Shown piece after piece: positions 1-33,008 of a stretch of 33,008 nucleotides of DNA (its first letter is position 1; the number at the start of each line of letters is the position of its first letter). Made by a program: the position numbers and the translations under genes. The notes below the pieces were generated by a model. It was given only the letters and a program-made list of their open reading frames with translations, was not told the DNA's origin and searched no databases. The stretch spans positions 1 through 33,008 of the forward strand of contig JAPPIX010000191.1 in the NCBI GenBank assembly GCA_028820495.1. The letters are read 5' to 3'. This DNA comes from Gammaproteobacteria bacterium. GTDB lineage: Bacteria; Pseudomonadota; Gammaproteobacteria; Pseudomonadales; Azotimanducaceae.

Positions 1-439
1 CGGGCGAGAAGGTCTTCTGCACCAAGAGGCTGCGCACAATGCTGTTCGGCACGATATCCAACGGCACTGTCTTCTGGAACGGCACCGGCGAGGAGATGCG
101 CGCCCCGTCCAGCACCGTGGATGAATAGCGTTCGCCCAAGCCCCGCACGTAAACGTACTTGCCGCCCACCAAGCTCAAGCCGGTGACCCGGGAAAGCGCA
201 TCGCCGACGCTGGTGTCGGCGAGCAGCGAAAGCGCCTCGGTGTCGAGCACGTTGGACACTTCCGAGGTGGTGCGCTTCTCGTCCGGTATGAACTTGCCGA
301 GCACCACCACCTCCTCAATCGGGCCTGCGGAGATGGCCACGGGCGCGACCTCCTCCTCAGTTTGGGCTATCGCCCCGGAGGCGGCGCCCATTGCGAGCGC
401 TGCCGTGACCAGGATTTTCCGGAACATGCCTCTCAGCAT
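1..439 (-). CDS. TonB-dependent outer-membrane receptor, N-terminal part (runs off the left edge)
   Basis: Reading the minus strand from ATG at 439 gives about 146 residues with no stop before the window edge. There is a signal peptide (second Met at 427, MFRKILVTAALAMG, ending near AIAQ), a TonB-box-like stretch EEVVVLGKF, and then a plug domain recognisable by SVGDALSRVTGLSLVGG, VYVRGLGERYSST and VPLDIVPNSIV. The receptor would import a substrate across the outer membrane using TonB energy; the barrel lies outside the window. It follows the large lipoprotein on the same strand after 259 bp, so the two probably form one uptake locus, perhaps for a phosphorus compound given the PhoB box upstream of the lipoprotein. 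The start could be 439 or 427; neither has a well-spaced Shine-Dalgarno, and both lie inside a long inverted repeat. The family call is firm and the substrate is unknown. Confidence 0.92.
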   Translation of the reverse strand, partial: MLRGMFRKILVTAALAMGAASGAIAQTEEEVAPVAISAGPIEEVVVLGKFIPDEKRTTSEVSNVLDTEALSLLADTSVGDALSRVTGLSLVGGKYVYVRGLGERYSSTVLDGARISSPVPFQKTVPLDIVPNSIVRSLLVQKTFSP

Positions 440-643
440 GCTTCAGTCCACGCCGAAAGCGCGTGCAAGCGCACCGTGCTGTCCCTGCGGGCTCCCAATC
501 GAGGGCGGGACGCCCTCGCTCCAAAACACCCCGCTCAGTTCCGGCGTCACCCCCCCGGAGCGAGGGCGTCCCGCCCTCGAAACGAACCGAGGAGTTCCGC
601 CCCAAAGCGCTTGCTGAAGCATGTTGAAGGGCGTGTTCCGGAA
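417..643. repeat. 30-nt imperfect inverted repeat (arms 417-446 and 614-643) enclosing a REP pair
   Basis: The left arm begins TTCCGGAACATGCC and ends CATGCTTCAG. The reverse complement of the right arm begins TTCCGGAACACGCC and ends with the same CATGCTTCAG. By eye 26 of 30 positions match. The arms enclose the REP pair at 499-580, giving a nested hairpin about 227 nt long. The left arm contains both candidate start codons of the TonB receptor, so a folded transcript could hide its translation start. It could be a small non-autonomous mobile element or a remnant; no target-site duplication was found. Confidence 0.7.
499..580. repeat. REP pair (REPIN), copy 1
   Basis: The forward unit at 557-580 starts with the tetranucleotide GGAG, followed by the perfect palindrome CGAGGGCG / 3-nt loop / CGCCCTCG. 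The unit at 499-522 is the same sequence in reverse orientation, so the two GGAG heads face each other across 34 bp. A GTAG/GGAG head plus palindrome is the known layout of REP sequences mobilised by RAYT (TnpA-REP) transposases; no RAYT gene is in this window. The same unit recurs near 21.7 kb and 30.85 kb. Confidence 0.85.
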
Positions 644-698
644 TTGCTTCATATGCTTATCCGCTGTCCGTTGACGACTTGATCCTTGGACCGCGCCG

Positions 699-3600
699 TC
701 AATTGACGCCAACGGTCCAACCGGCACCCCAATTGCTGACATCCGAACCGACGATGGTGGAGCCAGAACTGTCAAATCGGGCGGGCAAGGAAACGGGGGT
801 CGGCGTGCCTGCGCCTTCGACCAGGTTGGCGGAACCGTCCAGGAAAGTCTGCACCACCGTCTCGTCATCGCCCTCGTTGACCGTGGCGCAGTTCAAGCCG
901 ACCCCGGAGAACTCGATCCGGGTGCCGAGAAGATTCAGGGATTCACCTTGGATGCGCAGGCAGTTGTCCGAGCCGGACACCATCGAGTTGTAAAGGTGCA
1001 GCCCGGTGCCCCGGCGCAGCCGGATGGCGCGCTCGCCGGAGCGGCCGGCTAGGGTCATATTAGCGATCCAAGGCTCGGAGATCGGCGTGGCTGTCTCATC
1101 GCCCTCCCGGTTGTCGGCCTCGATGCCGTTGTCGGCGCTCAAGGACTCAGGCTGCAGGATGTGCAGGTACTGGATGCTGCCAGTCCAGCCGTCGGTCCAG
1201 TCGAGGCTGTCGTCGGCATTGCCGACCAGCACCACGTGGCTGGCGTTGACCGTGCCGCCGAAGAACTCGATGCCATCATCGAGGTTGTTGTACACCTCGA
1301 TGTAATCGACCACCGTGCCATCGCCGACGCCTTGGAAGGCGATGCCGTTGAGCTGGTTCTCCGGATCCACGTTGGAGCCGGCGAACTTGACCACCACGTA
1401 GTTCAGCATGCCGCTGGAGTCGTTGGGATTGTCGCCGCCGAAGAGGCCGGAATTGGCTTCCCCCTCCTTGGCGCAGCCCGCGGTGCCGCCCTCGGCGCCC
1501 TCCGGGCAGTCGTTGATCGGCGCGTTGCCGTTGATGACCAGGCCGCCCCACAGGCCGCGATCGGTGCTGGCATTGCCTGTGCCCATCAAATCCGACTCGG
1601 CGGTCAAGGTGATCGGGGCGTTCTTGGTGCCTCGGGCGCGTATCTGCGAGCCGCGGGAGATGACTAGGAAGTCCTCCGCATCGTCGCCGAAGATGGTGGT
1701 GCCGGATTCGATGTCGAGAACCGCCGAATCTTGGTTGTCGCCGCCAATGACCACCTTGCCGTCCAAGACATAGTGGCGGCTGCGGGTCAGCGCCAAGTCG
1801 CTGGTGTAGGTGCCGGAGAGTTGGCAGACGCCCTTGCCGCCAATGGTCTGGTCCTGCTCGGCTGCGCCGGCCGGGCAGCCGAAGTCAACGCCTGCGTCCG
1901 GCATGCCGACGGTCCAGCCCGAAGTCCAGTCCTCGTCGTCGTTTTCCACGGCGCCGATGAAGTCAGCGGCCTCGAAGAAGCTGTCGCCGGACAAGTCCGA
2001 CGCCGCCACTGCTCGACCGCTGGCGGACACGTTGCTGCGGTCGAGCAGGCTCTGGATGGCGGCCACGTCGTCGCCCTCCACCACGGTGCCGCAGTCGAAG
2101 CTGACGCCATCGAAGGTGATGCCGCTGCCGAGTTGGTTCAAGGAGTCGCCCTGCACCCGCAGGCAGTTGTCACTGCCGGCAACCACCGAGTTGTAGAGCT
2201 TAAGGCCCGTGCCCCGGCGCAGGCGGATGGCGCGCTCGCCCGAGCGGCCGTTGATGGTCATGTTGGCGATGCGCGGCAGCGACCGTGGCGTGGCCGCCTC
2301 ATCACCCTCGCGGTTATCCGCCTCGATGCCGTTGTCGGCGCTCAAGGACTCGGGCTGATCAACGATCAGGTACTGAATGCTGCCCTGCCAGCCGTCGGTC
2401 CAGTCCAGCGAGTCGTCGGCGTTGCCGGTCAGCACCAGGTGCTTGGCGTTCACGGTGCCGCCGAAGAACTCGACGCCGTCGTCAAGGTTGTTGTGCACTT
2501 GGACGTAATCCACCTTCGTGCCGGAACCCACGCCCTGGAAGGCGATGCCGTTCAACTGGTTCTCCGGATCCACGTTGGCGCCGGCAAACTTGACCACCAG
2601 GTAGTTCAGCACCCCGCTGGAGTCATTGGGATCGTCGCCGCCGAAGAGGCCGGAATTGGCTTCGCCCTCCTTGGCGCAGCCCGCAGTGCCGCCCGCGGCG
2701 CCTTCGGGGCAATCGTTGATCGGCGCGTTGCCGTTGATGACCAAGCCCCCCCAGAGGCCGCGCGCGGTGGCGATGTCCGCCCCGCCGGTGAGATCCGACT
2801 GGCTGGTTAGGGTGACCGGCGCGGTGCGGGTGCCGTTGGCGATGATCTTGGAGCCCCGGGAGATGACCAGGAAGTCCACGCCGGTGCCGCCAAAGATGGT
2901 TGTGCCGGCCTGAACGGTCAGGTCAGCCGAGTCTTCGTTGTCGCCGCCGACCACCACCTTGCCGACTAGTTCGTAAGTGTTGTTGCTGGTCAGCAGCAGG
3001 TCGTCGGTAATGGTGCCGGACAGTTGGCACACCCGGGTGCCGTTTAGCATGCGGCTGGAGGTGGTGGCGCCCTCCGGGCAGCCGAAATCCGGTTGGGAGG
3101 CGTGGCTCACGGAGCCGGAATAGGTCCAGCCTGCCGCCCAATTCTCGGCCCCGAATGCGCCGATGAAGTCGGTGTTGTCGAAGAAGGTGTCGCTTAGCGA
3201 GACCGGATCGACCTGTTCGCCGTTCTGGGACACGTTGAGGGCACTGTCCATGTAGGACTTTACTGCGCCGTCGTCGTCCCGGTCGTGGGTCTGGGCGCAG
3301 GCGAAGCTCACGCCCTCGAAGGTGAGATCGGTGCCCAGCAGGGCACGGCTGCCACCGTCCACCCGCAGGCAGCGCTCGGACCCGTCGATGAAGCTGTTGC
3401 GCAGCGAGAGTCCTGTGCCCCGGCGGATGCGCAGGGCCCGCTCGTCGGACTTGCCGTACACGCTCATGTTGGCGATGGTGGGGTTGGATCTGGGCATGGC
3501 GCCCTCGCCGCCCTCGCGGTTGTCCGCCTCGATGGCGTTGTCCGCTGAATCGGTCTGTTCGATGTACAGGTACTGAATGCGCCCGGTCCAGCCATCGGTC

Positions 3601-4553
3601 CAGTCCAAGGAGTCGTCCGCGTTGCCGGTCAGCACCACGTGCTTGGCGTTCACCGTGCCGCCAAAGAACTCGATGCCGTCGTCAAGGTTGTTGTACACCT
3701 GAACGTAGTCCACCTCGGTGGCGTCGCCCACCGCCTGGAAGGCGATGCCGTTCAATTGGTTTTCGGGGTCCACGTTGGCGCCGGCGAAGCGGACGCTGAC
3801 GTAGCGCAGCACGCCGGAGTTGTCGTTGCCGTTGGAGCCGCCGAATTGCCCGGAATTGGCTTCGCCCTCCTTGATGCAGGCATCGGTGCCGCCCGCGGCG
3901 CCCTCCGGGCAATCGTTGATGGGCGCGTAGCCGTTGATGACCAAGCCGCCCCACAGGCCTCGGTCATTGTCCTCCGCCGTGCCGAGCACCTCTTCCTTGG
4001 CCGTGAAGAGGATCGGTTGATCGGCGGTGCCGTCGGCCATCAGCGCGCATCCGCGGTTGATGACCAGGAAGTCGGTTGAACCGCTGCCAACAATGACGCC
4101 ACCCGGCGCGATCTCGAGTTGGCAATCCGGCAGGCTGCCGCCGCTGCTTGGCGCCGCGCCATCCGGTGGCGTGACGCGCGCCGCGCCCCCGGAAATCTCA
4201 AAGATGGCGTCGTTGCCGAGCACCAAGCCGGTCGGGTCGAGGGCGCCGCCCTGCAAGGCCGAAACGTCAATCGTGTTGATGGGCTTGCCCCCAAAGGCTG
4301 AGTCCGCCGTGGTGCCCGAATCCGTAATGGCGGATTCCAAGTGCGCGGGAATCACGGTGGCGACCGTCGAGCCATCCCCAGGTTCGGGTTCCGGCCCGGG
4401 CTCCGGTTCAGGTTCCGGAGCAGGCGGCGGCTGAACCTCAACCTCCACCACGACTGAACCCGGCGAGACATTTTCCGATGAGCCGCCGCAAGCGACCAAC
4501 AGCGCCGCGGCAATGGACAGCACGGCCATCCGGCAAAGATCTCCCACGATCAT
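699..4553 (-). CDS. Large three-repeat beta-rich outer-membrane lipoprotein, probably phosphate-regulated
   Basis: 1284 residues. The N-terminus has a short hydrophobic stretch ending in the lipobox LVAC (Cys22), then a Pro/Glu linker (PEPEPEPGPEPEPG, about residues 45-58). The rest holds three units of about 400 residues, each with the landmarks GLWGGLVINGNAPINDCPEG, KEGEANSG, FAGANVDPENQLNGIAFQ, NNLDDGIEFFGGTVNA, GNADDSLDWTDGW and IEADNREG; the GLWGG motifs fall near residues 200, 600 and 1003. This pattern looks like a secreted parallel beta-helix family that often accompanies TonB-dependent receptors. Its biochemical role is not known to me. Paired Cys in each unit (DCPEG...C and CPxG...CQLSG) suggest disulphides. 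It precedes the TonB receptor and has a PhoB box about 105 nt upstream. ATG at 4553 has AGGA four nt upstream and supplies an Arg before the hydrophobic core; Met9 (4529) is the alternative. Confidence 0.88.
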   Translation of the reverse strand: MIVGDLCRMAVLSIAAALLVACGGSSENVSPGSVVVEVEVQPPPAPEPEPEPGPEPEPGDGSTVATVIPAHLESAITDSGTTADSAFGGKPINTIDVSALQGGALDPTGLVLGNDAIFEISGGAARVTPPDGAAPSSGGSLPDCQLEIAPGGVIVGSGSTDFLVINRGCALMADGTADQPILFTAKEEVLGTAEDNDRGLWGGLVINGYAPINDCPEGAAGGTDACIKEGEANSGQFGGSNGNDNSGVLRYVSVRFAGANVDPENQLNGIAFQAVGDATEVDYVQVYNNLDDGIEFFGGTVNAKHVVLTGNADDSLDWTDGWTGRIQYLYIEQTDSADNAIEADNREGGEGAMPRSNPTIANMSVYGKSDERALRIRRGTGLSLRNSFIDGSERCLRVDGGSRALLGTDLTFEGVSFACAQTHDRDDDGAVKSYMDSALNVSQNGEQVDPVSLSDTFFDNTDFIGAFGAENWAAGWTYSGSVSHASQPDFGCPEGATTSSRMLNGTRVCQLSGTITDDLLLTSNNTYELVGKVVVGGDNEDSADLTVQAGTTIFGGTGVDFLVISRGSKIIANGTRTAPVTLTSQSDLTGGADIATARGLWGGLVINGNAPINDCPEGAAGGTAGCAKEGEANSGLFGGDDPNDSSGVLNYLVVKFAGANVDPENQLNGIAFQGVGSGTKVDYVQVHNNLDDGVEFFGGTVNAKHLVLTGNADDSLDWTDGWQGSIQYLIVDQPESLSADNGIEADNREGDEAATPRSLPRIANMTINGRSGERAIRLRRGTGLKLYNSVVAGSDNCLRVQGDSLNQLGSGITFDGVSFDCGTVVEGDDVAAIQSLLDRSNVSASGRAVAASDLSGDSFFEAADFIGAVENDDEDWTSGWTVGMPDAGVDFGCPAGAAEQDQTIGGKGVCQLSGTYTSDLALTRSRHYVLDGKVVIGGDNQDSAVLDIESGTTIFGDDAEDFLVISRGSQIRARGTKNAPITLTAESDLMGTGNASTDRGLWGGLVINGNAPINDCPEGAEGGTAGCAKEGEANSGLFGGDNPNDSSGMLNYVVVKFAGSNVDPENQLNGIAFQGVGDGTVVDYIEVYNNLDDGIEFFGGTVNASHVVLVGNADDSLDWTDGWTGSIQYLHILQPESLSADNGIEADNREGDETATPISEPWIANMTLAGRSGERAIRLRRGTGLHLYNSMVSGSDNCLRIQGESLNLLGTRIEFSGVGLNCATVNEGDDETVVQTFLDGSANLVEGAGTPTPVSLPARFDSSGSTIVGSDVSNWGAGWTVGVN

Positions 4554-4657
4554 GCATCCTCTGAGCTGAACGATTGTGCGGCTGGGTGCTGCGAACTTGG
4601 CGGGGCAGTCCGCGCAACACCCAATACATCACGCTAGGGACTGGGTTTGAAGATTTT

Positions 4658-4675
4658 GTGACAGCCTGATGACAA
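4658..4675 (-). promoter_or_regulatory. PhoB box upstream of the lipoprotein gene
   Basis: On the minus strand the sequence is TTGTCATCAGGCTGTCAC: two exact TGTCA direct repeats 11 bp apart, matching the enterobacterial Pho-box layout (TGTCA-N6-TGTCA) with a T/A-rich flank. Weaker repeat-like pentamers occur 11 bp further out on each side (CGTAA at 4681-4685 and CTTCA at 4648-4652, minus strand). The distance to the lipoprotein ATG, about 105 nt, is reasonable for a promoter. Binding is inferred from sequence only. Confidence 0.65.
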
Positions 4676-4746
4676 ATTTGTTACGGGTTTGGCGAAGCGG
4701 CCGAGCTGACTCCGCGATGCGCATTCCATCAATCACCGCAGATACA

Positions 4747-4787
4747 TGCGAAAAATCGCAAATCAACTGCCTATCGTGTTTGATAGG
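4747..4787 (+). promoter_or_regulatory. Two short palindromes ahead of the dinJ-type antitoxin (candidate operator)
   Basis: TGCGA-AAAA-TCGCA at 4747-4760 and CCTATC-N6-GATAGG at 4770-4787 lie 55-95 nt before the antitoxin ATG. Antitoxins of the RelB/DinJ family normally bind palindromes in their own promoter, so one of these is a plausible autoregulatory operator. The arms are short and no -10/-35 pair is convincing. The rest of the 4554-4841 gap holds the PhoB box and nothing else I can name. Confidence 0.35.
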
Positions 4788-4841
4788 ATGGCTCACATGG
4801 GCCACACTGTCGAAGTCAAATGGCAAACAGAGAGATGCTTG

Positions 4842-5102
4842 ATGGCCACAAATCAGGTGGTGCGCGCTCGGGTTGACGAGCGCTTGAAGGCGGAGGCCAC
4901 CGCGATACTGGCGACCATGGGACTCACGGTATCCGATTTCGTGCGCATCGGCCTGACCAAGGTGGTGAGTGAACAGGGGCTGCCATTTGAAATGCGAGTG
5001 CCTAACCGGCTGACTGCCGAAACCCTTGAGAGGAGCGAACGCGGCGAAGATCTTCATCGGGCTGAAAACGCCAAAGCCCTGTTTGAAGACTCGGGCATTT
5101 GA
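4842..5102 (+). CDS. dinJ: Antitoxin of the RelB/DinJ family
   Basis: 86 residues, the same length as E. coli DinJ. It has the typical ribbon-helix-helix N-terminus (VVRARVDERLKAEATAIL), the hallmark GLTVSDFVRIGLTKV, and a C-terminal LPFEMRVPNRLT segment that in this family wraps the YafQ-type toxin. ATG at 4842 was chosen over longer in-frame starts because MATNQVVRARVDE aligns with the family N-terminus and a purine-rich AGAGAGA lies just upstream. The stop overlaps the ATG of a toxin-like reading frame (5102), the arrangement expected of a dinJ-yafQ operon. That toxin appears truncated, so this antitoxin may be an orphan and could still act as a repressor. Confidence 0.9.
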   Translation: MATNQVVRARVDERLKAEATAILATMGLTVSDFVRIGLTKVVSEQGLPFEMRVPNRLTAETLERSERGEDLHRAENAKALFEDSGI

Positions 5103-5146
5103 TGCGCAACCCGGTCTATTCCGGTCAATTTAGGCGAAGTTCACGC
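5102..5146 (+). pseudogene. 5' remnant of a YafQ-type toxin gene
   Basis: The frame starting at ATG 5102, overlapping the antitoxin stop by one base, reads MRNPVYSGQFRRS. This resembles the beginning of YafQ-family toxins (E. coli YafQ has IEYSGQYSKDV at the same place). After about 13 codons the similarity ends, and the frame continues without a stop into the signal peptide of the large haem protein, whose own ATG is at 5147. The catalytic part of the toxin is absent. The match is short, so the toxin identity rests mainly on position behind a dinJ gene. Confidence 0.6.
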
Positions 5147-8100
5147 ATGGTCAGGAACCAAGCGGCAGGTGCGAGACCTGCGTCGGGTTTCATCCATTGG
5201 CGGGCACCGTTGCTCGCCGCGCTGGGATTGCTCGCTGCAACGTTTCCGGCGAGCGAGGGCGCCGCCGATGCGGCCTCTGAAGCGCAGCGCATTTGGCTGT
5301 TTCTGGGTGTTTCCGAAGACTCCGGCCGGGAGGGCTTCCTGCGGGTGGTCAACCACTCGGCTCAAAATGGCGAGGTTCGCATTGAAGCGGCGGACGACGC
5401 CGGGACGTCTGCCGCCCCCGTCACCTTGGCCATCGGGGCCGCGCAGGCGGTCCACCTGAACTCCCGGGACCTGGAGGGCGGCAACGCGGGCAAGGGTCTG
5501 CCCGAAGGCATCGGGCCCGGCCAAGGCGACTGGCGGCTCACCCTGTCGAGCGACTTGGACATCGAGGCGCTCTCCTACGTGCGCACCGCCGACGGGTTCG
5601 TGACCACCATGCACGACACCGCACCGACGATGGACGACGGCTCGCACCGGGTGGCGTTCCTCAACCCCGGCAGCAACCACCGGCAGGAAAGCCACCTTCG
5701 GCTGGTCAACCCGGGCGCGGATGCGGCGAGGGTCCGCATCACCGGAACGGACGATGCCGGGCAGCCCGGCACGGCGGCGGTGACCGCTGAGGTGCCCGCC
5801 GGACAGTCGCGGACGTTCACGGCGGCGGAACTGGAAAGCGGCAACGCCCCCGGCCTCTCCGGCGCGCTGGGCGACGGCGCGGGCAAGTGGCGGCTGCGGG
5901 TGGAGTCGGAGCGCGACATCGTGGCGATGAGCCTGCTGGCCACCCCCACAGGCCACTTGGCCAACCTCTCCGCGCCGCCGCCCGAAGCCGATGCGGGCGG
6001 GGCGCACGTGGCGCCGCTGTTCCTGTCGGCCTCCGACCCCTTGGAACGGCAGGGCTTCCTGCGGGTGGTGAACCGCTCCGACGTAGCGGGCACGGTGCGC
6101 ATCGAGGCGTTCGACCAGTCCGACTTCGCCTACGATCCGGTCACGCTGGCCCTTGATCCCCGCCAGGCCCGGCACTTCAACTCCACGGACCTGGAAATGG
6201 GCAACGCCAACAAGGGGCTTGCCGGCCGCCTCGGGGCGGGGCGCGGCGACTGGCGGCTGGAGCTGACCAGCGACCTGGACATTGAAGCGCTGGCCTACAT
6301 CCGCACCAAGGACGGCTTCGTGACCTCCATGCACGACCTGGCGCCGACGGCGGACGGTCTGCTGCACAAGGTGGCCTTCCTCAACCCCGGCAGCAACGAC
6401 CGCCAGGCCAGCCACCTGCGGCTGGTGAACCGGGGCGCGGCGGAGGCCGAGGCGACCATCGAGGGCATCGACGACGCCGGGCAGTCGCCGGGCGCTTTGG
6501 TGCGGGTCCGGGTGCCGGCGGGCAAGGCGGTGTCCTTGGGCTCCAAGGCGCTTGAGGAAGGCGGCGACGGCTTCGAGGGCGCCTTGGGCAACGGCAAGGG
6601 CAAGTGGCGGCTGTGGGTGGCTTCAGACCAGCCGCTGCTGGTGGCCAGCCTTCTGGACACGCCGACGGGGCACTTGGCGAACCTCTCCACGGCGCCGGGC
6701 CGGGGCGCAGCCAAGCCGTCCAGCGCGGATGCCGAGGCGGAGGCGTTCCGCACCCTGGCCTCGCCCATCGTGCAGTCGAAGTGCGTCACCTGCCACGTCG
6801 AGGGCGGCGCGTCCGGCAACACGCGGCTGGTGTTCGTGACGGACGCCGACGCCGACCATCTGTCGAAGAACCTCAATGCGTTCAGGAGCCTGCTGGAATC
6901 GGTTAACGACGCCACCGGCGACGGCGCGGACTATGTGCTAGGCAAGATCCAAGGGGTGAGCCACGGCGGCGGGGTGCAAGTCGCCGCGGGCACTGATGAA
7001 TTCGACAACATGCGCAGGTTTCTCGAGTTGCTCGGCGGCACTGGCGACCGCGGCCCCCAATCCATCACCGCTAAGAACCTGTTTGAAACAGTCCGCATGG
7101 AATCGCCGCGCCGCACACTCTATCGTGCGGCGATGATCTTCGCGGGGCGGGTTCCGACCGCCGAGGAGCTGGCGCCATTCCCGGGCGGCACAATGAAGCA
7201 GCCCAGGGATACCGTCAGGCGCATGATGACGGGGCCGGAGTTCCATGAATTCCTGATTCGCGGCGCCAATGATCGCCTGTTGACGGACTCGCTGGGCTGG
7301 GAGGACATTCTTGCCGACGGACACACAGGCGTAATCGCCAACAACAACTACTCCCAGTTTTCGGGATACGAGGCCGAGCGCGAACGCCTCCAGGCAGGCG
7401 GGCGATCGGCGGACGGCGGATACTCCGACGAATACTACGAGTGGTTCCATGAAGTTCGCTTCGGCGCACGCCGAGCCCCCTTGGAACTAATTGCCCATGT
7501 CGCGGAGAACGACCTTCCGTACACGGAAATTCTCACCGCCGACTACATCATGGCCAACGCCGCGACGGCAGGTGCGTACAGTGCGCCCGTTGCGTTTGAC
7601 GACCCGGACGACCCGTTCGAGTTTCAGCCAACGCGCATCCGGGGGTACCGGCACGGGGGCATCGCCCTGGACGAGTATCCTCACGCTGGCATTCTCAACA
7701 CCACCAGCTACCTGCGCCGCTACCCGACAACGCCGACCAACCGCAACCGGGCGCGCGCCCGTTGGACCTACCAGCATTTCCTCGGCGTCGATATCCAGAA
7801 CTCAGCACCGACCGTTACGGATGCCGATGCCCTGCTCGACACCCGCAATCCGACGATGCACAACCCGGCCTGCACCATCTGCCACATACCCCTAGACCCG
7901 GCGGCGGGCGCGTTCCAGAACTACACGGAGACAGGGTTTTATCGGGCAACAACATATGGCAAACACACTCTCGACCCTGCTTACGCTTTCCCCTCTCACG
8001 CCGCCAAGGGCCATCCGATAGAGCCCAATCGTCCCAACGATCGGACAACCATCGTCTCTCGTGCCGTTCCCATGACCAAGGACAGTTATGTCTTTCTAAG

Positions 8101-9517
8101 GTCGAGGGATTTCAACCGCGATCAGGATCTCGACACGATCGCAACCATTGTCGTGGGAGACGTCTCACTACGCGATCACGACACGGGTGAGCGGTACGAA
8201 GTCGATCTAGGGCGAGCCGACAGCAATGTCCGCTTTCTTGAGGAAACAGGCGAAACGGTAGTGTACATGCGGACCAACAACTACGCCCGCGTGCCGATCG
8301 ACGTTCCGGCTGATGCGCGGTACGACATCGTCGCCGAGGTTTGGGCGGAGGACACAGGGGAGACGGGTGAATTCGCGGTAACCGCAGGCCTTTTCCGGGA
8401 AGGCGATACTTGGTATCGCGACATGAGGGAGCCGGGATTCGAAGGCAATGTCGCGCCCGATGCGGATGCCAGCCTGCAATGGCTCGCTCAAAGGATGGCC
8501 GAAGACCCGCGGTTCGCCGAAGGCGCCGTCAAGTTCTGGTGGCCCACCATTATGGGCAGCGACATCACCCTACCGCCAGCTTCCGGCGATCCGGAATTCG
8601 AGGCGAGGCTGCTCACCGCATCGGCCGAGGCTGCCGAAGTGGAGCGTTTGGCGCGAAAGTTCCAATCGGGGTTCCATGCGGGTGACCGGCCATACAATCT
8701 CAAGGATCTGTTGGCCGCGATGGTGCTGTCCCCGTGGTTTCGCGCGGAACGAAACCTGAGCGATGACGCGTTGCGCGTGGCGGCGCTTCGCACCGCCGGC
8801 GCGAAACGACTGCTGACGCCGGAAGAGCTGGACCGCAAGACGGGGGCGCTGACGGGCTTCAAATGGCGGCGCTGGCTTAGCAGGAACTGTCCTTTGCTCG
8901 ACAGTGAGGTCAGGACTGCCCTGACCGACGACTACGCATTGCTTTACGGGGGCATTGACTCGGAAACCAATTTGATTCGCAGCCGCGACGTGACCGCCAT
9001 CATGGCGGCTGTTGGAAAGGCGCACGCAATACGGTCGAGTTGCCCCATCGTGCTGCGGGAGTTCTACCTGCTGCCGGAAAAGAGCAGGCGCCTGTTCGAC
9101 GGAATCGACATCGACACCGACCCCGGAACCGCAGACGGTGAATTGGCTATCAGGCGCAAGCTCGTTGAACTGCATTTCAGGTTTTTTGGAATCGAAGTGG
9201 GCCCGGACTCGGAGGACGTTGACACGGCGTTCGCCCTGTTCGCGGAAACGCTTGCGCGCAAGCAACGCGACGAGTCCGCAGGCACGGCGTTTCGAGACGG
9301 CAACCGGTGCGACACGGCATCTGACATGCTGCTGCTAGAGGGCATCGTTGACCCGCCAGTCATCGTTGAAGGGGACGGGTACTTGGTGGAGGAGTACGTG
9401 CGCAACGATCCCGATGGGGTCCTGGACAAGACATACGAAGATCCGCATCACTTGGCGAGGACGTGGGTTGCGGTTCTGGCGTACATGATGATGGATTACC
9501 GGTACCTCCACCTCTGA
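5147..9517 (+). CDS. Large exported haem c protein with four beta-repeat domains and DUF1549/DUF1588-like regions
   Basis: 1456 residues from ATG 5147. A signal peptide (hydrophobic core LLAALGLLAATFPA) is followed by two copies of a two-part module (about residues 46-275 and 276-525). Markers of the module are GFLRVVN, DWRLTLSSDLDIEALSYVRT, AFLNPGSN.RQ.SHLRLVN and TPTGHLANLS. Next is a ~90-residue mono-haem domain: CVTCH at 546-550, SHGGGVQV, and a conserved Met in DNMRRFLELLGG that could be the distal ligand. The C-terminal half has LYRAAMIFAGRVPTAEEL, RNRARARWTYQHFLGVDI, a second CxxCH (CTICH, 909-913), a beta-sandwich insert before GDTWYRDM, and a final MMMDYRYLHL. These C-terminal parts resemble planctomycete-type DUF1549/DUF1588 proteins, which pair with DUF1501 partners, as here 2 nt downstream. 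It probably sits in the periplasm or at the envelope; the substrate is unknown. An upstream in-frame start (5102 or TTG 5099) belongs to the toxin remnant. Confidence 0.8.
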   Translation: MVRNQAAGARPASGFIHWRAPLLAALGLLAATFPASEGAADAASEAQRIWLFLGVSEDSGREGFLRVVNHSAQNGEVRIEAADDAGTSAAPVTLAIGAAQAVHLNSRDLEGGNAGKGLPEGIGPGQGDWRLTLSSDLDIEALSYVRTADGFVTTMHDTAPTMDDGSHRVAFLNPGSNHRQESHLRLVNPGADAARVRITGTDDAGQPGTAAVTAEVPAGQSRTFTAAELESGNAPGLSGALGDGAGKWRLRVESERDIVAMSLLATPTGHLANLSAPPPEADAGGAHVAPLFLSASDPLERQGFLRVVNRSDVAGTVRIEAFDQSDFAYDPVTLALDPRQARHFNSTDLEMGNANKGLAGRLGAGRGDWRLELTSDLDIEALAYIRTKDGFVTSMHDLAPTADGLLHKVAFLNPGSNDRQASHLRLVNRGAAEAEATIEGIDDAGQSPGALVRVRVPAGKAVSLGSKALEEGGDGFEGALGNGKGKWRLWVASDQPLLVASLLDTPTGHLANLSTAPGRGAAKPSSADAEAEAFRTLASPIVQSKCVTCHVEGGASGNTRLVFVTDADADHLSKNLNAFRSLLESVNDATGDGADYVLGKIQGVSHGGGVQVAAGTDEFDNMRRFLELLGGTGDRGPQSITAKNLFETVRMESPRRTLYRAAMIFAGRVPTAEELAPFPGGTMKQPRDTVRRMMTGPEFHEFLIRGANDRLLTDSLGWEDILADGHTGVIANNNYSQFSGYEAERERLQAGGRSADGGYSDEYYEWFHEVRFGARRAPLELIAHVAENDLPYTEILTADYIMANAATAGAYSAPVAFDDPDDPFEFQPTRIRGYRHGGIALDEYPHAGILNTTSYLRRYPTTPTNRNRARARWTYQHFLGVDIQNSAPTVTDADALLDTRNPTMHNPACTICHIPLDPAAGAFQNYTETGFYRATTYGKHTLDPAYAFPSHAAKGHPIEPNRPNDRTTIVSRAVPMTKDSYVFLRSRDFNRDQDLDTIATIVVGDVSLRDHDTGERYEVDLGRADSNVRFLEETGETVVYMRTNNYARVPIDVPADARYDIVAEVWAEDTGETGEFAVTAGLFREGDTWYRDMREPGFEGNVAPDADASLQWLAQRMAEDPRFAEGAVKFWWPTIMGSDITLPPASGDPEFEARLLTASAEAAEVERLARKFQSGFHAGDRPYNLKDLLAAMVLSPWFRAERNLSDDALRVAALRTAGAKRLLTPEELDRKTGALTGFKWRRWLSRNCPLLDSEVRTALTDDYALLYGGIDSETNLIRSRDVTAIMAAVGKAHAIRSSCPIVLREFYLLPEKSRRLFDGIDIDTDPGTADGELAIRRKLVELHFRFFGIEVGPDSEDVDTAFALFAETLARKQRDESAGTAFRDGNRCDTASDMLLLEGIVDPPVIVEGDGYLVEEYVRNDPDGVLDKTYEDPHHLARTWVAVLAYMMMDYRYLHL

Positions 9518-9519
9518 CC

Positions 9520-10767
9520 ATGAAAAGACGCCGCTTCATTCAAGCATCCCTAGCAGTTGGCGCCTCAAGCGTCGCAGCCATGCGTGTTCCAGTTTCGCTC
9601 GCGGCCGGAACTCCCGAGTACCGAGGCAAGCTGCTGGTCTCCGTGCAGGCGAGCGGCGGCTGGGACCCCACGTGCTTCTGCGATCCAAAGACCAACACGC
9701 CGGGCGAACCGATCATCAACCACTGGGCGGAGAACGACGAAGTCCATTGGGCAGGCAATCTCCCCTACGCGCCATTCGCCGACAACCAAGCGTTTTTCGA
9801 GAAGTACCACGGCCGCATGCTGGTGATCAATGGCATTGACATGCAAACGAACTCGCACGACATCGGGAACGTCCACAACTGGACCGGACGGAGTTCAGAG
9901 TCCTTTCCGACGCTCTCAGCTTTGCATGCCGCGCACCACGCGCCGAATGCAGGGCTGCCCTGCCTGAGCTTCGGCGCCTATACCCGCGGGGGCGAAATCC
10001 TGTCGGTTGTGTCCCTGGGCAGCGGCGGCGCCTCGGCACGCAGGCAACTCGCGGCCATAGTCGAACCAGCGCAAAATGGGTATCTGCACGAACGGGACTG
10101 GGAGGCCATTCAGCACCGTCACCGTGAAACCATGGCCCGCTTGAGGGCTGGGAATGATCTGGTTCCGGCTGCGCGTCGTACCATTGCGGCCTACGCTTCC
10201 GCGTTTGACGGGGGTGGGGGGCTTGCGGTCTTTGCGGCCAAGCTCAGGGAGTTGGGAACCTCTGACCCTTGGCACGGCGCAATCGCCGCTTTCGCCAGCG
10301 GAGTCTCAGCCAGCGCTGACTTGGCCGGCGGGGACTTTGATACGCATGCCGACAACGACGGGCGGCAGTCCCAAGCGCTGTCGTGGCTCACTGGAAAGGT
10401 GGACGCACTCTGGGAGTTGGCGGAAGAACATGGCTTGGCAGACCGCCTGGTCATGGTCATCGGCTCCGAATTCAGTCGAACCAACTACTACAACGCGGAT
10501 GACGGGAAGGATCATTGGCCCATTGGCAGTCTCATCGTCATGGAGAAAAACCAGCCTTGGACCCACCGGGTGGTGAACGTCAGCGACGAACTGCATTTTG
10601 CCCGCACCGTCCATCCCCGAACCTTGGAGCCCGATGACCGCAATGGGACGATCATCTATCCCAAACATGTGCATAAGGCACTCCGCCGCTACCTTGATTT
10701 GGAGAGATCGGCTGGTGCTAGGCTGTATCCATTCCGCGAAGTCGAGGACTTGGCATTCTTCGGCTGA
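9520..10767 (+). CDS. Tat-exported DUF1501 family protein (first copy)
   Basis: 415 residues. The N-terminus carries a twin-arginine signal (KRRRFIQASLAVGAS). The body has family landmarks: ASGGWDPTCFCDPK near residue 45, GGDFDTHADNDGRQ, and GSEFSRTNYYNADDGKDHWP, the equivalent of the 'EFGRTP...GRDHWP' signature of DUF1501. The fold is related to the alkaline-phosphatase/sulfatase superfamily, but no activity is established. Export by Tat implies folding, perhaps with a metal, before secretion. The gene begins 2 nt after its haem-protein partner and shares no obvious Shine-Dalgarno of its own, which suggests translational coupling. A close paralogue of identical length lies at 13900-15147. 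Confidence 0.9.
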   Translation: MKRRRFIQASLAVGASSVAAMRVPVSLAAGTPEYRGKLLVSVQASGGWDPTCFCDPKTNTPGEPIINHWAENDEVHWAGNLPYAPFADNQAFFEKYHGRMLVINGIDMQTNSHDIGNVHNWTGRSSESFPTLSALHAAHHAPNAGLPCLSFGAYTRGGEILSVVSLGSGGASARRQLAAIVEPAQNGYLHERDWEAIQHRHRETMARLRAGNDLVPAARRTIAAYASAFDGGGGLAVFAAKLRELGTSDPWHGAIAAFASGVSASADLAGGDFDTHADNDGRQSQALSWLTGKVDALWELAEEHGLADRLVMVIGSEFSRTNYYNADDGKDHWPIGSLIVMEKNQPWTHRVVNVSDELHFARTVHPRTLEPDDRNGTIIYPKHVHKALRRYLDLERSAGARLYPFREVEDLAFFG

Positions 10768-10813
10768 GTCCCATCAGTCATCTTAGGGCATTGAGGTCTT
10801 CGACCAATCTCCA

Positions 10814-10836
10814 ACAGTTCCCCGACAAGGAACTGT
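10814..10836 (+). terminator. Hairpin after the first DUF1501 gene, possible weak terminator
   Basis: ACAGTTCC / 7-nt loop / GGAACTGT forms an 8-bp perfect stem, followed only by TGTT rather than a U-run. It lies in the 136-bp gap between the first gene pair and the next haem-protein gene, so it could separate two transcription units. The gap also holds a 6-bp palindrome TTCCAA-N5-TTGGAA (about 10864-10880) and the AGAGG ribosome-binding site of the next gene; no clear promoter was seen. Confidence 0.3.
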
Positions 10837-10903
10837 GTTAGCATTTCCCTGAATTGCTTAGGGTTTCCAACCACTTTGGAAGCTGGATCATAGAGGCAGC
10901 GCG

Positions 10904-13894
10904 ATGCCGAAGCTTTGGGCGTTGGCCCTACTCCCTATCGTCGGCCTTGCGGCCGAGGGTGGGGCTGCTGACGATGAGCGCGCCAGAATCGCTTACGAAC
11001 GGCAGCGGGCGCTGGGCCATGCCCAGATGCCGGATACGATGTACGCCTCCAATCCATCGGAGCCCTCGGCCCCGCACGCCTATTCGCCAACGCATGGGGC
11101 GGACGGCGCGTGGAAGGCCTACGCGCCTGCTGAGCGGGCGGTTTCCAAGGCGGCGGACGCACCGGCGGAAGACCTCTACCGCGATCTAATTTCGCCCATC
11201 GTGCAGTCCAAGTGCGTCAATTGCCATGTCGAAGGCGGCGTTTCCGGCCAGACGCGCCTGGTGTTCGCCCCGTCGAGCGACCCGGACCACGAATCGGTCA
11301 ACTTGCGCCGTTTTGACGGCTTTCTAGCCACGGTGGAGAACGGCGAGCAGTTGATCCTGAGCAAGATTCGCGGCGACAGCCACGGCGGCGGCGTGCAGGT
11401 CGAAGCCAACAGCGAGGAGTTTGCCCAGATGGAGCAGTTCCTCGATGCGCTGGGCGGCGAAACCGCGGTTGCATCGCTCACGCCGGAGAACCTGTTCGAC
11501 ACCGTGCGGCCGGTGCCGCAGCGCACGACCTTGCGCCGGGCGGCGCTGATCTTGGCAGGACGCATTCCCACCGAGGCGGAGTACGCGTCGATTAAGGAGA
11601 TTGGCATACGCCAAGCCATCCGCAATCTGATGACGGGGCCGGGATTTCACTCCTTCTTGATTCGTTCGGCCAACGATCGCCTGCTGACCGATCGGGAAAA
11701 CTACGTGCTTTCCTCCGACAGTGACGGGCCACTCGTTGAATACGTCAATGAATGGGTGCGCCGCTGCGAGCAATCAGGGGGCGAGACCTACGGCGAGGCA
11801 TTCGACCTGTGGTGGCGGGGCGTGCAATACGGTGCCCGCCGGGCGCCATTGGAACTGATCGCGCACGTCGTCCAGAACGACCTGCCCTACACGGAGATTC
11901 TGACCGCCGACTACATCATGGCGAACCCTTGGACGGCGCCGGCCTATGGCAGCGCCACGGCGTTCGACAACCCGGACGACGTCCACGAGTTCAAGCCGAG
12001 CAAATACGTCAGCCACTATCTTCGCGATGGATCGCGGGAGACCGAATACTCCGATGGTTGTGGCCGGCGCATCGTTGACCCGGGCGACCTGCATCAAGAG
12101 TTCCCCCACGCTGGCATCCTGAACACCAAGGCGTTTCTGCAGCGCTACCCAACGACGACAACCAACCGCAACCGGGCTCGGGCGCGCTGGACCTACTACC
12201 ACTTCCTGGGCATCGACATCGAGAAGCTGGCCGCCCGCACCATCAACCCGGACGCCTTGGCCGACACTGACAATCCCACGCTCAAGAACCCCGCCTGCAC
12301 GGCCTGCCACGACACGCTCGATCCGGTGGCGGGCTCCTTTCAGAACTACGCCGCGGACGGCGATTACCGGGCAAATTTTGGAGGTGAGGATTCACTGGAT
12401 GACTTCTACAAGAACAACCGCCCTGGAGGCACCGACCACATTGTTGAAGCCGATTCGTGGGAGGAGCGGGAGAGGCTGGAAGCGACTGGTTTCTTTGCAG
12501 CTGGCGAAAACGCCGTCGGCTTGGCGGCCGTCAGGAACTGGTCGGTAACGGGGAGTAACGTCGACAACATCACCATTCGCGATGAAAACCGCCGATTGAT
12601 TCTGCGAGCCCCGGCAATAAAGCTGTTTCAGGGGTCCGGTTGTGGGTTGGATGGTTGGCCCTACGGCTGGCACCTGTCCACCTCATGCGTCTTGGATGTT
12701 CATGTCCGAATTCCCCGCGACGGCGACTACACTTTGCACCTTGATGCATGGGAAGGGTACAGCAACGTTTACACGCCAGCGGCAGTAAGAGTCTGGCTGA
12801 ACCAGACCGACATCTACCGTCAGGGCGACACTTGGTACCGCGGCATGCTCCCCGCCGGCTTTGGCAGCAGGGAAGCCCCCGACGCCGACAACAGCCTGCA
12901 ATGGTTGGCGCAACGGGTCGCCGCCGACCCCCGCTTCGCTCGCGCGGCGGTCAAGTTCTGGTGGCCCGCCATCATGGGCACCGAAGTCGCCTCACCGCCG
13001 GAAGACCCGAACGATGCAGACTTCGAGGCGCAACGCGTCGCCGCCGAAGCCCAGGCAGTGGAAGTTGAACAACTCGCGAGACGCTTTCAGTACGGCTTCG
13101 GGACCCCCGGACGACAGCCCTACGTCTTGAAGGACCTCTTGGTCGATATCACCATGTCCAAATGGTTCCGTGCGGGATCGTCCACCGACCAAGACCCCAC
13201 GCGAACGGTTGCGCTGCGCCACGCTGGCGGCGGGCGGTTGCTGACCCCGGAGGAACTAGCGGCCAAGACGCTCGCCCTGACCGGCTTCCAATGGGGGCGC
13301 GGAAAACCCCCGATGCAGGAATACGACTACGACTATCGTGAGCCGCTGACCAGGGAACGGCATGAGTTGAACACCTCGTACGCCATCCTATACGGGGGCA
13401 TCGACTCCCACGGCGTCACCGAACGCGCCCGGGATTTGACGTCGGTCATGCTCGGCGTGGCGAAGCGGCATGCAGCGGAGGTGAGTTGCCCGATCGTGCT
13501 GCGCGAGTTCCACCTGCTTCTGGATGCGGACCGCAAGCTCTTCAGCGGGCTGGACATCACTGCCACTCCCGAACAGTCCGGCGGCGAGCAAGCGATACGT
13601 CAAACGCTCGCCACGCTCTACGACAGGCTGTTGGGGGTGCGCACCAGCCCCCGTTCCTCGGAAATCACCGCTGCCTACAACTTCCTGGAGGAGGTTTGGA
13701 ACCGCAAGCGCGAAACCGAGGCGAGCCCCTTGCTGGACGCCATCGAATGTTGGACCTGGGGCGATGACTACTTCCTGGCGGATATCCCGGAGGGAAACCA
13801 CGACACCAACCCCGACGATCCCGACCACATCGGCAAAACCTGGGTAGTCGTGGTGGCAGCGTTACTGATGGACTATCGATATCTCCACCTTTGA
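10904..13894 (+). CDS. Exported dihaem-motif protein with DUF1549/DUF1588-like regions (paralogue without the beta repeats)
   Basis: 996 residues. ATG 10904 is preceded by AGAGG at 7-nt spacing and opens a signal peptide (MPKLWALALLPIVGLAAEGG). A spacer leads to the same haem domain as in the upstream paralogue: SPIVQSKCVNCHVEGG (CxxCH at 104-108), DSHGGGVQV and AQMEQFLDALGG. The downstream part parallels the upstream protein through TLRRAALILAGRIPTEAE, NDLPYTEILTADYIMAN, RNRARARWTYYHFLGIDI and a second haem motif CTACH (465-469). It then has a beta-sandwich insert before GDTWYRGM, FWWPAIMG, and the ending LLMDYRYLHL. Unlike its paralogue it lacks the four N-terminal beta-repeat domains. It is 5 nt from the next DUF1501 gene, so partner exchange or duplication of the whole pair is likely. 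The function is unknown; redox or processing chemistry outside the cytoplasm is inferred from the haems. Confidence 0.82.
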   Translation: MPKLWALALLPIVGLAAEGGAADDERARIAYERQRALGHAQMPDTMYASNPSEPSAPHAYSPTHGADGAWKAYAPAERAVSKAADAPAEDLYRDLISPIVQSKCVNCHVEGGVSGQTRLVFAPSSDPDHESVNLRRFDGFLATVENGEQLILSKIRGDSHGGGVQVEANSEEFAQMEQFLDALGGETAVASLTPENLFDTVRPVPQRTTLRRAALILAGRIPTEAEYASIKEIGIRQAIRNLMTGPGFHSFLIRSANDRLLTDRENYVLSSDSDGPLVEYVNEWVRRCEQSGGETYGEAFDLWWRGVQYGARRAPLELIAHVVQNDLPYTEILTADYIMANPWTAPAYGSATAFDNPDDVHEFKPSKYVSHYLRDGSRETEYSDGCGRRIVDPGDLHQEFPHAGILNTKAFLQRYPTTTTNRNRARARWTYYHFLGIDIEKLAARTINPDALADTDNPTLKNPACTACHDTLDPVAGSFQNYAADGDYRANFGGEDSLDDFYKNNRPGGTDHIVEADSWEERERLEATGFFAAGENAVGLAAVRNWSVTGSNVDNITIRDENRRLILRAPAIKLFQGSGCGLDGWPYGWHLSTSCVLDVHVRIPRDGDYTLHLDAWEGYSNVYTPAAVRVWLNQTDIYRQGDTWYRGMLPAGFGSREAPDADNSLQWLAQRVAADPRFARAAVKFWWPAIMGTEVASPPEDPNDADFEAQRVAAEAQAVEVEQLARRFQYGFGTPGRQPYVLKDLLVDITMSKWFRAGSSTDQDPTRTVALRHAGGGRLLTPEELAAKTLALTGFQWGRGKPPMQEYDYDYREPLTRERHELNTSYAILYGGIDSHGVTERARDLTSVMLGVAKRHAAEVSCPIVLREFHLLLDADRKLFSGLDITATPEQSGGEQAIRQTLATLYDRLLGVRTSPRSSEITAAYNFLEEVWNRKRETEASPLLDAIECWTWGDDYFLADIPEGNHDTNPDDPDHIGKTWVVVVAALLMDYRYLHL

Positions 13895-13899
13895 CGATC

Positions 13900-15147
13900 A
13901 TGGGAACCAATAGACGCACGTTTCTGAAGAGTCTCTGCGCTGGCGGCGCAGCGGCCGGGCTGCGCCTGCCGATGGCCCATGCCGAGGATTACCAAGGCAA
14001 GGTGCTCGTGGTCATTCAGGCGGACGGCGGCTGGGACCCCACCAGCTTCTGCGACCCCAAGCCCAATGTGCCGGGGGAGCTTATAATCAATCATTGGGCC
14101 GAAAACGACGAGGTCCGCCAAGCCGGCAACATCCCCTACGCGCCCTTTGCGGACAACGAGCGCTTCTTCGAGAAGTACTGGGACCGCATGCTGGTCATAA
14201 ACGGGGTTGACGCCCAGACCAACTCCCATTCGGTGGGCGTGGTGCACAACTTCAGCGGACGCAACGCCGAAGGGTACCCCTCCCTCACCGCCCTCATGGC
14301 CGGCCACTCCGCCCCCGCTCTGCCCGCCACCTACCTTAGCTTCGGCGGGTTCTCCTATCCCGCCGGGATTGTCCGCCCCACCCGGCTTGGCAGCACCGAG
14401 CGCATCCAAGACATCGCCAACCCAGCCGATGCCGACCACTACGGCAGCCGCTTCCTCGGCGAAGCCGATTGGAGCGCGCTTGAGAAGCACATCTCAGCAA
14501 CCGCGGAGCGCCTCGCCGCCGCCCCCAACCTGCTCGAGGCCGACCGGCGGCGCCTGGAGGCCTACCGAGCCGCGCACCGGGCGGAGGGGTTGAGCGCGTT
14601 CTCCGATGCGCTGGCATCGGCCGATTTTGCCGATGGATTGCGGCGCCACGCCCAGCAGTCCATTCTTGCCTTCCGCACCGGGGTTGCCGTGAGCGCCGAC
14701 CTGTGGATGGGCGGCTTCGACACCCACGACGATCACGACGACCAATCCGCCCCCTTGTTGAGCGAACTCACGGACGGCGTTGACTTCCTGTGGGATTTCG
14801 CAGAGGAGCAGGGCGTTGCGGACCGTCTCCTTGTCGTAATCGGCTCGGATTTCGGACGCACCAACTACTACAACGCCAGCGACGGCAAGGATCACTGGCC
14901 CATCGGCAGCTTCATCATCATGGAGAAGAACCAACCTTGGACCAATCGGGCCGTTGGCGCTACCAACCCCCTCCACTTCGCGCAACGGGTGAACCCCTCG
15001 ACCCTGGAACCCGACCACCGTCGCGGCAGCATCATTCATCCCAAGCATGTGCACAAAGCGCTGCGGCGCCATTTGGGTGTTGAGGAATCCGCCGGTTCGC
15101 AACGCTATCCGCTCAACAACACCGAAGACTTCGCCTTCTTCGGTTAG
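13900..15147 (+). CDS. Tat-exported DUF1501 family protein (second copy)
   Basis: 415 residues, the same length as the copy at 9520-10767 and similar along its whole length. The twin-arginine signal is NRRTFLKSLCAGGAAAG. Shared landmarks are ADGGWDPTSFCDPKPN, IINHWAENDEVRQAGN, MGGFDTHDDHDDQ, GSDFGRTNYYNASDGKDHWP and the ending EDFAFFG. ATG 13900 was chosen because it places the RR motif at residues 5-6; a TTG at 13891 overlapping the previous stop is possible. It is preceded by its haem-protein partner (5-nt gap) and followed after 10 nt by the haem-LRR gene, so 10904-17221 reads as a three-gene operon. Confidence 0.9.
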   Translation: MGTNRRTFLKSLCAGGAAAGLRLPMAHAEDYQGKVLVVIQADGGWDPTSFCDPKPNVPGELIINHWAENDEVRQAGNIPYAPFADNERFFEKYWDRMLVINGVDAQTNSHSVGVVHNFSGRNAEGYPSLTALMAGHSAPALPATYLSFGGFSYPAGIVRPTRLGSTERIQDIANPADADHYGSRFLGEADWSALEKHISATAERLAAAPNLLEADRRRLEAYRAAHRAEGLSAFSDALASADFADGLRRHAQQSILAFRTGVAVSADLWMGGFDTHDDHDDQSAPLLSELTDGVDFLWDFAEEQGVADRLLVVIGSDFGRTNYYNASDGKDHWPIGSFIIMEKNQPWTNRAVGATNPLHFAQRVNPSTLEPDHRRGSIIHPKHVHKALRRHLGVEESAGSQRYPLNNTEDFAFFG

Positions 15148-15157
15148 GCTCCTCAGA

Positions 15158-17221
15158 ATGCCTCGCCTTCCCCATGCCAGCCGACCTTCGTGGGCGGCAC
15201 TCGTGTTGTTGGCTTGCGGTTCGTTGAGCTCCGCTCCGGCTGCCCATGCGCAAACGGCGAGCGAAGTGTTTGAGGAGCACATCTCGCCGTTGGTCCAGCG
15301 CCAATGCATCAACTGCCATGTGGAAGGCGGCCAATCCGGCGACACCCGCCTAGTGTTCCTGCCGTCAACCGACTCGGCTCACCTGGTCCACAACGAGCAG
15401 CAGTTCCGCGCCTTCGTCTCGCAGGTCGATGACGGCACCAAGCGGATACTGGACAAGATCTCCGGACGCATATCCCACGGCGGCGGCACCCAAGTGCCTG
15501 AAGATAGCGACGAATACGGCCACATGGAGCGGTTTCTGGAACTGCTGAGCGGCGGGAGCCAATCCACTGAACTGATTCCGGACCTCAACCTTAAACGCGC
15601 CATTGCGGAGGCGCTCGGAAAGTCGGACGGCGGCGCCATCACCAAGGCGGAACTGGCGACATTGACTGAATTGGGTGCATCCCACCGGTCCATTGCCGAC
15701 CTGCGCGGTCTGGAATTCGCTGTCGAGTTGAAGAAACTCAATCTGTACTACAACCAGGTCACAGACTTGGACGCGATAGCCAAGTTGGTGAACCTTGAGG
15801 AATTGAACCTGAGTTGGAACAACGCTGCAGACATTTCCCCATTGTCGAGTTTGGTCAAATTGAAAACACTGGGGCTTTCCGCAAACGGGATAGAAGACAT
15901 TTCACCACTGTCGAACCTAACCAGTTTGTCTGATTTGCGTCTGGACCTGAATTACAATCTCAAGGATATCTCACCTCTGGAAAATCTGGTTGGCTTGTCA
16001 GTCCTAGATTTGTCAATCATCGGCATCGCGGACATTTCTCCCTTGGCAGGCCTCCGAGCCTTACAGCTCTTGGACTTGGACGCCAACAGGCGCCTAAGGG
16101 ACTTGGCGCCGCTTGAAAACCTCGCCAACCTGAGGACGTTGGTTGCTTCTCGGATCGGATTGAAGGAAATCTCGCTCTTGTCGAAGCTCACCGAGCTGGC
16201 CCACATTGACCTGCATGAGAACGCCATCGAAGACATCTCACCGTTATCGAAGCTGACCAAGCTGCGTGATCTCAATTTGTCGGGAAACAAGATTGAAGAC
16301 ATCTCGCCCTTGAGGGAAGCTGAAGAACTGATTTGGTTGCACGCGAATAACAACTACATCAATGATCTTTCGCCACTCGCCAACCTGACGAAACTGTCTC
16401 TCTTAGAATTGCAGCAAAACAGCATCGAGGAGGTTTCGCCCCTGAGGAATCTCACCGCTCTATCCGTATTGAGACTCCGAAGCAACAACATCCGTGGCGT
16501 CTCGCCGCTAGCCGATCTCACTGAACTCAGCTTCTTGGATGTCGGCAGCAATCTCATCGCCGACATCCAACCTCTGTCGAACCTAGGTGGCCTCCATTGG
16601 TTGAGTTTGGACGACAACGAAATTCGAGACATAGGGGTATTAGCGGAGTTGAGGGGCCTCAATGAATTGGATTTGAGCCGCAATCCGATTTCCAACCTCT
16701 CCGCTTTGGCCGACCTGCCCTACCTCCAACGCCTATATCTTGGCTACGCCGATATTCAGCACATCAATGCGCTGGCAAACCTCCGCGGTCTGGATAAACT
16801 GTCCCTGGACGGCAACGACATCCGGGACATTTCGGCCCTGTCAAACCTGACCAAGCTGACCGAGTTGTACTTGCGGCGCAACGCCATCTACGATGTTTCC
16901 GCGCTGTCCGGCTTGCGTGAGTTGACGAGGCTGTCGCTAACCGGCGGCAATTCCGTTAATGACCTTTCCCCCCTCGCCCGGCTGACCCAATTGCAGGGGC
17001 TGGGGCTGGGCGGCAACCAAGTCTCCGACGTCGCGCCGCTGTCCCGCATGGCGAACCTGTTGTGGTTGAACCTTGGCGAGAACGACGTTATGGACATCGC
17101 GCCCATCAGCCACTTGGAAGCACTGGAATGGCTGAATCTCCAACGCAACCCCTTGGACGCCGACGCCTTTGAGATGCACATTCCGAGAATGCGGGAACGA
17201 GGCGTGTACGTTCATTATTGA
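15158..17221 (+). CDS. Exported haem c domain fused to an internalin-type leucine-rich-repeat array
   Basis: 687 residues from ATG 15158. The signal peptide (WAALVLLACGSLSSAPAAHA) ends near residue 32. The haem domain follows at about 37-130: SPLVQRQCINCHVEGGQSG (CxxCH at 50-54), ISHGGGTQV and a possible ligand Met in YGHMERFLELLSGG. From about residue 150 to the end there are more than twenty 22-residue repeats of the form LxxLxxLxLxxNxIxDISPL, the bacterial internalin/SDS22-like class. The haem domain is the same one found in the two large upstream proteins, so the LRR part could act as a scaffold that docks a redox domain onto a partner. The central repeats are visibly less GC-rich than the flanking genes. 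The fusion is seen directly; the scaffold role is inference. Confidence 0.85.
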   Translation: MPRLPHASRPSWAALVLLACGSLSSAPAAHAQTASEVFEEHISPLVQRQCINCHVEGGQSGDTRLVFLPSTDSAHLVHNEQQFRAFVSQVDDGTKRILDKISGRISHGGGTQVPEDSDEYGHMERFLELLSGGSQSTELIPDLNLKRAIAEALGKSDGGAITKAELATLTELGASHRSIADLRGLEFAVELKKLNLYYNQVTDLDAIAKLVNLEELNLSWNNAADISPLSSLVKLKTLGLSANGIEDISPLSNLTSLSDLRLDLNYNLKDISPLENLVGLSVLDLSIIGIADISPLAGLRALQLLDLDANRRLRDLAPLENLANLRTLVASRIGLKEISLLSKLTELAHIDLHENAIEDISPLSKLTKLRDLNLSGNKIEDISPLREAEELIWLHANNNYINDLSPLANLTKLSLLELQQNSIEEVSPLRNLTALSVLRLRSNNIRGVSPLADLTELSFLDVGSNLIADIQPLSNLGGLHWLSLDDNEIRDIGVLAELRGLNELDLSRNPISNLSALADLPYLQRLYLGYADIQHINALANLRGLDKLSLDGNDIRDISALSNLTKLTELYLRRNAIYDVSALSGLRELTRLSLTGGNSVNDLSPLARLTQLQGLGLGGNQVSDVAPLSRMANLLWLNLGENDVMDIAPISHLEALEWLNLQRNPLDADAFEMHIPRMRERGVYVHY

Positions 17222-17227
17222 TCGGCT

Positions 17228-17245
17228 GGGCGCGGGCCAGCGCCC
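17228..17245. terminator. GC hairpin between convergent genes, possible bidirectional terminator
   Basis: GGGCGC / 6-nt loop / GCGCCC lies in the 25-bp gap between the stop of the haem-LRR gene and the stop of the MtrB/PioB-type gene. The stem is short and no U-run follows on either strand, so termination is suggested by position more than by sequence. Confidence 0.3.
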
Positions 17246-17246
17246 C

Positions 17247-19385
17247 TCACAGTTCCCGGCGCAAGGACACGGCAAGCAAATGGTTGCCGTAGCGGGGGCT
17301 GGCGCGCCCGAAGGCGAGCACGTTGCGGATGGCGTCCTGCGCCACGCCGTCGATGGCCCAATCCGCCGCACGGTAGCGTTCGTAGTAGTAGCGGAGTTCC
17401 ACCTTGGACTTCCGGCGCCAAGCGGTTTGCAGCCGAACGTCCAGCGATCGATGGCGGGAAATCAAGCTCGGAAAACTCGCCGTTGCCGACTCGAACGTCG
17501 TCGCATAGTCGCCATCGCCATCGGAATGGGCGTACGCCACCTGCAGGTCGAGTGACGGGTGCGGAAAACCCCTGGCCGCGAGGCGGGCCCCAGCCGTCCT
17601 GACCCGATCATCAGTGGCGTAGGACCAATCCCGTGCCGGAAAGGCAACGCTTCCCGCCGTGGTTGCCTTGCGCCACTGCACGCCGAAGAAGCCGGAGAGC
17701 GACACCCGGCTGCCGACCGCATGGGCGACATCCACCAGCCAGCCGCTGGAGCGGTCGCGCTTAAGCCCCAGCGACGAGTCGGGATAGCTGAACCTGCGAA
17801 GGTTGGCGTCGAGGCCAATGCTCAGCCCGGTGCTTGGTGAGTCGAATTGCAAGCCGCCCCGCCACTCCCGTTCTTGGCGCGCAGCTTGGTAGTAGCGCCG
17901 GGTGAGCGGATTGTTTGCGCTATTGGCCATGAACTTAGACGCATCGCGGTTGCCGCGAGCGTGACGGAGGCTCAAACGCCACGCCCCACCAAGCTCGCGG
18001 GACACCTCCAGCCAACCCCGGCGCTCATCGTTGCCCGCGACTTCGAGATTTGACCGTTGATGTTCCCCATTGCGAAAGCCCGCCGCAATCCGCATCCCGC
18101 CCGGCAACCCATAGCGCAGGTTGAACTCGGTGTTCGCGCGCCGGTAGTCGTAGCCGATGGCCTCGTGCGGGGCGGTTGCGAACAGGTCTCCCAAAACCGG
18201 CGTAAGCGTGATGGCCCGCCGCCGGTCTGCGCGTTCAACAACGCCGTGGGCGATGCTTAGCCGCAGCCCCCTTGCGGGGCGGCTGACCAGGTTGACCGCC
18301 GCGCTGAGCGATTCCCGGTTCGCGCCCAAATCGGGCTCGCCGATGGATGCCAAGTTGAGATTGGCATTGTTTGTATAGGGCAAAAAGGGCTCAGTCTGCT
18401 TCGCCTCGGTGCGGGCCAAGCTGACGTTGAGGCGGGTGGTGCGATGCAGGCGCAGGCGGGAGACGAATGACAGGGTGCTGGCTCTATTGCCTGGCGCCAC
18501 GGCACTGCGGCCCCGCGCCGCTGAACCAAGGTATGGATTGTCCCAAACCAGTTCCCGCTCACCGTTGTTAAATCGCCGGTGGGCGTAGGAAACGGCCGCG
18601 GAAAGCCTCTGATTCACAAAGCGCAAGCGGGTGACCGCACCCTCTATCCGGTGGTCGATGGGTTGCGGCAGCGCCGTGGCTTGATAGAGGAAGTCGCGGC
18701 TGGTTTCGCGGATGCCGCGCTTTCGTTCCTGGAAGTAGCCCGCTTCAAGCGTCAACGACGGCAACGGCTTGAACCAGGCGCCCAACTCCGAGCGGCGGCG
18801 TTTGGACGACAGATCAACGGATCGGCCACTCTCGGCCAGTTGCGTCATGCCCGCCGTGCTGAAGGCCGGCGTCCAAGTGTCCGGCAGCCGCGGCCCTTCC
18901 AACAGGGCGAAAGGCGAGCGCCCGTCATCCGATTGGTTGCGCGGGGTTTCCCGGTACCGGGCGCGAAAGCCGTAGCGCTGGCGCCTTTCCAGGCGCAACG
19001 CCGCATCCCGCGAGACCAGCCCGAGATTGCGGCCGGTCAGTTCCATGAACAAACCCGATCCCGTGGTCAGCCGATATTCGGCGTTCAGATCGAGGTGGGC
19101 GCCGGATCGATCGATCCCGTTGTCGCGACCGAAGCGCGCCTCCCCTCCCGTTGATTCCATGGCGCCGGCGGTGAAGGTTCCGGTTTGGGCGGCGGCCCGG
19201 TCGAATTCGCACAGCCTGCAAGACCAGCGCCGGGTATCCGCCTTGGCGTAGTTGGTCGCGAACTCGGCGGCCCCGGCCCCAGGAACCGCAACGAGCATGG
19301 ACAGAGCCGCCAAAACCCGCCACGGAGTTTGCCCCGCCCACACGGCCCGCGCCTCAACCAAGCGGCGGCAACCCTTTCCCGTCAT
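17247..19385 (-). CDS. MtrB/PioB-family outer-membrane beta-barrel of a porin-cytochrome conduit
   Basis: 712 residues from ATG 19385, close to Shewanella MtrB in length. A signal peptide (LAALSMLVAVPGAGAA) is followed by the N-terminal CxxC (CRLC, residues 56-59) characteristic of the MtrB/PioB family. The rest is rich in alternating amphipathic strands with many Arg/Tyr, and the last strand ends in Leu (AVSLRREL). In this family the barrel sheathes a decahaem cytochrome and lets electrons cross the outer membrane. The start is fixed by an ATGA overlap with the decahaem gene stop (19382-19385), implying translational coupling. A much longer upstream in-frame reading exists but lies entirely within the decahaem gene. 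No MtrC/OmcA-like surface cytochrome is adjacent. Confidence 0.88.
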   Translation of the reverse strand: MTGKGCRRLVEARAVWAGQTPWRVLAALSMLVAVPGAGAAEFATNYAKADTRRWSCRLCEFDRAAAQTGTFTAGAMESTGGEARFGRDNGIDRSGAHLDLNAEYRLTTGSGLFMELTGRNLGLVSRDAALRLERRQRYGFRARYRETPRNQSDDGRSPFALLEGPRLPDTWTPAFSTAGMTQLAESGRSVDLSSKRRRSELGAWFKPLPSLTLEAGYFQERKRGIRETSRDFLYQATALPQPIDHRIEGAVTRLRFVNQRLSAAVSYAHRRFNNGERELVWDNPYLGSAARGRSAVAPGNRASTLSFVSRLRLHRTTRLNVSLARTEAKQTEPFLPYTNNANLNLASIGEPDLGANRESLSAAVNLVSRPARGLRLSIAHGVVERADRRRAITLTPVLGDLFATAPHEAIGYDYRRANTEFNLRYGLPGGMRIAAGFRNGEHQRSNLEVAGNDERRGWLEVSRELGGAWRLSLRHARGNRDASKFMANSANNPLTRRYYQAARQEREWRGGLQFDSPSTGLSIGLDANLRRFSYPDSSLGLKRDRSSGWLVDVAHAVGSRVSLSGFFGVQWRKATTAGSVAFPARDWSYATDDRVRTAGARLAARGFPHPSLDLQVAYAHSDGDGDYATTFESATASFPSLISRHRSLDVRLQTAWRRKSKVELRYYYERYRAADWAIDGVAQDAIRNVLAFGRASPRYGNHLLAVSLRREL

Positions 19386-20383
19386 CGGCGTAACAAATTG
19401 CCGGACGGATGATTCGAGCCATGCACTTGAGCGTGGCAATTCAGGCAAGCGTTGGCAAACAGAAACTCGGCCCCTGGGTCTTCGGGAGACCGGCTTGCCA
19501 ATGCCGGCAAGCTGCGATGCCCCACCGAGGAGTGGCAAGCTTGACAGAGCTGCGGTGCCCGGCGCACCAACAGCGCCGGTTGGTTGGAGCCGTGCGGCAG
19601 GTGGCAAATGCCGCAATCCTCGCTGGCGGGCGGGTGTTCCCAAAGAAAGGGGCCTTGCTTTTCCGCGTGGCAAGCGAAACAGGCTTGGTTGGCCGTCTGC
19701 TCGCGCAACAAGCCGTCGCCGCCATGGGGGTCGTGGCAATCCCGGCAGACCAGTTGATGTTCGCGCAACGGATGGGAGGACAGTTTGAGCAAGTCGGCGC
19801 GCACTTCCCGGTGACAGTCGAGGCAGCGGCCAGCCTGCCCGGTCTGGGTGCGTATCGCATCAACGCGATCGTGAATGCGGTGGCAATCGGCGCACGCGAC
19901 ATCACCCTGCTCGTGGGCGCTGCCGGCCCAACGGGCGCGCCCATAGTCTTCGTGACAAGCGAGGCAGAAGTGGTTCTGCAGGTCAGCCGAGGCGTTGGCC
20001 TTGCGCCCGAAATTGAGAATGGGCTCCCGTTCCGCGCCTTCGCCCAGCATGCGCTGGCCGTGCTCGCCGATGGGCCCGTGGCAAGCTTCGCATTGCAAGC
20101 CTGCTGGATGCAGGATGGACGAACCGGATTTAAACGGCGTGCCCGGAATGCCCGGATGGCCGTGGACGTTGTCGAAAACCGCGGCGGTGGGGAACGGCTC
20201 GCTATCGTCATGGCAGCGCAGGCAGGTGTCCGCGCCACGGCTGGAGTAGTCCCCCGCCGCCAGTCTTGCGGTCAACGCAGCATCGGCATCGCCTGAACGG
20301 TCGTCAGGCACCAACGAAGGGCTGAAGAACAGGACCGCGACGCAGGCCATTGCAACTTGAGTGGGGTGGCTGCAATTGCGCAT
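19382..20383 (-). CDS. Decahaem c-type cytochrome, DmsE/MtrA family
   Basis: 333 residues, the same length as Shewanella MtrA. After a signal peptide (VAMACVAVLFFSPSL) there are exactly ten CxxCH haem motifs, starting at residues 54, 98, 140, 164, 187, 213, 235, 257, 280 and 313, together with extra His residues that can serve as distal ligands. Such periplasmic cytochromes plug into the MtrB/PioB barrel and pass electrons through the outer membrane, outward (metal or DMSO reduction) or inward (iron oxidation). The ATG follows the dihaem gene stop by 9 nt with GAGGG across the stop as ribosome-binding site, and its own stop overlaps the barrel gene. The direction of electron flow cannot be read from the sequence. 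Confidence 0.93.
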   Translation of the reverse strand: MRNCSHPTQVAMACVAVLFFSPSLVPDDRSGDADAALTARLAAGDYSSRGADTCLRCHDDSEPFPTAAVFDNVHGHPGIPGTPFKSGSSILHPAGLQCEACHGPIGEHGQRMLGEGAEREPILNFGRKANASADLQNHFCLACHEDYGRARWAGSAHEQGDVACADCHRIHDRVDAIRTQTGQAGRCLDCHREVRADLLKLSSHPLREHQLVCRDCHDPHGGDGLLREQTANQACFACHAEKQGPFLWEHPPASEDCGICHLPHGSNQPALLVRRAPQLCQACHSSVGHRSLPALASRSPEDPGAEFLFANACLNCHAQVHGSNHPSGNLLRR

Positions 20384-20392
20384 CCGTTGCCC

Positions 20393-21037
20393 TCAATATT
20401 CCCCCGCGCTCACGTACAGTTCGATGATGGCCCGCTTTTCCGCTGCTGAGAGCGTGTCGTACTTTTCCCGCATTTTGTCGGACATGGCCCGGCGGCCGGA
20501 GTCGAAGTTGTCGAATTCCGCCACCAGGTACTCGCGCCACTGTCCGGCGCTGATCGGCAGGTCCGATTCAGGATCCCGGCCACCGTCGTAGTGGCAGCGG
20601 TCGCACTTCTCCGCATGGATTTCCGCTCCCTGCCGGGCAAGGTCCGCGTCAAAGGGCTGTTCGTGCGGTTGCCACTGCTGATTCGCGTAGTAGATGACCA
20701 CCGCCCATTCATCGGCGTTGGAAAGCGAGTCGACAACTTCCACCATGTCCGTTTTCGTGCCATCCGGCAATTCAACGGTGCGCGCCTCTCGCAAACCCCT
20801 GCGATAGGTGTCCAGCAGCTCCATGGTCGCCAGCATCGAAAAACCGGCGATGGAGGGCACGTCGCGGGTCTGACTCCTTCCCCCCTCACCGTGACACTCA
20901 GCGCACTGGCTCGCCACTCGTTCGCCGGCCTCAGCAATGCTCGGCTCGGTGGCCTGTTCATCGCCTTGCGCAAGCGCAATCCCACCGAAGAAGGCGAGGA
21001 TGGCCAACAACTTGGACTGTCGCTCAAGGCGCCACAT
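20393..21037 (-). CDS. Dihaem cytochrome c (c4/c553-like)
   Basis: 214 residues from ATG 21037. A signal peptide (KLLAILAFFGGIALAQG) precedes two haem domains: CAECH at 45-49 followed by GEGGRS and VPSIAGFS, and CDRCH at 145-149 followed by DGGRDPESDLPISAGQW. Met residues in each half (for example in FSMLATM and RRAMSDKM) could be sixth ligands. It is first in the minus-strand operon with the decahaem cytochrome and barrel and probably shuttles electrons between them and the inner membrane. An upstream TTG (21109) would add 24 residues but spoil the signal peptide. Confidence 0.88.
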   Translation of the reverse strand: MWRLERQSKLLAILAFFGGIALAQGDEQATEPSIAEAGERVASQCAECHGEGGRSQTRDVPSIAGFSMLATMELLDTYRRGLREARTVELPDGTKTDMVEVVDSLSNADEWAVVIYYANQQWQPHEQPFDADLARQGAEIHAEKCDRCHYDGGRDPESDLPISAGQWREYLVAEFDNFDSGRRAMSDKMREKYDTLSAAEKRAIIELYVSAGEY

Positions 21038-21313
21038 GAAGTTCAAACTGAGCCACCACCACCCTTTCCAAACGCTTTCGTTTGCCTGCAGGCCCACGCG
21101 AGCGGGCAAGGAGTTGCGGGACCGAAGAATAGCACCGTGACGTGGAAAATCTCAAAATCGCTTCGCCCAAGGAAAAAATCAGGGGTAAAGGAGAAAAAAG
21201 AAAGGGAAATAAAGGGGTTGCAACATCCAAACCGCATAGGTAAATTTATCCGTAGGAACTAATGACCTAAAACAACAAAGCCGAACGGTCCGGCCATACA
21301 GGGATGCCTGACG
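21038..21313. other. Divergent intergenic region with a purine-rich tract
   Basis: This 276-bp gap separates the cytochrome operon (minus) from a small lipoprotein gene (plus) and should hold both promoters. From about 21169 to 21219 the plus strand is almost entirely A and G, unlike the GC-rich surroundings. The segment 21236-21290 is unusually AT-rich and a likely promoter area, but no -10/-35 pair is strong enough to call. Confidence 0.4.
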
Positions 21314-21586
21314 ATGAACATCCAAGCAATCCGCAACTTCATGACAATCCCCGTGCTGGCCATCGGCCTAGCCGCCTGCGCCAGCACCGCCACCAACCCA
21401 GCCAAGCACTACGATGTCTGGTATGCGAAGGAAGCCAAGACCGAGCGAGACTACAAGCTCGACGAAGCGCAATGCTACGACGCCCACGAGTTGGAGCCCG
21501 GCCAGCCGGTGGCGCTGGACTCCCTGTCCTATGAGGGCTACCGCGACTGCATGATGGCCAAGGGCTACGTGCTTAGGAACTTTTAG
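21314..21586 (+). CDS. Small lipoprotein of unknown function
   Basis: 90 residues. The N-terminus has a short hydrophobic core ending in the lipobox GLAAC (Cys22), and the mature part is about 69 residues. It contains one Cys in EAQCYDAH and one in YEGYRDCMMAKGYVLRNF; the latter type of ending (YRxCMxxxGY) is common in small proteobacterial lipoproteins. AGGGA about 9 nt upstream of the ATG may be the ribosome-binding site. It stands alone, diverging from the cytochrome operon, and I cannot assign a role. Confidence 0.8.
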   Translation: MNIQAIRNFMTIPVLAIGLAACASTATNPAKHYDVWYAKEAKTERDYKLDEAQCYDAHELEPGQPVALDSLSYEGYRDCMMAKGYVLRNF

Positions 21587-21697
21587 AACAGCGGCTGCGG
21601 CGCGGCGAATTGGGCCGCACCGCACCCATGCCCCCACCCCTCCCATTCTGAAAGCCCCTCGCACCCCTTTCCAAAGCCAAGAACCAGCAAACCGATC
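21587..21697. other. Gene-free stretch before the MITE-like element
   Basis: Positions 21587-21900 form a 314-bp gap without a gene. The first part (to 21697) holds only a weak GC hairpin (GCGGC-N7-GCCGC, just after the lipoprotein stop, no U-run) and, at 21687-21697, the left copy of the target duplication GCAAACCGATC. The remainder is the mobile-like element and the mazEF promoter, listed separately. Confidence 0.5.
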
Positions 21698-21825
21698 AGC
21701 AATTCTCATTTTGTCGGAGCGGGCATCTTGCCCTCGAAATGAACCGGGAAATCCATCGAGGGCGGGACGCCCTCGCTCCGGGGAGCTTCGCCTGACGCAA
21801 CGAAAAAGCCAAAATGAGAATTGCT
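21698..21825. mobile_element. 128-bp MITE-like element with 16-bp terminal inverted repeats and 11-bp target duplication
   Basis: The left end is AGCAATTCTCATTTTG (21698-21713) and the right end is its exact reverse complement (21810-21825). The element is bracketed immediately by identical 11-bp direct repeats GCAAACCGATC (21687-21697 and 21826-21836), as left by transposase-driven insertion. It encodes nothing and carries a REP pair inside. It ends 75 bp before mazE. The parent transposase is not in the window. Confidence 0.8.
21716..21779. repeat. REP pair (REPIN), copy 2
   Basis: A degenerate forward REP (21716-21737, GGAG followed by CGGGCA-TCT-TGCCCTCG) and a perfect reverse REP (21756-21779) lie inside the MITE-like element. 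Here the GGAG heads point outwards, opposite to copies 1 and 3. Confidence 0.75.
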
Positions 21826-21841
21826 GCAAACCGATCCAAGC

Positions 21842-21867
21842 GCTTGACCCCCGGCATAAGGTCAAGC
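21842..21867 (+). promoter_or_regulatory. Inverted repeat in the mazEF promoter region (candidate operator)
   Basis: GCTTGAC and GTCAAGC are perfect 7-bp arms separated by 12 bp, starting 59 nt before the mazE ATG. MazE-MazF complexes repress their own promoter through palindromes of this sort. GGAG at 21891-21894, 6 nt before the ATG, is a good ribosome-binding site. Confidence 0.4.
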
Positions 21868-21900
21868 AAGGTATCTACATCGGTTTCTACGGAGTGGGTC

Positions 21901-22143
21901 ATGGAAGCTCGCATAAGCAAATGGGGCAACAGCTTGGCATTGCGCATACCCAAGCTAGTCGCGGCTCAGGTCGGCCTGCGCACCGACTCAGTCGTGGACC
22001 TTTCCCCGCAAGGCGAAAAGCTGATTGTTTCCTTGGTGGAATCCCCGCCTCGTCAATTGGAGGCGCTGCTTGCCGAGGTGACCGAGGAGAACATCCATGG
22101 CGAAGTGGACACCGGTCCGCCGGTCGGGCGCGAGTTGTGGTAA
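21901..22143 (+). CDS. mazE: MazE-type antitoxin (AbrB/MazE fold)
   Basis: 80 residues. The N-terminal MEARISKWGNSLALRIPKLV is the typical swapped-hairpin AbrB/MazE DNA-binding motif. The acidic C-terminal half (EVTEENIHGEVDTGPPVG) is what normally occupies the toxin's active site. ATG 21901 follows a well-spaced GGAG; longer in-frame starts would run into the inserted element. The downstream mazF overlaps by 7 nt. The role is neutralisation of MazF and autoregulation, as known for the family. Confidence 0.95.
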   Translation: MEARISKWGNSLALRIPKLVAAQVGLRTDSVVDLSPQGEKLIVSLVESPPRQLEALLAEVTEENIHGEVDTGPPVGRELW

Positions 22144-22502
22144 GGCCAAGCCGGCAAATCCCGGATCGCGGGGATTTGGTCTGGATTGACTTCAACCCCC
22201 AAGCGGGCCGGGAGCAGGCTGGCCGTCGCCCAGCGCTGGTTCTCTCACCAGCGTCATACAACGGCAAAGTCGGCTTGGCGCTGCTTTGCCCAATCACTTC
22301 GCGGGTAAAGGGCTATCCCTTCGAGGTGGCGATCCCAGATGGCCTTGCCATATCGGGCGTCGTGTTGGCCGATCAGGTAAAGAGCCTCGACTGGCGCCAA
22401 CGCAACGCATCAGTGGCGGCGCAAATGCCCAGCCAAGCGGTCAGCGAGGTTCAATCCAAGGTCGGTGCGCTTCTGAACTTGAGCCCAGCCCATACGGATT
22501 GA
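22137..22502 (+). CDS. mazF: MazF-type endoribonuclease toxin
   Basis: 121 residues from GTG 22137. The sequence tracks E. coli MazF closely: PDRGDLVWIDFNPQAGREQ, AGRRPALVLSPASYN, PITSRVKGYPFEV and GVVLADQVKSLDWR. The family cleaves mRNA at short ACA-like motifs; the Arg in GRRPALVLSP and the Thr in PITS correspond to active-site positions. No ATG is available in frame before the conserved domain, and the GTG gives a first residue aligned with the E. coli Met while overlapping mazE by 7 nt, which implies coupled translation. It appears intact, unlike the toxin of the dinJ locus. Confidence 0.94.
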   Translation: MVRPSRQIPDRGDLVWIDFNPQAGREQAGRRPALVLSPASYNGKVGLALLCPITSRVKGYPFEVAIPDGLAISGVVLADQVKSLDWRQRNASVAAQMPSQAVSEVQSKVGALLNLSPAHTD

Positions 22503-22543
22503 GACTGTGCGCCAATGGGTGCCGTCTCAGGTAAACTGGCGGC

Positions 22544-23377
22544 ATGCAGACTGAAATTCTCGCGCAAGGGCTGTGCTTTCCCGAGGGTCCGCGCTGGCGT
22601 GACGGTAGGCTCTGGTGCTCCGACATGCATGCCGGCGAAGTCATTACCGTGGACGCTGACGGCACCGTCACGTCCGTCCTCGAAGTGACCAACGACCCAT
22701 CCGGCCTCGGCTGGCTGCCGAACGGCGACCTGCTCGTGGTGTCAATGACCGACCAGCGCCTGCTCGCCTGGAACGGCGAGGCCGTGCGAACCCACGCCAA
22801 CCTGTCGAAGTTGGCCAGCTTCCATCTCAACGACATGGTTGTGGACGGCGCTGGCCGGGCCTACGTCGGCAATTTCGGCTTCGACCTGCACGCTCAAAAG
22901 AAGCCCAAGCCAGCCGAAGTCATCCTAGTGGAGGCGAACGGCGATGCTCGGGTCGTCGCGGACGACATGCTGTTTCCCAACGGCACCGTCATCACCCCGG
23001 ATGGCGACCAGTTGATCGTTGCTGAATCTTGGGGCGCGCGGCTGACTGCCTTCGACCTGGACGCCGACGGCAGCCTGACCAACCGCCGGGTCTGGGCGAC
23101 CCTCGCCGACGGTGGGGTTCCCGACGGAATCTGCCTGGACGAGGCCGATGGCGTTTGGGTGGCCTCCCCGTCCACCAACGAATGCCTGCGCTTGGTCGAG
23201 GGCGGCAAGGTGACCCATCGCGTGTCCACCGACCAAGGCGCCTTTGCCTGCATGCTGGGCGGCACGACCCTGCACATCCTGACCTGCGCGAGCTCCGATC
23301 CGGACGCCTGCCGAAAGAAGCGCTCCGGGCGCATCGAGGTGGTTGAAGCGCCCTACGCAGGGGCTGGACATCCTTAG
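22544..23377 (+). CDS. SMP-30/gluconolactonase (LRE) family beta-propeller protein
   Basis: 277 residues, the usual length of the SMP-30/gluconolactonase family. Landmarks are GLCFPEGPRWRDGRLWCSDMH near the N-terminus (Glu and Asp are usual metal ligands), HLNDMVVDGAGRAYVGNFGFD in the centre and PNGTVITPDGDQLIVAESW plus PDGICLDEADGVWVASP later. Members hydrolyse lactones with a divalent metal in a six-bladed propeller. There is no signal peptide, so it is probably cytoplasmic. It lies 30 bp before an acyl-CoA dehydrogenase on the same strand. The exact lactone cannot be told. Confidence 0.9.
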   Translation: MQTEILAQGLCFPEGPRWRDGRLWCSDMHAGEVITVDADGTVTSVLEVTNDPSGLGWLPNGDLLVVSMTDQRLLAWNGEAVRTHANLSKLASFHLNDMVVDGAGRAYVGNFGFDLHAQKKPKPAEVILVEANGDARVVADDMLFPNGTVITPDGDQLIVAESWGARLTAFDLDADGSLTNRRVWATLADGGVPDGICLDEADGVWVASPSTNECLRLVEGGKVTHRVSTDQGAFACMLGGTTLHILTCASSDPDACRKKRSGRIEVVEAPYAGAGHP

Positions 23378-23383
23378 TCATTA

Positions 23384-23407
23384 GTCAACACCCATGAGTC
23401 AGCACCC

Positions 23408-23411
<4 letters not shown>
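23384..23411 (+). repeat. 14-bp tandem duplication spanning the acyl-CoA dehydrogenase start
   Basis: GTCAACACCCATGA (23384-23397) is followed directly by GTCAGCACCCATGA (23398-23411), one mismatch. Each copy contains an ATG. The first opens a five-codon frame (MSQHP) whose TGA overlaps the second ATG, the gene start. Confidence 0.7.
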
Positions 23412-24565
<1,154 letters not shown>

Positions 24566-24573
24566 TCAAAGCT

Positions 24574-24945
24574 TCACCAAGGCACTACTTGGCGGGTGAA
24601 GGCCACGGCAAAGACGTAGCCGACGCTGAGCAGGGCGCCAAAGAGGCCAACGGACTTGAGGGCGGTCGAACGGCCCCTGAGCGTCAGGACGCCGAAGCCG
24701 ATGTAGGCGGCAAGGCCTGCCAGCTTGGCAGCCAGCCAGCCTTCGACAAGCGAGATCTGGGCCATCACCGCCAAGGCAACCCCGATGGCAAGCAGCGCCG
24801 TGTCGATGATGTGGGGCAGGATGCGCGCCGCCTTCCTCTTGACCAAGGCCCGGCTGGCTTCGTTGGCCGACAGCGACCAGAATGCGCGCAGGATGAAGCC
24901 GATCACCGTGGCATAGGCTAATATGACGTGCATCGTCTTCAGCAT
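24574..24945 (-). CDS. SirB2 family integral membrane protein
   Basis: 123 residues with four hydrophobic helices (about 5-22, 46-64, 70-88 and 98-116). MLKTMHVILAYATVIGFILR with a conserved His in the first helix, RILPHIIDTALLAIG in the second and LAAKLAGLAAYIGFG in the third are typical of SirB2. GAGG five nt before the ATG supports the start. The family is widespread and poorly understood. It is transcribed towards the acyl-CoA dehydrogenase gene and away from the symporter. Confidence 0.88.
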   Translation of the reverse strand: MLKTMHVILAYATVIGFILRAFWSLSANEASRALVKRKAARILPHIIDTALLAIGVALAVMAQISLVEGWLAAKLAGLAAYIGFGVLTLRGRSTALKSVGLFGALLSVGYVFAVAFTRQVVPW

Positions 24946-24989
24946 TCATACCTCGTAATCGCGGCACAAGACCGCCACAAGAATGAGCT

Positions 24990-25003
24990 AGGAGTATCTC
25001 ATT
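24990..25003 (+). promoter_or_regulatory. Shine-Dalgarno AGGAG placed before an ATT codon
   Basis: AGGAG (24990-24994) overlaps an in-frame TAG stop and stands exactly 6 nt before ATT at 25001, in frame with the symporter. The first ATG (25037) has no ribosome-binding site. The spacing decides for ATT as the likely start. Confidence 0.55.
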
Positions 25004-26446
25004 TCCACCGGCATTGATGCAGCCATAGACGCCGCCATGCGCCCCCTGGCCGACGCCGTGTCGGGGTTCATCTTCTTCACCGTGCCGGTGGCCGGCGCCG
25101 AGCTGCCGTTGATCGTCGTCTGGCTGATCTGCGCCGGCGTGTTCTTCACCTGCTACCTGCGGCTGGTGAACATCCGCGGCTTCAAGCACGCCGTGGACCT
25201 GGTGCGCGGCAAGCACAAGGCGCCCGGCGACCCGGGCGAAATCAGCCAATTCCAAGCACTCACCACCGCGGTGTCCGGCACGGTCGGGATCGGCAACATC
25301 GCCGGCGTCGCCGTTGCCATTTCCTTAGGTGGCCCCGGCGCCACCCTGTGGCTCATCGTCGCCGGCTTCCTAGGCATGTCCACCAAGCTTGCGGAATGCA
25401 CCTTGGCAGTCATGTACCGCCGCGAGCGGGACGGCCAGGTGTCCGGCGGCCCCATGCACTACCTGGAGCGCGGCCTCGCGGCGCGCAATTGGCCCAGCGT
25501 GGGCCGTGCCCTCGGCCTGTTCTACGCCGCCGCCATGGTCATCGGCTGCCTTGGCATCGGCAACATGTTTCAGTCCAACCAAGCCACCGCCATCCTCATC
25601 GACGTCACCGGCGGCGCCAACAGCGTCTTCGCCGACCGCGCCTGGCTGGTGGGCCTGCTGCTGGCGGCCGGGGTCGGGTTGGTGATCATCGGCGGCATTC
25701 GCACCATTGCCAACACCACCGCCAAGCTGGTGCCCGCCATGGCCATCCTCTACGTCCTGAGCGCGCTCACCATCATCGCGCTGAACGCCGAGGCGCTGCC
25801 GGACGCCATCGCCGCCATCTGGAACGGCGCCTTCTCTCCCCAAGGGGTCGCCGGCGGCGCCTTGGGGGTGATGATCCTCGGCTTCCGCCGGGCGGTGTTC
25901 TCCAACGAGGCGGGCTTGGGCTCGGCGGCCATCGCCCATGCCGCGGCCCGCACCAAGGAGCCGGTGAGCGAAGGCTTCGTCGCCTTGCTGGAGCCGTTCA
26001 TCGACACCGTGGTGATCTGCACCCTGACGGCGCTGGTGATCATCACCACCGTGTACGACCCGGCACTGGCGGGCAGCGGCGTCAGCGGCATCGAGCTCAC
26101 CACCCGGGCGTTCGCCAGCACCCTGTCCTGGTCGCCGGTCCCGCTGTCCATCGCCGCCATCCTGTTTGCCTACTCCACCATGCTGGCCTGGTCCTACTAC
26201 GGCCTGAAGGCATTCACCTACCTGGTCGGCGAGCGCCGCGGCGCCGATTTGGGCTTCAAGCTGTTCTTTTTGACTTTCGTGGTGCTTGGCAGCAGCATTC
26301 AACTGGGCGCCTTGGTCGATCTGTCAGACGCCTTGGTATTCGTGGTGGCCATTCCCAACCTGTTGGGCCTGTACCTGATGGCCCCGCTGATTCGCCGCGA
26401 GCTGATCGGCTACGAACGGCGACTGCAGCAGGCGACGCGGCCATAG
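25001..26446 (+). CDS. Sodium/alanine:cation symporter (AGCS family), probable ATT start
   Basis: About 481 residues from ATT 25001, or 469 from ATG 25037. The family signature GTVGIGNIAGVAVAISLGGPGATLW is followed by KLAECTLAVMYR, GGPMHYLERGL, GLGSAAIAHAAARTKEPVSEGFVALLEPF (the conserved 'NEAGLGSA' region) and about ten membrane segments. AGCS carriers bring alanine or glycine into the cell with Na+ or H+. The 12 extra residues from ATT (STGIDAAIDAA) look like the N-terminus of relatives and follow a strong AGGAG, whereas ATG 25037 has none. Just upstream ATG 24983 is closed after two codons by TAG, so a premature stop or sequencing error in a longer N-terminus is an alternative. Inner-membrane location is certain; the substrate is likely alanine. 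Confidence 0.93.
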   Translation: MSTGIDAAIDAAMRPLADAVSGFIFFTVPVAGAELPLIVVWLICAGVFFTCYLRLVNIRGFKHAVDLVRGKHKAPGDPGEISQFQALTTAVSGTVGIGNIAGVAVAISLGGPGATLWLIVAGFLGMSTKLAECTLAVMYRRERDGQVSGGPMHYLERGLAARNWPSVGRALGLFYAAAMVIGCLGIGNMFQSNQATAILIDVTGGANSVFADRAWLVGLLLAAGVGLVIIGGIRTIANTTAKLVPAMAILYVLSALTIIALNAEALPDAIAAIWNGAFSPQGVAGGALGVMILGFRRAVFSNEAGLGSAAIAHAAARTKEPVSEGFVALLEPFIDTVVICTLTALVIITTVYDPALAGSGVSGIELTTRAFASTLSWSPVPLSIAAILFAYSTMLAWSYYGLKAFTYLVGERRGADLGFKLFFLTFVVLGSSIQLGALVDLSDALVFVVAIPNLLGLYLMAPLIRRELIGYERRLQQATRP

Positions 26447-26495
26447 AACGCCAAACAGCCAAGACCAACCAAAACGAGGACAATCGCAACGACCC

Positions 26496-27365
26496 ATGGA
26501 AGGACCCACATCGCACATCTACTTCTCGCAACGGCTGCGGCTGCACTACGTCGATTGGGGCAACGAAGGCGCGCCGCCCATGCTGCTGGTGCATGGCGGC
26601 CGCGACCATTGCCGAAACTGGGACTGGGTGGCCCAAGCCTTCCGCGACGACTACCACATCATCGCACCGGACCTGCGCGGACACGGGGATTCCCAATGGC
26701 TGCTCGGCGGCAGCTACGACCACGTGGACTACGTTTACGACATCGCCCAACTCCTGCACCAACGCCAGCACACCCCGGTGACCATTATCAGCCACTCTCT
26801 GGGCGGCTCCATTTCGCTGCTCTATGCTGGCCTCTACCCGGAAACGGTCACTCGCCTGGTGTCCATTGAAGGCATGGGGCCGCCGCCGAGCATCGTGGAG
26901 GAGCGCATCAATCAGCCCCCTGCCGCCCGCCTCACCTCCTGGATCGACGATCTGCGGCGCATCGCCGGGCGCATCCCGCGCCGCTACAAGTCCCTGGAGG
27001 AGGCCTACGAGCGGATGCAGACTGAAAACCCGCACCTCACCGAGGCCCAAGCCCGGCATCTCACCATTCACGGCAGCAACCAGAACGAGGACGGCACCTA
27101 CAGTTGGAAGTTCGACAACTACGTGCGCGCCTTTCCGCCGGTCGGGATGCCTTACGAGGAGCAGCAGCAACTGCACCGACGCATCAGTTGCCCGACGCTG
27201 CTGTTCCACGGCCAGGAAAGCTGGGCCTCCAACCCAGAGGAGGACGGCCGGATCGACAACTTCCAAAACGCCCAGGTGGCCAGCGTCGCCAACGCCGGGC
27301 ATTGGGTCCACCATGACCAGCTTGACGAGTTCCTCAGCATCACCCGGGCCTTTCTGGCAGGCTGA
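26496..27365 (+). CDS. Alpha/beta hydrolase
   Basis: 289 residues with the alpha/beta-hydrolase pattern: LRLHYVDWGNEGAPPMLLVH, the oxyanion motif HGG (33-35), APDLRGHGDSQW, nucleophile elbow SHSLGG with Ser101, an acid candidate in LLFHGQES, and the catalytic His269 in AGHWVHHDQ. The elbow has Ser rather than Gly at its first position, an accepted variant. No signal peptide is present. It follows the symporter by 49 bp and precedes the CinA-like fusion by 3 bp, so these three probably share a transcript. It may be an esterase, epoxide hydrolase or C-C hydrolase; the substrate is unknown. Confidence 0.9.
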   Translation: MEGPTSHIYFSQRLRLHYVDWGNEGAPPMLLVHGGRDHCRNWDWVAQAFRDDYHIIAPDLRGHGDSQWLLGGSYDHVDYVYDIAQLLHQRQHTPVTIISHSLGGSISLLYAGLYPETVTRLVSIEGMGPPPSIVEERINQPPAARLTSWIDDLRRIAGRIPRRYKSLEEAYERMQTENPHLTEAQARHLTIHGSNQNEDGTYSWKFDNYVRAFPPVGMPYEEQQQLHRRISCPTLLFHGQESWASNPEEDGRIDNFQNAQVASVANAGHWVHHDQLDEFLSITRAFLAG

Positions 27366-27368
27366 CCA

Positions 27369-28439
27369 ATGAGTGAACGGGCCCGGCTGCTGCACGACAG
27401 CCCGTGGCAGGGGGTCTTGCACCTGACCGGCGGCGGCACCGGCATGCTCAGCGAGCTGCTCGGCGAAGCCGGCGCCTCCCGAACCCTCATCGAGGCCCGG
27501 ATTCCCTACGCCGAAGGCAGCTTGGAAACCCTGCTCGGTGGCCGCCCGGACCAAGCTTGCAGCGCACCCACCGCCCGCGCCCTGGCCATGGCCGCCTTCC
27601 AACGCGCCTTGCATCACGGCGCCCGGCCCGCCTTCGGCTTCGGCGTCACGGCCAGCCTCGCCACCGATCGGCCGAAGCGGGGCCCTTGCCGCGCCCATCT
27701 CGCGGTGCAGACCCTAGGCCACACCGCCCAGACGCAAATTGCACTGCGCGGCGAGCGCGCCGCCCAAGAGTCGGCCTTGGTGAAGTTCGCATGGCAAACC
27801 CTGCTGGGCGCCCTCGATCTGGGCAGCGTTCCGCAGGCACCGATTGACCAAGTGGCCGCCCCGCTCGAGTGGCAAGCCCTGATTTCCGGCGAGCGCCGGT
27901 CAACGTCCGCAAACGAGGCGGCGAAGCTCATCCTGCCCGGTTCGTTCAACCCGCTGCACGACGGCCATGAGCGCATGATGGCCGTTGCTGAAGCCCGGCT
28001 TGGGCAAGCGGGCGTCTTCGAGCTCTCCGTGGAAAACCCCGACAAGCCGTTGCTCGACTACATCGAAATCGAAAAGCGGCAAAGCCACTTCGACCGTCCC
28101 CTGCTGTTGACCCGGCTGCCCACCTTCCGCGACAAGGCGGATGAATTTCCCGGCGCCACTTTCGCGGTGGGCATCGACACCCTGCTGCGCATCGCCGACC
28201 CGCGCTACTACGGCGGCGCAGCGCAGCGCGATGCAGCCGTGGCCGCCATGCTCGATGCCGGCGTGTCGTTTTTGGTCTTCGGCCGCCTCATTGACGGCAC
28301 TTTCCAGAACTTGAGCCACGCCATCCTGCCGGAGGCCCTGCGCGGCGTTTGCACGGAAGTTTCCGAGGACGAGTTCCGCGCCGACCTCTCCTCCACCGAC
28401 CTCCGCCGCCGGACTACTCCAGATCCTCCAGCCGCCTAG
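27369..28439 (+). CDS. Fusion of a CinA-C-like domain and a NadD-like nucleotidyltransferase domain
   Basis: 356 residues. The N-terminal part (about 15-165) resembles the C-terminal domain of CinA/PncC: LTGGGTGMLSELL, EARIPYAEGSLETLLGG and FGFGVTASLATDRPKRG. The C-terminal part (about 185-356) has the nucleotidyltransferase signature GSFNPLHDGH and the late SSTDLRRR (family SxTxxR). PncC deamidates nicotinamide mononucleotide and NadD-like enzymes adenylate nicotinate mononucleotide, so a joint role in pyridine-nucleotide salvage fits, but neither activity is proven here. It starts 3 nt after the hydrolase stop. Its 3' end overlaps the convergent Fpg-family gene by 26 bp. Confidence 0.85.
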   Translation: MSERARLLHDSPWQGVLHLTGGGTGMLSELLGEAGASRTLIEARIPYAEGSLETLLGGRPDQACSAPTARALAMAAFQRALHHGARPAFGFGVTASLATDRPKRGPCRAHLAVQTLGHTAQTQIALRGERAAQESALVKFAWQTLLGALDLGSVPQAPIDQVAAPLEWQALISGERRSTSANEAAKLILPGSFNPLHDGHERMMAVAEARLGQAGVFELSVENPDKPLLDYIEIEKRQSHFDRPLLLTRLPTFRDKADEFPGATFAVGIDTLLRIADPRYYGGAAQRDAAVAAMLDAGVSFLVFGRLIDGTFQNLSHAILPEALRGVCTEVSEDEFRADLSSTDLRRRTTPDPPAA

Positions 28440-29385
28440 GCCAGTTGTCCTTCAGCAGGCGTGACAGGGAGCGGTCGGCCAGCAACCGGCCATCGGTCTG
28501 GCAGCGGGCGCAGTAGTTGGCTTCGTTCTCCGCATAGACGATGCGCTGCACCGGGGACCCGCAAAGCGGGCAGGGCTGGCGGTACTTGCCATGCACGGCC
28601 ATCTCCTTGTGGAAGGCGGTGACCTTGGCCGGGAACTTGTCTCCCGCCTCGCGGCGCAGGCGCTCGGTCCATTCCGTCAGCACCGATCGACAGGCGTTAA
28701 ACAGCCGCTCCGCCTCCTCATCGCTGAGCGCTCCGGCCCGCTTGAACGGCGACATGCCGGCTGTGAGCAGGATCTCATCGGAGTAAGCGTTGCCGATGCC
28801 CGCCAGCACCCGCTGGTCGGTCAGCGCCCGCTTGAGGGTGTGGTTGGCGTTGCGCAGACGGTTTGCAAACGCATCCAGATCAGCTTGCAGCACCTCCAGT
28901 CCGCCCGGGTCCAGGGCTGCCAACGCCGCCCGCCCCCGCACGAGGCGCAGGGCGGCGCGCTTCTTCTTGCTGGCCTCCGTGAAGACCAGCGTGCCGGTCG
29001 AGAAGTCGAACAACGCCAGCACGTTGCGGCCTGGCTTGCGCACACCTCTCTTTGGACCATTGGAGGCGGCCCCGCCGCGGCCCGGTTGCGCCTTCGACTC
29101 GGGCGGCGCGCCATTCTGGGGCAAGCTAAGGGCTTCCGCGCGCCATTGCAGGCGCCCGGAGATCATCAGGTGCATGACCATGAAGCAGTCGCCTTCAAAC
29201 TCAAGCACGATCTGCTTCGCCAACCGGCTGACACCCTGCACGCGCAGTCCGCTTACCTCATCCACGCTGGGCGTCACCGAACGCAGCACGAAAGGGCTCT
29301 TGAGGCGCACCCGCTCCAGGGTGGCGCCGGCCAGCCGGGCTTCAAGGTGCTCCAAGTAAACGGTGAGATCCGGCATCTCAGGCAC
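28414..29385 (-). CDS. Fpg/Nei-family DNA glycosylase (formamidopyrimidine-DNA glycosylase-like)
   Basis: 323 residues when started at GTG 29385. That start yields MPEMPDLTVYLEHLE, with the Pro and Glu after Met that the family needs for Schiff-base and acid catalysis; ATG 29376 would lose them. A GGAGG lies 9 nt upstream. Further landmarks are HLMISGRLQW, the helix-two-turn-helix around GIGNAYSDEILLTAGMSPF, and a C-terminal zinc finger CPLC...CARC. A Lys/Arg-rich insert near residues 115-135 is longer than in typical Fpg. The enzyme should excise oxidised purines or pyrimidines from DNA and nick the strand. The start overlaps the MATE gene stop by 8 bp, so the two are co-transcribed. Confidence 0.9.
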   Translation of the reverse strand: MPEMPDLTVYLEHLEARLAGATLERVRLKSPFVLRSVTPSVDEVSGLRVQGVSRLAKQIVLEFEGDCFMVMHLMISGRLQWRAEALSLPQNGAPPESKAQPGRGGAASNGPKRGVRKPGRNVLALFDFSTGTLVFTEASKKKRAALRLVRGRAALAALDPGGLEVLQADLDAFANRLRNANHTLKRALTDQRVLAGIGNAYSDEILLTAGMSPFKRAGALSDEEAERLFNACRSVLTEWTERLRREAGDKFPAKVTAFHKEMAVHGKYRQPCPLCGSPVQRIVYAENEANYCARCQTDGRLLADRSLSRLLKDNWPRRLEDLE

Positions 29386-30754
29386 GTTGAGGATCCTCCA
29401 TGGAAATAGCCGTGCGCCATCGGCCGCGGCGAAAGCGCACGACCAGCATGACGGCCTTGACCAAAAAGTCGCCCACCATGGCCGAGTACACCCAAACCAC
29501 GGGAAGCTCCATATAGGTGAACAGCACAGCCAAGCCGCAACGCACGCCAATCAGGCCGCACAAGGTGGCGATCAGCGGAAAGCGCGTGTCGCCAGCGCCG
29601 CGCAGGGCGCCGCCCAGCGCGAACTCCACCGCCAGCAAGGGCATCATGGCACCCAACACGTAGATCAGGATGATGGTGTAGCGCACGGTCAAGGGCTCAT
29701 CGCCAATGAAGTAAGCCGCCAACTCCCCCGCGAAAAGCGCCACCAGAAAGCCCAAGCCGCCCATGGTCAGGGTAGCCAGGGCGCAGGCCCGCCAGCCGCT
29801 GCGCACCGCGCCCGGATAGTCGCCGGCACCGAGATGCTGGCCCACCAAGGTGGAGCCGGCGATGGAGAAGCCGAAGCCCACGGTGATGCAGACCATCAAC
29901 AGGTTGCCGCCCACGTTGTAGGCGGCGAAGGCTTCGGTGCCGTAGAAGTTGCCGATCAGCATCAGAAAAATGAAGAAGCCCACTTGGAACACCACCTGCT
30001 CGGCCGCGGCGGGATAGCCAATGTCGAGCAGGCGGCGCAGCCGAGCCCGCCGCCACCAGCCGCTGCCGACGTGGCGAACGCGAAACTTCTGGTTCAGCCA
30101 CAGGGCCAGCAACACCCCGCCGCCGACGCTGAAGGAAATCCCCGCCGCCGCGGCGACCCCCGCCACCCCCAAGGCCGGAAAACCGTAATGGCCGAAGATC
30201 AGCACGTAGAGCAGGGGCAGGTTAAGCACATTGACGCCAATCCCGATCCACAACGGCGACCAGGCGTCTCCGGAGGCGCGCAACGCGGCGCTCAGTATGA
30301 AATTGACGGCAAAGGCGAGGTTGAACCAACTGAACATGCGGATGTTGGATGCCGCCAAGTCCAAGGTCACCGGATCCAAACCGAAGAGGCTGGCCACTGG
30401 CCGTGCGGCAGTGACCCCGATCACCATGACCACCAAGGCGAACACCCCCGCCAACGCTAGCGATGCCATGGTGACGCGGCTGGCCTCGTTGTAATCCCCA
30501 GCGCCCCAAGCCCGGGCGACGAGCGCAGTAGTGCCGGCGCTGACTGCAATCAAGACCGCCTGCATGGCGAAGAACACCCGTTGACCCGCGCCGACGGCAG
30601 CCAGCGCCTCCGGGCCGAGCACGCCGACGAACTTGGTCTGCACCAAGGCGACTGCGCTGAAAGCCACATTGCCGACAATGGACGGAAACGCCAACGCCCA
30701 GACGCCAGGCGGCTGCTGGTCTGCGGGTCTCGGCGTGGATGTTGGCGTGGACAC
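29378..30754 (-). CDS. MATE family multidrug/Na+ or H+ antiporter
   Basis: 458 residues from GTG 30754, twelve predicted membrane helices in two halves. Family landmarks: WALAFPSIVGNVAFSAVALV at the start of helix 1, LGPEALAAVG, AWGAGDYNEASRVT in the first half, LVGQHLGAGDYPGAVRSG in the second half, and GALRGAGDTRFPL after helix 10. MATE exporters expel cationic drugs or metabolites in exchange for Na+ or H+. The GTG start has only a distant GGAG (13 nt), so a different start within the first 15 residues is possible. It is first in a two-gene operon with the DNA glycosylase. A REP pair lies in the divergent region upstream. Confidence 0.92.
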   Translation of the reverse strand: MSTPTSTPRPADQQPPGVWALAFPSIVGNVAFSAVALVQTKFVGVLGPEALAAVGAGQRVFFAMQAVLIAVSAGTTALVARAWGAGDYNEASRVTMASLALAGVFALVVMVIGVTAARPVASLFGLDPVTLDLAASNIRMFSWFNLAFAVNFILSAALRASGDAWSPLWIGIGVNVLNLPLLYVLIFGHYGFPALGVAGVAAAAGISFSVGGGVLLALWLNQKFRVRHVGSGWWRRARLRRLLDIGYPAAAEQVVFQVGFFIFLMLIGNFYGTEAFAAYNVGGNLLMVCITVGFGFSIAGSTLVGQHLGAGDYPGAVRSGWRACALATLTMGGLGFLVALFAGELAAYFIGDEPLTVRYTIILIYVLGAMMPLLAVEFALGGALRGAGDTRFPLIATLCGLIGVRCGLAVLFTYMELPVVWVYSAMVGDFLVKAVMLVVRFRRGRWRTAISMEDPQRA

Positions 30755-30819
30755 GATTAGCTATCGGCTCCGTTCGATTCGGGTCAGGCTTAGAATCCGG
30801 CGACCTGCCAAGTGCCGTT

Positions 30820-30900
30820 TCGAGGGCGGGACGCCCTCGCTCCAAAGTGCCACGCCCAGTCCCATAGTCGTCCCCCGGAGCGAGGGCATCCCGCCCTCGA
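30820..30900. repeat. REP pair (REPIN), copy 3
   Basis: A reverse unit at 30820-30843 and a forward GGAG-headed unit at 30877-30900 (one change, A for G, next to the loop) face each other across 33 bp. The spacer resembles that of copy 1 (34 bp), so the two doublets descend from one element. It lies between the divergent MATE and crotonase genes. Flanking inverted arms, if any, are only short and gapped (for example TTCGATTCGGGT against TTTGATTCAGGT). Confidence 0.85.
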
Positions 30901-31005
30901 TTGAGTCCTGGCGGCAACCTGAATCAAACTGAGCCACTCTCCACGATTGCATGCTGCCTCGCCCGATAGGCTAACATGCGCGTTTTGCTTGATGAGGGAC
31001 GCCTG

Positions 31006-31815
31006 ATGAGTGAAGAACGCCGTTACGCCGACATTTCGGTGACGCGGAGCGGCCATGTGGCCACCGTCGAAATCCAGCGGCCGCCGCACAACTTCTTCGA
31101 CCACAGCCTGATCGGACAGATCGCCGACGCCTTCGACGGCCTCGACGAGGATCCCGAGTGCCGGGCCATCGTGCTGGCCGCGCAGGGCAGGTCGTTCTGC
31201 GCCGGGGCCAATTTCGGCAGCGGCCAAGCCGGAGGCGGCGGCAGCTCTGATTTTACCGAGGAGGGCTTCAAGAACACCACCGGCAAGCTGTACCGGGAAG
31301 CCGCTCGCCTGTACGGCAACAAGAAGCCCATCATCGGCGCCATCCAGGGCGCGGCCATCGGCGGCGGCCTCGGCCTGTCCTTGGTGCCGGATTTTCGGGT
31401 CGCCTCCCCCCAAGCGCGATTCGGCGCCAACTTCGTCAAGCTGGGCATCCATCAAGGCTTCGGCATCTCGGTCACCCTGCCGCGCCTGGTCGGCCAGCAG
31501 GCTGCCAACCTGATGCTCTACACCGGGCGGCGGCTGAATGGCGAGCAGGCCCTGGAGATCGGCTTGGTGGACATCCTGGTCGAACCGGAGGACTTGCGTG
31601 CCCGTGCTGTCGAGCTAGCCCAGGAAATTGCCGAAAACGCGCCCTTGGCGATCGTTTCCGTACGGGCCACGATGCGCGCCGGGCTGGCCGAGGCCGTGGC
31701 CGAAGCCACCGAGCACGAGCTGGCCGAACAGCAGTGGCTCAGGGCCACCAAAGACGCTGGCGAGGGCATCCGCGCGGTCGCGGAACGGCGCCCAGGCAAT
31801 TTCGTCGGCGCTTAA
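31006..31815 (+). CDS. Crotonase-fold (enoyl-CoA hydratase/isomerase-like) protein lacking both usual catalytic Glu
   Basis: 269 residues. The CoA-binding and oxyanion-hole parts are intact: GRSFCAGANF (about 62-70) and IQGAAIGGGLGLSLVPDFRV (113-132). In classical hydratase the first catalytic Glu follows GGGC; here that position is Gly123. The second lies in the LPEVKLG segment; here the segment reads ANFVKLG with Phe143. The protein is thus unlikely to hydrate enoyl-CoA by the standard mechanism and may be an isomerase, a hydrolase or another crotonase. ATG 31006 starts at the family N-terminus with AGGGA upstream; ATG 30976 (TAGG five nt upstream) would add ten residues. The stop codon lies inside a tandem repeat. 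Confidence 0.9.
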   Translation: MSEERRYADISVTRSGHVATVEIQRPPHNFFDHSLIGQIADAFDGLDEDPECRAIVLAAQGRSFCAGANFGSGQAGGGGSSDFTEEGFKNTTGKLYREAARLYGNKKPIIGAIQGAAIGGGLGLSLVPDFRVASPQARFGANFVKLGIHQGFGISVTLPRLVGQQAANLMLYTGRRLNGEQALEIGLVDILVEPEDLRARAVELAQEIAENAPLAIVSVRATMRAGLAEAVAEATEHELAEQQWLRATKDAGEGIRAVAERRPGNFVGA

Positions 31816-31880
31816 TCGCCGCAAAAAAGAACCGCTTAATCGCCGCAAAAAAAGAACCGCTTAATCGCCGCAAAAAAAGA
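31810..31880 (+). repeat. Tandem A-tract repeat, three units of 24-25 bp
   Basis: The unit GCTTAATCGCCGCAAAAAA followed by GAACC occurs at 31810-31833 and 31834-31858, and incompletely at 31859-31880. The first unit contains the crotonase codon GCT and stop TAA, and each later unit repeats that GCTTAA. The A-run is 6 nt in the first unit and 7 in the others. It looks like a slippage-driven duplication of the gene's very end. Confidence 0.85.
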
Positions 31881-31899
31881 CGCCTAGCCGAGAGGCGTC
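31879..31899 (-). terminator. Intrinsic terminator facing the minus strand
   Basis: GACGCCT / 7-nt loop / AGGCGTC gives a 7-bp stem. Read on the minus strand it is followed immediately by seven T, a textbook rho-independent terminator; on the plus strand no T-run follows. No minus-strand gene was found to its right, so it may stop antisense transcription or end a small RNA. Confidence 0.6.
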
Positions 31900-31946
31900 A
31901 ACAGATTCAACTCGCAATCCATTGGCAGCCTAGATATAGTGAAAAC

Positions 31947-32129
31947 ATGGACACTAGCGATATTGCAACACTGGCCTTGGGCGTAGCCATACTCGGATTC
32001 CTCTGGAGCATTCACCGAGACATGGCTGGCCTACACAGGGACATGGCTGGCCTTCGGGAGCGCATGGCGCGGCTTGAGGGCCTGTTCGAGGGCTTCACTG
32101 GACGGCGCGACCAGGAGCCAGCGCAGTGA
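31947..32129 (+). CDS. Small single-helix membrane protein with a coiled-coil tail
   Basis: 60 residues. One membrane segment (about 6-21, IATLALGVAILGFLWS) is followed by HRDMAGLHRDMAGLRERMARLEGLFEG written here as a heptad series: RDMAGLH, RDMAGLR, ERMARLE. The first two heptads are near-identical at DNA level, a recent duplication. The start ATG is 47 nt downstream of the terminator hairpin. Short anchors of this sort are common and usually unnamed; it could be a scaffold or oligomeric small protein. It lies 22 bp before the LLM oxidoreductase. Confidence 0.6.
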   Translation: MDTSDIATLALGVAILGFLWSIHRDMAGLHRDMAGLRERMARLEGLFEGFTGRRDQEPAQ

Positions 32130-32151
32130 GCGAACCCTTAGCCTAAACAAG

Positions 32152-33008
32152 ATGCAACTAGGAAAACGGGGCGTCTGGTACTTTTTCGACGGGCTGCCCA
32201 CAGCGGAAACCCTGCGCACGGCAAGGCGAATCGAGGAGCTGGGCTACGCCGCCATCTGGCTGCCGGAAACCATTGGCAAGAACCCCTTCGTGCTGGCTTC
32301 GCTGCTGCTGGCCAATACCAGCAAGCTGGTCCTCGCCACCGGCATCGCCAACATCTACCACCGGGAGCCGGGCGTCACGCTGGCCACGCAAATGACCTTG
32401 GCCGAGCAGTCGGACAACCGCTTTCTGCTCGGTCTCGGAGTGTCGCACAAGCCGTTGGTGGAAGGCGTCAGGGGCCTCACCTACCGCCCGCCGGTGGCCA
32501 CCATGCGGGACTATCTCACCAAGATGGCCGCCTCGCCCTACCAAGGCGTGCGCCCTTCCGAAGATCCCCCCACCGTCATCGCCGCCTTGGGGCCGAAGAT
32601 GTTAGGCCTCGCGGCTGAGGCCTGCCAAGGCGCCCACCCGTACTTCACGTCGCCGGACCACACGGCGATGGCGCGGGAAATCCTCGGCCCGGACGGCTGG
32701 CTGTGCGTGGAGCAGAAGGTCGTGTTGGAGCAGCATCCGCCCAAGGCCAGAACTGCGGCCCGCGCCGCAGCGCAACTCTACACTGGCCTGCCCAACTATC
32801 GGAACAACTGGCTGCGCATGGGCTTAAGCGAATCCGACCTCGATGGCGGCGGCTCGGACCGCTTCATCGACGCCACCTTCGCCTGGGGCACGGTCGAGGC
32901 CATCGAGGCCCGCATCCAAGCCCACTTCGATGCCGGCGCCGACCACGTCTGCATCCAGCCGGTCAAGGCCGACGGCGAATTCGGCGACTTGGACTGGGAA
33001 GCCCTGGA
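32152..33008 (+). CDS. LLM class (F420-dependent-like) oxidoreductase, 3' end outside the window
   Basis: From ATG 32152 the frame stays open to the window edge (285 full codons). It begins MQLGKRGVWYFFDGL, then has RIEELGYAAIWLPET, the barrel strand LVLATGIANIYHREP, LAEQSDNRFLLGLGVSH, VIAALGPKMLGLAAE and near the edge DAGADHVCIQPV. These are landmarks of the luciferase-like monooxygenase family that uses F420 or FMN. Most of the ~290-residue protein is present. The substrate is unknown. Whether the organism makes F420 cannot be judged from this window. Confidence 0.9.
   Translation, partial: MQLGKRGVWYFFDGLPTAETLRTARRIEELGYAAIWLPETIGKNPFVLASLLLANTSKLVLATGIANIYHREPGVTLATQMTLAEQSDNRFLLGLGVSHKPLVEGVRGLTYRPPVATMRDYLTKMAASPYQGVRPSEDPPTVIAALGPKMLGLAAEACQGAHPYFTSPDHTAMAREILGPDGWLCVEQKVVLEQHPPKARTAARAAAQLYTGLPNYRNNWLRMGLSESDLDGGGSDRFIDATFAWGTVEAIEARIQAHFDAGADHVCIQPVKADGEFGDLDWEAL

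Follow-up and report, generated by a model that had tools for sequence, protein, structure and literature searches.

Exported mono-haem-domain proteins beside an MtrA-MtrB conduit in a gammaproteobacterium, possible outer partners in place of MtrC

What might a run of exported haem proteins, with DUF1501 proteins between them, do beside an outer-membrane electron conduit? The window, the whole stretch of 33,008 nucleotides that was analysed, carries the five consecutive plus-strand genes described in the earlier note, all of them present at 5147-17221; the start codons of window genes are our own choice. P0001 (5147..9517, +), exported to judge by its N-terminus, consists of an N-terminal beta-repeat region of ~485 residues (about 5282-6736, +), a haem domain (6746-7048, +) and a DUF1588 core. 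It is followed by P0002 (9520..10767, +), a divergent DUF1501 protein with an ATG start and a twin-arginine motif. P0003 (10904..13894, +), a haem-DUF1588 protein that is likewise exported to judge by its N-terminus, lacks the ~485-residue beta-type repeats of P0001; its haem domain lies at 11177-11458 (+), with HGGG at 11381-11392. Each of the two DUF1588 proteins has a further CxxCH outside the haem domain, in P0001 at residue 909 within the DUF1588 core (7871-7885, +) and in P0003 at residue 465 (12296-12310, +). P0004 (13900..15147, +) is a DUF1501 protein with an ATG start, a Tat signal and a predicted sulfatase/alkaline-phosphatase-type fold and, as had been described, both it and P0002 are 415 aa long. 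Finally, P0005 (15158..17221, +; P0014 when read from its ATG) is exported to judge by its N-terminus and joins a haem domain (15263-15556, +) to an LRR array (15578-17218, +).

Profile searches bear out part of the earlier assignment of these genes. Of the proposed DUF1549/DUF1588-like regions, DUF1588 (PF07627, cut-off 27) is found above threshold in P0001 (29.9 bits) and P0003 (30.6 bits), while DUF1549 was seen in P0003 only and below its cut-off (14.7 versus 29.8 bits), and DUF1592 stayed under cut-off in both P0001 and P0003. DUF1501 (PF07394, cut-off 27) scored 41.9 bits in P0002 and 65.6 bits in P0004, and the LRR in P0005 is far above the Pfam cut-off. Tat export had been ascribed to both DUF1501 proteins; only P0004 is above the curated cut-off (TIGR01409, 19.4 versus 16.7), and in P0002 the RR motif is present with a Tat profile score under that cut-off.

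The feature common to P0001, P0003 and P0005 is a haem domain of ~95 residues. The spaced Met noted before is indeed present in all three, and does not carry over to the wider family, where it is kept in 6/12 aligned haem domains; the His of HGGG is kept in 12/12 aligned haem domains and in 61/61 partner proteins. Judged on these alignments, the conserved candidate for the second ligand is the HGGG His and not the Met, and the haem is probably bis-His ligated through CxxCH and the HGGG His. Compared with L026, one of the two nearest relatives, dN/dS was 0.13 for the haem domain and 0.26 for the LRR part (dS 0.91, possibly inflated by repeat misalignment), indicating that both are under constraint. 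The domain is fused to many cargos, including LRR, esterase-like, FGE-like, peroxidase-like, FG-GAP and ankyrin regions. Among 106 haem domains in the family genomes, 48 lie upstream of DUF1501 (<=4.5 kb, same strand; counting the two beta-repeat-haem frames that stand alone in L026 and L027), eight belong to third genes, and the other 50 are not beside DUF1501. His-rich loops were present in 7/10 proteins ending in the haem domain versus 0/16 others, and four of these seven proteins adjoin MtrAB.

The duplication of the pair that the earlier note proposed is not supported. In the trees, P0001 and P0002 form long unplaced branches, i.e. a divergent pair, and at their place the two nearest relatives, L026 and L027, carry a frame for a stand-alone beta-repeat-haem protein, which in L026 is 86% identical to the beta-repeat and haem part of P0001. 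A segment of about 3.8 kb (7012..10830, +), comprising the core of P0001 plus P0002, is missing there by blastn and tblastn. On the trees and this comparison, a recent tandem duplication was rejected.

Immediately downstream of P0005, on the opposite strand and convergent with it, lie three genes that go unmentioned in the earlier note. They encode an MtrB/PioB outer-membrane barrel (17247..19385, -; 712 aa from ATG 19385), an MtrA-type decahaem cytochrome (19382..20383, -; 333 aa, 10 CxxCH) and a di-haem cytochrome (20393..21037, -; 214 aa from ATG 21037, the open frame starting further upstream). The barrel scored 315 bits with PF11854 (cut-off 23) and 287.8 bits with TIGR03509 (cut-off 240), and its chosen start overlaps the MtrA stop. 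The di-haem cytochrome, which we label c4-like, has two CxxCH and is matched above cut-off by PF13442 and PF00034. Among window frames of at least 100 codons, MtrA alone has more than two CxxCH, and the MtrC-type profile PF22113 gave no match at E<=0.001 in the window's own genome, which is 91% complete.

The linkage recurs across the family. In 150 family genomes, which are related so that counts are not independent, a haem domain is found no more than 5 kb from 13 of the 23 strong MtrB loci in genomes that have the domain, compared with a mean of 0.23 and a maximum of 3 in 20,000 runs of random placement. The arrangements differ: MtrAB is divergent from the pair in L182-L187 and convergent in the window and L190, and in L188 a beta-repeat-haem gene precedes mtrA in the same orientation, with 63 bp to the first mtrA ATG. 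In an MtrB tree of 33 rows, a branch with SH-aLRT 100 separates 22 rows, every one of them from a haem-domain genome, from 11 others, of which 10 come from genomes that lack the domain and one is G297. Clear MtrC (PF22113, E<1e-20) was found in 1/22 MtrB genomes with the haem domain versus 10/20 without it (Fisher p 0.001, relatedness uncorrected), and in nine of those 10 it adjoins MtrB. At the family's own cut-off the contrast is 4/22 versus 12/20 (p 0.01), with weak matches above cut-off in the haem-domain genomes G340, G325 and G413, away from their MtrB; a lack of PF22113 is compatible with an unrecognised multihaem partner.

We therefore propose, with confidence that is about evenly balanced, that the locus forms the outer-partner half of an MtrAB-type conduit, in which exported mono-haem-domain proteins replace MtrC. 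Electrons would cross the outer membrane via decahaem MtrA inside the MtrB barrel, with the di-haem cytochrome as a putative periplasmic carrier, and the exported proteins would stand in, through their common mono-haem domain, for the mostly missing extracellular decahaem MtrC. Contact with MtrAB and a surface location of these proteins, as well as electron flow, its direction and their substrate, are what we infer. One member would be the beta-repeat-haem protein, whose loops are often His/Asp-rich and metal-binding-like; another would be the haem-DUF1588 protein, together with a Tat-exported DUF1501 protein as its partner; and a third, in one clade, would be the haem-LRR protein, probably binding a surface, host or polymer ligand. 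Several findings count against this model. The other 10/23 MtrB loci have no haem domain within 5 kb, and in G359 the nearest one is over 1.2 Mb away from MtrB; 18 of 40 haem-domain genomes, some of them incomplete, have no strong MtrB match; and of 20 examined haem proteins away from DUF1501, only three (L169, L175, L176) adjoin MtrAB. Furthermore, it is not evident why an LRR cargo would need electrons, and the two gene groups of the window are on opposite strands, an arrangement that does not require co-expression.

In 69/79 genome-contig loci, with flanks of <=10 kb and many shorter, neither MtrA nor MtrB was seen, and these loci include Myxococcota and Halieaceae loci in which the pair occurs; thus, the pair needs no MtrAB in general. 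This too weighs against our model and suits a different explanation, possible though doubtful in our judgement, that the pair works on its own as an exported enzyme system of planctomycete-cytochrome type, with a polymer as its possible substrate, while MtrAB is a separate respiratory module that is its neighbour by chance and the LRR protein is a substrate-binding accessory. It is consistent with the CBM60 match above cut-off in the C219 paralogue and with a predicted beta-rich insertion in P0003. The global fold of P0003 had no match in the PDB at E<=0.001, and its weak matches, which we take to concern this insertion, include many small beta-sandwich proteins. In addition, passages of PMC5615132 place PSCyt2/PSCyt3 genes beside families of unassigned function and report carbohydrate-binding modules in some PSCyt genes. 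The closeness of 13/23 MtrB loci to haem-domain genes in several arrangements, the separate MtrB grouping and the rarity of MtrC speak against a mere neighbourhood. The diversity of cargos, some of which (LRR, FG-GAP) have no evident redox role, and the terminal position of the haem domain in stand-alone beta-repeat proteins would also fit a domain that mainly docks or sorts exported proteins at the outer membrane, possibly via MtrAB, and is not an electron carrier; we hold this to be quite improbable, as the conserved CxxCH and HGGG-type His would be needless for a pure dock. A bolder form of the MtrAB-partner model, in which the mono-haem domain is an interchangeable MtrAB plug wiring many exported proteins after the lineage's loss of MtrC, is in our view unlikely. 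If true, it would amount to an electrically addressed surface-protein platform.

The pair itself is widespread, the haem-DUF1588/DUF1501 combination being found in 73/79 genome-contig loci. The model of P0004 (pLDDT 87) has a sulfatase/alkaline-phosphatase fold: Foldseek gave 159 matches at E<=0.001 (best E 6e-7), with TM of only about 0.3-0.4, and sulfatases lead the best 50 of these 159. D46, T107, H110, D274, H276, D317 and H332 are kept in 72-74 of 74 rows, with one gap at D46; by analogy, they are candidates for the catalytic nucleophile and metal ligands. The DUF1501 partner is a probable metal-dependent hydrolase-fold enzyme. In the literature searched, including parts of PMC5615132, we found no assigned function for DUF1588/DUF1501-type pairs, which gain a concrete redox context from the conduit linkage, at least in this bacterial family.

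Directly after the pair, the LRR-haem gene is found again in 7/79 genome-contig loci (at least 700 bases of downstream DNA in 74 of them), all in one clade, and in the largely overlapping set of family genomes in eight loci of 7/150 genomes, the window counted. These loci form one side of a partner-tree branch (SH-aLRT 97). Such recurrence makes a functional association of the gene with the pair likely, so that the single-system idea in the earlier note comes through its main check, whereas the duplication does not. The note's full reading, in which two duplicated redox pairs are ordered into one complex by an LRR scaffold, agrees with the retention of the gene beside the pair in one clade; we consider it very improbable, since the pairs are no recent duplication, P0012 (contig C330, same genome) is an LRR-haem protein without a pair, L032 retains the LRR gene without the haem domain, and the domain also occurs in fusion with many other cargos.

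Compared with the MtrCAB, MtoAB, PioAB and DmsEF conduits, the window has the MtrB-family barrel and adjacent decahaem MtrA, but instead of MtrC it has linked mono-haem proteins, a DUF1588/DUF1501 pair and an LRR protein. According to passages of PMC8805035, MtrAB is a conserved core whose outer partners vary; if the MtrAB-partner model is true, this modularity would extend from multihaem outer partners to mono-haem-domain fusions with enzymes and binding domains. No link of MtrAB with DUF1501 or DUF1588 was found in the literature searched, including parts of PMC5615132, PMC10837239, PMC8805035 and PMC10654088, and no LRR-cytochrome fusion was described in the portions searched. The PSCyt/DUF1588-DUF1592 proteins of PVC phyla share PF07627 above cut-off, adjoining DUF1501 and, in the C219 paralogue, CBM60, whereas the window system differs in its N-terminal haem domain, its MtrAB and LRR linkage and, in some members, N-terminal beta repeats; PSCyt1 is absent from the Pfam matches of 12 haem domains at E<=1. 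By sequence, the haem domain has no convincing solved relative (best E 0.29). It does match residues 38-145 of the model of RoxC, a rubber-oxygenase-related protein, and parts of PMC10837239 report that many RoxC sequences carry a third haem motif in an N-terminal domain. Membership was rejected, the match being confined to the haem domain with 26.7 bits versus a cut-off of 900 (NF051462). Proteins of relatives that combine a propeller with a MauG/CCP-like region (L165, L167, L168, L180; CCP matches under cut-off or absent) may be closer than RoxC. The LRR units of P0005 are of the LRR_4/internalin kind, as in internalins, from which it differs by its N-terminal haem domain, and internalin A was rejected at 330 bits versus a cut-off of 1600 (NF033189). 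In 293 genomes of the order, P0014 matched 17, mostly over LRR-only stretches, and these counts were set aside for that reason; matches to its haem region were seen in two other genomes of the set, G105 and G255.

All five plus-strand genes described in the earlier note are present in the window, with domains over the Pfam cut-offs and starts that we chose: P0001 (5147–9517) and P0003 (10904–13894) carry DUF1588 (PSCyt3), P0002 (9520–10767) and P0004 (13900–15147) are DUF1501 proteins, and P0005 (15158–17221) carries LRRs. Pfam gives no support for the DUF1549 regions claimed for the pair proteins. P0001 has an additional ~485 N-terminal residues of beta-type repeats (secondary structure by eye), and the N-termini of the Sec-type proteins, also judged by eye, suggest export. 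The predicted structure of P0003 (pLDDT 84.7, pTM 0.83) found no PDB match at E ≤ 0.001, and that of P0004 (pLDDT 87.1) found 159, with sulfatases on top at TM about 0.3–0.4. Residues D46, T107, H110, D274, H276, D317 and H332 are conserved in the DUF1501 alignment and presumably, by analogy, fit an alkaline-phosphatase-type site.

The three DUF1501 proteins of the window's genome, used as queries against genome_contigs, gave 79 loci among the best 80 of 93 relatives, of which 73 have a DUF1588-type partner, directly upstream on the same strand in 72 and directly downstream in L077; in three of the six loci without one (L097, L098, L101) DUF1501 sits right at the contig's start. Several record titles (isolates CAR3, IRC1, COS1, RHO3) look like those of sponge metagenomes, a likely setting in which proteins of the LRR, ankyrin and FG-GAP types are described as frequent. 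The pair also occurs in records labelled Acidobacteria, Latescibacterota and Myxococcales/Polyangia, and its existence is already known; PMC5615132 states that PSCyt2 and PSCyt3 genes usually adjoin unknown families, with nothing known of their functions. The window's genome has a third haem-DUF1588/DUF1501 pair (contig C219, 4967–10035, minus strand), its first gene broken by a frame break, on a contig that also carries MtrB-MtrA and a c4-like frame, with MtrB ~7 kb from DUF1501. Contig C154 (3101–6343, minus strand) holds a different pairing, DUF1800 with DUF1501.

The two window pairs had been read as duplicates. P0001 and P0002 sit on long, unplaced branches, and the nearest relatives, L026 and L027, have a stand-alone beta-repeat-haem frame (629 and 639 codons stop to stop, ending just past the haem domain) where the window has P0001; on these tree positions and this gene order we reject a simple duplication. 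A segment of ~3.8 kb (P0001 core plus P0002) is present in the window and missing from that place in both relatives, by either insertion in the former or deletion in the latter.

The LRR-haem gene does recur beside the pair, directly after DUF1501 in the window and in 7 of the 79 loci (L026, L027, L028, L029, L030, L033 and L095), 74 of which have at least 700 bases downstream of DUF1501. L032 also carries an LRR gene, similar at its C-terminal end but free of a haem domain; the LRR gene of L044 looks different. The eight LRR-haem rows form one side of a branch in the partner tree (SH-aLRT 97) and fall within a nine-row set (97) that includes the long-branched L079 in the DUF1501 tree, suggesting that this gene was probably gained a single time and has been kept since. 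The dN/dS values against L026 are 0.13 (haem domain) and 0.26 (LRRs). Synonymous divergence in the LRR part of P0005 (15578–17218) is 0.91 against L026, about twice that of its neighbours (0.33–0.45), through repeat turnover or misalignment. In three Halieaceae loci the pair is followed by a different gene that has its haem domain at the C-terminus, adjoining the pair in L072 and L083 and one gene further in L074.

The haem domain matched only cytochrome models in Pfam, all below cut-off, and found no convincing match among solved structures. Its match to the RoxC model falls on the model's N-terminal part, and PMC10837239 describes, for a substantial number of RoxC proteins, an N-terminal domain that bears a third haem motif. 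All 12 aligned haem domains keep CxxCH and the His of HGGG; the Met singled out in the earlier note is present, but in only 6 of the 12. The same His is kept in 61 of 61 aligned partner proteins, and a few further relatives retain it without the full GGG. We infer that the haem has His/His ligation. A second CxxCH is present in the DUF1588 proteins, and for its haem M648 of P0003, invariant in all 61 partners, is a candidate ligand. Comparing 26 haem proteins, we found at least three His plus acidic residues in the loop that precedes the conserved His in 7 of the 10 that end with the domain, and at most one His there in the other 16; four of the seven (L032, L188, L189, L190) lie beside MtrAB. 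These loops hint at metal contact.

Judged by its sequence contexts, the haem domain is a module. Elsewhere in the window's genome, P0012 (contig C330) combines beta repeats, haem domain, LRR and further sequence, and P0013 (contig C311) beta repeats, haem domain and FG-GAP. Across 150 family genomes we counted 106 haem-domain matches in 40 (E ≤ 1e-5) and 50 DUF1501 matches in 35 (E ≤ 1e-30); both occur together in 34 genomes, the haem domain alone in six and DUF1501 alone in one. Forty-eight of the 106 lie within 4.5 kb upstream of DUF1501 (two being the stand-alone L026/L027 frames), eight directly downstream of it (LRR type, in seven genomes) and 50 elsewhere. In 20 proteins covering 21 of these 50, the domain is the protein end in seven; the other 13 carry beta-lactamase-family (four), beta-propeller (four), FGE-sulfatase, ankyrin, FG-GAP plus LRR and below-cut-off TSP3 cargos (one each) or no clear cargo (one). 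Three of the four beta-propeller proteins have a MauG/CCP match below cut-off. A single protein of L162 (4316–8155, minus strand) has beta repeats, the haem domain and two FGE-sulfatase stretches, a curious feature in view of the sulfatase fold predicted for DUF1501. In L189, a beta-propeller and di-haem MauG/CCP-like protein (9642–13259, plus strand; CCP below cut-off) lies directly behind mtrAB; similar proteins with the haem domain occur in L165, L167, L168 and L180, and the type may be RoxC-like.

Immediately downstream of the five window genes, on the minus strand, lie MtrB (17247–19385), decahaem MtrA (19382–20383) and a di-haem cytochrome (20393–21037). Strong MtrB matches (E < 1e-30; 43 in 42 of the 150 genomes) occur in 22 of 40 haem-domain genomes versus 20 of 110 others (Fisher p = 2e-5, kinship ignored). 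In haem genomes, 13 of 23 MtrB loci have a haem domain no more than 5 kb away, where 20,000 random placements averaged 0.23 and never exceeded 3. The arrangement varies: beta-repeat-haem then mtrA on the same strand in L188 (63 bp to the first ATG) and L032, MtrAB divergent from the haem-DUF1588-DUF1501 genes in L182–L187, and convergent with the haem genes in L190, the window, L026 and L027, which favours a maintained link over a single frozen arrangement. An unrooted, quick-method tree of MtrB has 33 rows, drawn from every one of the 23 haem-genome loci and from 10 of the 20 loci in MtrB genomes that lack the domain; L192 and L193 are near-identical. A branch of SH-aLRT 100 separates 22 rows, all of haem genomes, from 11 others, which are the 10 lacking the domain plus G297.

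MtrC (PF22113, E < 1e-20) was found in 13 of the 150 genomes. Of the 20 strong-MtrB genomes that lack the haem domain, 10 have MtrC, nine of them next to MtrB on one contig; of the 22 that carry the domain, one does (G297; Fisher p = 0.001). With the cut-off set for the family itself, these numbers become 12 of 20 versus 4 of 22 (p = 0.01); the three haem genomes so added, G340, G325 and G413, have weak matches that are not near MtrB. MtrC is thus mostly missing where haem domain and MtrB co-occur. In the parts of PMC8805035 concerned with MtrAB, it is argued to be a modular core with variable outer partners, including systems without MtrC; the partners treated there are cytochromes of the MtrC kind, and DmsEF is named there.

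Building on the observed genes, shared domain, linkage, MtrB grouping and MtrC rarity, we propose as the likeliest reading, with about an even chance of being right, that exported mono-haem-domain proteins would act as outer partners of an MtrC-less MtrAB conduit, the DUF1588/DUF1501 pair being an enzyme that exchanges electrons through it and the LRR-haem protein a binding variant among those partners. Contact with MtrAB, location, electron direction and substrate are what we infer here. The nearest functioning parallel is DmsEF, an MtrAB pair that supports respiration of DMSO outside the cell. Against the proposal, 18 of 40 haem-domain genomes have no strong MtrB, 10 of the 23 haem-genome MtrB loci have no haem domain within 5 kb, and only 3 of the 20 haem proteins examined away from DUF1501 adjoin MtrAB. 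The pair is also widespread without MtrAB in view, MtrA, MtrB and the di-haem gene lying inside the flanks of 10 of the 79 loci and not of the other 69.

Around these genes, a 1284-aa lipoprotein-like protein (699–4553, minus strand) has three tandem ~380-residue units by eye, and L026 has most of it as well, upstream of its own haem genes. A RelB-family antitoxin (PF04221, 76 bits; 4842–5102, plus strand) lies just upstream of P0001, and a PemK/MazF-type toxin (89 bits; 21711–22502, plus strand) lies past the MtrAB genes.
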